Below are positions 1 to 62,336 of a DNA stretch of 62,336 bases, piece by piece. How positions within the stretch are numbered: the first letter of the stretch is position 1; each line of letters starts with the position of its first letter. The stretch lies in IMG/VR virus record IMGVR_UViG_3300010334_002856, positions 1-62,336 of that record; one strand, 5' to 3'. A program made the position numbers and the translations under genes. This DNA comes from a virus. A model generated the notes under the pieces. That model had not been told where the DNA came from and did not search any database. It worked only from the letters and a program-made list of their open reading frames with translations.

Positions 1-369
1 GATGTATATGGTAGGGCAAAAATTTTAGAAACACCGATGGGTGTTATTGCAAGAAATTTAATAGAAAATGAGGTTCGTTTAGGCGTATCGACTAGAGGGC
101 TAGGATCGTTAAAAATGAACTCAAATGGGATTAACGAAGTGCAGGATGACTTTCATCTAGCAACCGTTGATATTGTGGCTGATCCTTCTGCACCGGAGGC
201 TTTTGTTCAAGGCATTATGGAATCTGCAGAATGGATACTCGAAAATGGTATTTGGAAAGCAGTCCACATTGAGGCGGCACAAAAGCAAATAAGGGCTACA
301 TCTAAGAAAAACTTGGATGAAGTTAAGTTAAAAATATTTGAACAATTTGTTAATCAATTGTCTAGGTAA
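1..369 (+). CDS. 21: Prohead core protease, gp21-like (5' truncated)
   Basis: C-terminal part of a T4 gp21-type prohead protease, which cleaves scaffold and capsid precursors during head maturation. The reading frame is open from base 1, so the true start lies outside the window; the first internal ATG is at 37. The stretch ETPMG followed by GVSTRGLGSL matches the family, and the serine in GVSTRG (about residue 30 of the visible part) is the expected nucleophile. The gene lies directly upstream of gp22 and gp23, the conserved T4 order. Family call is firm; only the C-terminal 122 residues are visible. Confidence 0.85.
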   Translation, partial: DVYGRAKILETPMGVIARNLIENEVRLGVSTRGLGSLKMNSNGINEVQDDFHLATVDIVADPSAPEAFVQGIMESAEWILENGIWKAVHIEAAQKQIRATSKKNLDEVKLKIFEQFVNQLSR

Positions 370-376
370 CTAGAAT

Positions 377-384
377 TATAAATA
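377..384 (+). promoter_or_regulatory. T4-type late promoter (TATAAATA)
   Basis: Exact TATAAATA in the short gap between gp21 and gp22, about 37 bases before the gp22 start. This is the canonical T4 late promoter element, recognised by gp55-containing polymerase with the sliding clamp. A gp55-like gene is present at 6838. Confidence 0.75.
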
Positions 385-420
385 TCAATTGAAGAACATC
401 AATACATTTAGGAGACACTA

Positions 421-1557
421 ATGTCAGTAGAAAGTAAAGTTAAGGAATTGCTAGAAAAAGTAACAGCAAAAACTTCAGTTAATGAAGAAGCTGGGGCTAT
501 GGTTCCTACCAAGCAAAAAGATTCCACAATTAAAGCTGCCAACTCTGGCGATAGTAGTCAGCCAAGACAAGGCGATTCAGACGATGCTAGCTTTGATACA
601 CGTCAACAAAATGACGTTAATCAAGGAGCCATTGCAGCCAAGGGTATATCTAAAAATAATATCCAGATGAAAGGCCCTGTAGGTGCAGCACCAAACTTCA
701 CAACAGTAAAAGATCTAAGCCAAATTCCTCAGAATACAGGTATTCATGAAGAAGAAGCTGAAGAAGAAAATCTTGAAGTTGTAGCTGAGGAAGAACAAGT
801 GGAGGACGAAGAGACAACAGAAACTACTGTTGAACCTATTGATCTTTCCCCAATCTTTGGCGATGATTTATCGGAAGACTTTAGAGAAAAAGCAACATCC
901 ATTTTTGAAGCAGCAGTTATTGCTCGCGTTAATAACGAAATGGAAAAAGTATCAGCAGCATTGGAAGAAAAATTTGCTGAAGAATTTACAGTATACACCG
1001 AAGGCGTTGTGGAAAAAATTGACGCGTATCTCAACTATGTTGTTGAGAATTACTTAGAAGAAAATAAATTGGCTGTTGAGAGTGGTCTTCGTTCAGAGAT
1101 TGCCGAAGATTTCATGTCAGGTCTAAAGGCCCTATTCAAAGAACACTACATTGAAGTGCCTGAAGAAAAATATGATGTAATTAGTGAATTGCAAGATAAA
1201 GTAACGGAGTTGGAAGAAGGACTAAACAGTCAGTTGGAAAATAATGTTAATTTAAATACCGAAGTAACAGATCTAAGAAAGAAACTTATCATTAAGGAAA
1301 TGTCTAAAGATCTAGCAGATACTGAGGCTAACAAATTAGCAAAACTTCTAGAGGGTGTAGAGTTCGATAATGCAGATTTCTATAAAGAAAAAGTATCTGT
1401 TATTAAAGAAAATTATTTCCCACGCGGCGCTATTGTAACAAAAGAAACAGCAAAGCAAGCGCTTATAGAAGAAATCGCACCAACTGAAGTCTATTCAGGC
1501 AATGATGTTGTTTCGACTTATGCACAAGCCTTATCAAGAACAATCAAAAGATCATAA
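421..1557 (+). CDS. 22: Prohead scaffold (core) protein, gp22-like
   Basis: Internal scaffold of the prohead, degraded by the gp21 protease before DNA packaging. The 378-residue protein has a Ser/Gln-rich N-terminal part, a very acidic stretch around residues 100-145 (repeated EE clusters) and a long charged, predicted coiled-coil region around 150-300. Similar aquatic T4-like scaffolds carry the segment LFKEHYIEVPEEKYD seen near residue 240. ATG at 421 follows AGGAGACACTA. It sits between gp21 and gp23 with its own late promoter. Identification leans on position plus composition. Confidence 0.85.
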   Translation: MSVESKVKELLEKVTAKTSVNEEAGAMVPTKQKDSTIKAANSGDSSQPRQGDSDDASFDTRQQNDVNQGAIAAKGISKNNIQMKGPVGAAPNFTTVKDLSQIPQNTGIHEEEAEEENLEVVAEEEQVEDEETTETTVEPIDLSPIFGDDLSEDFREKATSIFEAAVIARVNNEMEKVSAALEEKFAEEFTVYTEGVVEKIDAYLNYVVENYLEENKLAVESGLRSEIAEDFMSGLKALFKEHYIEVPEEKYDVISELQDKVTELEEGLNSQLENNVNLNTEVTDLRKKLIIKEMSKDLADTEANKLAKLLEGVEFDNADFYKEKVSVIKENYFPRGAIVTKETAKQALIEEIAPTEVYSGNDVVSTYAQALSRTIKRS

Positions 1558-1559
1558 CT

Positions 1560-1567
1560 TATAAATA
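1560..1567 (+). promoter_or_regulatory. T4-type late promoter (TATAAATA)
   Basis: Exact TATAAATA just after the gp22 stop and 39 bases before the gp23 start, the expected position for a strong late promoter driving the major capsid gene. Confidence 0.8.
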
Positions 1568-1605
1568 ACTATAAGTTCAAACAGTTACCAACAAGGAGAC
1601 ATTAA

Positions 1606-2907
1606 ATGTTTTTATCAGAGAATATTCAACAAAAGTGGTCAGCAATTCTGGATCATCCGGACCTGCCACAAATTAAAGACAACTACAAGCGTCAAGTTAC
1701 AGCTGTATTGTTAGAGAACCAAGAAAAATCTTTACGCGAAGAGCGTCAAGCATTGTTCGAGACTCCAGCAAACAACATTAGCGCAACAGCAGGTATCGAC
1801 AAATATGACCCAATCTTAATCGGTTTGGTTCGTCGTGCTATGCCTAACCTAATGGCTTATGACATTTGCGGTGTTCAACCAATGACTGGCCCAACAGGCT
1901 TGATCTTCGCAATGAGATCAATCTACAAAACAGAACGTAATGATACTACTAACAGAGTTGAGGCATTGTTCAACGAAGCCAATACATCATTCTCTGGTTC
2001 TATTCCAGGTACAGGTTCATTACCAGCTCATTCTGGTTCTAACCCAGTATTTGGCACATACACTACAGGCAATGCCGTTTCTACAGCATCTATGGAAGCT
2101 GCAAGTCAATTTAATGAGATGTCATTCTCAATTGACAAGACAACAGTTACTGCTAAGTCACGTGCGTTGAAGGCAGAGTACACTGTTGAATTAGCACAAG
2201 ACTTAAAAGCAATTCACGGGCTTGACGCAGAAGCAGAATTGTCAAACATCTTGTCACAAGAATTTATGTTTGAAATTAATCGCGAAGTTGTTCGTACAAT
2301 TTATGGCGTTGCTAAAACAGGTTCACCTGCAACAGCAACAGCAGGAACATTTGACTTAGACATTGACTCTAATGGACGTTGGTCTGTTGAACGTTTCAAA
2401 GGTCTATTGTTTAACATTGAACGTGATGCCAACCACATTGCACAAGATACTCGTAGAGGAAAAGGTAACTTCATCGTTTGTTCCGCAGACGTTGCAAGTG
2501 CATTAGCTATGTCTGGTGTTCTAGACTATACTCCGGCTCTATCGACAAACTTAAATGTTGACGATACAGGCAACACATTCGCAGGTGTATTGAACGGGCG
2601 TTATCGTGTTTACATTGATCCTTATTCTGCAAACCTTGGAGCGTCTAATCAGTTCTATATGGTTGGTTATAAGGGTACTAGCCCATATGACGCAGGTATG
2701 TTCTATTGCCCATATGTGCCTCTACAGATGGTTCGTGCTATCGATCCTAACAGCTTCCAACCAAAGATTGGCTTTAAGACACGTTATGGTTTGATTGCTA
2801 ACCCATATGTTACATCTAGCGATTCTTTATCAGACGCAGATGCAGACAGATTTACTGCTGGTCGCAACCAATATTATCGCAAGACTAAGGTTGTAAACTT
2901 AATGTAA
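1606..2907 (+). CDS. 23: Major capsid protein, gp23-like
   Basis: Major head protein with the HK97 fold as in the T4 gp23 family. The 433-residue product contains the family block RRAMPNLMAYDICGVQPM followed by SPTG/GPTG-like residues near 80-105, close to T4 gp23. The N-terminal part before about residue 55 should be removed by the gp21 protease; LFE near residue 52 resembles the cleavage consensus but does not match it exactly. ATG at 1606 has a strong AAGGAG Shine-Dalgarno. A late promoter precedes it and a strong terminator follows, so it is likely an abundant late transcript. Confidence 0.97.
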   Translation: MFLSENIQQKWSAILDHPDLPQIKDNYKRQVTAVLLENQEKSLREERQALFETPANNISATAGIDKYDPILIGLVRRAMPNLMAYDICGVQPMTGPTGLIFAMRSIYKTERNDTTNRVEALFNEANTSFSGSIPGTGSLPAHSGSNPVFGTYTTGNAVSTASMEAASQFNEMSFSIDKTTVTAKSRALKAEYTVELAQDLKAIHGLDAEAELSNILSQEFMFEINREVVRTIYGVAKTGSPATATAGTFDLDIDSNGRWSVERFKGLLFNIERDANHIAQDTRRGKGNFIVCSADVASALAMSGVLDYTPALSTNLNVDDTGNTFAGVLNGRYRVYIDPYSANLGASNQFYMVGYKGTSPYDAGMFYCPYVPLQMVRAIDPNSFQPKIGFKTRYGLIANPYVTSSDSLSDADADRFTAGRNQYYRKTKVVNLM

Positions 2908-2934
2908 TTAAGTAGCCGGCGTAGATCGGAATTT

Positions 2935-2959
2935 AAGGGGGAAGCAATTCCCCCTTTTT
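2935..2959 (+). terminator. Rho-independent terminator after gp23
   Basis: GGGGGAA, loop GCAA, TTCCCCC form a GC-rich stem directly followed by five T residues. It lies 28 bases after the gp23 stop and just before the gp19 late promoter. Confidence 0.9.
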
Positions 2960-2975
2960 CTGCCTTTGCACAGGC

Positions 2976-2983
2976 TATAAATA
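2976..2983 (+). promoter_or_regulatory. T4-type late promoter (TATAAATA)
   Basis: Exact TATAAATA immediately downstream of the gp23 terminator and 22 bases before the tail tube start. A Shine-Dalgarno (AAGGAAGCTT) lies between. Confidence 0.75.
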
Positions 2984-3004
2984 TATTAGATAACAAGGAA
3001 GCTT

Positions 3005-3589
3005 ATGTATACAGCAAACATCAACAATCTACAAAGTAATTTTTATAACTCATTACCAAAAACTTATGATTATTTAAGACCAAATGCGTTTAGATTTGGT
3101 GTCAAAGATATACCTAATGTTTCCTTTACTTGTCAATCCGCAAATATTCCAGATATACAACTAGGATATGCGGTTCAACCTACCCCGTTTGTTGATATTC
3201 CTACTATCGGTGATAAGATTAATTTTGGTGAGCTTGCAATTAGATTTTTGATTTCGGAAGATATGTCAAATTATCTTGAATTATATAGATGGATAGTGGC
3301 TATAGGTTTCCCCAAAGACTATAACCAGTTCTCAACCTTTGTAAAAGATAGGCCAAGTAGATTTCCGTTTGTAACAAATACAAATGGTACCTCAGATATT
3401 TTGGCATACTCGGATGCAACTTTAACGATTTTAGACTCGACAAACACAGCAAAAGTAAATATAATATTTAAAAACCTGTTCCCTACATCGTTGTCCGCTT
3501 TGGACTTTGATATAGCATCAGGAAGTGTAGAATATTTTACAGCGATAGCATCGTTCAAATATACTATTTTCGAAGTAGAACCCTTATAA
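3005..3589 (+). CDS. 19: Tail tube protein, gp19-like
   Basis: Probable tail tube subunit that polymerises inside the contractile sheath. The 194-residue product has the gp19-like pattern of an N-terminal RPNAFRFGV, then FTCQSANIPDIQ, a hydrophobic strand and a conserved D-acid/LELYRWI segment. It is longer than T4 gp19 (163 residues), as in several aquatic relatives. It follows gp23 with its own late promoter, fitting a late structural gene. A related tail-tube-fold protein such as gp54 is the main alternative. Confidence 0.75.
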   Translation: MYTANINNLQSNFYNSLPKTYDYLRPNAFRFGVKDIPNVSFTCQSANIPDIQLGYAVQPTPFVDIPTIGDKINFGELAIRFLISEDMSNYLELYRWIVAIGFPKDYNQFSTFVKDRPSRFPFVTNTNGTSDILAYSDATLTILDSTNTAKVNIIFKNLFPTSLSALDFDIASGSVEYFTAIASFKYTIFEVEPL

Positions 3590-3606
3590 TATAACTTGGA
3601 GTTATT

Positions 3607-4500
3607 ATGAATACAAAAAAGAAGATTACACCAATGGCTTTGCCAAAGGTGCCTGCATTGCCTAAAGTGCCAACAACACTAACACCCCCAGCAAATCCAA
3701 ACGAAAATAAATTGGAAGTTAAATTAGATGATTTGCGAAAAGAAAAACTCTTCATAGCAACCCCTTGTTATGGTGGAATGTTGACAGAAGCATATTTCCG
3801 CTCAACAATTAGATTGTTAACATTCTGCAACCAACATCAAATCCCCGTGGCATTTGGTACTATTGCAAATGAATCATTAGTAACAAGAGCACGTAATGTA
3901 CTTGTTGCTTATTTCCTACAAAGCGATTTTACTCGCTTAATGTTTATTGATGCAGACATTGAATTCCAAGTTGAGGATGTAATTAAATTAATTGCACACA
4001 ATAAGGAAGTAGCAGTTGGTGCTTATCCTAAGAAGGGTGTAAATTGGCAGCGTATTCGCGAGTCAGTTAGACTGAAGGATGAAGGATATTCAGATCAACA
4101 GATCGCTTCTTTCGGTAGTGACTATGCTATCAACTTTAAATTCTTAAATCGCGATACTAAACAAATTGCTATTGAGAATGGTTTAATTCGGTTACACGAT
4201 GGTGCTACAGGCTTTATGATGATTAAGCGTGAAGTTATCGATAAAATGATTGTACATTATCCTGAGCTTAAGTATAACAACGATTTAAATACTCCCCCAG
4301 AGTTGAATCCTCACTTCTATGCATTCTTTGATACTATGATTGATCCGAAGGACAAGCGGTATTTGTCTGAAGATTATACCTTCTCACGCAGATGGCAAGA
4401 TATGGGCGGCGAAATTTGGCTTGACCCATCTATCAGCTTGAACCACTATGGTTCATTCAACTTCCAAGGCAATCCTCAGCAAATTATCCAAGTCGGTTAA
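3607..4500 (+). CDS. Putative GT-A glycosyltransferase
   Basis: 297-residue protein with a Pro/Lys-rich N-terminus (to about residue 40) followed by a GT-A nucleotide-sugar fold: LFIATPCYGG, then RNVLVAYFLQSDFTRLMFIDADIEF with the metal-binding DAD at about residues 117-119. A C-terminal EDYTFSRRW plus a conserved histidine (LNHYGSF) fit inverting GT-A enzymes. ATG at 3607 follows GGAGTTATT. It stands between tail tube and uvsY; acceptor unknown. The family is fairly clear, the substrate is not. Confidence 0.65.
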   Translation: MNTKKKITPMALPKVPALPKVPTTLTPPANPNENKLEVKLDDLRKEKLFIATPCYGGMLTEAYFRSTIRLLTFCNQHQIPVAFGTIANESLVTRARNVLVAYFLQSDFTRLMFIDADIEFQVEDVIKLIAHNKEVAVGAYPKKGVNWQRIRESVRLKDEGYSDQQIASFGSDYAINFKFLNRDTKQIAIENGLIRLHDGATGFMMIKREVIDKMIVHYPELKYNNDLNTPPELNPHFYAFFDTMIDPKDKRYLSEDYTFSRRWQDMGGEIWLDPSISLNHYGSFNFQGNPQQIIQVG

Positions 4501-4516
4501 TTGAAGGCATTATATT

Positions 4517-4957
4517 ATGAAATTAACTGAGTTGCAAGATACTTGGGAAGCGGATTGTAAAATCAATGAATTGAATTTGGGTCAGGAGTCTATAAAAACT
4601 CCTAACCTTCATGCAAAATATTTGAATCTACTTTCCTCTACACGCCTTAATCTTCGTAAAACTGAATCTGATTATTTAAATTGCCGACGCAAAAAGTATC
4701 GGTATTATAGAGGTGAGATGACACAAGCAGAATTAGAAGAGGAGAATTGGAGCCAATGGCAAGGTAATAAACCTCTTAAAAATGAAATGGATGAGTTTTT
4801 AACTGTAGATGCAGATTTGGTTATCCTGCAAGATAAAGTAGAATATTTTAAAACAGTATTATATCAGTTAGAACAAATTATTCGTTCCATCAATAGTAGA
4901 GGTTGGGATATTAAAAATGCTATTGAATGGCAGAAGTTTACTAATGGCATGATGTAA
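4517..4957 (+). CDS. uvsY: Recombination mediator UvsY-like
   Basis: UvsY loads the UvsX recombinase onto gp32-coated single-stranded DNA. The 146-residue protein matches in length (T4 UvsY is about 137) and in its C-terminal signature SRGWDIKNAIEWQKF, close to the T4 SRGFAIK segment. The middle is rich in Lys, Arg and Tyr (RRKKYRYYRGEM), as in the family. Its stop overlaps the uvsW start (TAATG), so the two are probably translationally coupled. Confidence 0.87.
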   Translation: MKLTELQDTWEADCKINELNLGQESIKTPNLHAKYLNLLSSTRLNLRKTESDYLNCRRKKYRYYRGEMTQAELEEENWSQWQGNKPLKNEMDEFLTVDADLVILQDKVEYFKTVLYQLEQIIRSINSRGWDIKNAIEWQKFTNGMM

Positions 4958-6438
4958 TGGCAGATATAGTATTATCGAAAAAAGATGAAGTTTATCTTAG
5001 AGTAAAATGTGAACCTTCTCTTGGACAGGAATTAAATGATCATTTTTCATTTGATGTACCCGGAGCAAAGTTTCATCCCCTCTATAAGTCTCGTATGTGG
5101 GACGGCAAGGTTCGTCTATATTCTATGTTCACGCAGGAACTGTATGTTGGATTAAAAGAATATCTAGAAAGATTCTGTGACGAAAGAGATTATACTATAG
5201 ATTACAGTAATTATGTACAGGAATGCGATGCCGTAACTTACGATATTGTTAGAAAATTTTGTGAAGATTTAAATATAGGCTCAAAGGGAAAGCCTATAGA
5301 AATTCGAGATTACCAAGTAGATGCAGTTTTTCAATCTATTAAAGATGGAAGACGCCTTTTGCTATCTCCCACTGGTTCAGGAAAATCCCTTATAATCTAT
5401 TGTCTTATTCGTTGGCACGAAAGATACAGTAGACGACAATTAATCCTTGTACCTACAACCTCCCTCGTAGAACAAATGTATTCGGATTTCCAAGATTATT
5501 CTTGTTTGAATAATTGGAAAACATCTGAGCATTGCCATCGTATTTACGGAGGTCACGAAAAATCCAATGAATATGATGTTGTTATTAGTACATGGCAATC
5601 GTTATATAAACTACCCAAACCTTTCTTTAAAGATTTTAAAGTAATTTATGGGGACGAGGCACATAATTTTAAAGCCAAGTCTTTAACAAGTATTCTAAAT
5701 AAATGTACTACATCACCCTATAGAATTGGTACTACTGGAACATTGGATGGAACCAAAACACATAAGTTAGTTCTTGAAGGACTATTTGGTGCGGTATACA
5801 AAGTTACCACAACTAAGAAACTTATTTCGGATAACCAGTTGGCAAATCTTGAGATTTATAATATAATATTAGAATACAGCGACGAATTGAGAAAAGGAAT
5901 AAAGGGCAAGTCATATCAAGATGAGATGGATTTTATAGTTCAGCATGAACCAAGAAATAAATTTATACGTAATCTTGCGTTAAAGCAGACGGGTAATACT
6001 TTAGTATTATTCCAATATGTTGAAAAGCACGGCAAACCATTATATGAGATGATTAAGGAAAAAGCGGAAAATAGAAAAGTCTTTTTTGTATTCGGTGGAA
6101 CAGATACAGAACAACGCGAGGATATCCGTAGAATTACAGAACTAGAACCTGATGCTATTATTGTTGCTAGCTATGGAACATTCTCTACAGGAATAAATAT
6201 TAAAAATCTACATAATATTATTTTTGCATCTCCGTCAAAATCTAGAATTAGAAATTTACAATCTATAGGTAGAGGTTTGAGAACAAGCGAAACTAAAACA
6301 TCATGTAACCTTTATGATATTGCGGATGACCTAACATGGAAAAGTAAAAAGAATTATACTTTACTCCATATGGTTGAACGGATTAAAATATACAATGATG
6401 AGCATTTCAACTACAAATTAGTAAAGGTAAAAATATAA
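4957..6438 (+). CDS. uvsW: DNA helicase UvsW-like
   Basis: Superfamily 2 helicase acting in recombination-dependent replication, fork regression and R-loop removal. The 493-residue protein has an N-terminal DNA-recognition part (SRMWDGKVRLY near residue 45), Walker A SPTGSGKS near 137, a DEAH box (GDEAH near 231), motif III-like TGTLDGTK and motif VI QSIGRGLR near 434. Length matches T4 UvsW. It overlaps uvsY upstream and the Sm-like gene downstream by TAATG. Confidence 0.95.
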   Translation: MADIVLSKKDEVYLRVKCEPSLGQELNDHFSFDVPGAKFHPLYKSRMWDGKVRLYSMFTQELYVGLKEYLERFCDERDYTIDYSNYVQECDAVTYDIVRKFCEDLNIGSKGKPIEIRDYQVDAVFQSIKDGRRLLLSPTGSGKSLIIYCLIRWHERYSRRQLILVPTTSLVEQMYSDFQDYSCLNNWKTSEHCHRIYGGHEKSNEYDVVISTWQSLYKLPKPFFKDFKVIYGDEAHNFKAKSLTSILNKCTTSPYRIGTTGTLDGTKTHKLVLEGLFGAVYKVTTTKKLISDNQLANLEIYNIILEYSDELRKGIKGKSYQDEMDFIVQHEPRNKFIRNLALKQTGNTLVLFQYVEKHGKPLYEMIKEKAENRKVFFVFGGTDTEQREDIRRITELEPDAIIVASYGTFSTGINIKNLHNIIFASPSKSRIRNLQSIGRGLRTSETKTSCNLYDIADDLTWKSKKNYTLLHMVERIKIYNDEHFNYKLVKVKI

Positions 6439-6917
6439 TGGAAGATCTTTACTACAAATATTTAAAATTATCTTCAGGTGATAATATCATTTGTATGACA
6501 ACAGATAATTGTGAGGATATTTACGATAGAAAGATTATACAAGTAACCCAGCCTGTTATCTTATCTGCAATACGTATGCCTTCTTCTAGGGGCGTAGTGG
6601 AATCGTATATTATGTATCCATTATTTAGTTTTTCTGGTGAGGAAGTTTATACAATTCCAACAAGTCAAATTGTGCTTGTAATAAACATAAAAGAAAATTT
6701 AAAAAATAATTATTTAACTTATCTATCTGAACGGGACAAGGAAGAAGACTTACTTATTCCGGACGATGATGAGGATGTTATTGAAACAGGTGAAGAAACG
6801 ATTGAAGAATTTTTAAATAGATTAGGAGATGAAACAAATGAAGACAAAGAAACTGAAGAATACGGAGAAGGAATCATTATTGGTCGAGTCGGTAGAAATA
6901 CAAAAAGACTCCACTGA
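6438..6917 (+). CDS. Conserved phage protein with Sm-like N-terminal domain
   Basis: 159 residues. The first ~90 (YLKLSSGDNIICM, then TQPVILSAI and PTSQIVLV) resemble short Sm-like beta-barrel proteins of T4-like phages and the protein at 48683 (same LKL.(S/T)G.(D/E).I motif and a central proline-valine strand). The C-terminal 60 residues are strongly acidic. The 3' end overlaps the start of gp55 in another frame by about 80 bases. RNA binding is possible from the fold but not shown. Confidence 0.6.
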   Translation: MEDLYYKYLKLSSGDNIICMTTDNCEDIYDRKIIQVTQPVILSAIRMPSSRGVVESYIMYPLFSFSGEEVYTIPTSQIVLVINIKENLKNNYLTYLSERDKEEDLLIPDDDEDVIETGEETIEEFLNRLGDETNEDKETEEYGEGIIIGRVGRNTKRLH

Positions 6918-7467
6918 GATTCCTCAAACCTCACATTACGTAGATAATAAAAAATTCTTAGCTGCACTTATAGATTACAAAACTAGTATAGATGCTGCAA
7001 AGGAAAAGAATGAACAGATTCCCCAAGTACCAAGGTACATAGGCGAATGTTTTATTAAAATTGCTACGCACTTATCATATAAATCAAATTTTATTAATTA
7101 TACATTTAAAGATGATATGGTTTCTGATGGTATAGAAAATTGTTTGACGGCTGCCACAAAATTTGACCCAGCAAAATCATCTAATCCGTTTGCATATTAT
7201 ACGCAAATTATTTACTTTGCCTTTATCCGCAGAATCCAAAAAGAAAAAAAGCATCAGGCAACTAAATATAAAATTATTGAAAATTTAGATTTAGATTCGA
7301 TTATTCAAAATAGTGATGATTCAGAAACAAGTAGGCAACTTGTGGATTATTTGAAAAAACAATTGGACAATATAGATCCCGAAAGACGGGAAACCCCCTC
7401 AGAAACGAAAACAAGAAAAAAGAAATTGGTAGAAAAAGATAATTCTTTTATTGACATGATTGACTAA
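6838..7467 (+). CDS. 55: Late promoter sigma factor gp55-like
   Basis: Sigma-like factor that directs host RNA polymerase to TATAAATA late promoters. The key block is IENCLTAATKFDPAKS followed by NPFAYYTQIIYFAFIRRIQ, the sigma region 2-like helix that is highly conserved with T4 gp55. The C-terminus (NSFIDMID) is hydrophobic/acidic, as expected for the clamp-binding tail of gp55. ATG at 6838 is preferred over 6829 because AGGAG at 6824 then has 9 bases of spacing. It overlaps the upstream gene by about 80 bases. Confidence 0.9.
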   Translation: MKTKKLKNTEKESLLVESVEIQKDSTEIPQTSHYVDNKKFLAALIDYKTSIDAAKEKNEQIPQVPRYIGECFIKIATHLSYKSNFINYTFKDDMVSDGIENCLTAATKFDPAKSSNPFAYYTQIIYFAFIRRIQKEKKHQATKYKIIENLDLDSIIQNSDDSETSRQLVDYLKKQLDNIDPERRETPSETKTRKKKLVEKDNSFIDMID

Positions 7468-7479
7468 ATATTATATAAT
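7451..7479 (+). promoter_or_regulatory. Sigma70-type promoter for mazG-queE
   Basis: TTGACA, 17-base spacer, TATAAT, both hexamers perfect. The -35 lies inside the last codons of gp55 and the -10 just after its stop, 32 bases before the mazG start. It would let mazG, queE and folE be expressed early, apart from uvsW-gp55. Confidence 0.75.
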
Positions 7480-7510
7480 AGACAATATTAACAACTAAAT
7501 ACTTTATATT

Positions 7511-7792
7511 ATGAATGATTCTAAAAAAGAAGTTATGCTTATTCTTCAAGAAGAATGTGCAGAAGTAACACAAGCAATTTCAAAATGTTTACGCTTTGGA
7601 ATAGATGGTGAATATAATGGTGCTACCAATCGACAACGATTGACTGAAGAAATTGGTGATCTTATAGCAATGATTGAACTATGCTACGATAATGGTATTG
7701 TAGATTATCTACAAGTCAAAGAAGCGCAACATAGAAAATTTGATAAACTTAGGGAATGGTCTACAATATATGAGCAAGCTGAAAATATCTGA
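7511..7792 (+). CDS. mazG: MazG-like nucleotide pyrophosphohydrolase
   Basis: 93-residue single-domain MazG-like protein. It has the all-alpha NTP pyrophosphohydrolase motif: EECAEVTQAISK (the EExxE half) and EEIGDLIAMIEL (ExxD half) that bind Mg2+. Phage MazG proteins hydrolyse dNTPs or (p)ppGpp-related nucleotides; the substrate here cannot be told. It overlaps queE by 23 bases and follows a perfect sigma70 promoter. Confidence 0.85.
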   Translation: MNDSKKEVMLILQEECAEVTQAISKCLRFGIDGEYNGATNRQRLTEEIGDLIAMIELCYDNGIVDYLQVKEAQHRKFDKLREWSTIYEQAENI

Positions 7793-8612
7793 ACTATTTT
7801 ATAGTATACAGGGCGAGGGTCGTTATATGGGCGTACCCTCTGTTTTTTTGAGAACATTCGGTTGCAACTTTAAATGTGATGGCTTTGGAATGTCCAAGGG
7901 AGAAAAAAGTGTTGAGCGTTTTGCGGTGGACGGAGAAAAGTTTAAATCTTATAAATCACTACCACTTGTATCTACTGGATGTGATAGTTATGCGAGTTGG
8001 GATCCACGCTTCAAACATCTCAGTCCTGTTCTCGACACCAATACTATTGTTGATACTATTACCGATTTACTCCCTCATGGTCGTTGGAAAGATGAGCATT
8101 TGGTTATCACGGGTGGTGAACCGCTACTAGGTTGGCAACGTGCTTATCCCGATTTATTATCACATGATAATATGCGTGGCTTACAAGAAATAACATTTGA
8201 AACTAATGGTACACAGTTGTTAGAATCTGAATTAGTTACTTTCTTAAATGATTGGAAGAAGCATCGTTTCCTACATTGTCTGACGTTTAGTGTTAGTCCT
8301 AAACTAAGTATCAGTGGTGAGAGTTGGGAAGATGCTATTTGCTCTGATGTTGTTCAACAATATTACAATACTGGCTTTACTTATTTGAAGTTTGTGATAG
8401 CAACTAAAGAAGATGCAGAAGAAGCGGAACAAGCAGTAAATGAATATAGTAAAAAGGGTTTTAAAGGTCCTGTATATCTTATGCCGTGTGGCGGTGTTCC
8501 AGAACTTTATAATCTTAATAACAGAACAGTTGCAGAATTGGCAATGAAAAAAGGCTGGCGATATAGTGACAGACTACAAGTCCCATTGTTCAAAAACGAA
8601 TGGGGAACATAA
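7770..8612 (+). CDS. queE: 7-carboxy-7-deazaguanine synthase QueE-like (radical SAM)
   Basis: Radical SAM enzyme converting 6-carboxytetrahydropterin to 7-carboxy-7-deazaguanine. The 280-residue product has FYSIQGEGRYMGVPS at the start, RTFGCNFKCDGFG and then, after a ~35-residue insertion, GCDSYASWDP. The [4Fe-4S] cysteines are thus C-x3-C plus a distant Cys, as in other phage QueE forms. ITGGEPLLG is the SAM-binding GGE motif. ATG at 7770 (MSKLKISELF) is chosen over an upstream TTG. It works with folE (8900) and queD (16293). Confidence 0.92.
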   Translation: MSKLKISELFYSIQGEGRYMGVPSVFLRTFGCNFKCDGFGMSKGEKSVERFAVDGEKFKSYKSLPLVSTGCDSYASWDPRFKHLSPVLDTNTIVDTITDLLPHGRWKDEHLVITGGEPLLGWQRAYPDLLSHDNMRGLQEITFETNGTQLLESELVTFLNDWKKHRFLHCLTFSVSPKLSISGESWEDAICSDVVQQYYNTGFTYLKFVIATKEDAEEAEQAVNEYSKKGFKGPVYLMPCGGVPELYNLNNRTVAELAMKKGWRYSDRLQVPLFKNEWGT

Positions 8613-8640
8613 ATGAAAATATTAACAAAAAGGAAATAGT

Positions 8641-8835
8641 ATGAATGCACATAACGATATCAAAACAAGCTTAGCATCTTATGAGACTGAGAATGAAAAA
8701 TTTACCAAAGGCAATAGTGCTGCAGGAACCCGTGCTCGTAAGGCATTAGCAGAATTGTCCAAAGCTGTCAAAGCCCGTCGTAATGAGATTACCGAAGAGA
8801 AAAATACTCGTGCTGAGGCTAAAGCAAAGGCATAA
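8641..8835 (+). CDS. Small histone H1/Hc1-like DNA-binding protein
   Basis: 64-residue basic helical protein. The core KGNSAAGTRARKALAELSK followed by ARRNEI closely resembles bacterial histone H1-like Hc1 proteins, which share a K(G)NxAAGTRxRK pattern. The tail ends in Arg/Lys/Ala (TRAEAKAKA). A clear AAGGAAATAGT precedes ATG 8641. It may bind or condense DNA, or counter host nucleoid proteins. Assignment is from motif resemblance only. Confidence 0.65.
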   Translation: MNAHNDIKTSLASYETENEKFTKGNSAAGTRARKALAELSKAVKARRNEITEEKNTRAEAKAKA

Positions 8836-8899
8836 ATAATAATGTTACACAAAGGTAACAAAATTCAATTATCATATCCGTGTAAGGAAGGATTCAAAA

Positions 8900-9580
8900 A
8901 TGTCATACAACAAAACAAAAACTGACTCTGAACTTGGTCTAAAGGTTCATGAACATCTAGTTAAAATGGGTGTTGAAACACCTTACGAAAACAATGGTAT
9001 AGATCGCAAAATAAAGATTGAACTTATAGAAAAAGCTTTTAGTACTATTATGCGAACATTGGGATTAGATTTAACAGATGATAGTCTAATAGAAACACCA
9101 AACCGTGTTGCTAAGATGTATGTTAATGAAATTTTCTGGGGATTGGACTATGATGCATTTCCTAAATGTACAACAGTAGACAATAAAATGAACTACAACG
9201 AAATGGTTGTAGAAAGAAATGTAAATGTTCAAAGCAATTGTGAGCATCATTTTGTAGTAATTGACGGTGTTGCTACTGTGGCATATGTTCCGAAAGCACG
9301 AGTTCTTGGACTCTCCAAGATCAATCGTATTGTAGAATATTTTAGTAAACGCCCGCAAATTCAAGAACGTCTAACAGAACAAATTTTTCATACACTTCAA
9401 TTTATTCTTGATACTGAGGATGTTGCTGTCATGATTGACGCCCAACATTACTGTGTCAAATCTAGAGGGGTTGAAGATACAGGTTCATCCACAGTTACAG
9501 TTCGTTTAGGTGGCGGATTTAAAACAGATCCATCAGCAAGAAATGAATTTTTAAGTATTGCAAGAATGTGCGGTAAGTGA
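8900..9580 (+). CDS. folE: GTP cyclohydrolase I, FolE
   Basis: Converts GTP to 7,8-dihydroneopterin triphosphate, the first step to 7-deazaguanines (and folate). The 226-residue protein shows the family zinc ligands: Cys in SNCEHHF (about residue 113), the adjacent His, and Cys in HYCVKSRGV (about 183). TPNRVAKMY and the final TDPSARNEFLSI are also family signatures. AAGGAAGGATTC precedes ATG 8900. The stop overlaps the next start (GTGA). Confidence 0.95.
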   Translation: MSYNKTKTDSELGLKVHEHLVKMGVETPYENNGIDRKIKIELIEKAFSTIMRTLGLDLTDDSLIETPNRVAKMYVNEIFWGLDYDAFPKCTTVDNKMNYNEMVVERNVNVQSNCEHHFVVIDGVATVAYVPKARVLGLSKINRIVEYFSKRPQIQERLTEQIFHTLQFILDTEDVAVMIDAQHYCVKSRGVEDTGSSTVTVRLGGGFKTDPSARNEFLSIARMCGK

Positions 9581-10512
9581 AAAATGTAGTTTTTTTATTT
9601 GATAATGAATGGGCACTGGGATCTATTCATTATGGTCTATTTAAATATCTTTGGAACTATGGATATAACTGTAATTTACTTCCTTGGGATAAAATATATT
9701 CTGTAGAAGAAATACGTGAATTAGATTTGTTAATAGATTTCTGGGTAACAAACCCCCACGGGCTTGCAGTATTAAAAAATTCTTTTAGTATTCCTTTAGA
9801 GCGGTGTATTGTTATAGGTCATGCTACTTTGGATTTAACTGAATATGGTTATAAATATGGTTTCGAAGATTTTAATCATGTTAAAAACTTTGGTGTTGTT
9901 AGTAATTTTTTAAAAGATTATAGTAAAACCATAGGTATACCTAGAGAACCTGTCGTTTATCCTATCGGTATTACTTATAATTCTTTTTATACTGAACCGA
10001 ATGAACAACTTCGTGTAGTAGGGTATGCCAGTGCATATCATGGGCGCAATGAATTTACTCAAGAAATGATAGACAGTCCTATATCGCAACCTAGATATAA
10101 AAAAAGAGGTTACCTTGCAAGTGAAGCTACAGAAAAAGCAGGGTTAGAATTTAGGGTAGCAAGTAATTATCATAATAGTTTTGTTACTATGCCAGGTTTT
10201 TATAAAGCAGTTGATGCTATTATTGTATCTAGTTTTGAAGAAGGTGGTAGTTTGCCTTTATTAGAAGCAGGTGCCGCAGGTAAATTAGTTATTGGTACTA
10301 GTGTCGGATGGTGGAACGATAAAGTTGGTATTTTCGGGGGCATTTCTGTACCAATCGAAGAAAACGAATTTATGGAATTTGCAGTAAATGCTTTAAAATA
10401 CTATAGGGATAGACCAGAAAAATATAGAGAAAGATGTTATAGTATAAGAGAACATGCCAAATCTTATGATTGGTCTAACTACGTGGAACAATGGGTGAAA
10501 GAATTACAATAG
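9577..10512 (+). CDS. GT-B glycosyltransferase (GT4-like)
   Basis: 311-residue protein starting at GTG 9577, overlapping the folE stop. The C-terminal half has the retaining GT-B signature: VDAIIVSSFEEGGSLPLLEAGAAGKLVIGT, where the E-x7-E motif contacts the nucleotide sugar. The N-terminal half lacks an obvious acceptor clue. Coupling to folE and closeness to the DpdA-like gene raise the possibility that it acts on modified DNA, but this is inference. Confidence 0.72.
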   Translation: MKNVVFLFDNEWALGSIHYGLFKYLWNYGYNCNLLPWDKIYSVEEIRELDLLIDFWVTNPHGLAVLKNSFSIPLERCIVIGHATLDLTEYGYKYGFEDFNHVKNFGVVSNFLKDYSKTIGIPREPVVYPIGITYNSFYTEPNEQLRVVGYASAYHGRNEFTQEMIDSPISQPRYKKRGYLASEATEKAGLEFRVASNYHNSFVTMPGFYKAVDAIIVSSFEEGGSLPLLEAGAAGKLVIGTSVGWWNDKVGIFGGISVPIEENEFMEFAVNALKYYRDRPEKYRERCYSIREHAKSYDWSNYVEQWVKELQ

Positions 10513-10520
10513 GACAATAT

Positions 10521-11030
10521 ATGACAGTTAATATTATGGTTGATTTGGAAACAATGTCAACAAGATCTAATGCTGCTATTTGCTCAATAGGTGCAGTAAA
10601 ATTTGAAGGTAAAGAAATACTAGATACTTTTTATTGTACTGTAGACATTAAGACTTGTAAAGATGCAGGAATGCATATCTCAAAAGAGACAGTCAAATGG
10701 TGGTCTGAACAAAATAAAGAAGCACTGCGAGAACTTACCCGCAATAATATCCCACTAAAACAAGCACTAGATGAATTTGAGGAATGGTTCGGACCTAAGA
10801 GCCTACCTGTATGGGGCAACGGTGCAGTCTTCGATAATACAATTTTAGCAAATGCGTATTTTAACACTGATAGAGAACCTCCATGGAAATGCTGGGATGA
10901 TCGTTGCTATCGCACAGTTAAAGCATTATTCCATTGGGTACCTGCAGATGCAAGAGAAGGAACATATCATAATGCTTTAGATGATGCTATGCATCAGACT
11001 AAACATCTAATCAAAATACTAGGTGAATAA
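10521..11030 (+). CDS. DnaQ-like 3'-5' exonuclease (DexA/RNase T-like)
   Basis: DEDDh-type exonuclease of 169 residues. It shows MVDLETM (first D and E, residues 6-10), GNGAVFDNTIL (second D, about 104) and YHNALDDAMHQT (H and last D, about 149-154). It resembles phage proteins related to T4 DexA, which degrade single-stranded DNA. ATG 10521 is preferred over 10491 because TAGGAC lies 6-8 bases upstream. Only 2 bases separate it from the next gene. Confidence 0.82.
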   Translation: MTVNIMVDLETMSTRSNAAICSIGAVKFEGKEILDTFYCTVDIKTCKDAGMHISKETVKWWSEQNKEALRELTRNNIPLKQALDEFEEWFGPKSLPVWGNGAVFDNTILANAYFNTDREPPWKCWDDRCYRTVKALFHWVPADAREGTYHNALDDAMHQTKHLIKILGE

Positions 11031-11032
11031 GT

Positions 11033-12397
11033 ATGAAAATATATAGTAAGCGTATTGCTTTTTGTATTAGTGATCAACATCTTGTACCCCACGGAGGTAT
11101 AGGGCAATTTGCTAAAGGCTTTACTGAGATGGCTAAAGACTTAAATTGGAAAGTTGATTTAATTTTAGATAAGGCGTCAAGTAACGATTTCGGTGCACTG
11201 GTTGAGTCTTTAGGTGCTAACATAATCACTTCGGATGCGCCTATGTCATATAAGAATCATACCGGCACATTTGCATTTACTGATTCTATTAATTTTGAGA
11301 AGATGCTCAATTTTAGGAATGCTATAATGAAAGCATTTAATACTAATCTATATGATATGATAGTATGTAATTCATTAGAAGCAATGCCTGCTGCTTTATC
11401 TTTTGATCTAAACAAATATATCCCAGTTGTATTCTACACACATGAGGAAAGTATGGTGTTCCGTGACACTAGAAAATTCAAAGGGGTGTTTAGTGAAAGT
11501 TGCAATGAGTTCTTTAATAATTTAATGAATCTTGAAAATTGTTATATTGGTACGCAATCTGATCGTAACGTGAATGAAATCTCAGGCAACGGGGGAATCA
11601 ATGTTAAAAAATTACCTATGCCTATGTCTGAACGAGGTCTCCTTGTAGAAAATAATGGAACAAGAGAGGGTGTACTTTATATTGGTCGTTGGGAAGATAG
11701 AAAAAATCCTGAAGCATTTCTTAAAATTATAAAAGAAACAGGATTGCCTGCAAAGATTATTACTAATAGTAATGGTAAGAAAAAATTCGAAGCTCGTCTC
11801 GCAGAATTGGAAATTACTAATTATGAAATTAAGTCAGGAGTTGTTGGTGACGAAAAAGTAGACTTTATTAAATCTGCAAAAGTTCATTTTAATCCTTCTT
11901 TACGAGAAAATTATCCATTTACATTCTTTGAATGTCTTGGTCATATGCCATGTGTTGTTATTGACAAATCGGAATGGGTAACAAACTTCGATAAAAAATA
12001 TTATATTAGAAAACCAGTATCAGAAGCAGGCGAAGCTATTAAGGCTGTTTATGGAATGAAACCTGAAAAATGGTATGGTAATGGTGCACTACAATATATT
12101 AAAGATTTGGATTCGGGCACAGCAAAGTATTGGAAAGACTTTGTAGAATCATACGCCCCTTCGGTCACATCAAAATCAGATTCTGCAAAAATAAATGAGT
12201 ATTCCGAAATTAAATATATTGACTTTGTTCGCATACTAAATAGGTCATTCTTAGCAATAGATGATGTCAAAAGTGTATTGACAAATAAGTCAAAGTATAA
12301 TATAATTTATACAGACAAAGACACATACTTGGCAAAAGATCCAAACTTCATACCATCTGAAAAAGAAACAGATACTTTAGAAAGCTTATTCGCATGA
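11033..12397 (+). CDS. GT-B glycosyltransferase with LESLF C-terminal tail
   Basis: 454-residue GT-B enzyme. N-terminal HGGIGQFAKGF is the donor-side glycine loop. Mid-protein YIGRWEDRKNPEAFLKII begins the second Rossmann domain, and NPSLRENYPFTFFECLG near residue 290 is the nucleotide-sugar E-x7-E-like motif. The last residues TDTLESLFA resemble the DNA polymerase terminus (TLEGLFG at 53747) and the next gene's terminus (SLEELFG), suggesting sliding-clamp binding. Stop and next start overlap (ATGA). T4 alpha-glucosyltransferase is a reported gp45-binding analogue, so DNA glycosylation is the leading guess. Confidence 0.72.
   Translation: MKIYSKRIAFCISDQHLVPHGGIGQFAKGFTEMAKDLNWKVDLILDKASSNDFGALVESLGANIITSDAPMSYKNHTGTFAFTDSINFEKMLNFRNAIMKAFNTNLYDMIVCNSLEAMPAALSFDLNKYIPVVFYTHEESMVFRDTRKFKGVFSESCNEFFNNLMNLENCYIGTQSDRNVNEISGNGGINVKKLPMPMSERGLLVENNGTREGVLYIGRWEDRKNPEAFLKIIKETGLPAKIITNSNGKKKFEARLAELEITNYEIKSGVVGDEKVDFIKSAKVHFNPSLRENYPFTFFECLGHMPCVVIDKSEWVTNFDKKYYIRKPVSEAGEAIKAVYGMKPEKWYGNGALQYIKDLDSGTAKYWKDFVESYAPSVTSKSDSAKINEYSEIKYIDFVRILNRSFLAIDDVKSVLTNKSKYNIIYTDKDTYLAKDPNFIPSEKETDTLESLFA
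12278..12306 (+). promoter_or_regulatory. Internal sigma70-type promoter ahead of the DpdA-like gene
   Basis: TTGACA, 17-base spacer, TATAAT, perfect hexamers, inside the 3' end of the glycosyltransferase gene and 88 bases before the next start. It could give extra early transcription of the base-exchange enzyme. AT-rich coding DNA can match by chance, so this is moderate. Confidence 0.5.
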
Positions 12398-13683
12398 GTA
12401 AAATTTTAGAATATGTAATATCAGGTCCAGCATATCTGAGACTGGGTGCAGAACAATGTAATGATCCAGAGACATTACAAATGATTATTGATCTAATTAA
12501 TAAAACTGTTCATAATAAAAATAATCACCAATTCTCATTATTGTATAATGGATTTACAGAAAAGAACTTTGGTAATAAGTTGCAGAAGTTTAGACCAGCA
12601 ATTAAAAATATTCATGCTGACTCTGGGGGATTGCAAATTATTACTCGAGGATTGCAGAATACTCCAGAGACAAGAAACAAAGTATATGAGAATCAAGGCA
12701 CATATGCTGACATTGGTATGGCGTTTGATGAGATTCCAGTAAAATCCACATCTGCTAGTGGTGTATCAGCAAAGATTGATACTAAGCGTAGATATGTTGA
12801 CATGGAAAATTTTGAGTCTTATGCGAGAGCAACAGGCAGAAATGTTAAAGATCAAATTCTAAAATTTGATTCATTAAAGAGCAAGTGTAAACCATTTGCC
12901 ATTTTGCAAGGTTCGGGTGCAGATACTTATGCTAAATGGGCAGAATGTATGTTAGCTGAAATACCTAAAGAACTACATCATCGTATCGGTGGTGTTGCCA
13001 TGGGATCAGCTGCATTGGGTATGGGACCCCTTGAAGATGTTAAACGGGCATTTTATGTTAATTCTGTTCCATTCGAAAGACCATTTCATTTGCACGTCTT
13101 AGGTGTAGGTGCACTTAAACGTATTTTACCTTATTTGCTATTTAGTCAAACTGGTCTATATGATGGTGTAGATATCTCGTATGATTCTACAACACATTCT
13201 ATGTCATTGGACAATGGATTGTTTTACTTCTCACACTGTAAGAAAAATAGCCCAGGTGATTATGGCGGTTCTTCAGTAAAAATGGGAAGAGAATATTCTA
13301 ACATTTATAGAACAGTTGTTAGTGAGATTAATTCTGTATGTGGCACAGAATATACGCCCGAGGAATATCACAAGTTAATGAATATTGCGGTTGGTCTATA
13401 TTTAGAACAAGGTGGCAAATTCATTGATGTAATGAAAGCAAGATTGGCATTTATTTTAACTAATGTGCATAACTTTACAATGGATGTTTCTGAACTAATG
13501 AATTCAAAAGAAAATTTCTTAAGATTCTGCAGAGACAAAGGTTGTGAAAACGAATACTCTACATTATTTGATGTAAAGACAAACGAGGATTTTCTTTATT
13601 GGGAAAAGCATGTCGGTAAATTTATGGATTCGGAGCCAGTCAATGCTGTGGCTCCATCTTCACTTGAGGAGTTATTTGGATGA
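12394..13683 (+). CDS. dpdA: DpdA/TGT-like 7-deazaguanine transglycosylase
   Basis: 429-residue protein related to queuine tRNA-ribosyltransferase. It has HADSGGLQIITRG near residue 74 (TGT DSGGFQ), GGVAMGSAALGMG near 198, HVLGVGALKRILPYL and GVDISYDSTTHS near 258, the expected order for catalytic and substrate-binding aspartates. In phages such proteins (DpdA) swap guanine in DNA for a 7-deazaguanine; folE, queE and queD are all nearby. The C-terminus SLEELFG resembles the DNA polymerase tail. It overlaps both neighbours by ATGA. DNA rather than tRNA as substrate is inferred. Confidence 0.82.
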   Translation: MSKILEYVISGPAYLRLGAEQCNDPETLQMIIDLINKTVHNKNNHQFSLLYNGFTEKNFGNKLQKFRPAIKNIHADSGGLQIITRGLQNTPETRNKVYENQGTYADIGMAFDEIPVKSTSASGVSAKIDTKRRYVDMENFESYARATGRNVKDQILKFDSLKSKCKPFAILQGSGADTYAKWAECMLAEIPKELHHRIGGVAMGSAALGMGPLEDVKRAFYVNSVPFERPFHLHVLGVGALKRILPYLLFSQTGLYDGVDISYDSTTHSMSLDNGLFYFSHCKKNSPGDYGGSSVKMGREYSNIYRTVVSEINSVCGTEYTPEEYHKLMNIAVGLYLEQGGKFIDVMKARLAFILTNVHNFTMDVSELMNSKENFLRFCRDKGCENEYSTLFDVKTNEDFLYWEKHVGKFMDSEPVNAVAPSSLEELFG

Positions 13684-14072
13684 GTATGTTTACACTAAAT
13701 AAAAGTTATATATGGGCAACCTTTCGTAAAGAAGGTATCCATAAGTATCCTGCAGCTGCAACTGACCCCAAGTTAGCTACAGGTGATTGGTTAGATGTTT
13801 CCTTTTTAGGTACGCCTCATAGGCATATTTTTCATTTTAAAGTTGAAATGGAAGTGTTTCATGATAACAGAGATGTTGAATTTATTCAGGCAAAGCGTAT
13901 TATGGAACGATGGTATTCTGATGGCACATTACAATTAGATTATAAATCATGCGAAATGATGGCAAGAGAATTGTATGCCAGATGTCTTGAGCAATGGCCT
14001 TCAAGATGTTATACTATAGAAGTATCAGAAGATGGTGAGAATGGATGCAGACTTGTTTTTGAGGAGAGATAA
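13680..14072 (+). CDS. QueD/T-fold-like protein (divergent)
   Basis: 130 residues, translationally coupled to the DpdA-like gene (ATGA) and to the next glycosyltransferase (TAATG). The layout resembles QueD: MFTLNKSY start, PHRHIFHFKVEMEVF in place of the HGHxYxxxV zinc-histidine strand, then DVEFIQAKRI (QueD xVxDFxxLK), and ending EVSEDGENGC. The catalytic cysteine is not obvious. It may process or bind a pterin/deazapurine intermediate. A true queD exists at 16293, so this is a second, diverged member; low-to-moderate certainty. Confidence 0.5.
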   Translation: MSMFTLNKSYIWATFRKEGIHKYPAAATDPKLATGDWLDVSFLGTPHRHIFHFKVEMEVFHDNRDVEFIQAKRIMERWYSDGTLQLDYKSCEMMARELYARCLEQWPSRCYTIEVSEDGENGCRLVFEER

Positions 14073-15241
14073 TGAGTAAGTTATATTATATGGGTTTAGA
14101 GCCTTATGAAGGTCGATATACTTTACAACTTCAGCAATGGAGTGAAGCGGCATTTAAACGCAGAGGAATTGATTATGAAATTATACACGGTGATATTCTT
14201 GACGATTCCAAATCTATCGTAACAGGTCAGGTGCTTGATGCACATGGTCGTAGTTATTATTCTTTAACGCAGATGGCTAATCTTGTTAAAAAAATGAAGT
14301 CGGGTGAGATTACCTGGAACGATACTATTTTCTTTGAGGATATGTTTACGCCCGGCATTGAAGCAATTCCCTACATTGTGGATCAATTACCTTGGGAATA
14401 TCAACCTGAGATTTATGTTCGTTGTCTTGCACAGACAATAGACCCAGATGATTTCCTTCATGTATGGGATATGCAGGAATGGATGGGGCATTATGAAAAA
14501 ATGTGTGATACTTGGGTAACAGGTATTCTTGCATCGAATGAAGAGATGGTTGCACATATGAGGATCGCAGGTTGGAAAGCACCAATCTATAATATCTCCG
14601 GATTAGCATTTGATAAAGATGAAGTACAAAGTCGTATTGCTGAAATTAAACCATTCATTACTCGTAAAAAGCGAGTGGTGTTTGCTGCTAGATTCGATCA
14701 GGAAAAGCAACCAGGATTCTTTATGGATCTAGTTGAGGACTATGGTAAGTATAATCGAGATGTAGAGTTTGCTGTTTTATCGGGCGGTCCATTACGTAGT
14801 AACGATCAAAAGTATTTAGATCGCGCAAGGGAATTAGAAAAAACTTCTAATTTTAAGATCTATGAAAATCTTAAAAAGAATGAATATTATGAATTGTTGG
14901 CAGATTCTCGAGTATTGTTTAATTGCGCTTTACAAGATTGGGTAAGTAACACAGCATCAGAAGCAGATGCACTTGGTACAAATTGTTTGTATCCCGCCTA
15001 TAGATCTTTCCCTGAGTCATTTGCTAATGACGCGGAATGTTTATATATTCCTTGGTCTATGGAAGATGTTAAAAATAAACTAGATAATTTATTAGTTAAA
15101 CCAAGAAAGAAAATGGGACAATTATCTAATTGGACTACTGGAACTATTGACAGATGTATTGACATTATGATTGATGGATCTGAGAAATGGTATCGTAATA
15201 CTAAGGATTATAGAAACAATGTCTCAGAATCAAAATACTAA
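14072..15241 (+). CDS. GT-B glycosyltransferase
   Basis: 389 residues. The second half carries RVVFAARFDQEKQPGFFMDLV (start of the donor-binding domain) and VLFNCALQDWVSNTASEADALGT, matching GT4-like enzymes where the E of SEADA contacts the sugar nucleotide. The first half has an unusual acidic/aromatic stretch (FFEDMFTPGIEAIPY) perhaps for acceptor binding. It is coupled to the QueD-like gene upstream and overlaps galE by 23 bases, which could supply UDP-galactose or UDP-glucose. Acceptor unproven. Confidence 0.7.
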   Translation: MSKLYYMGLEPYEGRYTLQLQQWSEAAFKRRGIDYEIIHGDILDDSKSIVTGQVLDAHGRSYYSLTQMANLVKKMKSGEITWNDTIFFEDMFTPGIEAIPYIVDQLPWEYQPEIYVRCLAQTIDPDDFLHVWDMQEWMGHYEKMCDTWVTGILASNEEMVAHMRIAGWKAPIYNISGLAFDKDEVQSRIAEIKPFITRKKRVVFAARFDQEKQPGFFMDLVEDYGKYNRDVEFAVLSGGPLRSNDQKYLDRARELEKTSNFKIYENLKKNEYYELLADSRVLFNCALQDWVSNTASEADALGTNCLYPAYRSFPESFANDAECLYIPWSMEDVKNKLDNLLVKPRKKMGQLSNWTTGTIDRCIDIMIDGSEKWYRNTKDYRNNVSESKY

Positions 15242-16253
15242 TACTGTTATAGTAACAGGTGCTGCCGGCTATATCGGTGGCGCTACATGTATTGCATTAA
15301 AAGAACATGGTTATAAAGTAGTGGGTATTGACAAAAGAAAACTACACAAGCATATGGAATATTATGTAGATCAATTTGTCAATGAATGTTTTACACACCC
15401 GTTTTCATTGGAGCACCTTGAGCGCAACCCTGTTGCTGTTATACATTGTGCAGGAACAAGTTTAGTAGGACCGAGTGTAGAGAATCCTTCAGAATATTTT
15501 AATAATAATGTGGCAAAAACATTGAAGTATTTAGATTACATACGTCGGTGGGCACCTAATATTAAGTTTGTTTTTAGTAGCAGTGCTGCAGTTTATGGTG
15601 AGCCGATAGGTATGATATTGACTGAGGCTTCTGAAACTAAACCAATATCTCCATATGGTGAATCTAAACTAATGACAGAAATGATGTTAGAGAGATTTAA
15701 AGTTGCATACGGATTGAAGTATGTGTCATATAGATATTTTAATGCATGTGGCGCAGTTGAAGGTGGGGTACATGGGCAAGAACCCGACGCCACACATATA
15801 TTTGCGAAATTGTTTGAAGCCGCTTTACAAGGTAATGATTTTACTATTAATGGCGCAGACTTTCTTACACGAGATGGTACTTGTGTTAGAGATTATATCC
15901 ATGTAACAGATATAGCCGATGCTCATGTTTTAGCTATTGACAAAGATATTGAAGGGATATATAATATAGGAACATTAAAGGGTCATTCGAATCTTGAGGT
16001 GTTTACTGCAGTTGAAGATTTTTTAATCAATAACGAAGCAATAAACGACCGAATTATATGTCATATAGATGTACGAAGAAAAGGCGATCCGGCAACACTA
16101 ATTGCTAGTGCAGAAAAATTATTAGCAGATACTGGGTGGAAACCTAAAAGAAAATTAAATGATATTATAGAAACGTTATACGATTGGTATAACTCTAAAT
16201 ATTATCATAGATTAAAAAAGCGGTCTTTAAATGACATTCACCCCGCTATATAA
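15219..16253 (+). CDS. galE: UDP-glucose 4-epimerase GalE-like
   Basis: 344-residue extended short-chain dehydrogenase. The NAD-binding GAAGYIGG is at residues 12-19, SSSAAVYG carries the catalytic Ser/Thr strand, YGESK (about 146) is the Tyr-x3-Lys pair, and RYFNACGA plus RDYIHVTDIADAH are typical GalE motifs. ATG 15219 (MSQNQNTN) is chosen over an upstream in-frame ATG because of AAGGATTATAG just upstream. It overlaps the preceding glycosyltransferase, so it likely feeds a sugar donor to it. Confidence 0.9.
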   Translation: MSQNQNTNTVIVTGAAGYIGGATCIALKEHGYKVVGIDKRKLHKHMEYYVDQFVNECFTHPFSLEHLERNPVAVIHCAGTSLVGPSVENPSEYFNNNVAKTLKYLDYIRRWAPNIKFVFSSSAAVYGEPIGMILTEASETKPISPYGESKLMTEMMLERFKVAYGLKYVSYRYFNACGAVEGGVHGQEPDATHIFAKLFEAALQGNDFTINGADFLTRDGTCVRDYIHVTDIADAHVLAIDKDIEGIYNIGTLKGHSNLEVFTAVEDFLINNEAINDRIICHIDVRRKGDPATLIASAEKLLADTGWKPKRKLNDIIETLYDWYNSKYYHRLKKRSLNDIHPAI

Positions 16254-16292
16254 ATTCTGCATGTCATCAAACTTACTCATTAGAGGCAAGAG

Positions 16293-16742
16293 ATGGCTAA
16301 ATATTTCTCAACAAAACATTACGGGCACAACATTGGTTTAAGTGCTGTATTTAGACAACCTAACGCAGATCATAGTCATTGCCATTTGCTGCATGGTTAT
16401 AGTTTAGCATTTACTTTTACATTTGGATGCGATGCCCTAGACAACAAAAATTGGGCAGTAGATTTTGGTGGTCTTAAACCACTCAAGGCATGGTTGGAAG
16501 ATCACTTTGATCATAAGCTGGCCCTGGATAAAGCAGATCCACATCTGGCCAAGTTCCAGGAACTTGAAGCCTTGGACTTGGCAGAGATCCGCATCTTTGA
16601 TGGGGTGGGTGTAGAGAAGTTTGCTGAACATGCATTTAACTTTGCGGATCAGTTAATCAGAAATGCATCTAATAATCGTTGTTATTGTGTTAAAGTTGAA
16701 TGTGCAGAACATGGTGCTAACTCAGCTATTTACGAAGGCTAA
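16293..16742 (+). CDS. queD: 6-carboxy-tetrahydropterin synthase QueD
   Basis: 149-residue T-fold enzyme converting dihydroneopterin triphosphate to 6-carboxytetrahydropterin, the step between FolE and QueE. It shows SHCHLLHGYSLAF: the catalytic Cys (about residue 30) and the zinc histidines, then WAVDFGGLKPLKAWL and FDHKLAL, all family hallmarks, and a C-terminal VECAEHGANSA with the substrate Glu. A good AGAGGCAAGAG precedes ATG 16293. With queE and folE it completes the route to 7-carboxy-7-deazaguanine. Confidence 0.92.
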   Translation: MAKYFSTKHYGHNIGLSAVFRQPNADHSHCHLLHGYSLAFTFTFGCDALDNKNWAVDFGGLKPLKAWLEDHFDHKLALDKADPHLAKFQELEALDLAEIRIFDGVGVEKFAEHAFNFADQLIRNASNNRCYCVKVECAEHGANSAIYEG

Positions 16743-16770
16743 AGATTTGTGAAGTATTTAAAGGAGTGAT

Positions 16771-17250
16771 ATGCCAAGTAATGTAATGAAGGGTGTTAAT
16801 AGTAGAGATGCCATAATTAGGGAACAATTGGTGCCCTTTATTAATCGTAGTAGTAGCGAATATCCTGTAGAAGTCGGCTCCTCATTTTTTGCTCCTGTAA
16901 AAGTTGAAGATCAAAAAGACATATCATTAAATGTTGCAAAAGAACATGCCAAACAAGAATATGATAGAATCATGCAAATGGTTGAGATACTACAAGAACA
17001 AGCAAAACAATTGGTAAGTAGACTTGATGCCACAGATTTAGTGCATGGAACAATGTTTTCTTTTAATCCTGTTTATGGGAAAGAATACCACATATATTTA
17101 AATACATATCTCGATAAAAATCAAATGAGTTTGATTGGTCCAAAAAATTGGAGCGGAAATATACCTGAGCATTTGACTTTTGTTGCATCCGTAATTAAAA
17201 AAGGAGATTCAACTTGGGAGTACGTGGATGAAGATAGCGTTAGTAACTGA
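16771..17250 (+). CDS. DUF2452 family protein
   Basis: 159-residue protein that fits DUF2452: a Pro-Phe start (LVPFINRSSSEYPVEV), a central helix rich in Ala, Gln and Met (EYDRIMQMVEILQEQA), then HGTMFSFNPVYGKEYHIYL, MSLIGPKNW and a final GDSTWEY. The function of the family is unknown; phage and bacterial members exist. It overlaps gp47 by 23 bases and has AAGGAGTG upstream of ATG 16771. Confidence 0.72.
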   Translation: MPSNVMKGVNSRDAIIREQLVPFINRSSSEYPVEVGSSFFAPVKVEDQKDISLNVAKEHAKQEYDRIMQMVEILQEQAKQLVSRLDATDLVHGTMFSFNPVYGKEYHIYLNTYLDKNQMSLIGPKNWSGNIPEHLTFVASVIKKGDSTWEYVDEDSVSN

Positions 17251-17887
17251 TACTCATTTCGGTGCAAGATCAGATTCGCAACAATTTGATACTTATTTTA
17301 AAAAATTTTATGATGAAATATTTTTTCCCGAATTAGATAAAAGAGAAATTACTCAGATCATACATCTAGGCGATTGCTTTGATCGTAGAAAATATATCAA
17401 TTTTAATTCATTAAGCAATTGTAAAAAATATTTCTTTGAACAAGTAGAATCTCGTGGTATAGATATGGACATGATTATCGGCAATCATGATACATTCTAT
17501 AAAAATACTAATGATGTAAATTCCCCTAGTTTATTATTGGGAGAATATCCAAATATCAGAACATACGATAAAGCACAAGTAGTAAACTATGATGGTTTAA
17601 AGATACTGTTAATGCCATGGATATGTACAGATAATTATGAACATACCACAAAAATGATTGAGGGTAAAGTAGCAACTGTTTGCTTTGGTCATTTAGAGCT
17701 TGCTGGTTTTATAATGTATAAAGGGCAGGATGCGCATCTAGGACACGACGGATTTGATCCTGCGCTGTTTAAAGATTTTAAACTAGTATGTTCAGGACAT
17801 TTTCACCATAAGCATGGTCGAGGTAATGTGCAGTATCTAGGCAATCCATATCAATTATTCTGGAATGACTTTGAGGATGACCGTTGA
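17228..17887 (+). CDS. 47: Recombination nuclease subunit gp47-like, N-terminal part (ends at in-frame TGA)
   Basis: Mre11/SbcD-type nuclease subunit that works with gp46 in end processing. The 219 residues hold all phosphoesterase motifs: DTHFG (8-12), GDCFDRRK, GNHD, GHLEL and GHFHHKHGRG. The frame stops at TGA 17885-17887 within a normally conserved stretch (WNDFxDxRGFHIFD), replacing what should be glycine. The same frame continues downstream and ends at 18292, so the two pieces are one gene interrupted by a single nonsense codon, recoded, or miscalled. Confidence 0.88.
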   Translation: MKIALVTDTHFGARSDSQQFDTYFKKFYDEIFFPELDKREITQIIHLGDCFDRRKYINFNSLSNCKKYFFEQVESRGIDMDMIIGNHDTFYKNTNDVNSPSLLLGEYPNIRTYDKAQVVNYDGLKILLMPWICTDNYEHTTKMIEGKVATVCFGHLELAGFIMYKGQDAHLGHDGFDPALFKDFKLVCSGHFHHKHGRGNVQYLGNPYQLFWNDFEDDR

Positions 17888-17911
17888 TTTCATATCTTTG
17901 ATACTAAGACA

Positions 17912-18292
17912 TTGGACCTAGAATTTATTAAAAATACAAATACTATTTTTGAGAAATATTACTATGATGACGAAAAAGAAGATCCGTTGTCTATCGACAT
18001 CACAAAATTTAATTCTAAGCTAATCAAAATTATTGTTGTTAATAAAAAAGACTTCTATAAGTTTGATAAATTTGTAGAAGCAATCTATAAGGAAAATCCA
18101 ATTGAATTAAAAATTATTGAGGATTTTTCTGAGTTTGAATCTGAAGCAATAGATGAAAATATTGATTTAGAAGATACTATGACATTATTGTCCAATTATG
18201 TGGATAGTATTGAAACAGATGCAGATAAAGAAAGACTAAAGGGAATTTTAAAAACACTTTATGTTGAGGCACAACACTATGAGGAAGTATGA
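17912..18292 (+). CDS. 47: gp47 C-terminal part, in frame after the TGA
   Basis: 126 residues from a possible TTG at 17912, in the same frame as the N-terminal gp47 part (difference of 684 bases). Sequence from 17888 reads FHIFDTKTLDLEFI, the natural continuation of gp47. The segment is the capping/gp46-contact region, ending EAQHYEEV. No good ribosome binding site is visible, so readthrough of the TGA or a base error in the sequence is as likely as separate initiation. Stop overlaps gp46 start (ATGA). Confidence 0.6.
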   Translation: MDLEFIKNTNTIFEKYYYDDEKEDPLSIDITKFNSKLIKIIVVNKKDFYKFDKFVEAIYKENPIELKIIEDFSEFESEAIDENIDLEDTMTLLSNYVDSIETDADKERLKGILKTLYVEAQHYEEV

Positions 18293-20007
18293 TAAGATTT
18301 AGTAAAGTTAAATGGAAAAATTTCTTATCCACGGGCGCACAATTCACAGAAGTAAAATTAGATAAAGCAACTACGACACTTGTAGTGGGCGAAAATGGTG
18401 CCGGCAAAAGTACTATTCTTGACGCTATTTGTTTCTGCTTATTTAATAAACCATTTAGAAGTATCAATAAACCCCAGTTGATGAACAGTATTAATGGTAA
18501 AAATTTACAGGTAGAATTAGAATTTTCTATTGGCTCAAAGGATTATAGAATTGTTCGAGGTATTAAACCTGGAATATTTGAGATATATGTTAACGGAACC
18601 TTATTGAATCAGGACGCTGCATCTAAGGACTATCAAAAATATCTTGAAGACGCTATTCTAAAATTAAATTATAAATCTTTTACTCAAATTGTTATTTTAG
18701 GTAGTGCATCATTTACTCCTTTTATGCAATTGCCGTTGGGACATAGAAGAGAAATTATTGAAGATATTTTAGATATTCAAATTTTTACTGTGATGAATTC
18801 TGTTCTTAAAGATAAGAACATTGAAATTAAAACTAAAATAACAGACATAGATACTAAGATTGAACTTGGTAAAAACAAAGTTAAATTGCAACAGCAATAT
18901 ATTGGCACATTAGAAAATGATAAACAAAGGAAAGTAGATGATGTACAAAAGCGAATACTTGAATCGAATCAGGAAGTATCACAGCTTACATCCTTGGTCG
19001 ATGCAGAAAGGGGAGCGAAGGGAAATCTCGAATCCTCGATACAAGACTCTTCTGAGAAACGTGACAGATATACGGAAATGGGAACTTTGCTTAGAAAACT
19101 TACCGAACGAATTAAGGTACAGGAAAGTAGCATACAATTTTACCACGAACATGACCTTTGCCCGACATGTAGCCAAGATTTGGTACCTGATCTCAAACAC
19201 AGCGCAATCGCACTTCACACACATAAACTCGAAGAAGTACAAACAGCAATACAAACCCTTACCGAGCAACTTAACGATACTGAAACTAGACTTAATGAGA
19301 TTGCTGAGATCGAAACAAAAATCTCTGAACATCAGGGCAATATCATACAACTCAATTCCAGAATTATTGCCTCACAAAGCTATATTCAAAAATTACAAGA
19401 CGAATTGGCAGGAGACACTGGAGATACGACAAACCTGGAAGATGAAAAGAGGAAGCTCAAAATTTTGGCAAAGGAAGTTGTCTCGCATGCAGATGATAAA
19501 ACGAAGCTTAATGAAGATAAACATTACCTCGATATCGCATCCATACTTCTCAAGGACACCGGTATTAAGACTAAGATCATCCGTCAGTATTTGCCCGTAA
19601 TTAATAAACTTGTAAACAAATATTTACAGGCAATGGATTTCTTTTGTCATTTTGAATTAGATGAAACTTTTAGTGAATCTATTAAATCAAGACATAGAGA
19701 TGAATTCTCATACGCTTCATTTAGTGAAGGTGAAAAACAACGTATTGATTTAGCATTATTATTTACATGGAGAACAATCGCCAAAATGAAGAATTGTGCT
19801 AGCACAAACCTTCTATTACTTGATGAGGTTTTTGACTCTTCTTTAGATGCTAACGGCACAGACTACGTAATGAACCTAATAAATACTTTAGGAGAGGAGA
19901 CTAATGTTTTTGTCATTAGTCACAAAGGAGATCTTCTTTTTGATAAATTTAGAAGTGTTATAAAATTTGAGAAGTACCAAAACTTTTCTAGAATACAAGG
20001 ATTATAA
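18289..20007 (+). CDS. 46: Recombination nuclease subunit gp46-like (Rad50/SbcC type)
   Basis: ABC-type ATPase partner of gp47. The 572-residue product has Walker A GENGAGKST near residue 37, a long coiled coil interrupted by the zinc hook CPTC near 290, the ABC signature SFSEGEKQR near 476 and Walker B LLLLDEVFDSS near 507. The coding region of the coiled coil (about 18960-19600) is visibly richer in G and C than both ends (42-47% in sampled lines against 22-32%). ATGA overlap with gp47. Confidence 0.95.
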   Translation: MIRFSKVKWKNFLSTGAQFTEVKLDKATTTLVVGENGAGKSTILDAICFCLFNKPFRSINKPQLMNSINGKNLQVELEFSIGSKDYRIVRGIKPGIFEIYVNGTLLNQDAASKDYQKYLEDAILKLNYKSFTQIVILGSASFTPFMQLPLGHRREIIEDILDIQIFTVMNSVLKDKNIEIKTKITDIDTKIELGKNKVKLQQQYIGTLENDKQRKVDDVQKRILESNQEVSQLTSLVDAERGAKGNLESSIQDSSEKRDRYTEMGTLLRKLTERIKVQESSIQFYHEHDLCPTCSQDLVPDLKHSAIALHTHKLEEVQTAIQTLTEQLNDTETRLNEIAEIETKISEHQGNIIQLNSRIIASQSYIQKLQDELAGDTGDTTNLEDEKRKLKILAKEVVSHADDKTKLNEDKHYLDIASILLKDTGIKTKIIRQYLPVINKLVNKYLQAMDFFCHFELDETFSESIKSRHRDEFSYASFSEGEKQRIDLALLFTWRTIAKMKNCASTNLLLLDEVFDSSLDANGTDYVMNLINTLGEETNVFVISHKGDLLFDKFRSVIKFEKYQNFSRIQGL

Positions 20008-20008
20008 A

Positions 20009-20602
20009 ATGGCAAATGAATGGCAACTACATACACATCAAATCAACGCATATTGTTACTATCAAAATATCTTTGATGATGATATGATCAAAAGTATTAT
20101 AGAGTTAGGTGACTCTTTAGAAATTGGGGATGCCCAAGTAGGTGGTACATTTGACAAAGCTGGCGGTGCAAATCCTGAAATACGAAAGACAAAGATTTCG
20201 TGGATTCCTACTACTGCAGAAAATGCTTGGTTGTTTAGAAAATTAACAGACGTAGTATTATCAGCAAACAGTCAATGGTTTGGATTTGATCTTAACCATA
20301 TAGAAAATTTACAGTTCTCAGTATATAATGAGGGTGACTTCTATGATGCTCACGTTGACCATCACTTTCAGGGTGCAGGACAATATCCTAGAAAATTAAG
20401 TTTTACCATGCAATTGACTGATCCTGCCGAATACGAAGGTGGTCAAACATATCTAATCACATCTCAAGAACCCTTTCCAATTGCTAAAGAAAAGGGAGCA
20501 ATTACGTTTTTTCCATCATATACATTACACGAAGTTAAGCCTGTAACTAAAGGAACAAGAAAAGCTTTGGTAGGTTGGATTCACGGGCCCAAGTGGAAAT
20601 AA
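20009..20602 (+). CDS. 2-oxoglutarate/Fe(II) oxygenase (prolyl-4-hydroxylase/PKHD-like)
   Basis: 197-residue double-stranded beta-helix oxygenase. Iron ligands are HVD (YDAHVDHHF, about residue 114) and a distal His (SYTLHEVKPV, about 173); Arg in KGTRKAL would bind 2-oxoglutarate. Such genes are common beside gp46 in aquatic T4-like phages. The substrate is unknown; protein prolyl residues or a modified base are both possible. ATG 20009 lies 2 bases after the gp46 stop with AAGGATTATAAA upstream. Confidence 0.87.
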   Translation: MANEWQLHTHQINAYCYYQNIFDDDMIKSIIELGDSLEIGDAQVGGTFDKAGGANPEIRKTKISWIPTTAENAWLFRKLTDVVLSANSQWFGFDLNHIENLQFSVYNEGDFYDAHVDHHFQGAGQYPRKLSFTMQLTDPAEYEGGQTYLITSQEPFPIAKEKGAITFFPSYTLHEVKPVTKGTRKALVGWIHGPKWK

Positions 20603-20603
20603 T

Positions 20604-20879
20604 ATGGCAACCAAAATACCTTTAGAGTATTTAGACTTAAGTAATGATTTTGGATTTACAGCAGTCCATGAAAATGATGTATTAGATCCATTCATTACTG
20701 AAGTTAAATCTGGTGCAGATGCAGAAATAAAACAAAAGTTGGCTTCAGTTGAAAAAATGATTTTACCGCTTTTGGTCAACTTGATGAAAAATCCTGAGAA
20801 AGATTACATACACTGGCCAAATAGAGTTCCTCTTATAGAGAAACAAATAGAAAAGATTTTGGCAATCACCCGTAGTTAG
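20604..20879 (+). CDS. Conserved hypothetical protein of T4-like phages
   Basis: 91 residues, start 2 bases after the oxygenase stop, so probably coupled. Acidic N-terminus (DLSNDFGFTAVHEND), helical middle with Leu/Lys pattern, and a conserved-looking KDYIHWPNR then IEKQIEKILAITR at the C-terminus. Similar small proteins sit at this place in other T4-like phages. No function is known; no membrane segment or signal peptide is seen. Confidence 0.7.
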   Translation: MATKIPLEYLDLSNDFGFTAVHENDVLDPFITEVKSGADAEIKQKLASVEKMILPLLVNLMKNPEKDYIHWPNRVPLIEKQIEKILAITRS

Positions 20880-20894
20880 TGGCTTACTGGGGGC

Positions 20895-20923
20895 TTGACT
20901 TCTATCCTAAAAGGTGTTATAAT
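20895..20923 (+). promoter_or_regulatory. Sigma70 extended -10 promoter for the VWA gene
   Basis: TTGACT, 17-base spacer ending AAAAGGTG, T, TATAAT: an extended -10 (TGtTATAAT). The sequence GCTTGAC...AAAAGGTGTTATAAT recurs at several other places in the window. It lies 24 bases before the start at 20947. Confidence 0.88.
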
Positions 20924-20946
20924 AATGAAAACCGAAGGAGAAGTGT

Positions 20947-23148
20947 ATGCTAGCACAGTCGAAATCTATACTCGCAAAATTACTTGCAACTGAGAACATT
21001 ACAGTCGAGCATCGCAAAACTGTAACTGCTTACTTTGATACTAAGAACAGAGTCATGGTTCTTCCCATGTGGAAAGAAATGTCTTCTGAACTATATGACC
21101 TCCTACTGGGTCACGAAACAGGCCACGCATTATATACACCGAATGACGGCTGGCACAACAATCTAAAAGACAAAACTAAACCGGGCTTCAAGACATATTT
21201 GAATGTCATTGAAGATGTTCGTATTGAAAAGAAAATCCAAGAAAAATTCCCTGGTCTAAAGACTAGCTTTAAAAAGGGTTACTCTGATTTAATGGATAAA
21301 GATTTCTTTGGTGTGTATGCCGAAGATTTGGATATCGCTGGACTTCCCTTAATTGATAGGATTAATCTTCACTATAAGGTTGGTTCATATCTTAACATCC
21401 AATTCTCGAAAGAGGAACAATACTATATTGATTTGCTCGATAATATGAAGACATGGGAAGATGTTGAAACTATTGCTCATAAACTTTATGCTAACGGCAA
21501 AAAAGAATTACGAGAACAACTTGAAAACCTATGGGCCGATCTGGATGGTGAAGATTCCGAAGATGATGATATTGAGTATGATTATGATGAAATGGAAGAC
21601 GATGATATTGGGAACAGGCAAAAACGCCAGCGGGGTTGGGGCGGTTCTAAATCGTCGGCCGATGACGAAGATCCTGAATCAATGACAGATCGCCACTTTA
21701 GACAACGGGAACAATCTTTGGTAGATGATAGTCTTAAACCATATCATTATGCAAATTGCCCAACAGTAAATTTAAGGCATATTATTGTTCCGTACAAGAA
21801 CATCAAACCGCATTACAATAATTTTTCTTATCCTATAAATATGGGTGAGAAACAAGCATTACAATTAATAGAAGAGGGCAAGAATAAAGCATTTGCTCGT
21901 TTTAATGAAACAAATAAGAAATATATTTCTTATCTAATCAAAGAATTTGAAATGCGTCGAAATGCTAGACAGTTTGCTCGCGCATCCGTTTCAAAAACTG
22001 GCGAATTGGATTTGAAGAAAATACATCAGTATAAAACTAATGACGACTTATTTAAACGCATAGCAGTTGTGCCAAAAGGCAAGTCCCATGGTTTAGTTAT
22101 GTTTGTGGATTATTCTGGATCTATGTATGATAACATTCGTGCAACAATTGAACAAACTTTAATTCTTGCAACATTCTGTAAAAAAGTAAATATTCCATTC
22201 CGCGTATATGCATTTACAGATTCTTCTAATACACCTGAACGTATTGCACAAGAGCTAGGATATGACTTGGCCACATACGAGCAAGAACGAAGAGTTACTC
22301 GAGAAAAATACTTTAAGTTCTCAAATAATATAGGTGAGCTTGACTTTAACGACTGTTCCTTTTTTAGATTACGTGAATATTTATCTAGCGAAATGTCTAG
22401 TGTGGAATTCAAAGAAGCATCTAAATATTGGTTACTCGTAGGTGAGATGTATGACCGTCGGAATTGGAGAATTAATTCATATCAAACGGCAAATATTATT
22501 TCTCATGACTTTAGAAATTCCGATTTTGAAGATTTAGGTGGTACCCCCTTAAATGAAGCAGTAGTTGCAAGTATGGAAATTGTCAAGGAGTTTAGAAAGA
22601 AGTATCGTTTAGATGTCGTGAATACAGTATTCCTAACAGATGGCGATTCGAATGAAACTCTAAGGGTGTTGCACGAGCCAGGTCAGAAGGCTTATTTGCC
22701 TAATAGTAGATATGGTGATAGCAACATCATTATTAGAGATACCAAGACAATGAATGAAGGTAGAGCAAGACCAAAAACAGATTTAACTATCGCATTGCTA
22801 GAATTGTTGAAAGCTAATACTGGAGTTAATGTAATTGGATTTTATATTAGTTCTGGTAATTATAAAAGACAAATCATGTCGAGACTCGATAAATCAGGTA
22901 CTAACATGCCAGACTTTGATGAAAAATTAAAGACGGCTAAAAGGCAAAAATTCTTTATGATAAATGGTGCGGGATATGACGATTACTACATCATCCCGGG
23001 TGGAAAAGATTTGGATGCAAAAGATGAAGAAATGCAAGTGGATGAGAATGCCTCAAAGACTCAACTTAAGCACGCATTTATGATGATGCAAAAGAGTAAG
23101 GGTATCAACAGAGTTCTTTTGAGTAGATTTGTGGAAAAAATTGCTTGA
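20947..23148 (+). CDS. VWA-domain protein with HExGH metallopeptidase-like motif (CobT-like)
   Basis: 733 residues. N-terminal LLGHETGHALYTP (about 55) followed by NVIEDVRIEKKI resembles a zincin site with a downstream acidic ligand. A very acidic linker (about 198-235) follows. The C-terminal VWA domain has the MIDAS motif DYSGSMY (about 388) and LTDGDSNE (about 563). The protein resembles CobT-type partners of MoxR/CobS ATPases, and such an ATPase is the next gene. Its phage role is unknown. Own promoter and GAAGGAGAAG upstream of ATG 20947. Confidence 0.82.
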   Translation: MLAQSKSILAKLLATENITVEHRKTVTAYFDTKNRVMVLPMWKEMSSELYDLLLGHETGHALYTPNDGWHNNLKDKTKPGFKTYLNVIEDVRIEKKIQEKFPGLKTSFKKGYSDLMDKDFFGVYAEDLDIAGLPLIDRINLHYKVGSYLNIQFSKEEQYYIDLLDNMKTWEDVETIAHKLYANGKKELREQLENLWADLDGEDSEDDDIEYDYDEMEDDDIGNRQKRQRGWGGSKSSADDEDPESMTDRHFRQREQSLVDDSLKPYHYANCPTVNLRHIIVPYKNIKPHYNNFSYPINMGEKQALQLIEEGKNKAFARFNETNKKYISYLIKEFEMRRNARQFARASVSKTGELDLKKIHQYKTNDDLFKRIAVVPKGKSHGLVMFVDYSGSMYDNIRATIEQTLILATFCKKVNIPFRVYAFTDSSNTPERIAQELGYDLATYEQERRVTREKYFKFSNNIGELDFNDCSFFRLREYLSSEMSSVEFKEASKYWLLVGEMYDRRNWRINSYQTANIISHDFRNSDFEDLGGTPLNEAVVASMEIVKEFRKKYRLDVVNTVFLTDGDSNETLRVLHEPGQKAYLPNSRYGDSNIIIRDTKTMNEGRARPKTDLTIALLELLKANTGVNVIGFYISSGNYKRQIMSRLDKSGTNMPDFDEKLKTAKRQKFFMINGAGYDDYYIIPGGKDLDAKDEEMQVDENASKTQLKHAFMMMQKSKGINRVLLSRFVEKIA

Positions 23149-23173
23149 CACCTATTGGAAAAGGTGTTATAAT
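23145..23173 (+). promoter_or_regulatory. Sigma70 extended -10 promoter for the AAA ATPase gene
   Basis: TTGACA, 17-base spacer, TATAAT, with AAAAGGTGT ahead of the -10. The -35 box overlaps the stop codon of the VWA gene. The start at 23204 lies 31 bases downstream. Confidence 0.88.
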
Positions 23174-23203
23174 TAATTATGAACATTGAACAGGAGTTAT
23201 ATT

Positions 23204-24370
23204 ATGTCTAAATCTCATTTCTCAAACGAATCCCGACAAGAATTAGTTGTAAAACTAATTGCTAAGTACGGCACAAGTGTAACTAAGGAACAAATTGTTT
23301 CTTATTGCATTGAACACAGCTTACCTAATCCCCATTTTCTTGTCTCACGCCGAGACATTAAAAACGGAAAAATGTATATGCTAAATTTATATAATACAAC
23401 TAGTGAGACAGTTACTGTGAACGAAGAAGAAATGGCTCCCGCATTACAGGCGCAAGTACTTCCATTCAAACAAAAGCGAATGACTACAGAAATTGATAGT
23501 GTAGTTCCCGATAAAGATGATACCTATGTTCCGTTTGGATTCTTCAAGCAATTGGAAATGATTGTAAAATCTAAAACATTCTATCCTGTTTTTATTACTG
23601 GTCTTTCAGGCAATGGAAAGACTACTATGGTAGAACAAGTTGCTGCTAAGTTAAAACGAGATTGTATTCGTGTTAATGTTTCTGTGGAAACAGATGAAGA
23701 GGATTTGATAGGTGGCAATACATTGCAGGATGGTAATGTAATTTATCGTGAAGGTCCTGTTCTAACAGCAATGCGTCGGGGCGCTATTCTTTTGATTGAT
23801 GAAATTGATCGTGGATCTAATAAATTGATGTGTCTACAAAGCGTGTTGGAAGGTAAAGCATACTTCAATAAAAAGACAGGTGAGGTTATTCGTCCAGCAC
23901 AAGGTTTTAATGTTATTGCTACAGCAAACACTAAAGGTCGAGGTACAGAAGACGGTCGTTTTATTGCAGCTCAGATTTTAGATGAGGCATTTCTTGAGCG
24001 TTTCCCTATTACTGTTGAACAAGAATATCCTAGTACAACTGTTGAGAAAAAGATTGTCAATAATAAAATGGAATTCTATGGTAAAGTGGATGCGGAATTT
24101 GCTGATAAGTTAATTAATTGGGCAGACATTATCCGCAAGACTTTTAAAGAAGGTGGTGTAGATGAAATTATCAGTACACGCCGTTTGGTAAATATTGTGC
24201 AAGCATATTCAATATTTGAAAATCGGACTGAGGCAATTAATTATTGTATTAATCGATTTGATGATGACACAAAGACAGCATTTATGGATCTTTGGGCTAA
24301 AATGAATGCGCCGGTATCAGAAGCTTCTTCACCGGAGCCAACAGAAATAGATGACGAAATCGCATTTTAA
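23204..24370 (+). CDS. MoxR/CobS-like AAA ATPase
   Basis: 388-residue AAA+ ATPase. Walker A is GLSGNGKTT (about 132), Walker B LLIDEIDRGS (about 196), sensor I ATANTKG, and an arginine-rich second region FLERFPI, RRLVNIV. It resembles CobS-type ATPases, which are widespread in aquatic T4-like phages under the name cobalamin biosynthesis protein, although a cobalamin role in phages is unproven. With the VWA protein it probably forms a chaperone-like ATPase/metal-ion pair. ATG 23204 has CAGGAG upstream; an in-frame TTG at 23186 is rejected. Confidence 0.87.
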   Translation: MSKSHFSNESRQELVVKLIAKYGTSVTKEQIVSYCIEHSLPNPHFLVSRRDIKNGKMYMLNLYNTTSETVTVNEEEMAPALQAQVLPFKQKRMTTEIDSVVPDKDDTYVPFGFFKQLEMIVKSKTFYPVFITGLSGNGKTTMVEQVAAKLKRDCIRVNVSVETDEEDLIGGNTLQDGNVIYREGPVLTAMRRGAILLIDEIDRGSNKLMCLQSVLEGKAYFNKKTGEVIRPAQGFNVIATANTKGRGTEDGRFIAAQILDEAFLERFPITVEQEYPSTTVEKKIVNNKMEFYGKVDAEFADKLINWADIIRKTFKEGGVDEIISTRRLVNIVQAYSIFENRTEAINYCINRFDDDTKTAFMDLWAKMNAPVSEASSPEPTEIDDEIAF

Positions 24371-24392
24371 GATTTTTTAATTTCTAATAAAA

Positions 24393-24410
24393 AGGGCACC
24401 TTGGTGCCCT
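24393..24410. terminator. Hairpin between the AAA ATPase gene and the sugar cluster
   Basis: AGGGCAC, loop CTTG, GTGCCCT, a strong stem. On the + strand no T run follows; on the - strand five T residues follow the stem. It probably ends + transcription imperfectly or blocks antisense transcription. Confidence 0.55.
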
Positions 24411-24427
24411 ACACCTATCTTTAACTA

Positions 24428-24435
24428 TATAAATA
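24428..24435 (+). promoter_or_regulatory. T4-type late promoter heading the sugar cluster
   Basis: Exact TATAAATA, 28 bases before the gmd start, in the gap after the hairpin. It places the whole glycan cluster under late control. Confidence 0.72.
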
Positions 24436-24463
24436 TTTTTATAAATTATTTTAAGGCTATACT

Positions 24464-25477
24464 ATGGACAACAAAGTTGCGTTGATTACAGGCATAACTG
24501 GGCAAGACGGTTCTTATCTTGCAGAATTATTATTATCTAAGGGCTACGAAGTACATGGTATTATCCGTCGTAGCTCTTCAATGAACACAGGTCGCATCGA
24601 CCACATCTACAATAATCCAAAATTACATCTTCACTATGGTGACGTAACAGATTCCTTATCCATTATGAATGTCTTGAAGAAACACAATCCTTCGGAAATT
24701 TATAATCTAGCTGCACAAAGTCATGTTAAGGTTTCATTTGAAACTCCTGAATATACTGCAACTGTTGATGCGTTAGGTACCCTTAAAATATTAGAATCAG
24801 TTAGAATTTTAAATATGGATAGGACTTGTAAAATATATCAAGCATCTACCTCAGAAATGTTTGGATTAGTTCAGGAAACTCCACAAAAAGAAACAACTCC
24901 GTTTTATCCTAGATCGCCATATGGTGTAGCAAAATTATATGCATACTGGATCACAAAGAATTATCGTGAATCATATGATATGTTTTGTTGTTCTGGTATT
25001 TTATTTAATCACGAATCTCCTCGCCGTGGATTTAATTTTGTCACAAAGAAGGTTGTAGATGGTTTAGAAGCAATTAGTGCAGGTCGCCAAGAGTGTTTGT
25101 ATATGGGCAATCTGAATGCTTTACGAGATTGGGGGCATGCTAAGGATTATGTTAAGGCAATGTGGTTAATGTTACAACAGGATAAACCAGAAGACTTTGT
25201 CATTGCTACAGGTAAACAATATTCGGTTAAGGACTTTATTGAGAAATGTGCCCCATATTTCTATCTAAAAATTCGTTGGGAAGGCGAAGGATTAAATGAA
25301 GTAGGCATTAATGTTAATACGGGTAAAGTTATAATTAGAGTTGATCCTAAATATTTTAGACCAGCTGAAGTTGAGACTTTGCTCGGTGATCCCTCAAAAG
25401 CTAAGAGCGTTTTAGGTTGGGAGCCAGAATATACTTTCGATGCTCTGGTAGAGGATATGTGTATTAATTTTGGTTAA
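24464..25477 (+). CDS. gmd: GDP-mannose 4,6-dehydratase
   Basis: 337-residue SDR converting GDP-mannose to GDP-4-keto-6-deoxymannose. It has [15 protein letters not shown] (NADP site, residues 8-22), [31 protein letters not shown] and YGVAK (catalytic Tyr/Lys near 152-156), [12 protein letters not shown] and the final [14 protein letters not shown]: the full Gmd pattern. It is the first gene of the cluster, behind a late promoter, followed by fcl. Confidence 0.95.
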
Positions 25478-25484
25478 GGATTTT

Positions 25485-26420
25485 ATGGAAAAAAATAGTA
25501 AAATTTATGTAGCAGGCCATAAAGGATTAGTTGGATCTGCGATTGTTAGAAAATTAAAAGAAGAAGGTTATACAAATCTAATTCTTAGGACAAAGGCAGA
25601 ATTAGATCTTCGAGATCAAAGGGCTGTCAAGAATTTTTTTAGTATAGAGTTACCTGAGTATGTAATTTTAAGTGCTGCTAAAGTTGGTGGCATTAGTTGG
25701 AATTCAACTAACCCCGCAGAATTCATATATGATAATTTAATTATTCAAACAAATGTTATAGATGCGGCATATAGAAGTGGCGCTAAAAAATTATTGTTTT
25801 TAGGTTCTGCTTGTATCTATCCAAAAATTACTCCTCAACCTATCAAAGAAGAATATCTTCTTACAGCTTCTCTTGAGCCATCGAATGAGGGATATGCTCT
25901 TGCTAAAATTGCTGGCTTAAGAATGTGCGAATACTACAGACGTCAGTATGGGTTTAATGCTATTAGTTGTATGCCCGCGAATCTATATGGTGTTAATGAT
26001 AATTTTATTCCAGAACATGGGCACGTTATTCCTGGCATTATTACTAAGATGCATAATGCGATAAAGAATGGTGAGGATAGTATTGAATGTTGGGGTGACG
26101 GAACTCCAACGCGAGAGTTTTTATATGTAGATGATTTGGCAGATGCTTGCTTTTGGTTAATGCAAAATTATAATGAAAAAGAATTTGTTAATATCGGAAG
26201 TGATGAAGAATTAACTATCAAAGAACTTGTAACCAAATTAACAAAAGCTTTTGGATTTACAGGCAAGGTTGTTTGGAATAAGGATAAACCCAACGGACAA
26301 CCAAGACGCAAACTAGATAACACTAAATTAAAAAAATTGGGATGGAAATCTAAAACAAGTTTTGACGACGGGTTAAAACTTACTATTGATTGGTATAAAA
26401 AAGATCGAGGAATGATATGA
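25485..26420 (+). CDS. fcl: GDP-L-fucose synthase
   Basis: 311-residue epimerase-reductase that completes GDP-L-fucose. It has YVAGHKGLVGSAIV (NADP site), SAAKVGGI, LGSACIYPK, YALAKIAG (Tyr/Lys near 136) and RMCEYYRRQYGFN with MPANLYG, diagnostic for the family. ATG 25485 has TAAGGATTTT upstream; an in-frame TTG at 25470 is rejected. It directly follows gmd, and a GT10 fucosyltransferase lies 1.5 kb downstream. Confidence 0.95.
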   Translation: MEKNSKIYVAGHKGLVGSAIVRKLKEEGYTNLILRTKAELDLRDQRAVKNFFSIELPEYVILSAAKVGGISWNSTNPAEFIYDNLIIQTNVIDAAYRSGAKKLLFLGSACIYPKITPQPIKEEYLLTASLEPSNEGYALAKIAGLRMCEYYRRQYGFNAISCMPANLYGVNDNFIPEHGHVIPGIITKMHNAIKNGEDSIECWGDGTPTREFLYVDDLADACFWLMQNYNEKEFVNIGSDEELTIKELVTKLTKAFGFTGKVVWNKDKPNGQPRRKLDNTKLKKLGWKSKTSFDDGLKLTIDWYKKDRGMI

Positions 26421-27172
26421 GCACACTAGGCAATTTTATGGTAATGGATTCTGCATATGGTAAATTTATTTTGCCTAGAAATTGCACACCCGGTCACCCA
26501 ACACCTAATCCGGCATCTGTAATGCTGATGACAGGCAAAACACACATAGAGCAAGAATTAAATAATATCTTCGCAATCATAAACACTTTGCCCGAAAATG
26601 CTATTATTGTGGACGGCGGAGCTAATATGGGATTCTTTACTATTCCTGTGGCACAAATGGTAAAGGCAAAAAATAGCAAAGTTGTTTCTTTTGAACCACA
26701 GAAACAATTATTCTATGCGTTGGGCGGAACCATTGCGTTAAATGAATTACCAAATGTCTTTTTATATAATTTAGGAATAGGTAGTGAACAAACTACTGCT
26801 GAAGTATCTCCTGTAGACTATAGTTTAAATACTGATTATGGTATGGTTACTATTAAAGCAACAGACTCAGCTGGGTCGTTAGATTATAGTTCTGTAGATG
26901 TTATTCCTTTAGACTATATGGAACTTCCTAGATTAGACTTTTTAAAATTAGACATTGAAGGTTTTGAATGTGAAGCATTACGTGGAGCAATTAATACTAT
27001 AGAAGCACATAGGCCATGGATTTGGATTGAGTATAATATGGCAGGCGAGGATAATATTAAAAAAGAATTGTCTAGTCTAACGGATTATGAATATCACATT
27101 GTGGATTGGCAAAATATGCTTTGTGCGCCTTCAGAAAAAATTAAAGCATCGGGTATCTTAGGTAACCGATGA
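26417..27172 (+). CDS. FkbM-type methyltransferase
   Basis: 251-residue SAM-dependent O-methyltransferase. Motif I is VDGGANMGFFT (about 70), followed by SFEPQKQ, and the FkbM hallmark LDIEGFECEAL near 175. Such enzymes methylate sugar hydroxyls in surface glycans. ATGA overlap with both fcl and the next gene. Two further FkbM genes (37958, 40582) are in the cluster. Confidence 0.8.
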   Translation: MSTLGNFMVMDSAYGKFILPRNCTPGHPTPNPASVMLMTGKTHIEQELNNIFAIINTLPENAIIVDGGANMGFFTIPVAQMVKAKNSKVVSFEPQKQLFYALGGTIALNELPNVFLYNLGIGSEQTTAEVSPVDYSLNTDYGMVTIKATDSAGSLDYSSVDVIPLDYMELPRLDFLKLDIEGFECEALRGAINTIEAHRPWIWIEYNMAGEDNIKKELSSLTDYEYHIVDWQNMLCAPSEKIKASGILGNR

Positions 27173-27951
27173 ACTCTTTAGTATTACACACTCATACTGG
27201 GTTAGGTGACCATATCATTACTAATGGCATGGTTCATTCGTTTACCGAAGACTATGACAAAGTTTATGTGCCTCATATAAAGATGTTTAGTGAATCTATA
27301 AATGCTCTATATAAAGGATTTGATAAAGTAGAACCTGTTTCATTGCCAGATATAGACATCAATCTTAATGGTAGGCATCTAATACAAAAGATAGTGGATG
27401 ATACTAAATCTGAGTATATAGGTGTCGGTGATCCTTTATTATACTATCCAGGAAGAATAGTAATGAATTCTAAGGGTGAGTTAGAGATGAGAAACATTGC
27501 TACAAACTTTGATCGTCAATTCTATGAATTGGCTGGCATGCATTTCTCTATTAGATATACTCATGCTAAAATTCCCGAATCCACAGAAAGATCCTTAGAA
27601 ATTTATAAGCAATTAACTAATGAAGAAGATTTTATTCTAGTACATGATAATAGTAGTATTAGTTCTCAGTTACCGTTAGCTTTAGATCAAGTATCTAAAC
27701 ACAAAAATCTTAAAGTAGTTAAAATACAAATGGGTGTAACTAATAATGTTTTTGATTTTGTCGACTTAATAAAGCGAGCAAAAGAGATACACGCAGTAGG
27801 AAGTTTTTTCCAATGCATTGTAGATAGTATGGTTGATCAAACATCTGCAGATCTATTCTTTCATAATATTATGATAAAACATGATGCACAAATAAATTGT
27901 GAATGGAATGATAGACGATGGATACAAATTGAGTATAGAAATAAGTATTGA
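27169..27951 (+). CDS. Putative GT-B sugar transferase, LGLGDHI paralogue 1
   Basis: 260 residues starting SLVLHTHTGLGDHIITNGMV, a glycine-rich N-terminal loop typical of GT-B enzymes, with a second part DFVDLIKRAKEIHAVGSFFQCIVDSM that fits the donor-binding half (compare GT9 and fucosyltransferase folds). A clear paralogue is at 35868. Located beside the GT10 gene. Sugar and acceptor unknown. Confidence 0.5.
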   Translation: MNSLVLHTHTGLGDHIITNGMVHSFTEDYDKVYVPHIKMFSESINALYKGFDKVEPVSLPDIDINLNGRHLIQKIVDDTKSEYIGVGDPLLYYPGRIVMNSKGELEMRNIATNFDRQFYELAGMHFSIRYTHAKIPESTERSLEIYKQLTNEEDFILVHDNSSISSQLPLALDQVSKHKNLKVVKIQMGVTNNVFDFVDLIKRAKEIHAVGSFFQCIVDSMVDQTSADLFFHNIMIKHDAQINCEWNDRRWIQIEYRNKY

Positions 27952-27960
27952 GGAAATTAA

Positions 27961-28839
27961 ATGAGTAAAAAAATAAAATTAGGTTTTGCTGACACGCACG
28001 AGCATATATCACAATTCTTCCATAGTCTATTGGCAAATAGATTTGATGTGGAAATAGATAATGAAAATCCTGATTATTTGATCTTCGGTGATAGTAATTT
28101 TGGAACAAATAATAAAAAATTTAGTAAATCGGATTGTGTTAAGATTTTCTATACAGGTGAGAATCAAAGACCAGACAATTATGACTGTCATTATGCAATT
28201 ACTTTTGATCATAACTATAGTAATTGGCATTTCCGCTTACCCTTGTTCGTAGTTTATATGTGGGCATTAGATGCTATTCACAACACTGGGCATAAGTATT
28301 ATCACATTCTCGGCGAGCATAATCCAATTCTAAAAACAGATTTTTGTTCTTTTGTTGTTAGCAATCCAGGTTGCGAAGAGCGTAATGAATTTTTTAAAGA
28401 ATTGAATAAGATAAAGAAGGTAGATAGCGGCGGAGGCTTATACAATAATATAGGTAGCAAACTAGACGGGGAACTTGCTAAGATTAATTTCTTGACCAAG
28501 CGTAAATTTAATATATGTTTTGAGTCTGGTTCTTATCCCGGTTATGCCACAGAAAAAATTCTCCATGCTTTTTATGCTAGAACTATTCCTATCTATTGGG
28601 GCAGCCCTACAATAGCATCAGACTTTAATATTCAATCTTTTATTAATGTACATGATTTTAGTAATCATGAAGAAGTAATTGATTTTGTTATGAGATTAGA
28701 TTCAGATGAGGATCTATATAACAGAGTAATATCAGCGCCTCCTTTAGCAGCAGGCATCCCTAGAGATTATATGATCTTGAACAATTTTTTAAATTGGTTT
28801 GAGTCTGTAGTTTATAACAAACAAGACATGAGAGAATAA
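27961..28839 (+). CDS. GT10-like alpha-1,3/4-fucosyltransferase
   Basis: 292 residues. The C-terminal segment FNICFESGSYPGYATEK followed by ILHAFYARTIPIYWGSP and INVHDF (about 180-225) matches the alpha-1,3-fucosyltransferase motif (FENSxxxxYxTEKxxxAxxxxxPIxxG). Donor should be GDP-fucose, which gmd and fcl upstream would make. Short spacer (9 bases) after the preceding gene; the stop overlaps the next start. Retained key residues suggest an active enzyme. Confidence 0.83.
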   Translation: MSKKIKLGFADTHEHISQFFHSLLANRFDVEIDNENPDYLIFGDSNFGTNNKKFSKSDCVKIFYTGENQRPDNYDCHYAITFDHNYSNWHFRLPLFVVYMWALDAIHNTGHKYYHILGEHNPILKTDFCSFVVSNPGCEERNEFFKELNKIKKVDSGGGLYNNIGSKLDGELAKINFLTKRKFNICFESGSYPGYATEKILHAFYARTIPIYWGSPTIASDFNIQSFINVHDFSNHEEVIDFVMRLDSDEDLYNRVISAPPLAAGIPRDYMILNNFLNWFESVVYNKQDMRE

Positions 28840-29570
28840 TGAAAATACTTACATTTATATTTAATTGGCGCGGACAATACGACAAAACAATTAAAAAGAT
28901 AGATCAACTCAGAGGGATGGGAGTTGAACCAATCGTAATTAATAGTGATGATGACCATAACGATCCTGATTGGCATAACATAGGCGAGGATAGTTATTTT
29001 ACTGCTCAGTTTATGAAAGCTTTGGAAATCTTTAAGAAAGAAAACGGTGACGTATTATTTCATATTCAGGGTGATGCATCATACGATAATTGGAAACAAT
29101 TATATGCTGATGCAGAAAAATATTTTGAAACTTATGAATGGGGAATCTATGCACCCAATGTGGATTATACTTGGTATAATTCTTCCAGAGTTGATCTACA
29201 ATTTAATATAGATGAACCCAATCTTAAAATGGTAGCAGATACAGATTGTACTTGTTGGTTTATCCACAAAGACATTATTAATATGGCAGATGAAAAAGGA
29301 ATTGATTTCTCTCCGTATAAGATGGGTTGGAGTTTTGATATAATTTATTCTGCTCTTAGCTTTTTAAGTCAAAGACCAGTTCTCCGAGATTATTCACATA
29401 CTATTGACCATCCGCCAGGAACCAATTATAATAAGGATCAAGGTGAAAGAGAGATGGCAGAATTGTATGAGTCCTTAGAAGAAGACGTCAAGGAAGCATT
29501 CTATTTCATTAAAACAGACATTACTAATCTATCAAAATACTATGAAGATCAGCTATCAACAAACGAATGA
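28839..29570 (+). CDS. Putative GT-A glycosyltransferase
   Basis: 243 residues beginning MKILTFIFNWRGQ, with VINSDDDHND, DVLFHIQGDASYD (possible metal-binding acidic motif about 80) and CTCWFIHKDI plus MGWSFDIIYSA near the C-terminus, the layout of inverting GT-A (GT2-like) enzymes. Overlaps neighbours on both sides. Substrate unknown. Confidence 0.5.
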   Translation: MKILTFIFNWRGQYDKTIKKIDQLRGMGVEPIVINSDDDHNDPDWHNIGEDSYFTAQFMKALEIFKKENGDVLFHIQGDASYDNWKQLYADAEKYFETYEWGIYAPNVDYTWYNSSRVDLQFNIDEPNLKMVADTDCTCWFIHKDIINMADEKGIDFSPYKMGWSFDIIYSALSFLSQRPVLRDYSHTIDHPPGTNYNKDQGEREMAELYESLEEDVKEAFYFIKTDITNLSKYYEDQLSTNE

Positions 29571-30462
29571 TATAATTAGGGATACCTTAATTAAAGGTGA
29601 TCCTGCATCTATTCTTCGTATTGACAATACAGCCAAGTATATTATAGAATGTATCTTAAGTAATAAACAACCTTCTTCTGAATTTTGTAATGATTCCACG
29701 GTAGTTCAAGCAGGAGTATTTCCTACAAGTGTAGAATATCTATTGGATAGCATTTATCCTGCAACTATTGACTTAATGAAACAATCTGATTTATTGGGAT
29801 TTGTTGATGTAGAAAATTCTATGCACAACGATCCTAGTAAACAATTCATATATGATACCTTTGCAGGCAGACCAATTTATTCTGGGCATTCTATACTTGT
29901 TATGGATCCGGGGGCAATTCTAGGTCATGCATCTCATGTGCCAGGTTGTATTGATCCTTGGACAAAATACCTCAAGGGTAAAAAAGTATTAGTAATATCC
30001 ACGCACGCAGAAACAATTAAGTATCAATGGAATCGTATAAAACAAATATGGGGCAAGGATAAAGATATAATTGCACCTTTTGAACTAGCAGGTGTTATAC
30101 GAAGTCCATTTCATCCTATGATGGATGATAGACAATATCCCGGTTGTAATAGTTGGTCGGATACTGTCGGTTATATTATGGAAGAAATGTCTAAATATGA
30201 CTATGATGTTTTACTTTCTGGCGCAACAACATCGTCTCCTTTTTATGTAGACTATGCTAAACAACAAGGTAAAATAGGTATTCAAACGGGTGGAGCTATA
30301 CAAATATTCTTTGGTATACTAGGATATAGATGGACAAAGGTTGATGGTTACAAAGGTTGGTATAATATGTACAATGACCATTGGATGTATCCTATGCCCA
30401 TAGATAGTGCGCAGAAGCGCGAGGATTATAAATTTTTAGAAACTAATTTTGCATACTGGTAA
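29542..30462 (+). CDS. Putative GT-D-like glycosyltransferase
   Basis: 306 residues. N-terminal ASILRIDNTAKYIIE resembles the R-(F/I)-G/D-(D/N)-x-E region of GT-D (DUF1792-like) enzymes. The later pattern KKVLVISTHAETI, DYDVLLSGATTSSPFYVDYA and GKIGIQTGGAIQIFFG fits the family's glycine-rich strands. Overlaps the preceding gene by 29 bases. The assignment is by pattern resemblance only. Confidence 0.45.
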   Translation: MKISYQQTNDIIRDTLIKGDPASILRIDNTAKYIIECILSNKQPSSEFCNDSTVVQAGVFPTSVEYLLDSIYPATIDLMKQSDLLGFVDVENSMHNDPSKQFIYDTFAGRPIYSGHSILVMDPGAILGHASHVPGCIDPWTKYLKGKKVLVISTHAETIKYQWNRIKQIWGKDKDIIAPFELAGVIRSPFHPMMDDRQYPGCNSWSDTVGYIMEEMSKYDYDVLLSGATTSSPFYVDYAKQQGKIGIQTGGAIQIFFGILGYRWTKVDGYKGWYNMYNDHWMYPMPIDSAQKREDYKFLETNFAYW

Positions 30463-30463
30463 T

Positions 30464-31786
30464 ATGAATAAACAAGATATCATTAATGGTGTAGCTGCTT
30501 ATTTTCAGAATAAGGCAGCAAATAAGACATGGACTGCGGGTAAAGATTTCGTAAATTACGCAGGCCCCTATTTTGACGAACACGAGTATTTGTCTGTCAT
30601 AGATACTTTACTCGATGGTTGGTTAGTTATGGGGGACAAGTCATTAAAGTTTGAGAAGGAATTCCCTAAACAGTTTGGTAAAGAACGCGGTATCTTAACA
30701 AACTCAGGATCAAGTTCCAATCTACTTATGATGGCTACATTGACTTCTAAAAGAGGTTATAATTTACCTAAAGGTACTAAAGTATTAATGCCAATCGCAG
30801 GATTTCCTACAACGCTAAACCCTACATTACAACTAGGGTTTGAACCTGTATTTTTAGACATTGAATTAGACACACTTAATCTAGATTTAACCAAAGCAGA
30901 AGAATTAATTAAGCAACATAATATTAAGGTAATTACATTTGCTCACGTATTAGGCAATCCTCCTAATATGAGATGGGTTATGGAATTAGTTAATAAGTAT
31001 GATTTAATCTTATTGGAAGATTGTTGTGATGCTTTAGGTAGTACTTATGACGGCAAGCCATTAGGATCATTTGGTGAAATGGCATCTTGTTCTTTTTATC
31101 CTGCACATCATATGACTATGGGTGAGGGCGGATTTGTAGCATGTAAAACTTATGAGACAGAAGTTATTGCTAGATCATTTAGAGAATGGGGCAGAGGTTG
31201 TTATTGTGTAGGTCCTGAAGCCAACAAACTAAAGTGTGGTACTTGCGGTAAACGATTCCAAGAATGGATTCCTACAATGCCGGGTGAAATATTTGACCAC
31301 AAGTATGTGTATGATGAAATTGGTTATAATTTAAAACCAATTGAAATGCAGGGAGCAATGGGATTAGTTCAACTAGAAAAATTAGATCAGATTCATTTCC
31401 TACGCAGACGTAACTATAAATTGTTATTTGATATCTATAGTAAGTATGAAGAGTATTTCCATTTGCCTAGACCACAAGAACATTCTGATCCCAGTTGGTT
31501 TGCATTCCCCTTAACTATTCGTAAAGGTTCTCCTTTTACACGAAGTGATATTGTGGAATACTTAGAAGAGAAACTTATTCAGACAAGGCCATATTTTGCT
31601 GGTAATATTATGCTACAACCTGCGTATTCTCATATTATGGATCCTGCAGATGCTAAAGCAAATTTCCCTATTGCAACAATGGTTATGACAAACACATTCT
31701 TCCATGGAACAAGTCCAGTTATTACACCCGAACAAATTGAATATATTGGTGAAGTTGTAGATGGATTTATGGGTTTATTTACTTAG
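30464..31786 (+). CDS. RfbH/E1-like PLP- and Fe-S-dependent sugar 3-dehydrase
   Basis: 440-residue DegT-family protein. The usual PLP lysine position reads SFYPAHHMTMGEGG (His about 213), the Lys-to-His change seen in ColD and RfbH/E1 dehydratases rather than transaminases. GCYCV near 245 and KCGTCGKRF near 257 give the cysteines expected for the 2Fe-2S cluster of RfbH/E1. DHKYVYDEIGYNLKP also matches. It removes the 3-hydroxyl on the way to 3,6-dideoxyhexoses. ATG 30464 follows the preceding stop by 1 base. Confidence 0.85.
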   Translation: MNKQDIINGVAAYFQNKAANKTWTAGKDFVNYAGPYFDEHEYLSVIDTLLDGWLVMGDKSLKFEKEFPKQFGKERGILTNSGSSSNLLMMATLTSKRGYNLPKGTKVLMPIAGFPTTLNPTLQLGFEPVFLDIELDTLNLDLTKAEELIKQHNIKVITFAHVLGNPPNMRWVMELVNKYDLILLEDCCDALGSTYDGKPLGSFGEMASCSFYPAHHMTMGEGGFVACKTYETEVIARSFREWGRGCYCVGPEANKLKCGTCGKRFQEWIPTMPGEIFDHKYVYDEIGYNLKPIEMQGAMGLVQLEKLDQIHFLRRRNYKLLFDIYSKYEEYFHLPRPQEHSDPSWFAFPLTIRKGSPFTRSDIVEYLEEKLIQTRPYFAGNIMLQPAYSHIMDPADAKANFPIATMVMTNTFFHGTSPVITPEQIEYIGEVVDGFMGLFT

Positions 31787-31793
31787 GAAAAAT

Positions 31794-32804
31794 ATGAGAG
31801 TATGCGATTGGATTGCTAATTACTTATACCAGCAAGGTATTACTAAAGTCCATGGGTTAATGGGCGGGGGTGCTAGCGGATTAAACGATGGTTTTATTAA
31901 GCACGGTAAGATAGGTTATATCTGTTATCATCATGAACAAGGTGCCGGTCATGCTGCTATTGGTGAGAGTAAATTTACAGGTGAACTCTCAGTAGTCAAT
32001 CCTACAACAGGATGTGCGGGAACTAACTGTGCTACATCTGTATTAAATGCCTGGCAAGATGGTGTCCCTGTTTTATTTTTATCAGGCAATGTTAGATTAA
32101 ATACTTGTAGTAGTTGGATCAATATGCAAAAGGGTATTAGTCTTAGAAAATATGGTGTCCAAGAACACGATATTGTTAGTACATATGCCGGGATGACTAA
32201 ATATAGTAAGTTTATTACTAGCCCCGAAGATGTAGCATATCAATTAAGTTATGCTATACACCTAGCTAAAGAAGGTCGTCGAGGTCCTGTTTGGATAGAT
32301 ATTCCGGGAGATGTACAAACAGCACAAATGCCAGAGGATTATACTTTATATGTAGACCCAGCCCCATCCTATACGAGAAATAATTTATCTAGAATAAAGA
32401 CTATACTAGATACAGCACAAAGACCAGTTGTCTTGGCAGGTTACGGTATCAGACAAAGTAACACAGTTAAAGAATTTGTAAATTTTATTGAAACATATGA
32501 TTTACCTTTTGTTAGTACATATGGTGCAAGAGATTACTTTCCTGGGTCACATCCTTTGAATATTGGTGCGGTAGGTATTAAGGGTAGCAGAGCAGGGAAT
32601 TTTGCTATGCAGAATGCGGATTGTTTATTAGTATTGGGTAGTAGTTTAAATTCTAGTGTTGTTGGATATGACCCAACCCAGTTTAGCCCTGAGAGTTATA
32701 AAATACTAATTGACATAGATGATAATGAACTAAAGAAAGATGTACTATTTATCAATGAAAAGATTTGTATGTCGCTATCTGACTTTTTTAAGGAAATGAT
32801 ATGA
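31794..32804 (+). CDS. ThDP-dependent enzyme, N-terminal subunit (acetolactate synthase/YerE-like)
   Basis: 336 residues covering the pyrimidine-binding and central domains of ThDP enzymes: YHHEQGAGHAAIG with the catalytic Glu (about 48), GELSVVNPTTGCAGTN, GPVWIDIPGDVQ, and a middle RPVVLAGYGIR domain. The cofactor-diphosphate domain is encoded by the next gene (ATGA overlap). Together they equal a full-length acetolactate synthase-type enzyme (583 residues). Next to RfbH it suggests a YerE-like addition of a two-carbon branch to a deoxy sugar. ATG 31794 has TAGGAAAAAT upstream. Confidence 0.82.
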   Translation: MRVCDWIANYLYQQGITKVHGLMGGGASGLNDGFIKHGKIGYICYHHEQGAGHAAIGESKFTGELSVVNPTTGCAGTNCATSVLNAWQDGVPVLFLSGNVRLNTCSSWINMQKGISLRKYGVQEHDIVSTYAGMTKYSKFITSPEDVAYQLSYAIHLAKEGRRGPVWIDIPGDVQTAQMPEDYTLYVDPAPSYTRNNLSRIKTILDTAQRPVVLAGYGIRQSNTVKEFVNFIETYDLPFVSTYGARDYFPGSHPLNIGAVGIKGSRAGNFAMQNADCLLVLGSSLNSSVVGYDPTQFSPESYKILIDIDDNELKKDVLFINEKICMSLSDFFKEMI

Positions 32805-33544
32805 AGCATCAACATTGGATAGATAAATGTAACCATTGGAAAAATATTTGGCCGGTAATGCAACCCGAGTGGGAAGCAACTAATGAAAATAACGCATTAA
32901 ATTTATACGCAGTATTAGATGCTATTAATAAACACAGTAGACCCGAAGACATTTTAATGGGGGATGCTGGTAGTATTAGTTATGCTGGTCCTGTTGCATT
33001 AAATGTTAAACAGGGACAACGATTTATATCGAGCCCAGCACAAGCAGATATGGGCTGGGCATTACCGGCGGCAATCGGTGTAAGCATGGCTAGTAATCAA
33101 CCTGTTGTATCTATTATGGGTGATGGTAGTTTTATGAGCAATCTTCAAGAACTGGCTGTGGTAAAACTCCATGATCTTAATATTAAGTTTATTATATTGA
33201 ATAACAATGGCTACTTAAGTATTAAAAATACTCAATCTAAATACTTTGATGGGCGAGTATTCGGTACAAGTTCTGAATCAGGATTATGGTTTCCTGATTT
33301 TAGAAACATTGCTGCATCCTTTGGTATGAAATATGCTCCTATTAAAAATAAAACTAGTCTTGATAATTTACCTAGATTATTAGAAACAGTTGGTCCTATG
33401 ATTATAGATTGTAAATGTTTAGAAGACCAGGAGATCTTACCAGCGCAAGCATTGAAGAATGGCAAGCAAGCTGGTCTGCATGATATGACTCCGTTCCTTT
33501 CAGATGAGGAATTAACCAAAGAAATGATAGTGAAAATAAAATGA
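32801..33544 (+). CDS. ThDP-dependent enzyme, C-terminal subunit (diphosphate-binding)
   Basis: 247 residues. The ThDP-diphosphate/Mg motif runs from MGDGSFMSNLQE (about 106) to LNNNGYLS (about 135), the GDG-x~27-NN signature. MGDAGSISYAG and SPAQADMGWALPAAIG precede it, matching acetolactate synthase-like enzymes. It begins in a different frame overlapping the upstream gene by ATGA, so the split looks designed, not a frameshift. The stop overlaps the next start. Confidence 0.83.
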   Translation: MKHQHWIDKCNHWKNIWPVMQPEWEATNENNALNLYAVLDAINKHSRPEDILMGDAGSISYAGPVALNVKQGQRFISSPAQADMGWALPAAIGVSMASNQPVVSIMGDGSFMSNLQELAVVKLHDLNIKFIILNNNGYLSIKNTQSKYFDGRVFGTSSESGLWFPDFRNIAASFGMKYAPIKNKTSLDNLPRLLETVGPMIIDCKCLEDQEILPAQALKNGKQAGLHDMTPFLSDEELTKEMIVKIK

Positions 33545-34305
33545 AGAATATTCTTATTTTAGGTGCTGGAGGATTTATAGGTTCATACATAGCTCCTCGA
33601 TTAGCAAAGAATAATGCAGTAATGTCTATCTCCAAACCGGGTATAGATGTAACTGACGCTGCCGCTGTAAGAAATGTATTAGAACTATCTCAACCCGATT
33701 TCGTTATAAATTGTCTTACTTTTGGTGGCAACGAAAATGTTAACAGTAATGATCCAAGTATAGTTGCTAAAAACTTAGCAATGTATTATAATTTCAAATC
33801 CAATTCTGATTTATTTGGAAGATACATTAATATAGGATCCGGTATTGAACAAGATTATTCCAATAACAGCGCATATGCTTTTTCTAAAAGAATGATTTCT
33901 AGGGATTTAGATCCCAGTAAATTTACCAATCTTAAATTGTTTGGATGTTTTGGTTCCGAAGAAAAGGAAAGTAGATTATTAAAAAAATTTTTAGCATCGG
34001 ATGGTCCTTTCGTTTTAACTAATGATAGAAAATTTGATTATATCTACATTGGCGATTTTTATAAAATTATAGAATATGTTATAAACAACAACTATCATCA
34101 CAGGCAAATAGATTGCGTGTATAAAAAGAAAAGAACATTGAGTGAATTTTTACAACTATTCTGCGATATAAATAATATAGATAAAGAAATAATAGTTGAA
34201 TCCACAAGTGATAAACCATATATTGGCGATTCCACTATGCTAGATCTTTTATCAGATTTTGATCTATATGGTGTTATGTACGGAATGAAAGAATATATGA
34301 AATGA
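33541..34305 (+). CDS. NAD(P)-dependent sugar reductase/epimerase (SDR)
   Basis: 254 residues, shorter than most extended SDRs. NILILGAGGFIGSYIAPRL gives the nucleotide site; INIGSGIEQ and YAFSK (about 110) carry the catalytic Ser/Tyr/Lys. Similar to RmlD-type reductases. Following RfbH and the ThDP enzyme, it could reduce the keto group of the product, as YerF does. ATGA overlaps both sides. Confidence 0.67.
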   Translation: MKNILILGAGGFIGSYIAPRLAKNNAVMSISKPGIDVTDAAAVRNVLELSQPDFVINCLTFGGNENVNSNDPSIVAKNLAMYYNFKSNSDLFGRYINIGSGIEQDYSNNSAYAFSKRMISRDLDPSKFTNLKLFGCFGSEEKESRLLKKFLASDGPFVLTNDRKFDYIYIGDFYKIIEYVINNNYHHRQIDCVYKKKRTLSEFLQLFCDINNIDKEIIVESTSDKPYIGDSTMLDLLSDFDLYGVMYGMKEYMK

Positions 34306-35246
34306 AAATACTTTATGTCACAGGATGTTTAGGATTTATAGGTTACCATGTAACCAAAAAATTCCTAGATGAAGGTCATTATGTTTATGGTATAGATAGT
34401 AAAACATACGCTAGTAATAGAGACTTTCTTTATGAATTACTAGAATATAAAAATTTTAAATTTGATGGTTGCGATATAAACAATATCGAACGATTAGTTG
34501 ATTGTGATTACTTTATTAATACTGCCGCAGAAACTCATGTGGACAATAGTATTGTCAGCTCAGATGTTTTCCTGCGAAGTAACATCAACGGAGTTCATAA
34601 GATATTAGAACTCATCAAACAAAAACCAAAATCACGAAGACCGACACTGCTACACTTTAGTACAGATGAAGTGTATGGTGACTTAGTCTCAGGGTTTCAT
34701 ACTGAAACAGATTTATTAAAACCAAGCAATCCATATTCCGCAACTAAAGCTGCCGCAGATATGTTAGTTATTGCCTGGGCAAGAACATATGATATTCCTT
34801 ACGTAATTGTTAGACCAACTAATAATTATGGCATAGGACAATATGTAGAAAAATTTATTCCACGAGCATGCAAGAATTTAACTTTAAATAGACCAATCGT
34901 TATGCACGATAACGGTGAACCTATTAGAACATGGCTTCATGTTTCAGATACGGCAAATGCAGTTTCTTTAATTGTTTCTCAAAATGTTACCAATGAGATT
35001 TATAATATCTCGGGTAACTATGAAGAAAAGAATATCGTTGTTGCAAGAAAAATTATAGATAATTATTTTGGCACCGGAACAGACTACGACAAGTATATGG
35101 ATTTTTCGGAAAAGCGCCAGGGTCAAGATGTACGTTATGCTATAGATGATAGTAAGTTAAAAAGTATAGGTTGGTCATGCGAAGCAGATTTTGATACTTG
35201 TTTGGAAGAAGTTGTGGATTGGCACAAGTCAAATTTTGTATGGTAG
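34302..35246 (+). CDS. NDP-glucose 4,6-dehydratase-like (RmlB family)
   Basis: 314 residues. VTGCLGFIGYHV is the NAD site; INTAAETHVDNSI, FSTDEVYGDL (Thr-Asp-Glu catalytic triad about 121-123), NPYSATKAAADML (Tyr/Lys about 145) and RPTNNYGIGQYVEKFIP are RmlB signatures. It would make a 4-keto-6-deoxy sugar nucleotide, the substrate class for RfbH. Whether the nucleotide is dTDP or CDP cannot be told. Confidence 0.83.
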   Translation: MKILYVTGCLGFIGYHVTKKFLDEGHYVYGIDSKTYASNRDFLYELLEYKNFKFDGCDINNIERLVDCDYFINTAAETHVDNSIVSSDVFLRSNINGVHKILELIKQKPKSRRPTLLHFSTDEVYGDLVSGFHTETDLLKPSNPYSATKAAADMLVIAWARTYDIPYVIVRPTNNYGIGQYVEKFIPRACKNLTLNRPIVMHDNGEPIRTWLHVSDTANAVSLIVSQNVTNEIYNISGNYEEKNIVVARKIIDNYFGTGTDYDKYMDFSEKRQGQDVRYAIDDSKLKSIGWSCEADFDTCLEEVVDWHKSNFVW

Positions 35247-35881
35247 ACAAATACTTCACATTTAGTATTTGGGGCGATAATCCTAAATATCTTCAGGGCG
35301 CAATTAGAAATGCAGAACTTGCAGAAGAAATATTTCCTGAATGGAAATGCGTATTTTACTACGATGCAACCGTACCAAAAGAAACAATAGATAAACTATC
35401 TGCATTTAAAAATACAATAGTTAAAGAAGTAACAGATGATAGTTTTGGTGCATTCTGGAGATTTGAAATGATGTTCAATAATCCAGGTGTGATATTATCT
35501 AGGGACACAGATTCAAGATTAAGTTTAAGAGAAAAAGAACTTATTGACAACTGGCTCGAATCCGAATATAATTATATGGTTATTCGAGACCACGACGCAC
35601 ACTACGAATTTCCTATATTAGCAGGTATGTGGGGTAAGAAGAATATAATAATGGATAGTACACTTAAGGATGCTATGCAAGAATATATTTCCGTTAAACA
35701 ATATTTGGTAGATCAATTTTATTTGAGAGATAAAGTTTGGCCAAACATAATGAACGATACTGCAATATATGGAGTTAAAGAAGTAGATTGGATGAGAGAG
35801 ACATATGATTTTGAAAATAACAATTTCATAGGTCAAACATACACAGAAAACGATGAGCCTGTATACGATGGAAAAATTTAA
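35240..35881 (+). CDS. Putative GT-A glycosyltransferase
   Basis: 213 residues starting MVDKYFTFSIWGD. SFGAFWRFEMMF and VILSRDTDSRLSLREK (DTD metal motif about 95) fit a small GT-A enzyme acting with a nucleotide sugar. ATG 35240 overlaps the dehydratase stop by 7 bases; an upstream TTG is not used. The product ends in the overlap with the next gene. Confidence 0.55.
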   Translation: MVDKYFTFSIWGDNPKYLQGAIRNAELAEEIFPEWKCVFYYDATVPKETIDKLSAFKNTIVKEVTDDSFGAFWRFEMMFNNPGVILSRDTDSRLSLREKELIDNWLESEYNYMVIRDHDAHYEFPILAGMWGKKNIIMDSTLKDAMQEYISVKQYLVDQFYLRDKVWPNIMNDTAIYGVKEVDWMRETYDFENNNFIGQTYTENDEPVYDGKI

Positions 35882-36548
35882 AGAATTAGTATTACACCAC
35901 CACTTAGGTTTAGGTGACCACATCATATGTAATGGTATGGTTTATGGACTTATAGAAAAATATGATGTAGAGCGATTATATCTTATGGTTAAAGATATTA
36001 ATTTGCCTACAGTAAATAAACTATACGAAGACTCTGATATAGTAATTCCTGTATCTATTCCTTATGAGACATATGAAAAAGAACAACAATTTGTTGCCGA
36101 GTATCGTACAGATATACCGCACTTAGATATAATTTATACGGGTGGCGGATCTGAATTTTTCGATATTGAATTCTATGGTATGTCGGGTATTGAATTTCAG
36201 GATAGATGGGATAAATTTCAAATGCCGAAAGATGATTCTTCTAGTAAAGAATTCTTTAATAAGTTTATAAAAGATAAAGACTATTGCTTAGTACATTGTC
36301 AAGGTAGTCCTGGTTCTTACAATTTAGACATAACAACAGATTTGCCTATATACTATGTTGAATCAGGATTGACCGATACTATATTAGATTGGACAGACGT
36401 AATTAAAAACGCCAAAGAAATACATTGTATAGATAGTAGCATAATTCATCTAGCAGATAGTTTAGACTTAACTGCTGAGAAATTATACTATCATGATGTT
36501 GGTCGAGGCAGCCAATTTCATCTTATTAATGATTGGGTAAGGGTATGA
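35868..36548 (+). CDS. Putative GT-B sugar transferase, LGLGDHI paralogue 2
   Basis: About 226 residues from ATG 35868; ATG 35853 is an alternative in-frame start and neither has a strong Shine-Dalgarno. LVLHHHLGLGDHIICNGMVYGL matches the start of the protein at 27169, and DVIKNAKEIHCIDSSIIHLADSL matches its second half, so the two are diverged copies. The Ser-Ser-Ile part resembles donor-site ends of GT9-like enzymes. Function unproven. Confidence 0.5.
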   Translation: MEKFKELVLHHHLGLGDHIICNGMVYGLIEKYDVERLYLMVKDINLPTVNKLYEDSDIVIPVSIPYETYEKEQQFVAEYRTDIPHLDIIYTGGGSEFFDIEFYGMSGIEFQDRWDKFQMPKDDSSSKEFFNKFIKDKDYCLVHCQGSPGSYNLDITTDLPIYYVESGLTDTILDWTDVIKNAKEIHCIDSSIIHLADSLDLTAEKLYYHDVGRGSQFHLINDWVRV

Positions 36549-37642
36549 TAAACATTGTTATCCCTATGGCAGGACTGGGAACTAGATTTCAAAAAATCGG
36601 AATAGATAAACCGAAACCGTTAATTGTTGTTAATGGTAAAACTTTAATAGAACATTCTATAGATAGTTTTAATGTTAAGGGTAAGTTCATTTTTATTACT
36701 AGAGATTTTGATGATCCCGAGCATAATAAAGAATTGACAGATATCTTTGAATACAAAAATATAGACTATACAGAAATAAGAATAAGTAATACTACAGATG
36801 GTGCAGCAGATACAGTATTGTTTGCAAAGGATCTTATTGATAACGATAATCCATTGGTTGTTTATAATTGCGATCAAATAATTAAATGGGATCCTATGTC
36901 ATTTTTATCTTGGGTCAAAGATAAAGACCCCGATGCTGCTCTTGTTTTATATAAGAGTAAAGATCCAAAAAATAGTTTTGCTGAAATAAAGTTAAATAGA
37001 ATTTTTAAGGTTGTGGAGAAGGATCCTATTTCTGATAATGCCCTGATTGGATTCCATTATTGGAAAAGAGGGAAAGACTTTGTCACCAGCGCAAAAAAAT
37101 TACTAGATACTTTTAGAATATCCGGAAGACCAGAATGCTATATTAGTGAGACATTCAATTATTTGCGTGACGCTAAAATTTTACCTTTTCATATAATTAA
37201 TAATGCATATATTCCGTTAGGTACACCTGAAGATGTCGCAAAATATTTAGGCAAGGTTGGTGAATTTGATACTAATAAACCTAAGACATTATTCATAGAT
37301 ATAGATGGTACGGTATTAAAACATGAACATACTATAAGCGGTGTCTATAAGAATGCCCCTACAATATTACCGGGTGTAGTTGACAAAATTAATGAATGGG
37401 ATAGCAAAGGTCATAAGATTATCTTTGTCACCGCAAGAAAAGAAAGCACACGCAAAATAACCGAAGAACAATTAACTTCTTTTGGGTTAGCTTGGGATCA
37501 GTTAGTAATGGGAGTGGGTGGCGGATCCAGATACATCATTAATGATAAAATGAATATTGATGATATGGATAGAGCAGTAGGTATAAGTGCAATTACAAAC
37601 TCTGGATTTAATACTATAAATTGGACAGATTACGGATTATGA
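36545..37642 (+). CDS. Sugar nucleotidyltransferase fused to HAD phosphatase
   Basis: 365 residues. The N-terminal ~235 form a nucleotidyltransferase with IPMAGLGTRFQ (about 6-16) and KPKPLI; NCDQIIKWD is the metal/donor loop. The C-terminal part is a HAD phosphatase with FIDIDGTVL (about 251) and VTARKE. The gene at 42149 has the same two domain types in reverse order. ATG 36545 overlaps the upstream stop; an in-frame TTG at 36533 is rejected. Substrate sugar unknown. Confidence 0.78.
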   Translation: MINIVIPMAGLGTRFQKIGIDKPKPLIVVNGKTLIEHSIDSFNVKGKFIFITRDFDDPEHNKELTDIFEYKNIDYTEIRISNTTDGAADTVLFAKDLIDNDNPLVVYNCDQIIKWDPMSFLSWVKDKDPDAALVLYKSKDPKNSFAEIKLNRIFKVVEKDPISDNALIGFHYWKRGKDFVTSAKKLLDTFRISGRPECYISETFNYLRDAKILPFHIINNAYIPLGTPEDVAKYLGKVGEFDTNKPKTLFIDIDGTVLKHEHTISGVYKNAPTILPGVVDKINEWDSKGHKIIFVTARKESTRKITEEQLTSFGLAWDQLVMGVGGGSRYIINDKMNIDDMDRAVGISAITNSGFNTINWTDYGL

Positions 37643-37968
37643 AAATACTAAACATAAAAGATATGCATGATGGTTGGTTTGTCGGAGGCTTTGAACCAAC
37701 TGCATATCATACTAAAGATTTTGAAGTTAATTATAGAACACATCCTGCAGGTCAAAAATGGGATATGCATTATCACACCACAACCACAGAGATTAATTTA
37801 TTAGTTAGTGGTAGAATGATAATGCAGGATAAGGAATTAAAAACTGGCGATATCTTTATAGTCGAACCCTGGGAAATTTCTGATCCTGTATTTTTGGAAG
37901 ATACTACGGTTGTTTGTGTAAAGACGCCTAGCGGCAATGATAAAAAGGTAATACAACATGGCGAATGA
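37639..37968 (+). CDS. Cupin-domain protein
   Basis: 109 residues. HPAGQKWDMHYHTTTTEINLLVSG gives the first cupin motif (His-x-His and Glu), and LKTGDIFIVEPWEIS the second, though the last expected histidine is missing. Small cupins in sugar clusters are often isomerases or epimerases acting on nucleotide sugars; no specific activity is visible. ATG 37639 overlaps the previous stop (ATGA). Confidence 0.67.
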   Translation: MKILNIKDMHDGWFVGGFEPTAYHTKDFEVNYRTHPAGQKWDMHYHTTTTEINLLVSGRMIMQDKELKTGDIFIVEPWEISDPVFLEDTTVVCVKTPSGNDKKVIQHGE

Positions 37969-38695
37969 TCACTACATAGAAAGACTAAAAGGCTGGGCAA
38001 ACTCGGGCAGAGAAAATATTGCTTCACCTAAAATATTACAGATTGCTGACTATATTGATTTTGATACAATAGAAACAGTATTGGATATAGGTAGTTGGCA
38101 TTTAAAACAAAGTATTGAATTTGCTTATGCTTTTCCTACAGCAACAATTCATGCATTTGAACCTAGCCCTCAAAATTTAAGAGAATGTATTCAGATGAAG
38201 AGTAGCGTTCCAAAGGACGTACAAGATAGAATACAAATTTATAATGTAGCCTTGTCCAATAAAAATGGACCACTAACATTTTATGATATTGATACATCTC
38301 AGGGCGTAGGATATAATCCAGGTGCTGCTAGTAAGTATAAATTTATTGACGGTATGAATGGTACTTTCTTTAATCAGAATTGGATACAAAAAGAAATTAT
38401 GGTGGAAGCACTTACCTTAGATCACTGGGCAATGACTAATGGTATCAAATCTGTTGATGCCTTATGGGTAGATGTGCAGGGTGGAGAACTAGATGTATTT
38501 AAGGGTGGTTCTCAAACACTAAAAAATGTAAAGGTTATTTTTACAGAAGTTGGGCTAAAGGAATATTACGAAGGCCAAAGTTTAAAACCCGAAATAGAAG
38601 AATTTTTATTTAAGCTTGGCTTTGAAGAACTGCCTGGAGGATTTGAAATTAATGGTTTCGAATATGAAGGCAACAACATCTATATTAGAAAATGA
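37958..38695 (+). CDS. FkbM-type methyltransferase
   Basis: 245 residues. VLDIGSWHLKQS is a modified motif I, IHAFEPSPQNL motif II, and DALWVDVQGGELDVFKG the FkbM D-x-(E/Q)-G-x-E pattern near 170. It likely O-methylates a sugar. Overlaps the cupin gene by 11 bases. Confidence 0.77.
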   Translation: MANDHYIERLKGWANSGRENIASPKILQIADYIDFDTIETVLDIGSWHLKQSIEFAYAFPTATIHAFEPSPQNLRECIQMKSSVPKDVQDRIQIYNVALSNKNGPLTFYDIDTSQGVGYNPGAASKYKFIDGMNGTFFNQNWIQKEIMVEALTLDHWAMTNGIKSVDALWVDVQGGELDVFKGGSQTLKNVKVIFTEVGLKEYYEGQSLKPEIEEFLFKLGFEELPGGFEINGFEYEGNNIYIRK

Positions 38696-39132
38696 AATTA
38701 ATTGCTCATAGAGGCCTATTCGATGGGCCAAATGTAAATTTAGAAAATAGACCAGAACAAATTAAAGTTGCTCTCAAGGAAGGCTTTGATTGTGAAATTG
38801 ATCTATGGGTTGAGAATAGTGAATTGTGGTTAGGTCATGATAGGCCCGATTATCATATCAGAGAAGATTTTCTTAATCAGTTTGGTCTTTGGATACATGC
38901 CAAAAATTTATCAGCACTAAGATGGTTGACAAATACTCAACTTAATTATTTTTGGCATCAGAATGACGATTATGTTATTACTAGTCATAAATGGATATGG
39001 ACATATCCCGGCAAAGATCTAACCACTCGTAGTGTATGTGTTATGCCTGAGTGGAAGAATCCTACCCTTGACGGAATAAAAGATTTAAACTGTTACGGAG
39101 TATGTAGCGATTTTGTAGGAAAACTAAAATGA
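38692..39132 (+). CDS. Short glycerophosphodiester phosphodiesterase-like protein
   Basis: 146 residues, much shorter than usual GDPD enzymes (about 250). LIAHRGLFDGPNVNLENRPEQ provides the catalytic HRG and N/E residues, CEIDLWV the metal acid pair, and WLGHDRPDY the second histidine. It thus keeps the active-site front half of the TIM barrel. Proteins of this size occur in surface-glycan clusters, role unknown. Confidence 0.62.
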   Translation: MKLIAHRGLFDGPNVNLENRPEQIKVALKEGFDCEIDLWVENSELWLGHDRPDYHIREDFLNQFGLWIHAKNLSALRWLTNTQLNYFWHQNDDYVITSHKWIWTYPGKDLTTRSVCVMPEWKNPTLDGIKDLNCYGVCSDFVGKLK

Positions 39133-39917
39133 GATCTGTAGTTATAAGAGGTAGTATTGCATTTGATAAGAGACCTAGTGTGTATATACAACAGGTCATT
39201 GATAGTATTCGTAGTTGGCATACTGGAGAACTTATCTTAAGTACATGGAATAGTCAACAACATGCTACACAAGGGTTAGTTGGTGTGGATAAAATTGTTT
39301 GTTCGGATGATCCAGGCGAAGGGCCTGTGCAACAGTTTCTTAGACAAGCACAAAGTTATTATGTAGGCGTATCTGTTAGTACAGGGTCTGAAGTAATGGT
39401 TACTAGAACAGACATATTACATTTTAGAGACCTATTCGAATTAAGAAATACTTATCCAAAAAAAACAAAAACAAACATTAGTGCATTTGATGAGAAATTA
39501 CTAATAGGTAATATGATGACTATTAGGCCAGGGTCGGATATCGATATATCTACATATAGGGCAAACGATTGGTTTCAAGTTGGTACCAGAGAAGATATTT
39601 TAAAATGGGGTCGTGTATTTGAGGACATACCAAAATTAGATATAAATAGAATAACCGAGTTAAGAAATAATGGTTCTATTTGTACTGAGAATCTTTGGTT
39701 CAAAATGTTACTTAAAAGATATGTTAATCCTGAGTTGGATATAACAGAGTGGCCAGACGATTTAGCAATGCACGCACTAATTGACAATTTTGAGGTTATG
39801 AATACTATAACTACTGCAAGAGCTATAAATTTAAATTGGGCTTTTCAACCACAACGGCTCGGATGCTATTTAACTGAAGAACAATATTTACATGAGTATA
39901 ATGCCTTATGCGAGTAG
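39129..39917 (+). CDS. WavE-like LPS synthesis protein/glycosyltransferase
   Basis: 262 residues. VVIRGSIAFDKRPSVYIQQ, then SIRSWHTGELILSTW, VDKIVCSDDPG, and VMVTRTDILHFRDLF correspond to the WavE family's strand order and R-(T/S)-D motif. WavE is a Vibrio LPS core protein of glycosyltransferase type. Overlaps genes at both ends. Confidence 0.62.
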   Translation: MRSVVIRGSIAFDKRPSVYIQQVIDSIRSWHTGELILSTWNSQQHATQGLVGVDKIVCSDDPGEGPVQQFLRQAQSYYVGVSVSTGSEVMVTRTDILHFRDLFELRNTYPKKTKTNISAFDEKLLIGNMMTIRPGSDIDISTYRANDWFQVGTREDILKWGRVFEDIPKLDINRITELRNNGSICTENLWFKMLLKRYVNPELDITEWPDDLAMHALIDNFEVMNTITTARAINLNWAFQPQRLGCYLTEEQYLHEYNALCE

Positions 39918-40585
39918 CAATTTTATTAACAGGATTTTCTAGAACATTTGAAAAAGTATTTTTTACTATAGAAGAACTTATACGCAAATATAATGCTGAC
40001 GTGTATATAGCAACTTGGGATGTTAGTGACAATAGATTAACTAAAGAAATAATATCTTCTGAGGTAACAAGAGATATATTCAAGGATGTTCCTAATCTAA
40101 TGTCATGTTCTATTTTTGACCTTGAGCATTACAATAAAAATAAAATACCTTTTATACAAAACGACAGATCGGATGACGTAATGGTTACTGATCCAAGAGC
40201 AATAGAACATGGAACATTTTGGGCTAACAGATGCCGAGACCAATGGTATCTTGTTAATGAGGGATTCAAATCTATTATTAGTGAATACGATATAATATTA
40301 AGAACCCGATTAGATATTGCTTATAAGAATATAGAATTATATAAAAGTGATGAACTCATTATACCTGCCGATATAGGTGGCTGGGATTTTTCAGATCATT
40401 TAGCATTTGGTAATCATACTGTAATGGAAAAGTATTGTACCTTTTATAAACATATGCAAGACATATACGACAAACACAATGTTGATCCAACGCACGCAGT
40501 AAACTTCCTTAAATTTTATATTTCAAATTATGGTACTCCTTCGGAACATAAAATAGATAATAACATAACATACAAAATAATATGA
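39908..40585 (+). CDS. Putative GT-A-like glycosyltransferase
   Basis: 225 residues. It starts RVAILLTGFSRTFEKVFFTIEEL and has ADVYIATWD and YDIILRTRLDIAYKN (R-x-R-x-D, about 136), the same architecture as the WavE-like neighbour, so it may be a related transferase. Acceptor and donor unknown. Confidence 0.5.
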   Translation: MRVAILLTGFSRTFEKVFFTIEELIRKYNADVYIATWDVSDNRLTKEIISSEVTRDIFKDVPNLMSCSIFDLEHYNKNKIPFIQNDRSDDVMVTDPRAIEHGTFWANRCRDQWYLVNEGFKSIISEYDIILRTRLDIAYKNIELYKSDELIIPADIGGWDFSDHLAFGNHTVMEKYCTFYKHMQDIYDKHNVDPTHAVNFLKFYISNYGTPSEHKIDNNITYKII

Positions 40586-41223
40586 AAACTATAGACTTTC
40601 AAAATCTAATTCGAATAAATCAGGAACAATTAAAACCAGGGGAAACGCAATGGTTTATTCAACTAGGAGCAAATGACGGAATAATGTGTGAGGGGTATGG
40701 GTTACGATCTATTCTCCTAGAACAAAAACACAACGCTATACTAGTAGAACCATTGCCTGAAGTATTTGAGCGGTGTAAAGAAAATTATAAGGATGCAAAT
40801 AGTACACTATACTTTGAAAATATTGCCGTTGTTCCGACAAAAACAAATGAGTATGAAAAGATTTACCATAACGAGGATCATGTCCGCGAACCGGGTGTAC
40901 AAAGTAGTCTTGTTAGATATGAAGCTTCTGAAATTTTTGACCTTGTTAAAGTTGAAGAATTTAAGTATTTGGTTGAAAAATATAACTTAACTAAAATACA
41001 TGGATTGTTTATAGATATTGAAGGATTAGAATATGATGTTCTTGATAACATTTTTAGGACTATAAACATACCAATATCTTTTATAAGATACGAATTTCCA
41101 CACGTTAAGGATCCTGATGTATTAGACAATATGCTTATAGATCGTGGATTTAAAGTCTTTCAATGCAAACACGGTGCCGGAGACAAAGTTGCAATATCAT
41201 ATGAATTTATGGAAGTGGAATAA
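40582..41223 (+). CDS. FkbM-type methyltransferase
   Basis: 213 residues. WFIQLGANDGIMCEG is motif I, AILVEPLPEVFERC motif II, and GLFIDIEGLEYDVL the FkbM signature (about 145). Third FkbM gene of the cluster, suggesting a heavily methylated glycan. ATGA overlap with the preceding gene. Confidence 0.77.
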   Translation: MKTIDFQNLIRINQEQLKPGETQWFIQLGANDGIMCEGYGLRSILLEQKHNAILVEPLPEVFERCKENYKDANSTLYFENIAVVPTKTNEYEKIYHNEDHVREPGVQSSLVRYEASEIFDLVKVEEFKYLVEKYNLTKIHGLFIDIEGLEYDVLDNIFRTINIPISFIRYEFPHVKDPDVLDNMLIDRGFKVFQCKHGAGDKVAISYEFMEVE

Positions 41224-41225
41224 CT

Positions 41226-42152
41226 ATGATAAAAGATATTTTATTTTTAAATTACCATTGGGTACCTAATAGTACTTTTATTTTTAAATCATTAGAAAAT
41301 ACTGGGTACGACTGTGATTTTATAGGAGAGCCTGAACTAGAATCATTCGTTCCTAACTGTGAGTATAAAGTTGTAATTGCATATCTACATGACCCGCATC
41401 ATTTACCTATAATTAGTAGATTGCTAGAAACTTCTTTAAAGAATAGTTTCTTTATTCAGCATGATGATACAGATTCGGAAGATGTTAGTAGATGGTTCTC
41501 GAGATCACCCGATTTAATTATGCATAGAGAATTGACAAGTAACACCAATAGACATTATAATTGTCCTATATATCCAATGCACTTTCCTATTCCATCGGTG
41601 AACGATTATTTAAATAGGGAAAGAGATGTGGATGTTTGTTTTATTGGAGCACCTACAAATCAAAGACGAAACTTTTTTGTAGATAAATTAGTTCAAATAC
41701 AACCACAGTTAAATATCAATTGGGCAATAAAGTATTCGCATGAAAGAAATATTCCTAAAACTTTAGATATTTTAAATAGATCTAAGATTGTGGTAAATTA
41801 TCCAGGTAACAGTTACGATAGCTGGAGAATTTGGGAAGCGGCAAGTGCAGGTGCAGCAATTTTACAACCTAAGTTACCTTTAGATAGTATATCAAAAGGA
41901 CATATGTTCTTTGATGAATATGTAGAATACAATATGGATTGTTCTGATCTAAAAGATAAAATAGTGTGGCTTTTAGAAGAAGAACGATGGAGGGAGTGGG
42001 GAAGTAGAAGTTTAAATTCCTACGAAACATACCACACGCCCGAAGATTGTTTTGTACAATACTATAATAATATTATTAGACATGTGCCGTTACAAAGACT
42101 GGCACCTATTCCTGTAAATCCTTTTGAAATTTTTAAACCTAACCGAGTATGA
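41226..42152 (+). CDS. GT-B glycosyltransferase (CgeB/Glyco_trans_1_2-like)
   Basis: 308 residues. VDVCFIGAPTNQRRNFFVDKLV opens the second Rossmann domain, RSKIVVNYPGNSYDSWRIWEAASAGAAILQP (about 180-210) carries the donor-binding E-x-A-x-(A/G) segment. N-terminal half contains FIQHDDTDSED. Typical of single-chain GT-B enzymes in surface-glycan loci. Confidence 0.67.
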   Translation: MIKDILFLNYHWVPNSTFIFKSLENTGYDCDFIGEPELESFVPNCEYKVVIAYLHDPHHLPIISRLLETSLKNSFFIQHDDTDSEDVSRWFSRSPDLIMHRELTSNTNRHYNCPIYPMHFPIPSVNDYLNRERDVDVCFIGAPTNQRRNFFVDKLVQIQPQLNINWAIKYSHERNIPKTLDILNRSKIVVNYPGNSYDSWRIWEAASAGAAILQPKLPLDSISKGHMFFDEYVEYNMDCSDLKDKIVWLLEEERWREWGSRSLNSYETYHTPEDCFVQYYNNIIRHVPLQRLAPIPVNPFEIFKPNRV

Positions 42153-43522
42153 TTAAATTAATAATTTTTGATTTGGATGGAGTTCTAATTGATAGTAGAG
42201 AACTTCATTACGATGCATTGAATTCTGCTTTAAATAAAATTGATCCTAAGTATGTAATTACCAGAGAGGAACATCTAAGTAAGTATGATGGATTAAATAC
42301 CACTGCCAAATTAGAATTACTACATTCAGAAAAAGGATTACCAAAAGCGGAATTTAATTCTGTATGGCAAAATAAACAATCTGCAACCATAGATGCATTT
42401 AAACATTTTACACATGACCAAAAATTAATATCCATATTCACAGAACTAAAGCAAATAGGATATAAAATAGTTGTTGCAAGTAATAGTATTAGAGAAACAG
42501 TAAAATTATCTTTATTAAAAATTGGTATATTGGAATACATAGATTACTATGTTAGTAATGAGGATGTTAAAAGACCGAAACCATTTCCGGAAATGTATTG
42601 GAAATGTATGACTGCCATGGGATATACTGCAAAAGAAACTTTAATAATTGAGGATAGTCATATCGGAAGGACAGGAGCAATTGCTAGCGGAGCACATTTA
42701 TTACCTGTAGAAAATTGCGAAGATTTATCTATGGAGAAAATAAGAAAAGAATTAATGTTACTAAACGGATTAGCTAACAGTCCAAAGGTACCTTGGCGTG
42801 ATAATAAATTGAATGTATTGATTCCAATGGCAGGTGCAGGATCAAGATTTGCCACTGCGGGATACACATTTCCTAAACCTTTAATTGAGGTTAATGGTAA
42901 ACCAATGATTCAGGTTGTTGTTAATAATTTGAATATAGATGCCAATTATATCTTCATAGTACAAAAAGAACATTATGACAAATATAATTTAAAATATCTA
43001 TTGAACTTAATAGCTCCAGACTGTAAAATAGTACAAGTCGAGGGAGTAACTGAAGGTGCGGCATGCACAACGCTATTGGCAAAAGAATTTATAGATAATG
43101 ATAACCCATTGTTAATTGCTAATAGCGATCAATATATGGAATGGGATTCTAATTCATGTATGTATGCTTTTAGTGCAGATTCGATTGAAGGTGGCATTTT
43201 AACATTTGAAGCAAGTCATCCTAAATGGAGTTATGCCTCAATCGGCGAGGATGGATTTGTAAAAGAAGTTGCGGAGAAAAAAGTTATTAGTAATAACGCC
43301 ACCGTCGGTGTTTATTATTGGAAACGAGGAAGCGACTATGTTAAGTATACTAGTCAAATGATAGAAAAGAATATTAGAACAAATAATGAGTTTTATGTTT
43401 GTCCGGTATACAATGAAGCAATTTTAGATGAAAAGAAGATTCGTGTAAAAGAGATTAAAAATATGTGGGGCATTGGTACTCCAGAAGATTTAAATTATTT
43501 CTTACAAAATTACAAGGTTTAA
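42149..43522 (+). CDS. HAD phosphatase fused to sugar nucleotidyltransferase
   Basis: 457 residues. N-terminal HAD hydrolase: FDLDGVLIDS (8-17), VASNS, and KPFPEMYW plus IIEDSHIGRTGA, as in beta-phosphoglucomutase-like phosphatases. C-terminal nucleotidyltransferase: IPMAGAGSRFA (about 226), FPKPLIEVNGKPM, NSDQYMEWD and GIGTPEDL. Domain order is reversed relative to 36545. The two nucleotidyltransferase halves resemble each other, pointing to duplication. Product nucleotide sugar unknown. Confidence 0.8.
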   Translation: MIKLIIFDLDGVLIDSRELHYDALNSALNKIDPKYVITREEHLSKYDGLNTTAKLELLHSEKGLPKAEFNSVWQNKQSATIDAFKHFTHDQKLISIFTELKQIGYKIVVASNSIRETVKLSLLKIGILEYIDYYVSNEDVKRPKPFPEMYWKCMTAMGYTAKETLIIEDSHIGRTGAIASGAHLLPVENCEDLSMEKIRKELMLLNGLANSPKVPWRDNKLNVLIPMAGAGSRFATAGYTFPKPLIEVNGKPMIQVVVNNLNIDANYIFIVQKEHYDKYNLKYLLNLIAPDCKIVQVEGVTEGAACTTLLAKEFIDNDNPLLIANSDQYMEWDSNSCMYAFSADSIEGGILTFEASHPKWSYASIGEDGFVKEVAEKKVISNNATVGVYYWKRGSDYVKYTSQMIEKNIRTNNEFYVCPVYNEAILDEKKIRVKEIKNMWGIGTPEDLNYFLQNYKV

Positions 43523-43524
43523 TT

Positions 43525-44256
43525 ATGAGTAAAAAGGTGACGGTAATCACTCCTACAACAGGATCTGATTACCTAAAACAAAATGCAGATTCTGTAGTAA
43601 AACAGACATATGAAAATGTGGAACATCTTATAGTAATAGATGGGCCTGAGTTTCAGGAAAAAGCGGTTAAACAATTAGATTTAGAAACTTCCGCGACGGT
43701 AGTTACCTTGCCCCACAATACGGGGCACAGCCAATATAATGGTCATAGAATATATGGTTCATTTCCTTATCTAGTTGATTCTGATTATGTGATGTTTCTC
43801 GACGAAGATAATTACATTGACCCTGCTCATATTGAAACATTAGTTAAAGTTTGTGAAACTAATGACTGGGCATTCTCATTAAGAAAAATTGTTGATAAAG
43901 ATAGTAAGTATGTTTGTCTTGACGATTGTGAAAACTTAGGTAAATGGCATACGTGTTTAAGCGAACAAGAATTCTTTGTGGATGTGGGCGCATACTTTTT
44001 ACCTACATCTATCGCAATACAAATATCTCCTTTATGGTATCGTAGGGCCAGGCATCCAGACGACCAACCCGAAGTAGATCGTATCATAATGCAAGTATTA
44101 CGCGAACATGAGTTTACGTATGATACTAATGGAATATATTCATTGAATTATAGAGTTGGTAATAGAGAAGATTCGGTCAAGGCTGACTTCTTTTTATGGG
44201 GCAATAGTGTGATGGAAAAGAAATTTAAGGATGGATACCCATGGAGAAAGAAATAA
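43525..44256 (+). CDS. GT2-family glycosyltransferase
   Basis: 243 residues from ATG 43525 (MSKKVTVITPTTG); an upstream ATG in frame lies within the previous gene. Short GT-A domain with QTYENVEHLIVIDGPEFQ, YVMFLDEDNYIDPAHI (DED about 95), and a C-terminal DDQPEVDRIIMQ. Classic GT2 layout. Last gene of the glycan cluster; overlaps DUF3310 gene. Confidence 0.78.
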   Translation: MSKKVTVITPTTGSDYLKQNADSVVKQTYENVEHLIVIDGPEFQEKAVKQLDLETSATVVTLPHNTGHSQYNGHRIYGSFPYLVDSDYVMFLDEDNYIDPAHIETLVKVCETNDWAFSLRKIVDKDSKYVCLDDCENLGKWHTCLSEQEFFVDVGAYFLPTSIAIQISPLWYRRARHPDDQPEVDRIIMQVLREHEFTYDTNGIYSLNYRVGNREDSVKADFFLWGNSVMEKKFKDGYPWRKK

Positions 44257-44540
44257 ACTACAAATATAATGAAGATCAACTTTTAAACGAGTTGAAAGAA
44301 TATATCGACGCCACTTACGGCCAACATTATTCAATGAATAAATTTCAGGCAACTGAATTTATTATTGATAATGGACACGGTGTCGGATTTACCGCAGGGA
44401 ACGTAATGAAATATGTTCAAAGATACGGAAAGAAAGCCGGAAGGAATAGACAAGACATACTAAAGGTGTTACACTATAGCATGATGTTATTATATGTACA
44501 TGACATTGAAACCAAGGAGTTAAATAATGCAAATCAGTAA
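44241..44540 (+). CDS. DUF3310-like protein
   Basis: 99 residues. The pattern FQATEFIIDNGHGVGFTAGNVMKYVQRYGKK followed by DILKVLHYSMML matches DUF3310, a small phage family (GxxxGNVxKYxxRxxxK) of unknown role. It overlaps the glycan cluster upstream and gp45 downstream by 14 bases, at the junction to the replication module. Confidence 0.75.
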   Translation: MEKEINYKYNEDQLLNELKEYIDATYGQHYSMNKFQATEFIIDNGHGVGFTAGNVMKYVQRYGKKAGRNRQDILKVLHYSMMLLYVHDIETKELNNANQ

Positions 44541-45183
44541 AGAAACAATTGATATCCTAAAGAATTTTGCTAGTATCAACAGCAACATTCTTATCCGAAA
44601 AGGTAAGGTATTATCCACAATCAGCACAGCAAAAAACATTTATGCGAGAGCAGAAGTTGCTGAAGACTTTCCAGAGGAAGTCGCAGTATACGATTTAAAT
44701 TCTTTGTTAGCTTTGCTAACACTAATGGAAAATCAGACTGTAGAATTTGGTGAGAAAAGCTTAACCATGTCGAAGGACAACGGCAAGTTTGAATACTTCT
44801 ATTCTGCACCAAACGTAATTGTAGCAGCACCTGCAAAGGAAATCGAAATAGATTCACACTATGAATTTAAATTGACAGCAGAAGATGTTAATATGATTAT
44901 GAAGGCAGCTGCTATTACAGGTGCACCGACAATCACAATCTCCAGCAAAGGCGAGAATGTTACATTGACTATCGGTGATAAAAAGAATGATACCGCAAAT
45001 ACCTATAAGAAAATTATTGGTAAAAGCGAACATTCATTTGATTGCCACATGGCAGTTGAAAACTTTAAGATTGTTCCTGATGCATATAATGTTACAATCT
45101 CGAAAAAGAAAGCATTCCAATTTAAACACGCAACAAAGCCATTGGGTTATTTTATTGCAATGGAACCTGATTCGGTGGTATAA
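44527..45183 (+). CDS. 45: DNA polymerase sliding clamp gp45
   Basis: 218-residue sliding clamp, a trimeric ring that tethers gp43 and activates late transcription with gp55. N-terminal SKETIDILKNFASINSNILIRKG, central YEFKLTAEDVNMIMKAAAITGAP and C-terminal FQFKHATKPLGYFIAME follow T4 gp45. AAGGAGTTAAATA precedes ATG 44527. gp44 and gp62 follow, the T4 order. Confidence 0.95.
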   Translation: MQISKETIDILKNFASINSNILIRKGKVLSTISTAKNIYARAEVAEDFPEEVAVYDLNSLLALLTLMENQTVEFGEKSLTMSKDNGKFEYFYSAPNVIVAAPAKEIEIDSHYEFKLTAEDVNMIMKAAAITGAPTITISSKGENVTLTIGDKKNDTANTYKKIIGKSEHSFDCHMAVENFKIVPDAYNVTISKKKAFQFKHATKPLGYFIAMEPDSVV

Positions 45184-45185
45184 TT

Positions 45186-45362
45186 ATGAACACTTTTCAA
45201 ACATCTAGAGAAGAATATGTTGCAGTTTTAATGAATGAAATTGAAACTCTTCGACGGTATTACAAACCCTCTGAAGAAGGCACGGGACATTTTAATACTG
45301 CAATTAACGTATTGGAACAACGTATTAAAGAAATTACTACTGTCCCAGATGCAACAGTTTGA
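45186..45362 (+). CDS. Small conserved-looking protein between gp45 and gp44
   Basis: 58 residues from ATG 45186, 2 bases after the gp45 stop. Sequence begins MNTFQTSREEYVAVLMN and contains EIETLRRYY, SEEGTGHF and NVLEQRIKEI, a helical protein. Similar short proteins (with an EGTGHF-like motif) are found at this spot in other T4-like phages. It overlaps the next gene by 14 bases. Function unknown. Confidence 0.6.
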   Translation: MNTFQTSREEYVAVLMNEIETLRRYYKPSEEGTGHFNTAINVLEQRIKEITTVPDATV

Positions 45363-45648
45363 GATTGACTATTTCTATCCCCTAACGGAACAAATTTTGT
45401 TAGGGTTAGATTTTAAACCCTGTTTAGATTACGAAGAAAATAAGAGAAAAGAATCACTTTACGTAGGTAATCGAATTGATTGTTGGGCTAATGGTACGAA
45501 TGCATTTTATACTATTGGTAGTGCTGCTACTTCATCTTTTATTATTGATCTAGATCAAGCTCCAATAACTATTCGATCTAAGAACAGACCAAATATTATT
45601 AAAAGATTAATTTATTGGTCTTTGGGTATGAAGTGGAAAAAAAATTAA
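45349..45648 (+). CDS. Hypothetical protein
   Basis: 99 residues from ATG 45349 (MQQFEIDYFYPL), inside the end of the previous small gene. Contains DYEENKRKESL, GNRIDCWANGTNAFYT and a basic C-terminus (SLGMKWKKN). No known family recognised. No membrane segment. Upstream in-frame start at 45235 is unlikely because it would overlap the small gene entirely. Confidence 0.6.
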   Translation: MQQFEIDYFYPLTEQILLGLDFKPCLDYEENKRKESLYVGNRIDCWANGTNAFYTIGSAATSSFIIDLDQAPITIRSKNRPNIIKRLIYWSLGMKWKKN

Positions 45649-45663
45649 TATTATGAGGTTATT

Positions 45664-46605
45664 ATGGAATATCGTGAAAATGAATTTTTATGGGTTGAGA
45701 AATATCGCCCTCGCAAACTAGATGACTGCATCTTACCCGCAGATCAAAAGAACATCTTTCAAGAGATGTTGTCTAAGGGTGAGATTCAGAACATGCTATT
45801 ATGTGGTGGTGCGGGCATGGGCAAGACCACAGTTGCTCGAGCATTATGCGAAGAATTAGAAACAGATTATCTTATTATTAACGGATCGGAAGAATCTGGT
45901 ATTGATGTTCTTCGTACAAAGATTAAACAGTTTGCATCTACCGTATCATTCAGCGGTAAGCCAAAGGTTGTAATTTTAGATGAGGCGGACTATCTTAATC
46001 CTAACTCCACACAACCTGCATTAAGAGCATTTATAGAAGAGTTCTCATCTAATTGTAGATTTATTCTTACTTGTAACTTTAAGAATAGAATAATTCCTCC
46101 GCTTCATTCTCGTACTGCGGTTATTGAATTTAAATTACCTAAAGCAGATAAGCCTAAGATTGCGGCAGCATTCTTTAAGCGTGTTACTGAGATTATGTCT
46201 ATCGAAAAAATTGAGGCAGATGGTAAAGTAATCGCAAAGGTAATTGAAAAGCATTTCCCTGATTACAGACGTGTCTTAAATGAATTGCAGAGATACTCAG
46301 CCTCGGGTAAAATTGACGAAGGTATCTTTGTTAATTTAGGCGAATCCAATATGCAGGAACTTGTCTCTTCTTTAAAAGATGGAGATTGGAAAAAGATGCG
46401 TACATGGGTTGTTAATAATATTGACAATGATTCTGGAACTATCTTTAGAAAGTTGTACGACACATTGACGGATCAAGTTAAACAAGTTCCACAGTTAATC
46501 TTATTACTTGCAGATTATCAGTATAAGGCAGCATTTTGTGCAGATCAAGAAATTAATCTTGTAGCATGTCTAACTGAGATTATGGCAGCGGTGGAATTTA
46601 AATGA
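45664..46605 (+). CDS. 44: Clamp loader large subunit gp44
   Basis: 313-residue AAA+ ATPase that opens gp45. WVEKYRPRKLDDCIL opens it, Walker A is CGGAGMGKTTVA (about 50), Walker B ILDEADYL (about 106), and the C-terminal SRT...EF region follows. As in T4, it is followed by gp62, with a membrane-protein gene inserted between. ATGA overlap with the next gene. Confidence 0.95.
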   Translation: MEYRENEFLWVEKYRPRKLDDCILPADQKNIFQEMLSKGEIQNMLLCGGAGMGKTTVARALCEELETDYLIINGSEESGIDVLRTKIKQFASTVSFSGKPKVVILDEADYLNPNSTQPALRAFIEEFSSNCRFILTCNFKNRIIPPLHSRTAVIEFKLPKADKPKIAAAFFKRVTEIMSIEKIEADGKVIAKVIEKHFPDYRRVLNELQRYSASGKIDEGIFVNLGESNMQELVSSLKDGDWKKMRTWVVNNIDNDSGTIFRKLYDTLTDQVKQVPQLILLLADYQYKAAFCADQEINLVACLTEIMAAVEFK

Positions 46606-46889
46606 TTGAACTATTTAGACCAACTTTAGAATGGATAAGAGATGACTGGCGGACTAATTCTAATAGGTTTATGCTGGAGTGTCTTGCTTGGGGTATATCT
46701 ATTGGGTGCTCTATCACAATGGCATTCACGGTTCCCAATCCTCCTTTGCTTATATTATATCCTATATGGATTTGTGGTTGTGCTATCTATTCTTGGGCTG
46801 CTTATACTAGGAAATCATTTGGAATGTTGGCTAACTACTTATTGTTAGTTGCAATAGATACCATAGGCTTATTAAGGATGGTACTATGA
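46602..46889 (+). CDS. Small membrane protein between gp44 and gp62
   Basis: 95 residues with three likely transmembrane segments: about 27-45 (CLAWGISIGCSITMAFTV), 50-68 (LLILYPIWICGCAIYSWAA) and 75-93. N-terminus is charged and likely cytoplasmic. It overlaps both gp44 and gp62 by ATGA. Similar small membrane proteins are known at this place in aquatic T4-like phages. Function unknown. Confidence 0.75.
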   Translation: MIELFRPTLEWIRDDWRTNSNRFMLECLAWGISIGCSITMAFTVPNPPLLILYPIWICGCAIYSWAAYTRKSFGMLANYLLLVAIDTIGLLRMVL

Positions 46890-47329
46890 ATTTGTTTGGA
46901 ACACCTGTAGAAAAAATAGAGGAAGTTCCTTATAAGGCTCCTGCGATTTCGCCCTTTGATTTTATTAATGCAATCCATCACAGTAAGGAAAATTTAATAG
47001 TAGATGATTGGTCTGAGAAACAATATAACCCCTATATTATTAATAAGGGTTTATCCTATGGGCCAGATACAATAATCCCCGCCAATGAAATGAACTCTCG
47101 TCCCCATTTGGATAAGATCCTTCAATTTCACTTTCTTATAAATATTATTAGGCCTAAGAAGAGATTCAATAAATGGATCAAGGCTGAGAAAATCAATGAT
47201 TTGGAAGTTATAAAAGAATACTATGGCTACAGCACAGAAAAAGCTAAGCAAGTACTCCCACTTCTAGATGATAAGATTATTGACGATATGAAAAGAAAAA
47301 TAACAAAAGGTGGCAGGAATGAGTACTGA
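46886..47329 (+). CDS. 62: Clamp loader small subunit gp62
   Basis: 147-residue partner of gp44. SPFDFINAIHHSKENLI, EKQYNPYIINKGLSYGPDTI and ANEMNSRPHLD then IIRPKKRFNKWIK match the gp62 family, which is poorly conserved outside this region. Overlaps the membrane protein upstream and regA downstream. Confidence 0.9.
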   Translation: MNLFGTPVEKIEEVPYKAPAISPFDFINAIHHSKENLIVDDWSEKQYNPYIINKGLSYGPDTIIPANEMNSRPHLDKILQFHFLINIIRPKKRFNKWIKAEKINDLEVIKEYYGYSTEKAKQVLPLLDDKIIDDMKRKITKGGRNEY

Positions 47330-47753
47330 AATGATAAGTATAAACTATCCGGGGTATAAACCCTTGGAAGTAATACTAACAGAACCCGACGATTTTTTAA
47401 AGGTAAGAGAAACTCTAACACGAATCGGTGTGGCATCCAGAAAAGATAAAACACTATTTCAATCTTGCCATATACTACACAAACAAGGACATTATTTTAT
47501 AGTTCATTTCAAAGAGCTCTTTGCCTTAGATGGGAAGACCGCTGATCTATCAGATAATGACTTACAGAGAAGAAACACGATTGCTAAGTTGCTAGTGGAT
47601 TGGGGATTAATTAAAATTAACGACCCAGATTATTTTACTGATTATGCACCACTTTCACAAATCAAAGTGATTTCTCACAAAGAGAAAAATGAGTGGATGC
47701 TTGAAACAAAGTATAACATTGGTAAGAAAAAGTTATCATCTGGCAATAAATAA
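47319..47753 (+). CDS. regA: Translational repressor RegA
   Basis: 144 residues. VILTEPDDFLKVRETLTRIGVAS, then KTLFQSCHILHKQGHYFIVHFKE and a C-terminal VISHKEKNEWMLETKYNIG agree closely with T4 RegA (122 residues); the extra length is at both termini. RegA binds early mRNAs near their starts and represses gp45, gp44 and others. ATG 47319 is the best start; GTG 47310 and ATG 47331 are alternatives. Confidence 0.92.
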   Translation: MSTEMISINYPGYKPLEVILTEPDDFLKVRETLTRIGVASRKDKTLFQSCHILHKQGHYFIVHFKELFALDGKTADLSDNDLQRRNTIAKLLVDWGLIKINDPDYFTDYAPLSQIKVISHKEKNEWMLETKYNIGKKKLSSGNK

Positions 47754-47778
47754 TTATATCTCAGGGATGGGATAGGGT

Positions 47779-47827
47779 TGACGGATCCCAATAAAACCGT
47801 CACTAAACGCTACGCCTTCGGGGTAGC
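47779..47827 (+). promoter_or_regulatory. Structured 5' leader of the hsp20 gene
   Basis: Two hairpins in the 105-base gap: TGACGG/CCGTCA (47779-47784 with 47797-47802) and GCTACGCC/GGGTAGC around loop TTCG (47809-47827). Both are upstream of the AAGGAG Shine-Dalgarno. It may be an mRNA stability or temperature-sensing element, as for small heat shock genes. Confidence 0.5.
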
Positions 47828-47858
47828 ATTATTAACTCGCTTAATTAAGGAGCACACA

Positions 47859-48362
47859 ATGACATATTTTTTAAATAACCTGCCTAAAGATTTTGATAGA
47901 TTTTTTGTAGGGTTTGATGATCAATTCAATCGCCTATCAAAGATCCATGATGATCTAACAAAGGCAATCCCAAACTATCCTCCATACAATATCAAGAAAA
48001 CAGGCGATAACACTTACGTTATCGAATTGGCTGTTGCTGGTTTTGCTAAACAGGATATTGAAATTGAATTAGCTGATGGCAAGATGATTGTCAAAGGTAA
48101 TGTACATAATGAAGACGCTGATGACTCATTCTTATTTAAAGGAATTGCTAATCGCGCATTCACAAGAACTTTTGCTTTAGAAGACACCGTTGAAGTAAAA
48201 GATGCAGCTATAATGAATGGCATGCTAAAAGTTTTCTTGGAGCGTATTATTCCTGAACATAAGAAGCCAAAAAAAATTGAAGTAAAAGATTCTGAAGCTG
48301 AAGTAAAAACTAAGGCTAAAAGACAATTACTTTCAGAAGATCCTGAATCTAGGGTACTATAA
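47859..48362 (+). CDS. hsp20: Small heat shock protein Hsp20/IbpA-like
   Basis: 167 residues, alpha-crystallin-type chaperone. PYNIKKTGDNTYVIELAVAGFAKQDIEIEL begins the core domain, and IANRAFTRTFALEDTVEVKDAAIMNGMLKVFL is the conserved end; the IPEHKKPKKIEV tail holds the I-x-I-like end. ATG 47859 with AAGGAGCACACA is preferred over an upstream in-frame start. Hsp20 is frequent in aquatic T4-like phages; a GroES-like gene is at 61603. Confidence 0.92.
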   Translation: MTYFLNNLPKDFDRFFVGFDDQFNRLSKIHDDLTKAIPNYPPYNIKKTGDNTYVIELAVAGFAKQDIEIELADGKMIVKGNVHNEDADDSFLFKGIANRAFTRTFALEDTVEVKDAAIMNGMLKVFLERIIPEHKKPKKIEVKDSEAEVKTKAKRQLLSEDPESRVL

Positions 48363-48365
48363 TCC

Positions 48366-48385
48366 ATGGGGCTTCGGCCCCATTT
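48366..48385 (+). terminator. UUCG hairpin after hsp20
   Basis: ATGGGGC, TTCG tetraloop, GCCCCAT, then only three T residues. A very stable stem with a short T run: a weak terminator or a 3' end stabiliser. It lies between hsp20 and the next gene. Confidence 0.65.
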
Positions 48386-48402
48386 AAAATAAAGGAAATA
48401 AA

Positions 48403-48681
48403 ATGCTAGATCCAGTAAATCTAACTATAGACTCAATACAAAATGGCAAGAAACAGTTTATTGAAAAATACATAAAGAATCCAAATCTTAAAAAGTCTTG
48501 GACAAAATATGTAGATACACAAGGTGCATTTTTACATAGTGCACTAGAAACGCAATTAGAAGTGACGTCCGAATTGACTAAAACATTTATGGATACCAAA
48601 TTAGAAAAGTTATATAATCCTTTTGGTATAGATTGGTTTCAGGCTGGTTGGGATGCCTACCAACAAAATAATAGGAAATAA
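48403..48681 (+). CDS. Hypothetical protein
   Basis: 92 residues. LDPVNLTIDSIQNGKKQFIEKYIKN, then helical FLHSALETQLEVTSELTKTF and a C-terminal NPFGIDWFQAGWDAY. Weak resemblance to phasin-like helices but not convincing. AAAGGAAATAAA precedes ATG 48403. Confidence 0.65.
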   Translation: MLDPVNLTIDSIQNGKKQFIEKYIKNPNLKKSWTKYVDTQGAFLHSALETQLEVTSELTKTFMDTKLEKLYNPFGIDWFQAGWDAYQQNNRK

Positions 48682-48682
48682 A

Positions 48683-49015
48683 ATGATTAAAATACTCAAA
48701 CTTGTTACTGGTGAAGAAATCATCGGACAATTAAAATACTCAGAAACAAAGATTGAAGTAACACGCCCGTGTGCTGTTATGTTAATTTCATCTAAGTCTA
48801 CGCCTGATCAACATTCCATGGCATTGATCCCATACGCAGGTTACGCTAAAGATCATACTATTACAATAGATGAAAGAGCAGTTATTTGGGAAGCGGAATT
48901 AGAAGATTCTGTTTACAATCAATACCAATCTATTTTCGGATCAGGTATTCAAATAGTTTCGGAGCAATCTGCAATGTCTCCGAATCATGCATCACTAAAT
49001 ATTGTACAGAATTAA
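48683..49015 (+). CDS. Sm-like conserved phage protein
   Basis: 110 residues: MIKILKLVTGEEIIGQLK, then EVTRPCAVMLI and SMALIPYAGYAKDHTITIDERAVIW. Pattern and length match the N-terminal domain of the 6438 gene, so the two look like paralogues with a small beta-barrel fold. ATG 48683 follows the previous stop by 1 base with TAGGAAATAAA. Its stop overlaps the convergent minus-strand gene. Confidence 0.68.
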   Translation: MIKILKLVTGEEIIGQLKYSETKIEVTRPCAVMLISSKSTPDQHSMALIPYAGYAKDHTITIDERAVIWEAELEDSVYNQYQSIFGSGIQIVSEQSAMSPNHASLNIVQN

Positions 49016-49305
49016 TTTCTTTTAGTTAATTTTATTCGTTCAGTTATAGTTGCAGGGCAAAAACTAGAATTATTATAGTAAGTTCTATTTACATGACTTT
49101 TATCCCCATCCCTGCATTTATAATCGCATACTAAAAGACCGCCTGAGGATTTTTTACTTGTAAGATCGCATGCAGTTTCCACAACTACATACGATCTTTC
49201 TTTAGATGTTACTGCCATTCTAAGATCAAAATCAAAATTTGAAACCAAAGGAGCAACTGCCGTAGAAACTGCAGCAATGCCCATAAGTGTTTTTTTACTA
49301 ATCAT
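49012..49305 (-). CDS. Small exported or membrane-anchored Cys-containing protein
   Basis: 97 residues. N-terminus MISKKTLMGIAAVSTAVAPL looks like a signal peptide or single anchor. The rest has Cys residues (CDLTS, CDYKCRDGD, FCPATI), suggesting disulphides in the periplasm. Start lies 3 bases after the stop of the upstream 49-residue gene. Its end overlaps the end of the + strand Sm-like gene. No family recognised. Confidence 0.62.
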   Translation of the reverse strand: MISKKTLMGIAAVSTAVAPLVSNFDFDLRMAVTSKERSYVVVETACDLTSKKSSGGLLVCDYKCRDGDKSHVNRTYYNNSSFCPATITERIKLTKRN

Positions 49306-49308
49306 AAT

Positions 49309-49458
49309 TTAGTAACGAGTTGGATCAGTTACAAACCAAACTATTGTCAATGCTATTACTGCTGCCATTGTAGCAATAAGTACAGATCCGATCATAAATT
49401 TTACTGTATTTACTTTTTCAAGCCACACCCATAATTTTGATGCGCTTTTTATTGGCAT
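49309..49458 (-). CDS. 49-residue single-pass membrane protein
   Basis: Start is at 49458 (MPIKSASKLWVWLEK) and stop at 49309. One clear transmembrane segment from about residue 21 to 42 (FMIGSVLIATMAAVIALTIV). GAAGGGCATC precedes the ATG. It sits between two other minus-strand membrane genes. A holin- or spanin-like role is possible but unsupported. Confidence 0.62.
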   Translation of the reverse strand: MPIKSASKLWVWLEKVNTVKFMIGSVLIATMAAVIALTIVWFVTDPTRY

Positions 49459-49475
49459 GATGCCCTTCTTTAAAA

Positions 49476-49820
49476 TTAATTTTTACTGTTGAATATACTA
49501 TGTTTTTCAATCGAGTTTTCTAATTCTTTTAAATTAATGTCGCCGTCAAAATACCTTCTAAATGCTTTGTACCTTGCAAGTATTTGTTTGTTACTATGAA
49601 ATCTATGTAGCATTTGTTCTTCTTCTATTTCATGTTGTCTAATTACTGGTAATAAATCGTGATATGCATAATAACCAACCAAAGCAAAGCATGCAATAGT
49701 TGCAGATGCAAAAATTATTGCACTTATATAATTATGTAATAATACTAAAATTCCTGGGACTATGAATATTCCTGCAAAACAACTCACAACTATTAAAAAG
49801 GTTTTAGTTGTTGGTTTCAT
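49476..49820 (-). CDS. Membrane protein with two transmembrane segments
   Basis: 114 residues. Two hydrophobic segments: about 7-28 (TFLIVVSCFAGIFIVPGILV) and 32-50 (ISAIIFASATIACFALVGYY), followed by a charged cytoplasmic tail. AAAAGGAAA precedes ATG. Overlaps the upstream gene by 17 bases. Unknown function. Confidence 0.68.
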   Translation of the reverse strand: MKPTTKTFLIVVSCFAGIFIVPGILVLLHNYISAIIFASATIACFALVGYYAYHDLLPVIRQHEIEEEQMLHRFHSNKQILARYKAFRRYFDGDINLKELENSIEKHSIFNSKN

Positions 49821-50625
49821 TTTCCTTTTGAGAATTTTTTAAATATAGGTAATCCTCATATTCTTGTAATTTGCGCTTATGGTCGTACCATTCTTGTCGT
49901 CTAACTGCTTCTAATCTTTTTTGATAGGGTTTATCATCTAGATTGTCCCATCTCCGTTTTGCATCATGGGCAATATACATAAACATCATCATCGTAAAAA
50001 ATACAAATATTATACTAAAAACACCAATTGCTATTTCAAACTGATATATTGTCATTCTTTGTTTACGAAGTCTAGATTTTTCTATTTCTTTTGTTACTAG
50101 AATTTTTTGTTGTGCGCCTAATTTTCTAGTCATACCCTCTACTTCAGTAAAGAGAGCGCCTAGTTCTGGAGGACTTTGGTATATCATTAGCTCGCGCAAT
50201 TCTTTACCCATTTGTTCTAATTGTTTTTGCATTAGAACTCTTTTTAATGCGCGCTTTGCTAAACTATCTCCGCCAGTATAAACTTCAGTTGCACTGCGTG
50301 TTTCCTCGTCTTCCAGTACTGCTAGACATTTAAAATAGTTGTCATAGTATTGTCCAAGATAGTCGCCGATTTCTGCATAAAGATTTGATGTTTCTTCGCT
50401 GCGTTTATTTAGTTCAGTAACACGAGCTTTTTCTTCTGCCAATTGTTTTTTAGCTTCAGGGGGCGCGGCTTTCCCCTCATACTTTTTATGGAACTGATCA
50501 TCAAGATCTTTAAGTACGCCTTTCACATCACCAGCAGCACTTTTGATGTCTTTATATAATTGACATCCTTTTTTTACCGCTGCTACCGCACCATTGCAAA
50601 GAGCAAATAGTGTTAATGGATCCAT
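49804..50625 (-). CDS. Coiled-coil protein with C-terminal membrane anchor
   Basis: 273 residues. N-terminal MDPLTLFALCNGAVAAVKKG, then a long charged helical region (EEKARVTELNKRSEETSNLY) and one transmembrane segment about 203-225 (EIAIGVFSIIFVFFTMMMFM), ending in a basic/acidic tail. Similar proteins occur in other aquatic T4-like phages. The start ATG is immediately after the previous stop (TAAATG). Role unknown. Confidence 0.7.
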   Translation of the reverse strand: MDPLTLFALCNGAVAAVKKGCQLYKDIKSAAGDVKGVLKDLDDQFHKKYEGKAAPPEAKKQLAEEKARVTELNKRSEETSNLYAEIGDYLGQYYDNYFKCLAVLEDEETRSATEVYTGGDSLAKRALKRVLMQKQLEQMGKELRELMIYQSPPELGALFTEVEGMTRKLGAQQKILVTKEIEKSRLRKQRMTIYQFEIAIGVFSIIFVFFTMMMFMYIAHDAKRRWDNLDDKPYQKRLEAVRRQEWYDHKRKLQEYEDYLYLKNSQKENETNN

Positions 50626-51174
50626 TTATAGCATTAAAGGAATCCATAACCATACAGCTTGGCTCATCAATAACATAGCAAAAGCGCCTACTCCTAGGCT
50701 TGCCCAGTATAATCTATTATTAACAGCTAATATACTTGCTGTTAATAGAACAATCGCAATTTGTAACAATGACCCTGCATAAGTATACCATGGACTACGA
50801 CTTTTTGCTACAGCACGATCTGCTTCCAGCTTACGTGCTTTGGCCATTAATTCTTTTTTACCTTCTCCTGTTACGGGATCGGATTCATATCTTTGTATTT
50901 TTGATTTTAAAGCTTCGGTTTTCTTTTTATCGTGTATTCTTTCAGCATCTTCATATGCCATTTCGGCTAATGTACCTTTAATACTTTTTGCTTGATAAAA
51001 TGCCCATGTATTATTCGCATCTATCGTATTATTCAAAACTTTACTTGAATTACTTCCGCCCATTAAAGTATTGATTGCCAGTAATGCTGCAAGTACAGTA
51101 ATTACCCACCCTGCTTTATCCTTTATTAGAGCTTCTTTTTCGCTTCTGGATAACGGTTTGATTGTCTCGGCCAT
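50626..51174 (-). CDS. DUF4337-like membrane protein
   Basis: 182 residues from ATG 51174 (MAETIKPLSRSE). First transmembrane segment about 22-40 (WVITVLAALLAINTLMG), then NTWAFYQAKSIKGTLAEMA as in DUF4337, a charged helix and two C-terminal hydrophobic segments (LLQIAIVLLTASILAV and LGVGAFAMLLMSQAVW). TAAGGAGAATAAA precedes ATG; an in-frame TTG at 51201 is less likely. First gene of the minus operon. Function of the family is unknown. Confidence 0.78.
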   Translation of the reverse strand: MAETIKPLSRSEKEALIKDKAGWVITVLAALLAINTLMGGSNSSKVLNNTIDANNTWAFYQAKSIKGTLAEMAYEDAERIHDKKKTEALKSKIQRYESDPVTGEGKKELMAKARKLEADRAVAKSRSPWYTYAGSLLQIAIVLLTASILAVNNRLYWASLGVGAFAMLLMSQAVWLWIPLML

Positions 51175-51192
51175 TTTATTCTCCTTATTATA

Positions 51193-51221
51193 TTGACACA
51201 ACTTTGTTTTTATAATATAAT
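51193..51221 (+). promoter_or_regulatory. Sigma70-type promoter for gp43
   Basis: TTGACA, 17-base spacer, TATAAT, both perfect, ending 34 bases before the DNA polymerase start. It lacks the extended TG of the other family. It sits in the divergent gap beside the minus-strand island. Confidence 0.8.
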
Positions 51222-51230
51222 GTTACTTAA

Positions 51231-51238
51231 TATTTATG
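51231..51238 (-). promoter_or_regulatory. Possible late promoter variant (CATAAATA, minus strand)
   Basis: On the minus strand CATAAATA, one mismatch from TATAAATA, 57 bases before the DUF4337 start. The same gap also holds a + strand sigma70 promoter for gp43. Weak evidence. Confidence 0.35.
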
Positions 51239-51254
51239 ATCTAAGGGTTTTCTA

Positions 51255-53747
51255 ATGAAGTTTTATACTAGCGTAAATCAATATGGCAACAGTATCCTTG
51301 TTCGTGGGATAAATAACGGGCATAAAGTACAGGATAGGATTCCTTTCAAGCCCACTCTTTATGTCAATTCCCCAAAGGAGTCCAAATTTAAATCTGTTTA
51401 TGGGCAGGATCTTGCTCCTATAGAGTTTGGCAGTATAAATGAAGCCAAAGAATATGTCCAACAGTACAAAGAAGTTGAGAACTTTCCTGTATATGGAAAC
51501 ACAAACTATGGATATCAATACATATCATCTGCATTTAAAGATGATATAGAATTTGATATGTTTCAAATGAAGATATGGTCATTGGATATTGAGACAACTG
51601 CGGACTTAGGTTTTCCTGATGTTGCGAATCCTAATGAGAAAGTCTTATTAATTACGACACAAGATTATGTTACAAAGCAACTTGTAACATTTGGATTAAA
51701 TAAAGCAAATCCTGTAGCAGAAAATCATACTTATGTTTATTGCGAAGACGAAACGGATTTATTAAAAGAGTTTTTAGAATATATTTCAGAAGATCATCCT
51801 CACATCATTACAGGTTGGAATGTGGAGTTCTTCGATATTCCTTATCTGTGTAATCGTATTACTAAAATTTTAGGGGAAGATGCTTTAAAGAAATTATCAC
51901 CTTGGAAGGTTGTAAACGAAAAGCGTATTCTAAAATTAAAGAAAGAAAATATTTCTTTTGAAGTATTAGGTATTGCTATTCTAGACTATTTGGACTTGTA
52001 TAAAAAGTTTACTTATAATGCACAGGAATCTTATAAGTTAGATCATATTGCTAAAGTAGAATTAGGTAAAGAAAAATTATCCTATGAGGAATATGGTTCA
52101 TTTTCAGATTTCTATAAAAAGGATTGGCAGAAGTTCGTCGAGTATAATATTCGAGACGTAGAACTTGTTGACCAACTTGAAGATAAGATGAAGTTAATTG
52201 AACTTATCTTAACAATGGCATATGATGCGAAATGTAACTATATTGATATTTTCTCTGCAGTAAGAACCTGGGATTGTATTCTATATAATCAACTACTAAA
52301 GAAAAATATCATTGTACATCAGCGTGAGGATAAACCTGGTAGACAAATCGCAGGTGCGTATGTGCAGGAACCTATTCCTGGAAAGTATAATTGGGTAGTG
52401 TCATTTGATGCAACAAGTCTGTATCCAAGTATTATTATGCAATATAATATGTCTCCAGAAACACTTGTCAATAATCCGAAACACTTTGATATACAAATTA
52501 AAGATCTTCTTAAAGGTGAAGATGATTTATCTGATTTACAAGAAGCGGATTATTGTATGGCATCAAACGGTAGATGTTTCACAAGAGATAAACAAGGCAT
52601 CTTCCCCGAGATTGTTCAAAAGTTATTTGACGATAGAAAACAATATAAGAAGCTGATGCTTGATGCACAAGCCGAATATGAGAAAACTAAAAATCCTATT
52701 TGGCAAAAAGAGATATCGAAGTATAACAATTTTCAGATGGCTCGAAAGATTCAGATGAATTCGTTATTCGGAGCTTGGGCAAATGAGTATTTTAGATTTT
52801 ATGATTCGAACATTGCCGAAGGCATCACACTAACAGGTCAGTATATTATTCAGAAAGTAGGCAGGGATCTTGACGCATATCTAAATAAGATTTGCGGAAC
52901 AAAGGATCACAGCTATTCATTCTATTCTGATACTGATTCTTGTTATGTTACCTTCGCTCCTCTTGTAGAAAAATTCTATAAAGATAAAGATCCAGAAAAG
53001 ATTGTAGATATTCTTGATGAAATATGCGAGGGTAAGATTCAGGAGATTCTAAATAAGAGTTGTAATCAAATTGCAGATTATACTAATGCTTTTGATAAAA
53101 AGATTTATTTTAAAAGAGAAGCAATCGCAGAAACAGGTGTATGGGTAGCTAAGAAAAGATATGCTTTAAATGTCTATAATAACGAAGGGGTTAAATATTC
53201 AGAACCTAAGTTAAAGGTTATGGGATTAGAAATTGTTAGATCTTCTACACCCGAACCAATTAGAGATGGATTGCGTAAAGCAGTTAAACTTGCACTAACA
53301 TCTGATGAGCAAACACTACAAGATTATATACGAGTATTTGAATCAGAATATAGAAAAATGAAACCTGAATTAATTTCCTTTCCTCGAGGAGTTAATGGAA
53401 TAGGTAAATATACAGATAGAGCAGCCATATATAAACAGGCTACACCAATGCATGTCAGAGGTGCACTATTATATAATTTTTACTTGGACAAATATGATCT
53501 TGGTAAAAAATATGAAAAGATTAAAGAAGGCGATAAGATTAAGTTCATATATCTTAAGGAACCTAATACTATCGGTGAAAATTGTATAGCTTTCAATACT
53601 ATTATACCGCCTGAATTTGATCTGCTAAAATTCGCAGATTATGATATTATGTTCGAGAAGTCATTCTTAGAACCTATGAATACAATATTAAACGGAATAG
53701 GATGGTCGGCTAAACCTCAAGCAACCCTAGAAGGATTATTCGGATGA
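51255..53747 (+). CDS. 43: Family B DNA polymerase gp43
   Basis: 830-residue replicative polymerase with 3'-5' exonuclease. Exo I is SLDIETT (about 110); GWNVEFFDIPY is Exo II; motif A is FDATSLYPSI (about 384) and motif C YSDTDSCY (about 557). Motif B is around QMNSLFGAW (about 499). The C-terminus ATLEGLFG is the likely gp45-binding tail, and close versions occur on two DNA-modification enzymes. Its stop overlaps the nuclease start (ATGA). Confidence 0.97.
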   Translation: MKFYTSVNQYGNSILVRGINNGHKVQDRIPFKPTLYVNSPKESKFKSVYGQDLAPIEFGSINEAKEYVQQYKEVENFPVYGNTNYGYQYISSAFKDDIEFDMFQMKIWSLDIETTADLGFPDVANPNEKVLLITTQDYVTKQLVTFGLNKANPVAENHTYVYCEDETDLLKEFLEYISEDHPHIITGWNVEFFDIPYLCNRITKILGEDALKKLSPWKVVNEKRILKLKKENISFEVLGIAILDYLDLYKKFTYNAQESYKLDHIAKVELGKEKLSYEEYGSFSDFYKKDWQKFVEYNIRDVELVDQLEDKMKLIELILTMAYDAKCNYIDIFSAVRTWDCILYNQLLKKNIIVHQREDKPGRQIAGAYVQEPIPGKYNWVVSFDATSLYPSIIMQYNMSPETLVNNPKHFDIQIKDLLKGEDDLSDLQEADYCMASNGRCFTRDKQGIFPEIVQKLFDDRKQYKKLMLDAQAEYEKTKNPIWQKEISKYNNFQMARKIQMNSLFGAWANEYFRFYDSNIAEGITLTGQYIIQKVGRDLDAYLNKICGTKDHSYSFYSDTDSCYVTFAPLVEKFYKDKDPEKIVDILDEICEGKIQEILNKSCNQIADYTNAFDKKIYFKREAIAETGVWVAKKRYALNVYNNEGVKYSEPKLKVMGLEIVRSSTPEPIRDGLRKAVKLALTSDEQTLQDYIRVFESEYRKMKPELISFPRGVNGIGKYTDRAAIYKQATPMHVRGALLYNFYLDKYDLGKKYEKIKEGDKIKFIYLKEPNTIGENCIAFNTIIPPEFDLLKFADYDIMFEKSFLEPMNTILNGIGWSAKPQATLEGLFG

Positions 53748-54559
53748 AAAAATTATTAGTAACATTATTTGTAGCATTAGTTGCTACAGGATCTCAAGCA
53801 TGGGATCAACGTCAACCATTGCCGACAGAGCAATGTAAAATACATAGCCCATTCGGATTTGCTGATAGCGCTAAAAAATATTCGCCTATTTGTCGACAAG
53901 CATATTTTGTGGCATATGATGCACCTGCAAAAATTCCCGCATATGTGGCATATACATTGGAGCCAAAGAATGCTCTTGGGTGTGTTGCAAGAACAAATGC
54001 TTTTGCAACAGATCAATCTGTTAAAGGTGGCGCTGTTCCTGCAGACTATGCAGGAACAGGATATGACAAAGGTCACGTATCACCCGATGGGGATTTATCC
54101 TGGGATACTCAGGTTGAATTTGAAAGTTTCTTGATGACAAATATGTTACCTCAAGCGGGATCTTTGAATCGTGGAATTTGGAAATTGTTAGAAACATCTG
54201 TACGCGGATGGGCAGTCCAATTAGATTCGCCATTTACTATTTACGGCGGTGGTATCTATAATGATACTAATAAAAAAATTGGTAGCGGAGTAGTTGTCCC
54301 GCACGCGTATTATAAAATTGTTATTAATAGAAAAACAAATGAATATGCTGCATGGATGTTTCCTCATACTGCACCATATCCAAATTTAGGAAATGATTTA
54401 ACAAAATATAGAACACAAGTTTCTGCTATTGTAAAAGAAGCAAAGATCGGATTTCTTGTGCCACCAAATGGTAAAGAATTGCAGCCAGGAAAAGAATGGC
54501 CTGTTGATTTTGGCAAATTGACTAATGCTAAAAGGACAAAGTGCGGCAAAGATGAATAG
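53744..54559 (+). CDS. Secreted DNA/RNA non-specific endonuclease (NUC1/EndA type)
   Basis: 271 residues with a clear signal peptide (MKKLLVTLFVALVATGSQA, cleavage near 19). The beta-beta-alpha metal nuclease motif is YDKGHVSPDGD (DKGH about 108-111, catalytic His), with NMLPQAGSLNRGIWK carrying the metal-binding Asn. Four cysteines and the export signal point to the periplasm. It is coupled to gp43 (ATGA), an unusual place for a secreted nuclease. Confidence 0.9.
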   Translation: MKKLLVTLFVALVATGSQAWDQRQPLPTEQCKIHSPFGFADSAKKYSPICRQAYFVAYDAPAKIPAYVAYTLEPKNALGCVARTNAFATDQSVKGGAVPADYAGTGYDKGHVSPDGDLSWDTQVEFESFLMTNMLPQAGSLNRGIWKLLETSVRGWAVQLDSPFTIYGGGIYNDTNKKIGSGVVVPHAYYKIVINRKTNEYAAWMFPHTAPYPNLGNDLTKYRTQVSAIVKEAKIGFLVPPNGKELQPGKEWPVDFGKLTNAKRTKCGKDE

Positions 54560-54585
54560 ACAAAAAATACATTATGCTATATAAT
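54557..54585 (+). promoter_or_regulatory. Sigma70-type promoter for uvsX
   Basis: TAGACA, 17-base spacer, TATAAT, 25 bases before the uvsX start. The -35 has one mismatch and overlaps the nuclease stop codon. Confidence 0.6.
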
Positions 54586-54610
54586 ATTGAAACATACTTA
54601 AGGAGTTATT

Positions 54611-55690
54611 ATGTCTTTACTTGACAAATTGAAGAAAAATTCGACGATCAAGGAAACAGAGGTTTTAAATAAATCAAAATTCTTTCAAAAGAAAGATATG
54701 ATTCAAACATCTGTTCCTATGATCAATGTGGCGCTGTCGGGAAGTTTAGAAGGTGGACTAACACCTGGTTTAACAGTTTTTGCTGGACCTTCTAAACATT
54801 TTAAGACCGCCTTTTCATTATTACTTGCGAAAGCTTATCTGGAAAAATATGAAGATGCTATTTTATTGTTTTATGATTCTGAGTTTGGTAGCCCTCAGTC
54901 TTATTTCGATAGTTTTGGGATTGATACGAACAGGGTACTACATACCCCTATAACAGATATCGAACAATTAAAGTTTGATATTATGAGTCAGATCAATAAT
55001 ATTGAGCGCGGCGATCATGTTCTTATTTGTATTGACTCTGTAGGTAACCTTGCATCCAAGAAAGAAGTTGATGATGCACTTGAAGGTAAGTCTGTTGCGG
55101 ATATGACCCGTGCTAAACAGATGAAGTCTTTATTTAGAATGGTAACACCGCATTTGACGATCAAAGATATTCCAATGGTTGTTGTTAATCATACCTATTC
55201 AGAAATTGGTTTGTTCCCTAAACAGATTGTATCTGGCGGAACAGGCATTTATTATTCTGCGGACAACATCTTTATTATTGGTCGCCAACAGGAAAAAGAT
55301 GGTACTGAGGTTGTAGGTTATAATTTTATTGTGAATGTAGAGAAATCTAGATTCGTAAGAGAAAAATCTAAGATCCCAGTTGAAGTAACATTCGAAGGCG
55401 GTATTAGTACTTGGTCTGGTCTATTAGATGTAGCAATTGAAGGCAAATTTATTGTCAAGCCATCCAATGGCTGGTATTCTAAAGTTGATATGAAGACTGG
55501 CGAAGTGGAAGATAAAAAGTATCGTGTCAAAGACACATATACAAAAGAATTCTGGATGCCTGTTCTTCAATCAAAAGCATTCCGGGATTATATTGAAGGC
55601 CGCTATAAAGTAGCATCTATTGATATGGTTGGGAAAGAAATGACAAACATAGACATAAGCGAGGAGTTCGAACATGCAAGTGAAGTATGA
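54611..55690 (+). CDS. uvsX: RecA-like recombinase UvsX
   Basis: 359-residue strand-exchange protein. GLTVFAGPSKHFKTAFSLLL contains the Walker A loop (GPSKHFKTA, about 59); LICIDSVGNL is Walker B; RAKQMKSLFRM and IPMVVVNHTYSEIG follow as in T4 UvsX. Length is near T4's 391. TAAGGAG upstream of ATG 54611. Overlaps the next gene by 17 bases. Confidence 0.95.
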   Translation: MSLLDKLKKNSTIKETEVLNKSKFFQKKDMIQTSVPMINVALSGSLEGGLTPGLTVFAGPSKHFKTAFSLLLAKAYLEKYEDAILLFYDSEFGSPQSYFDSFGIDTNRVLHTPITDIEQLKFDIMSQINNIERGDHVLICIDSVGNLASKKEVDDALEGKSVADMTRAKQMKSLFRMVTPHLTIKDIPMVVVNHTYSEIGLFPKQIVSGGTGIYYSADNIFIIGRQQEKDGTEVVGYNFIVNVEKSRFVREKSKIPVEVTFEGGISTWSGLLDVAIEGKFIVKPSNGWYSKVDMKTGEVEDKKYRVKDTYTKEFWMPVLQSKAFRDYIEGRYKVASIDMVGKEMTNIDISEEFEHASEV

Positions 55691-55976
55691 ACCATGGGTT
55701 TTAAAAACAGAGGACAATGAAGTCTGGGGCGTGAAAATTTTAGATGGTGAGTTCGCAGGTTGCGCATTTGCTATTAATGAACTGGATGAAAAAGAAGGTT
55801 CTAAAGAATTGATATTAGACTATAATGTAGTCCAGCCTCCAGAAAATAAATCTGTTGAAGACGCTAGCGGACCTAATTTTGACGCAGCACTAAATTTTAT
55901 TATTCAAGACATTTTACAAAAGGCAATTGATGTATACGAAAATCGAGAAGGTAATCCTACAGAACCTAGCGAATGA
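55674..55976 (+). CDS. Conserved hypothetical protein between uvsX and gp41
   Basis: 100 residues. YEPWVLKTEDNEVWGVKILDGEFAGCAFAINEL and ILDYNVVQPP, a beta-strand rich small protein with an acidic tail. Counterparts occur between uvsX and the helicase in relatives. Overlaps uvsX by 17 bases and gp41 by 47. Confidence 0.75.
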   Translation: MQVKYEPWVLKTEDNEVWGVKILDGEFAGCAFAINELDEKEGSKELILDYNVVQPPENKSVEDASGPNFDAALNFIIQDILQKAIDVYENREGNPTEPSE

Positions 55977-57330
55977 TGATGTGTTTATGAGAAAAGTGAT
56001 CCCGTTCTTAAAGCGGGATTACTTTATTGACAACAACGAAAAGATAGTTTATGATAAGATTAAGAATTTTATAGATGAGTATAATGTAATACCGACAAAG
56101 GATGCCTTGGTTATTGCAGCTCAAAATGATAAAAGCTTAAACGAAGATCAGTATAAGGAAATTGTAGAACTTATACATGACCTTGAACCTACAGACCATA
56201 ATAAAGATTGGCTGTATAAAGAAACAGAAAAGTTCTGTAAGGACAAAGCAATATACAATGCTATTCTACAATCTATTTCAATTATAGATGGTAGAGACAA
56301 AGCAAGGTCTGAGGATGGTATTCCTCAGCTTTTGCAGGATGCTCTAGGAGTGTGCTTCGACAATAATGTTGGGCATGATTACATTGAGAGCGCAGACAAG
56401 CGTTATGAATTCTATCACCGTGTAGAGTCGAGAGTTCCGTTTGACTTGGAATATTTTAACAAAATTACTAATGGCGGAATGCCTAATAAGACGTTGAATG
56501 TTTGTTTGGCAGGAACGGGTGTTGGTAAATCTTTGTTTATGTGTCACGTTGCAGCCTCGGTACTAGCACAAGGCAAGAATGTTTTGTATATTACTTTAGA
56601 GATGGCTGAAGAAAGAATTGCAGAGCGTATTGATGCAAATTTAATGAACATTACTATGGATCAGCTTAAGGATCTTCCTAAATCTATTTTCGATAATCGT
56701 ATTGAAAAGATTAGAGCAAAGACAGAGGGAACCTTAATCATTAAAGAATATCCTACTACTGGTGCACATACAGGGCACTTTAAAGCATTACTAAATGAAT
56801 TGCAACTAAAGAAACAGTTTAAACCTGATCTTATTGTAATTGATTATTTGAATATTTGCGCATCATCTAGATTTAAGGGTGGCTCTAATATTAATTCCTA
56901 TACGTTAATTAAGTCGATTGCTGAGGAACTTAGGGGCCTGGCGGTAGAAGAGAATGTTCCTATTCTTTCTGCTACTCAGACTACTAGAGGAGGGTATGGT
57001 AACACAGACGTGGAACTAACAGATACTTCTGAATCGTTTGGTTTGCCCGCGACAGTAGACTTTATGTTTGCCTTGATATCCACAGAGGATATGGAAAAGA
57101 TGAATCAACTAATGGTTAAACAGTTGAAGAATAGATATAACGATCCTACAACGAATAAGAGATTCGTGATAGGTGTAGATAGAGCGAAGATGAAATTATA
57201 TGATCTCGAACAATCTGCACAAAAGGGATTGAGTGATTCCAACATAAAATATGATCCACCAAAAGAAACTGATAGACAAAAAGGCATCTTCGGAGATAAC
57301 AAACGAGACTTCTCAAAAATAAGGGTGTAG
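55930..57330 (+). CDS. 41: Replicative helicase-primase subunit gp41
   Basis: 466-residue DnaB-family 5'-3' helicase. N-terminal helical domain; Walker A is LAGTGVGKSLF (about 195), Walker B LIVIDYLNI, then QTTRGGYG and the arginine-finger region RNRYNDPTTNKRFVIGVDR. ATG 55930 is chosen with AAGGC upstream; a TTG immediately before is an alternative. Follows uvsX as in T4-like gene orders. Confidence 0.95.
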   Translation: MYTKIEKVILQNLANDDVFMRKVIPFLKRDYFIDNNEKIVYDKIKNFIDEYNVIPTKDALVIAAQNDKSLNEDQYKEIVELIHDLEPTDHNKDWLYKETEKFCKDKAIYNAILQSISIIDGRDKARSEDGIPQLLQDALGVCFDNNVGHDYIESADKRYEFYHRVESRVPFDLEYFNKITNGGMPNKTLNVCLAGTGVGKSLFMCHVAASVLAQGKNVLYITLEMAEERIAERIDANLMNITMDQLKDLPKSIFDNRIEKIRAKTEGTLIIKEYPTTGAHTGHFKALLNELQLKKQFKPDLIVIDYLNICASSRFKGGSNINSYTLIKSIAEELRGLAVEENVPILSATQTTRGGYGNTDVELTDTSESFGLPATVDFMFALISTEDMEKMNQLMVKQLKNRYNDPTTNKRFVIGVDRAKMKLYDLEQSAQKGLSDSNIKYDPPKETDRQKGIFGDNKRDFSKIRV

Positions 57331-57331
57331 T

Positions 57332-57520
57332 ATGCAATCACTAAAGAATACCAAATTGTCCGAAACAAATTTAAGACTAAAAGCGAATGTCGTTTTGAAA
57401 GAAATAGATAGCCCTATTCCAATGAACATTAAAGAATTGAAGGACATAAGTAAACTTGAATCCCATCAAATCATTGAAGGTGTAGATTTAACTTATATTA
57501 AACATATAAATAATTTATAG
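57332..57520 (+). CDS. Small hypothetical protein after gp41
   Basis: 62 residues, ATG one base after the gp41 stop. Basic/hydrophobic alternation (KNTKLSETNLRLKANVVLKEID), then IIEGVDLTYIKHINNL. No family recognised. Coupling to gp41 suggests a real gene. Confidence 0.58.
   Translation: MQSLKNTKLSETNLRLKANVVLKEIDSPIPMNIKELKDISKLESHQIIEGVDLTYIKHINNL
57505..57512 (+). promoter_or_regulatory. Possible late promoter (TATAAATA)
   Basis: Exact TATAAATA at the end of the small gene, 25 bases before the metallopeptidase-like start. The region is AT-rich and the leader would be short, so chance is possible. Confidence 0.4.
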
Positions 57521-57536
57521 AAACAAGGGAGATCCT

Positions 57537-58049
57537 ATGATAGTAAGTGTAAACGGAGCTAGAAATAGAGAATTAACTAAGTTACTTAAATTAGCAGCAC
57601 AATCATTCGCTGATAAATTACTTTCCCCGCAACTAGAAAAGAACATCCAATTAAAGATCAAAATACATGATCATTTGGGAGCTGGCGGTTTCTGCGATTT
57701 TGAAGAAGAGGGGTTGCCAAATCCTAGAAGTTTTAAAATAGATATTTGCAGAACGAAAAAGAAGATACATATGTTCTCAGTACTTGCACATGAAATGGTT
57801 CATCTTAAACAAATAGCAAAAGGTGAAATGAAAGACAAGTATGTTAAATCTAGATACATTACTGTTTGGATGGGAGATAGATACGAGGACGATGTTAACT
57901 ATTGGGATCAACCTTGGGAAATAGAAGCGTATGGTTTAGAAAATAGTTTAGTTGCTAAGTTTTTAATTGAGCATAATCAATTCAAGAATCTTCGTCAGAA
58001 GCAGGAGAATTGGTTTGTGTATGAAGAAGATAATGTTTTAGATGAGTGA
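57537..58049 (+). CDS. Putative zinc metallopeptidase (HExxH)
   Basis: 170 residues. MFSVLAHEMVHLKQIAKGE gives the HExxH (about 85-89), and WDQPWEIEAYG a downstream acidic candidate third ligand, as in SprT-like or gluzincin folds. Similar proteins occur in other T4-like phages after gp41. Substrate unknown. AAGGGAGATCCT precedes ATG 57537. Confidence 0.75.
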   Translation: MIVSVNGARNRELTKLLKLAAQSFADKLLSPQLEKNIQLKIKIHDHLGAGGFCDFEEEGLPNPRSFKIDICRTKKKIHMFSVLAHEMVHLKQIAKGEMKDKYVKSRYITVWMGDRYEDDVNYWDQPWEIEAYGLENSLVAKFLIEHNQFKNLRQKQENWFVYEEDNVLDE

Positions 58050-58092
58050 TAGGATATATCATGTAGTTCAAACTTAATTATAAGGAGAAGAA

Positions 58093-58272
58093 ATGGAAAA
58101 TTTAACATTTACATTTTATGATATAGTGCAGATTGTTTTATTGTTGGCAGCGTGTTGGGCTTGTAAGGCTTTGGGATATCAAAAGGGAATATCAGACACA
58201 ATAGGATTTTTTGAGGATAAAGGAATTATAGAACTTACAGACGATATGGAAATAGTCAAGAAGAAAGATTAA
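58093..58272 (+). CDS. 59-residue single-pass membrane protein
   Basis: Start ATG 58093 with AAGGAGAAGAA upstream. One transmembrane segment about 9-27 (YDIVQIVLLLAACWACKALG), followed by an acidic/basic tail (EDKGIIELTDDMEIVKKKD). Short enough to be missed by length filters. A terminator follows. Function unknown. Confidence 0.65.
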   Translation: MENLTFTFYDIVQIVLLLAACWACKALGYQKGISDTIGFFEDKGIIELTDDMEIVKKKD

Positions 58273-58283
58273 TAATAAATTAT

Positions 58284-58312
58284 TACCCCAGCAAGGACTG
58301 GGGTATTTTTTT
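58284..58312 (+). terminator. Rho-independent terminator
   Basis: TACCCCAG, loop CAAGGA, CTGGGGTA and then seven T residues. Ends the gp41-to-membrane-protein transcript just before an early promoter. Confidence 0.93.
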
Positions 58313-58325
58313 GACTAAAAAATGC

Positions 58326-58354
58326 TTGACTCCGAAATCAAAAGGTGTTATAAT
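58326..58354 (+). promoter_or_regulatory. Sigma70 extended -10 promoter for the SWIM-protein gene
   Basis: TTGACT, 17-base spacer, TATAAT, with GC before the -35 and AAAAGGTG before the -10, matching the family at 20895 and 23145. Start of the gene is 22 bases downstream. Confidence 0.88.
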
Positions 58355-58375
58355 TAAGAAAATGGAGAAACGGTT

Positions 58376-58744
58376 ATGAACTTTTCTGTAGGTGCAAATA
58401 TCGAATTGACGACTAAGTGGAAGTCCAACATTCTAGGACAGGAGTTTGACATTAAGTCCTTCAAGGGCAAAGTCGTTCCTAATCCAAAATGGTTAGATAG
58501 AGACTATTTGTCTCTTCATACAGGCAATCCGGAATATCCCATATCCTATATCCATAAGAAGTTTATAGTTGGGCATACTTTTACAGAAACAAGAAGCATA
58601 GCGCGCATATTTGCAGTCAAATCAAAATCTTCGGGTAAGACATATAATGTCATTTCCGAAAATGGTGAGGTGTCTTGCGATTGCGTTGGCTTCCAATTCC
58701 GCAGAATGTGTAAACATTCTGCTAAAGTTAAGTCGGTGTTGTGA
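58376..58744 (+). CDS. SWIM zinc-finger protein
   Basis: 122 residues. C-terminal SCDCVGFQFRRMCKHSAKV (about 100-117) is a SWIM finger, C-x-C-xn-C-x-H. The N-terminal part (ELTTKWKSNILGQEF) is beta-rich. SWIM fingers bind DNA or protein; this one is under an early promoter. AATGGAGAAACGGTT precedes ATG 58376. Confidence 0.8.
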   Translation: MNFSVGANIELTTKWKSNILGQEFDIKSFKGKVVPNPKWLDRDYLSLHTGNPEYPISYIHKKFIVGHTFTETRSIARIFAVKSKSSGKTYNVISENGEVSCDCVGFQFRRMCKHSAKVKSVL

Positions 58745-58770
58745 AAGAACAACAACGCCAAACTTTATGC

Positions 58771-58799
58771 TTGACACCGGATCGAATCGGTGTTATAAT
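58771..58799 (+). promoter_or_regulatory. Sigma70 extended -10 promoter for the A/K/P-rich protein gene
   Basis: TTGACA, 17-base spacer, TATAAT with CGGTGT before the -10, and GC before the -35. The start at 58857 lies 57 bases downstream. Confidence 0.85.
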
Positions 58800-58856
58800 A
58801 GAGTTTGAGAACAGAAGTTTTCGGTGAAGTTAATTTTTTATTATTAAGGAGTAAGT

Positions 58857-59288
58857 ATGTCAAATTTTACAGTAGCAGGTGTGTCGACTCAGCACGGTAT
58901 CACCAAAGTTCGTTTCGCGAATGATATCGTGTCCCGTACTAAAATCTTAGCAAAAGGTGGACATTCCCCACTTGAGCTTATCGAATTGCCCAAGCTAATG
59001 ACCAAGGCTGAAGCATGTCAGCATCTTCTCGATGTAGGCGGTGTTTTTAATCAATGGGCAGAACTCATTATTGAGACTCAGGGTAAGAAAGAAGGCAACA
59101 CTGTAGCAGCAACAAAGCCTGCTAAGAAAGCCCCAGCAAAAACTCCAGCTAAGGCACCCGCCAAGGCTCCAGTAAAAGCTCCAGCAAAGCAACCAAAAAT
59201 TGCTAAGCCCGTAAAAGCAGAAGATGATCTTGAGATTACAGAGATCAAAACTCTTGCCGAAGTAATGGCAGAACCAGCATTAGTTTAA
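58857..59288 (+). CDS. Protein with histone H1-like Ala/Lys/Pro tail
   Basis: 143 residues. Residues 1-75 form a compact domain (KVRFANDIVSRTKILAKGGH, ELPKLMTKAEA) found in aquatic T4-like phages. Residues 85-120 are tandem KAPAK/TPAK repeats (KKAPAKTPAKAPAKAPVK and onward), like histone H1 or HU-type tails, then an acidic tail. DNA binding is plausible, not shown. TAAGGAG upstream; own promoter. Confidence 0.75.
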   Translation: MSNFTVAGVSTQHGITKVRFANDIVSRTKILAKGGHSPLELIELPKLMTKAEACQHLLDVGGVFNQWAELIIETQGKKEGNTVAATKPAKKAPAKTPAKAPAKAPVKAPAKQPKIAKPVKAEDDLEITEIKTLAEVMAEPALV

Positions 59289-59300
59289 TAGGAGAGCAGC

Positions 59301-59882
59301 ATGCCTAATTGGTGTAATAATGTATTGACTCTTACACATGAGAATCCTGAGTTTATCAAAAGGGCAGAGTCTGCTTTTATTGAGGGTAAATTCTTAAATG
59401 AGTTTATCCCAGTTCCTGAAGAACTAACTAATCCTGATACCACAACCCATGGTGGTGATGACCGTGAAAAGTACGATAAGTTACGCGAGCAACTATTAGA
59501 CAAATATGGTTATAATAGTTGGTATGACTTTTGTATTACTGAATGGGGTACTAAATGGGATGTGGGTGACAGTCATGGAATCAACGAAGTGTCCGAAAAT
59601 TCGTTATGCGTTTATTTTGACTCTGCCTGGTCTCCTCCAATCGCAGCATATGAAAAACTAAGTGACCTAATTGGTTTCAAAGTTGAAGCATATTACTGCG
59701 AAGAAGGTGTTGGATTCTGCGGTAAGTGGGAAACCGAGGGTGCAGAAGAGGAATACCAAATACCTAATTCTGTTGAAGAAATTTTGGAAAAGATTCCTGC
59801 GGAATTAGATGATATGTTTTGTATTTCAGAAAATCGAAAAATTTCAGAAGAAGAGGAAGCATATGACAGCGAAGATCAATGA
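59301..59882 (+). CDS. Api92/DUF1281-like protein
   Basis: 193 residues. It starts MPNWCNNVLTLTHENPE, a hallmark of this phage family, and contains DFCITEWGTKWDVGD and FDSAWSPPIAAYEKLS. The last 45 residues are acidic. Function is unknown. GGAGAGCAGC precedes ATG 59301. Confidence 0.8.
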   Translation: MPNWCNNVLTLTHENPEFIKRAESAFIEGKFLNEFIPVPEELTNPDTTTHGGDDREKYDKLREQLLDKYGYNSWYDFCITEWGTKWDVGDSHGINEVSENSLCVYFDSAWSPPIAAYEKLSDLIGFKVEAYYCEEGVGFCGKWETEGAEEEYQIPNSVEEILEKIPAELDDMFCISENRKISEEEEAYDSEDQ

Positions 59883-60084
59883 GAACTTTAATCTAATTTA
59901 CAGTTCAAGAGAACAAAATACTAGCGATACAATCTTGGATTGTACTGTTAGTTTTGAAAATCCTAAGAGTGATGATGTTCTTATCCATCGACTAAACACT
60001 TGGCTTGAAGCCATTGGTCGTGATGAGATTGTTGTTACTAAGGTTAAGCTAGATTTTTTAGATAAAAAAAGTTCTAAAAATTGA
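59863..60084 (+). CDS. Hypothetical protein
   Basis: 73 residues from ATG 59863 (MTAKINENFNLIYSSRE), with AGAAGAGGAAGC upstream; overlaps the Api92-like gene by 20 bases. Contains ILDCTVSFENPKSDDV and KVKLDFLDKKSSKN. No known family. Confidence 0.6.
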   Translation: MTAKINENFNLIYSSREQNTSDTILDCTVSFENPKSDDVLIHRLNTWLEAIGRDEIVVTKVKLDFLDKKSSKN

Positions 60085-60103
60085 GTACAGATGTACCGAG
60101 ATG

Positions 60104-60111
60104 TATAAATA
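60104..60111 (+). promoter_or_regulatory. Possible T4-type late promoter (TATAAATA)
   Basis: Exact TATAAATA in the gap after the last coding gene, with only a tiny reading frame downstream (60135). Confidence 0.55.
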
Positions 60112-60134
60112 TTTTTATAGACTAAAGGACTAAA

Positions 60135-60233
60135 GTGCAAACACTCAAAACGATTATATGCAGACACAGTATCGGTTATCAACCGGTAGATGCCTTTGCA
60201 CGTAATTCATGGGAGAGATATGAGACGCGTTAG
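60135..60233 (+). CDS. Possible 32-residue microprotein
   Basis: GTG start at 60135 with AAGGAC 6-9 bases upstream and a late promoter 24 bases upstream. Product begins VQTLKTIICRHSIGYQPVDA (Met at initiation) and ends RYETR. No homologue known to me. The 327-base gap 60085-60411 otherwise holds this frame, a terminator and a promoter. Confidence 0.3.
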   Translation: MQTLKTIICRHSIGYQPVDAFARNSWERYETR

Positions 60234-60260
60234 TTAATAGTTTATACTAAATATCTAGCA

Positions 60261-60297
60261 AACCTCGGTACCCCTAAAGTCCGAGGTTTTCCTTTTT
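60261..60297 (+). terminator. Rho-independent terminator before the tRNA cluster
   Basis: AACCTCGG, 12-base loop, CCGAGGTT followed by TTCCTTTTT. Confidence 0.85.
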
Positions 60298-60321
60298 ATA
60301 GATTTTTTAATAACCCTGTGC

Positions 60322-60350
60322 TTGACAAGGTTACTAAAAGGTGTTATAAT
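60322..60350 (+). promoter_or_regulatory. Sigma70 extended -10 promoter for the tRNA cluster
   Basis: TTGACA, 17-base spacer, TATAAT with AAAAGGTGT before the -10. 62 bases before the first tRNA. Confidence 0.88.
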
Positions 60351-60412
60351 TAGCACATAATTTAAATAGATCGCTATTTAAATAAAGTTCATTTAAAATT
60401 TGCATGCCATTT

Positions 60413-60486
60413 CCTCTTGTAGCTCAAAGGTAGAGCAATCGATTGATAATCGATAGACGTTGGATCGTTACCATCCGAGAGGACCA
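60413..60486 (+). tRNA. tRNA-Ile (anticodon GAT)
   Basis: Acceptor CCTCTTG pairs with CGAGAGG, CCA encoded. Anticodon loop TTGATAA. The T arm has one T-T mismatch and an unusual loop (ATCGTTA), so it may be weaker than the others. Confidence 0.82.
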
Positions 60487-60489
60487 AAT

Positions 60490-60565
60490 GTCCCGTTCAT
60501 CTAGAGGCCTAGGATAGTAGCCTTTCACGCTATTCACACCGGTTCGAATCCGGTACGGGACGCCA
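60490..60565 (+). tRNA. tRNA-Glu (anticodon TTC)
   Basis: Acceptor GTCCCGT/ACGGGAC, anticodon loop CTTTCAC, T arm CGGTTCGAATCCG, CCA encoded. Confidence 0.92.
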
Positions 60566-60600
60566 TTATTTTGTGTACAGGCTACAAAATAATGGTTTAT

Positions 60601-60678
60601 GCCTAGGTGGCAGAGCGGTCAAATGCACCGGATTGCAAATCCGTAAAATCGTCAGTTCAAATCTGACCCTAGGTTCCA
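60601..60678 (+). tRNA. tRNA-Cys (anticodon GCA)
   Basis: Acceptor GCCTAGG/CCTAGGT, anticodon loop TTGCAAA, discriminator T, CCA encoded. Discriminator U is the tRNA-Cys identity base. Confidence 0.85.
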
Positions 60679-60688
60679 AAATTAATGC

Positions 60689-60716
60689 TTGACAATTATT
60701 GTAATGATGTTATAAT
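60689..60716 (+). promoter_or_regulatory. Sigma70 extended -10 promoter inside the tRNA cluster
   Basis: TTGACA, 16-base spacer, TATAAT, with TG ahead of the -10 and GC ahead of the -35. Drives the structured RNA and following tRNAs. Confidence 0.83.
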
Positions 60717-60721
60717 AGAAA

Positions 60722-60925
60722 CAAGTAAAAAGATCCCGTTACTATTTTCGTTAAAATAGCGCTTGATTAGCGATAGAGATCCGGTGGCAGAAAACCGTTA
60801 GCGAGAGAAATACTCAGGCTCTGATAGGCAGAATCCCAACTGCACACAGACGACAGAATAAATGGGATGGACAGAGTAACTGCTCAATTAAGGGCTGGCC
60901 CGGAAAACCAGTAGCTTATCCTAAT
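60722..60925 (+). ncRNA. Unidentified structured RNA segment
   Basis: 204 bases without a gene, directly behind a promoter and before tRNA-Asp. Stems seen: CTATTTT/AAAATAG (60742-60759), CGCT/AGCG (60760-60772), CGGT/ACCG (60782-60797), nested CTCTG/CAGAG (60819, 60872) with ATCCCA/TGGGAT (60833, 60863), and CTGG/CCAG (60895-60911). Not recognised as a tRNA, tmRNA or RNase P. It may be a stable RNA like the T4 tRNA-cluster RNAs C and D, or a processed leader. Confidence 0.55.
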
Positions 60926-60927
60926 AT

Positions 60928-61003
60928 GGTCTTAAAGTGTTCATGGACGCACGACGGCTTGTCACGCCGTAAGAGTGGGGATCGTTACCCCCTAAGACCG
61001 CCA
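60928..61003 (+). tRNA. tRNA-Asp (anticodon GTC)
   Basis: Acceptor GGTCTTA/TAAGACC, anticodon arm ACGGC-TTGTCAC-GCCGT, discriminator G, CCA encoded. Confidence 0.93.
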
Positions 61004-61009
61004 GTATTT

Positions 61010-61086
61010 GCCTCGGTGACGGAATTGGTATACGTGTTGGTCTTAGAAGCCAAATTTTGCGAGTTCGAGTCTCGCCTGGGGCACCA
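61010..61086 (+). tRNA. tRNA-Leu (anticodon TAG) with a short variable arm
   Basis: Acceptor GCCTCGG/CTGGGGC, D arm with GGAATTGGTATACG typical of Leu, anticodon arm TTGGT-CTTAGAA-GCCAA, discriminator A, CCA encoded. Variable region is only about 5 bases (ATTTT), whereas bacterial tRNA-Leu normally has a long one. Confidence 0.88.
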
Positions 61087-61097
61087 AAAAAATATTC

Positions 61098-61172
61098 GGG
61101 GGATTGGCGTAATTGGGAACGCAGTAGCTTTGCAAGCTTCAGTCAGGAGTTCGAATCTCCTATCCTCCACCA
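61098..61172 (+). tRNA. tRNA-Ala (anticodon TGC)
   Basis: Acceptor GGGGGAT/ATCCTCC, anticodon loop TTTGCAA with one T-T mismatch in its stem, T arm GGAGTTCGAATCTCC, CCA encoded. Confidence 0.87.
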
Positions 61173-61179
61173 AATTTAT

Positions 61180-61256
61180 CCGTGTGTAGCTCAGCCTGGT
61201 AGAGCTCCTGGTTTGGGACCAGGTGGTCGCATGTTCGAATCGTGTCACACGGACCA
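61180..61256 (+). tRNA. tRNA-Pro (anticodon TGG)
   Basis: Acceptor CCGTGTG/CACACGG, anticodon arm CCTGG-TTTGGGA-CCAGG, discriminator A, CCA encoded. Bases C1-G72 fit Pro identity. Confidence 0.93.
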
Positions 61257-61263
61257 TGTATAT

Positions 61264-61338
61264 TCCCTTGTAGCTCAGTGGTAGAGTAGATGACTGTTAA
61301 TCATTTGGTCCGTGGTTCGAGCCCACGCAGGGGAGCCA
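61264..61338 (+). tRNA. tRNA-Asn (anticodon GTT)
   Basis: Acceptor TCCCTTG/CAGGGGA, anticodon arm GATGA-CTGTTAA-TCATT, discriminator G, CCA encoded. Confidence 0.93.
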
Positions 61339-61342
61339 AATT

Positions 61343-61427
61343 GGAGGTACGGCGCAGTTGGAGAGGCGCGGCAGACTGTAAATCTGTTCTTTCGGGTGAG
61401 TTGGTTCGAATCTAACTACCTCCACCA
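61343..61427 (+). tRNA. tRNA-Tyr (anticodon GTA)
   Basis: Acceptor GGAGGTA/TACCTCC, anticodon arm GCAGA-CTGTAAA-TCTGT, long class II variable arm (TCTTTCGGGTGA), CCA encoded. Confidence 0.93.
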
Positions 61428-61431
61428 AATT

Positions 61432-61506
61432 GCCTGGTTAGCTCAGTGGTAGAGCGTCTCGTTTACACCGAGAGGGTCGGCAGTTCGAAACTGTCACCAG
61501 GTACCA
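61432..61506 (+). tRNA. tRNA-Val (anticodon TAC)
   Basis: Acceptor GCCTGGT/ACCAGGT, anticodon arm TCTCG-TTTACAC-CGAGA, CCA encoded. Confidence 0.93.
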
Positions 61507-61508
61507 AT

Positions 61509-61582
61509 GCCCTATTAGTATAATGGTATTACACCTGTTTTGTAATCAGGTTACGGCAGTTCGATTCTGTCATGGGGCACCA
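61509..61582 (+). tRNA. tRNA-Thr (anticodon TGT)
   Basis: Acceptor GCCCTAT/ATGGGGC, anticodon loop TTTGTAA, T arm with TTCGATT, CCA encoded. One weak pair closes the anticodon loop. Confidence 0.9.
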
Positions 61583-61602
61583 TATTAACTTGAAAGAAAA
61601 CT

Positions 61603-61866
61603 ATGAAATATCAACCACTTAGAAACAATATACTAGTTAAAGATACGGAACGTCAAGAAGAAACTGAAAGCGGTATCTATGTAGGCAAGACTTTAGCTGA
61701 TCCTAGAGCAAAGACAGGAACTGTACTTGCAATTGGACCAGATGTTGAAGAAGTCAAAGTTGGAGATATTGTATATTTGCAATGGCAAAATATCAAGACA
61801 GTAAAAGAAGGCGATATGTATCTCGGTGTAGTTTCTGAGGATAATGTATTGGCAGTCGCAGAATAA
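61603..61866 (+). CDS. groES: GroES-like co-chaperonin
   Basis: 87 residues. MKYQPLRNNILVKDTERQEETESGIYVGKT, with the mobile-loop Gly/Ile, then GTVLAIGPD and KVGDIVYLQW match the 10-kDa co-chaperonin. T4 uses gp31 for the same task (capsid folding with host GroEL). It sits inside the tRNA cluster. Confidence 0.9.
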   Translation: MKYQPLRNNILVKDTERQEETESGIYVGKTLADPRAKTGTVLAIGPDVEEVKVGDIVYLQWQNIKTVKEGDMYLGVVSEDNVLAVAE

Positions 61867-61871
61867 AATAC

Positions 61872-61946
61872 CTGCCGATAGTTCAACGGATAGAACAGTA
61901 GCCTTCTAAGCTATTAATAGAGGTTCGATTCCTCTTCGGCGGACCA
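61872..61946 (+). tRNA. tRNA-Arg (anticodon TCT)
   Basis: Acceptor CTGCCGA/TCGGCGG, anticodon arm GTAGC-CTTCTAA-GCTAT, T arm AGAGG-TTCGATT-CCTCT, CCA encoded. Confidence 0.9.
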
Positions 61947-61949
61947 AGT

Positions 61950-62035
61950 TTATGGTAAGGAAAGTAAAAGGAGAATGGGCAACGAAAGGGGGCTAGACCC
62001 TGAGTAGTGGATACCTCACCTGCCATAATTTTTTT
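61950..62035 (+). ncRNA. Candidate small RNA with terminator-like 3' end
   Basis: About 79 bases closed by TTATGG (61950) and CCATAA (62023) plus an inner AGG/CCT, followed by seven T residues. Internal hairpin AGGG/ACCCT. It lies between tRNA-Arg and tRNA-Gln with tRNA-like size but no intact T arm, so it may be a decayed tRNA or a small RNA ending in its own terminator. Confidence 0.45.
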
Positions 62036-62037
62036 GT

Positions 62038-62111
62038 TGGGGGTTAGTGTAGAGGCAACACTACAGACTTTGACTCTGTCATCACTGGTTCGATCCCAGT
62101 ACCCTCTGCCA
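62038..62111 (+). tRNA. tRNA-Gln (anticodon TTG)
   Basis: Acceptor TGGGGGT/ACCCTCT with an unpaired first position, as often in tRNA-Gln, anticodon arm ACAGA-CTTTGAC-TCTGT, discriminator G, CCA encoded. Confidence 0.88.
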
Positions 62112-62114
62112 AAT

Positions 62115-62143
62115 TTGACAAGTTTTAAAAAAGATGTTATAAT
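62115..62143 (+). promoter_or_regulatory. Sigma70 extended -10 promoter for the 46-residue protein and tRNA-Lys
   Basis: TTGACA, 17-base spacer, TATAAT, with GATGT before the -10. The coding start is 20 bases downstream. Confidence 0.85.
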
Positions 62144-62162
62144 AGTGTTTTAGGAGATAAAG

Positions 62163-62303
62163 ATGAAGCACAAGATAATCGTCAGGCAACGTAACCCCTT
62201 CGTTGTTTTGGCATTAAAAAGAAAAGCGGGTAGCCATCGTAAGACCAACAAAGCATTACGAAGAGCAATGAATGCGGGTATAGCTCAGTCGGTAGAGCAG
62301 TAG
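62163..62303 (+). CDS. Small basic conserved protein overlapping tRNA-Lys
   Basis: 46 residues, ATG 62163 with TAGGAGATAAAG upstream. RNPFVVLALKRKAGSHRKTNKALRRAMN is a basic pattern known from small proteins of aquatic T4-like phages (KAGxHRKxxKALRR). The last 10 codons and stop lie inside the tRNA-Lys gene (D arm read as codons). Function unknown; RNA or DNA binding likely by charge. Confidence 0.72.
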   Translation: MKHKIIVRQRNPFVVLALKRKAGSHRKTNKALRRAMNAGIAQSVEQ

Positions 62304-62336
62304 ACTTTTAATCTATTGGTCGTGGGTTCGAATCCC
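62274..62336 (+). tRNA. tRNA-Lys (anticodon TTT), cut by the window end
   Basis: Starts GCGGGTA, D arm GCTCAGTCGGTAGAGC, anticodon arm GTAGA-CTTTTAA-TCTAT, T arm GTGGGTTCGAATCCC; the 3' acceptor strand is beyond the window. Confidence 0.9.

Follow-up and report, generated by a model that had tools for sequence, protein, structure and literature searches.

FolE, QueD and QueE convert GTP to 7-carboxy-7-deazaguanine (CDG) by an established pathway. Cellulophaga phage phiST encodes FolE, QueD, QueE and a homologue of a QueD-superfamily protein that we call QDL, and its record has no QueC match; a 2023 study by Cui reportedly described a phiST 7-deazaguanine path with dDG/dCDG. The locus described here shares that gene set and differs from phiST in its glycosyltransferase GT3, which is missing from the phiST stretch examined, and in the neighbor of QDL, which in phiST is a different small gene that we take to be DpdA3, although hhalign gave no transglycosylase confirmation for it. 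The T4 DNA glucosyltransferases, which act on hydroxymethylcytosine, offer another likeness, in that a phage GT-B enzyme is proposed here also to place sugar on a modified base after insertion, but here the base would be an analogue of guanine, introduced through base exchange. Phages with DpdA2 relatives hold dPreQ0 in nt-1 and dPreQ1 in 6E351A (PMC6884629, PMC12028318). The DpdA2 system of the T4-like Vibrio phage nt-1 group (dPreQ0, dG+, dPreQ1) resembles the present one in joining a DpdA2-type enzyme with FolE/QueE-type genes; it carries QueC, however, whereas here QueC was not found and the DpdA2-type gene is flanked by QDL and GT3. Sugar on a 7-deazaguanine nucleoside also has a precedent in the galactosyl- and mannosyl-queuosine of animal tRNA (PMC12518689). 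There the nucleic acid is tRNA, and queuosine bears the sugar on its cyclopentene ring.

The DNA analyzed, called the window, is the whole 62,336-nucleotide stretch of record IMGVR_UViG_3300010334_002856. By our prediction, guanines in the DNA of this phage, and of many relatives known only from uncultured material, appear to be swapped for 7-deazaguanine, to which a sugar is then added. That the cassette at 9577-16742 serves to produce glycosylated 7-deazaguanine in the DNA of the phage itself we regard as reasonably probable. The cassette and the two genes upstream of it are as follows.

7740..8612, + strand: QueE, 7-carboxy-7-deazaguanine synthase (phrog_2076, 3.6e-53)
8900..9580, + strand: FolE, GTP cyclohydrolase I (PF01227, 5e-62; NCBIfam FolE above cut-off)
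9577..10512, + strand: GT1, glycosyltransferase-like protein (PF13692, 1.9e-5, below the Pfam cut-off)
10491..11030, + strand: DEDDh-type 3'-5' exonuclease, a recurrent member of DpdA2 cassettes (PF16473, 7.6e-47)
11033..12397, + strand: GT2, second glycosyltransferase-like protein (PF00534, 6e-4, below the Pfam cut-off)
12394..13683, + strand: DpdA2-type guanine transglycosylase, TGT-like, for base exchange (phrog_10773, 1.5e-94)
13680..14072, + strand: QDL, QueD-superfamily protein (phrog_17812, 2.3e-30)
14072..15241, + strand: GT3, putative core glycosyltransferase of the system (PF00534, 1.3e-5, below the Pfam cut-off)
15219..16253, + strand: GalE, UDP-glucose 4-epimerase, candidate sugar donor supply (NCBIfam TIGR01179, 273.6 bits against a cut-off of 262.3)
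16293..16742, + strand: QueD, 6-carboxytetrahydropterin synthase (PF01242, 1.9e-13; phrog_2389, 6.6e-39)

All of the reading frames named in an earlier, sequence-only reading of this DNA are open and lie where it placed them, and its FolE and QueE identities are upheld. QueE has an in-frame ATG at 7770, possibly the true start, and matches five NCBIfam QueE models at 2e-10 to 8e-15, all below cut-off, as is the match of QueD to NCBIfam QueD (1e-7). Measured on the DNA, the junctions are FolE/GT1 -4, GT1/exonuclease -22, exonuclease/GT2 +2, GT2/TGT -4, TGT/QDL -4, QDL/GT3 -1, GT3/GalE -23 and GalE/QueD +39, so that the coupling claimed from 11033 to 16253 is borne out by its four overlaps. The gene order also stands, with the addition of the exonuclease, which had been overlooked within the run.

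What does the TGT-like gene encode? It has no Pfam match, and TIGR00430 is hit far below its cut-off (8.4e-5). Its family nevertheless aligns with E. coli TGT at 95.1% (hhalign), and in tblastn the protein matches KVP40 at 31.2% identity (2e-47, 86% covered), which relates it to Schizotequatrovirus DpdA2; nt-1 was not in the comparison. The structure prediction and comparison that had been proposed was carried out. The predicted model (pLDDT 91.4) has a TGT-type barrel fold: its first Foldseek match is the DNA insertase DpdA, 7ui4 (1.2e-7), in a loose superposition with a TM of 0.39, and VIA aligned 306 residues with the Z. mobilis TGT 5v3c (Z 21.5, rmsd 3.7). The 50 VIA matches listed are all tRNA TGTs, and 7ui4 is not among them. 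D76, which hhalign pairs with the DSGGFQ segment of E. coli TGT, and D264 are kept in 33 of 33 DpdA2 sequences; D264, left unpaired with the E. coli nucleophile by hhalign, would be the nucleophile. CxCxxC, the zinc motif of tRNA TGT, is absent from 12394-13683 of the window. The earlier assignment to the DpdA-like base-exchange enzymes thus holds and can be narrowed to DpdA2, a family already known (PMC6884629).

The small gene at 13680 had been read as QueD-like, with CDG implied as the base for insertion; it is not a second QueD, and CDG is probably not the base. QDL has no Pfam match, though its family aligns with phage QueD at 94.9% and with E. coli QueD at 83.5% (hhalign), and the zinc histidines of QueD are retained. 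Catalysis by QueD involves a Cys that directly precedes the HGH motif, together with the His of an LDHH segment. In 13 of 13 QDL sequences there is no Cys within five residues before H-x-H, and the LDH trio is present in ACP17 only, the window protein having LDY. We take QDL to be DpdL-like and probably a CDG decarboxylase. The missing QueD Cys and the occurrence of a QDL homologue in phiST make 7-deazaguanine, rather than CDG, the probable base to be passed on.

Three GT-B glycosyltransferases had been claimed, and for GT3 the predicted structure agrees, while by sequence all three give only weak matches. The GT3 model (pLDDT 90.5) is that of an intact GT-B enzyme of the GT4 type, aligning with 6kih over 344 residues (Z 26.7, rmsd 3.6), and the donor-site residues R207, K212 and E297 are kept in 63 of 63 sequences, position 289 being E in 44 and D in 19. 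Counting against our main reading, numerous GT4-type enzymes with small-molecule substrates match the model about as well as one another, and T4 AGT is just one of the matches (1xv5: Z 22.3, rmsd 4.1, 326 aligned). GT1 was found in only three of 44 close DpdA2 cassettes and has a homologue near a tail gene in S-CAM7; it probably lies outside the core system. GT2, whose family aligns with that of GT3 at 94.3% (hhalign), and GalE are present as claimed but are lineage-specific rather than general parts: GT2 is in 42 of 44 close cassettes but in 14 of 60 GT3 clusters, and GalE in 48 of 49 close GT3 loci but in 23 of the 60 clusters. The exonuclease occurs in 23 of 34 DpdA2 clusters.

The suggested search for the same gene partners elsewhere found QDL in 97 of 100 related loci and a transglycosylase-type gene likewise in 97 of 100. 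Neighborhoods were then counted on viral contigs, with loci grouped into 60 GT3-centered, 34 DpdA2-centered and 33 QDL-centered clusters. Around GT3, QDL occurs in 57 of 60 clusters and a transglycosylase-type gene in 58 (DpdA2 in 15, a large type in 10 and a small type in 33, the last a family recognized post hoc that matches phrog_887, queuine tRNA-ribosyltransferase), while QueC occurs near none of the 60; these counts are the same at E 1e-20. Among the DpdA2 clusters, 31 of 34 have GT3 and QDL together and the remaining three have QueC (Fisher p 1.7e-4), the two sets never occurring together. Around QDL, 29 of 33 clusters have GT3, 29 have DpdA2 or the large type, and none has QueC. This partnership goes far beyond chance, and co-occurrence of GT3, QDL and a transglycosylase is near-obligate in the sampled loci. 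Two GT3s that are 69% identical lie one beside DpdA2 and the other beside the large type, and other GT3s adjoin the small type; since the QDL-GT3 pair thus moves between exchange enzymes, it seems to follow the base. Comparative genomics keeps the claimed cassette of DpdA-type enzyme and glycosyltransferase, with GT3 as its dedicated glycosyltransferase and without a core role for GT1. Exceptions that count against our main reading are three GT3 loci (L237, L240, L245) with a transglycosylase and no QDL, FolE or QueE, and three (L189, L191, L258) with QDL and no recognized transglycosylase; Phosso likewise has none in the stretch examined.

How might the cassette work? QDL would most likely remove the carboxyl group of CDG to give 7-deazaguanine, and the DpdA2-type enzyme, judging from its family and fold, would exchange guanines in finished phage DNA for that base. 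Gene partnership suggests that GT3 then puts a hexose from a UDP-sugar on the deazaguanine and that GalE tunes the UDP-sugar pool; in this lineage a second sugar may come from GT2. DNA altered in this way would resist cutting by restriction enzymes and perhaps by CRISPR nucleases as well. The same phage's 222 kb record, possibly incomplete, has no PF06508 match for QueC and no thymidylate-synthase-family hydroxymethylase. When 14 GT3-bearing records were searched whole, QueC had no match in 12, a match below cut-off in X1, and a partial one above cut-off in G009 (56 of 210 positions). PF00303 is absent from 10 of the 14 (G001-G003, G006-G009, BUCT-ZZ01, ACP17 and X1), which therefore lack the gene that usually supplies phages with a hydroxymethyl-pyrimidine acceptor; its presence in Phosso, Paride, G004 and G005 counts against the reading.

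A chemical difficulty for a glycosylated deazaguanine is that 7-deazaguanine lacks a hydroxyl on which an ordinary O-glycoside could form. Because C7, after the action of QDL, should be unsubstituted and nucleophilic and lie in the major groove, we tentatively suggest, as a possibility on the doubtful side, that GT3 joins the hexose to C7, giving 7-C-glycosyl-7-deazaguanine by a QDL-GT3 module common to three kinds of base-exchange enzyme. To our knowledge no DNA base with a sugar attached through carbon has been described before. One might propose instead that GT3 makes an acyl glycoside on the CDG carboxyl, or that its substrate is the free base, not yet inserted, and that QDL is not a decarboxylase. 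CDG, the QueE product, does offer an oxygen nucleophile, and no GT3 cluster has QueC, an enzyme that would use up the carboxyl group, nearby; QDL would be needless for CDG, yet it accompanies GT3 almost throughout and occurs in phages without GT3, and we hold this scheme to be very improbable. Still less credible is glycosylation of a FolE/QueD pterin in a cofactor path, after the manner of the cyanobacterial tetrahydrobiopterin glucosyltransferase. Such structures do match GT3 (9v0l: Z 24.2, rmsd 3.4, 315 aligned; 5zes: Z 23.7, rmsd 3.3, 313 aligned), tied with many others, but QueE and the transglycosylase-type gene would be left unexplained.

Other targets for the sugar or the base must also be weighed. 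The DNA might carry plain dDG or dCDG, with GT3 and GalE, linked to it by co-regulation only, glycosylating a virion protein or a host or phage polysaccharide. The tail-gene setting of GT1 homologues in S-CAM7 favors this, as does a separate 19 kb sugar island in the same phage, with its own glycosyltransferases and epimerases, which also counts against our reading; we think it unlikely, however, given how constantly GT3 is accompanied by QDL and a transglycosylase-type gene. A sugar-island glycosyltransferase has neither partner in eight of eight loci, a weak control, since no more than four of the eight have 5 kb of sequence to either side and they come from a single phage group. A tRNA substrate, with a glycosylated queuosine-like base in phage Asp, Asn and Tyr tRNAs, strikes us as very unlikely: CxCxxC is missing, the first Foldseek match, if loosely superposed, is a DNA insertase, and the kinship of the protein is with DpdA2, found in phages that hold the base in DNA. 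Yet the window encodes tRNA-Asp GTC, tRNA-Asn GTT and tRNA-Tyr GTA, the VIA matches listed are tRNA enzymes throughout, and sugar-bearing queuosine is known in animal tRNA (PMC12518689).

Should the prediction of glycosylated 7-deazaguanine in DNA be true, phages would possess a second general way of coating their DNA with sugar, through guanine and base exchange rather than hydroxymethyl-pyrimidines, and, subject to nucleoside chemistry, a new kind of DNA disguise. The absence of QueC from one branch of DpdA2 phages would be explained, and two unannotated families, phrog_17812 and that of GT3, would gain a function. A glycosyltransferase acting on deazaguanine in DNA could serve as a labelling enzyme. 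The cultured phages BUCT-ZZ01, ACP17, X1, Phosso, Paride and the PA5oct group provide a test set. In cellular genomes, a pattern-limited scan of 84,980 species gave three contigs with GT3, each of which also has QDL, FolE and QueE.

It seems clear that the cassette is genuine. The ORFs that the sequence-only reading had drawn in 9577-16742 are confirmed in the window sequence, and the coupling it described extends from FolE through GalE as one run, joined by overlaps or short gaps, with QueE upstream of the run and QueD at the block's end. Inside the run lies a 3'-5' exonuclease ORF that was absent from that reading. PADLOC gave a single match, to an exonuclease. The genes are as follows.

7740-8612, QueE
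8900-9580, FolE
9577-10512, GT1, glycosyltransferase-like
10491-11030, 3'-5' exonuclease
11033-12397, GT2, glycosyltransferase-like
12394-13683, DpdA2-type TGT-like enzyme
13680-14072, QDL, a QueD-like protein
14072-15241, GT3, glycosyltransferase-like
15219-16253, GalE
16293-16742, QueD

Which of these genes keep company in other phages? Two profiles and a single-sequence query served to collect GT3 relatives among viral contigs (best 80 of 396, 403 and 192); for DpdA2 the best 80 of 379 were kept in each of two sets, and for QDL the best 80 of at least 579. Because the best matches alone were kept, close relatives are over-represented in the loci counts. The counts cover loci that extend 5 kb or more on each side (GT3 100/176, DpdA2 82/160, QDL 39/80), and the GT3 and DpdA2 sets overlap in contigs and are not independent. 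In this best-match sample of 100 loci, QDL and a transglycosylase-type gene each lie within 7 kb of GT3 in 97, and QueC in 0. When the best-match loci are clustered at 90% identity, QDL is present in 57/60 clusters, a transglycosylase-type gene in 58/60 and both in 55, and at 50% the corresponding figures are 19, 18 and 17 of 20. The 58 comprise 15 clusters with DpdA2, 10 with a large type and 33 with a small type, the last defined within the same GT3 loci as were counted; with the small type left out, a transglycosylase-type gene remains in 25/60 clusters overall and in 49/49 loci of the close set.

The association is also seen from the other two genes. QDL and GT3 occur together in 31 of the 34 DpdA2-centred clusters of the best-match sample, and QueC occurs in the other 3 (Fisher p 1.7e-4). 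Around QDL (33 clusters, best-match sample) we find GT3 in 29, DpdA2 or the large type in 29, QueC in 0, and a transglycosylase-type gene in 32, 3 of these from DpdA3-like neighbours without hhalign support. A recount of all neighbours at E 1e-20 left the numbers unchanged. As a weak control, a glycosyltransferase of the window's sugar island (24464-43522) has QDL or a transglycosylase-type gene in 0/8 loci, 4 of them with 5 kb on both sides; the GT3 model also matches this sugar-island protein, at about 1e-5, in 3/8 control loci. Searching cellular genomes with a single peptide pattern turned up 3 contigs with GT3; QDL, FolE and QueE are on 3/3 and a transglycosylase-type gene on 2/3.

The exchange enzymes that accompany GT3 are of several kinds. 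By hhalign the large type resembles DpdA2 (94.8%) more than E. coli TGT (11%), and it has no PHROG or NCBIfam match. The small type, compared in the same way, reaches 26.6% with the large type, 3.6% with DpdA2 and 0.4% with E. coli TGT; it is accepted as a transglycosylase because the two members examined match phrog_887 (annotated queuine tRNA-ribosyltransferase) at 7e-36 and 2e-43. GT3s that are 69% identical adjoin DpdA2 in one case and the large type in the other, and more distant GT3s adjoin the small type. GT3 and QDL are found together in BUCT-ZZ01, ACP17, X1, Phosso and Paride, QueC without QDL or GT3 in pf16, Moby and KVP40, and QDL without GT3 in Roos, phiST, MA9V-3, RHph_I1_18, Bakedbeans, Ahp1 and D479. 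In the last six, hhalign does not support a transglycosylase identity for the QDL neighbours (0.3% and 2.5% against E. coli TGT), which we take to be DpdA3-like. In the stretch of Phosso that was covered, none of the genes was recognised as a transglycosylase. These pairings are most simply explained if GT3 tracks the base that QDL makes, whichever exchange enzyme is present. In three exceptional loci (L237, L240, L245) GT3 is accompanied by the small type without QDL, FolE or QueE, perhaps as a related system with a base from elsewhere; three others (L189, L191, L258) have QDL and GT3 without a recognised transglycosylase.

Fourteen GT3-bearing records, some possibly fragments, were searched whole. 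QueC was not found in 12 of them; the X1 match is below the cut-off, and that in record G009 is above it, but covers 56/210 positions. A thymidylate-synthase-family gene was not found in 10/14 and is present in Phosso, Paride, G004 and G005. The cassette of X1, a Xanthomonas phage, has a PAPS-reductase family gene (L004:10091-10624) between FolE and GT3.

The protein encoded at 12394-13683 is a DpdA2-type protein. It matches 70 phage records, KVP40 among them (31%), and its profile aligns with E. coli TGT at 95.1% (hhalign) across the DSGGFQ, FDE, QG and GVG stretches. D76 and D264 are kept in 33/33 relatives, and the CxCxxC motif, presumably the zinc site of tRNA-TGT, was not found in the protein. 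The Pfam TGT model matched 0/18 records and 14/14 controls, and so is blind to these DpdAs; a PDB sequence search with the DpdA2 profile gave no match at E 10. Foldseek places the DNA preQ0 insertase DpdA (7ui4) first for the predicted structure (pLDDT 91.4) at 1.2e-7, but the superposition is loose (TM 0.39, rmsd 15.8). All 50 matches listed by VIA-align are tRNA TGTs, the best with Z 21.5 and rmsd 3.7 over 306 aligned positions; 7ui4 is absent from this list. We infer that the enzyme acts on DNA. DpdA2 was defined on phage nt-1 (a Schizotequatrovirus, as is KVP40), whose DNA contains dPreQ0 (PMC6884629), and in phage 6E351A 15% of dG is altered to a mass fitting dPreQ1 (PMC12028318).

QDL belongs to phrog_17812, is found in 27 phage records, phiST included, and groups with QueD by profile comparison (94.9%). 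H21, H47 and H49, which align with the zinc ligands of QueD, are present in 13/13 sequences; the Cys just before the H-x-H motif was found in none of the 13, and among the QDLs compared only that of ACP17 has QueD's LDH trio. Judged by these residues, QDL is not expected to make carboxytetrahydropterin; a genuine QueD has its own gene at 16293. A PDB sequence search with QDL gave three matches at E values between 0.11 and 0.53; judged by name, two are chance hits, and the third is PH0634. Cui in 2023 reportedly found the deoxynucleosides of 7-deazaguanine and 7-carboxy-7-deazaguanine (dDG and dCDG) in phiST DNA and proposed a decarboxylase named DpdL. QDL is a candidate for that decarboxylase, which would act on 7-carboxy-7-deazaguanine (CDG). 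Long N-terminal QDL extensions are seen in Vibrio phage Bakedbeans (L008:9221-10372) and Chryseobacterium phage MA9V-3 (L015:9461-10342).

GT3 is predicted to be a GT-B enzyme of the GT4 type (pLDDT 90.5). Structural comparison matches the model to 6kih (Z 26.7, rmsd 3.6, 344 aligned), with many others close behind; the matches include tetrahydrobiopterin glucosyltransferase 5zes (Z 23.7, rmsd 3.3, 313 aligned) and T4 AGT 1xv5 (Z 22.3, rmsd 4.1, 326 aligned). A PDB sequence search with the GT3 profile gave 8 matches, for the most part GT4-type enzymes, the best being 6tvp at 1.7e-4. R207, K212 and E297 are invariant in 63/63 relatives, and all 63 have E or D at position 289, so the donor site looks intact.

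GT1, which the sequence-only reading had counted in the system, is rejected as a core part: it occurs in only 3/44 close cassettes, and its S-CAM7 homologue is close to a tail gene. For GT2, a PDB sequence search gave no match at E 1. GalE is rejected as essential (23/60 clusters), yet its presence in 48/49 close GT3 loci suggests UDP-glucose or UDP-galactose as donor in the window's lineage. Relatives of the exonuclease at 10491-11030 are found in 23/34 DpdA2 clusters, and a guanine-type phosphoribosyltransferase, which could salvage guanine freed by base exchange, in 18/34 (both best-match sample).

What pathway might these genes encode? FolE, QueD and QueE convert GTP to CDG by an established route. 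QDL would then convert CDG to 7-deazaguanine, DpdA2 would insert the base, and GT3 would glycosylate it. Confidence in this scheme was lowered very slightly, in favour of two rival readings, by the lack of 7ui4 among the VIA-align matches listed and by the weakness of the sugar-island control. Plain 7-deazaguanine has no hydroxyl, so the acceptor would be C7, which faces the major groove, N2 or O6; the boldest of the possible readings is a carbon-linked sugar. Glycosylated deazaguanine in DNA is not reported in the parts covered of the open-access literature surveyed, the two most relevant papers lying outside it, nor in the portions covered of PMC12783734, PMC13329287, PMC12707154, PMC13216743 and PMC13390438. 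These glycosyltransferases may have been noticed in earlier literature. The word 'deazaguanine' is absent from the portions covered of PMC6892783 (MIJ3), PMC11079468 (Callisto), PMC6950013 (PA5oct) and PMC10761892 (Paride); PMC13282480 lists MIJ3 with other jumbo phages that have unusual traits, hypermodified DNA being one of them, and mentions predicted deazaguanine in some jumbo phages.

The window, a 62 kb IMG/VR record, has T4-type genes. A second record, of 222 kb, represents the same phage and agrees with it at 99.99% across both of the 17 kb stretches used for the comparison. The sugar island spans 19 kb and encodes a GDP-mannose dehydratase, NAD-dependent epimerases, an alpha-1,3-fucosyltransferase-type protein, two FkbM methyltransferases, a DegT aminotransferase, a WavE-like protein and proteins matching both HAD and nucleotidyltransferase. 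Within it a thiamine-pyrophosphate enzyme is split over two adjacent ORFs (31761-33544), the first with the N and middle domains and the second with the C domain. Thirteen tRNA genes lie at 60413-62111, among them Asp GTC, Asn GTT and Tyr GTA, with queuosine-type anticodons.
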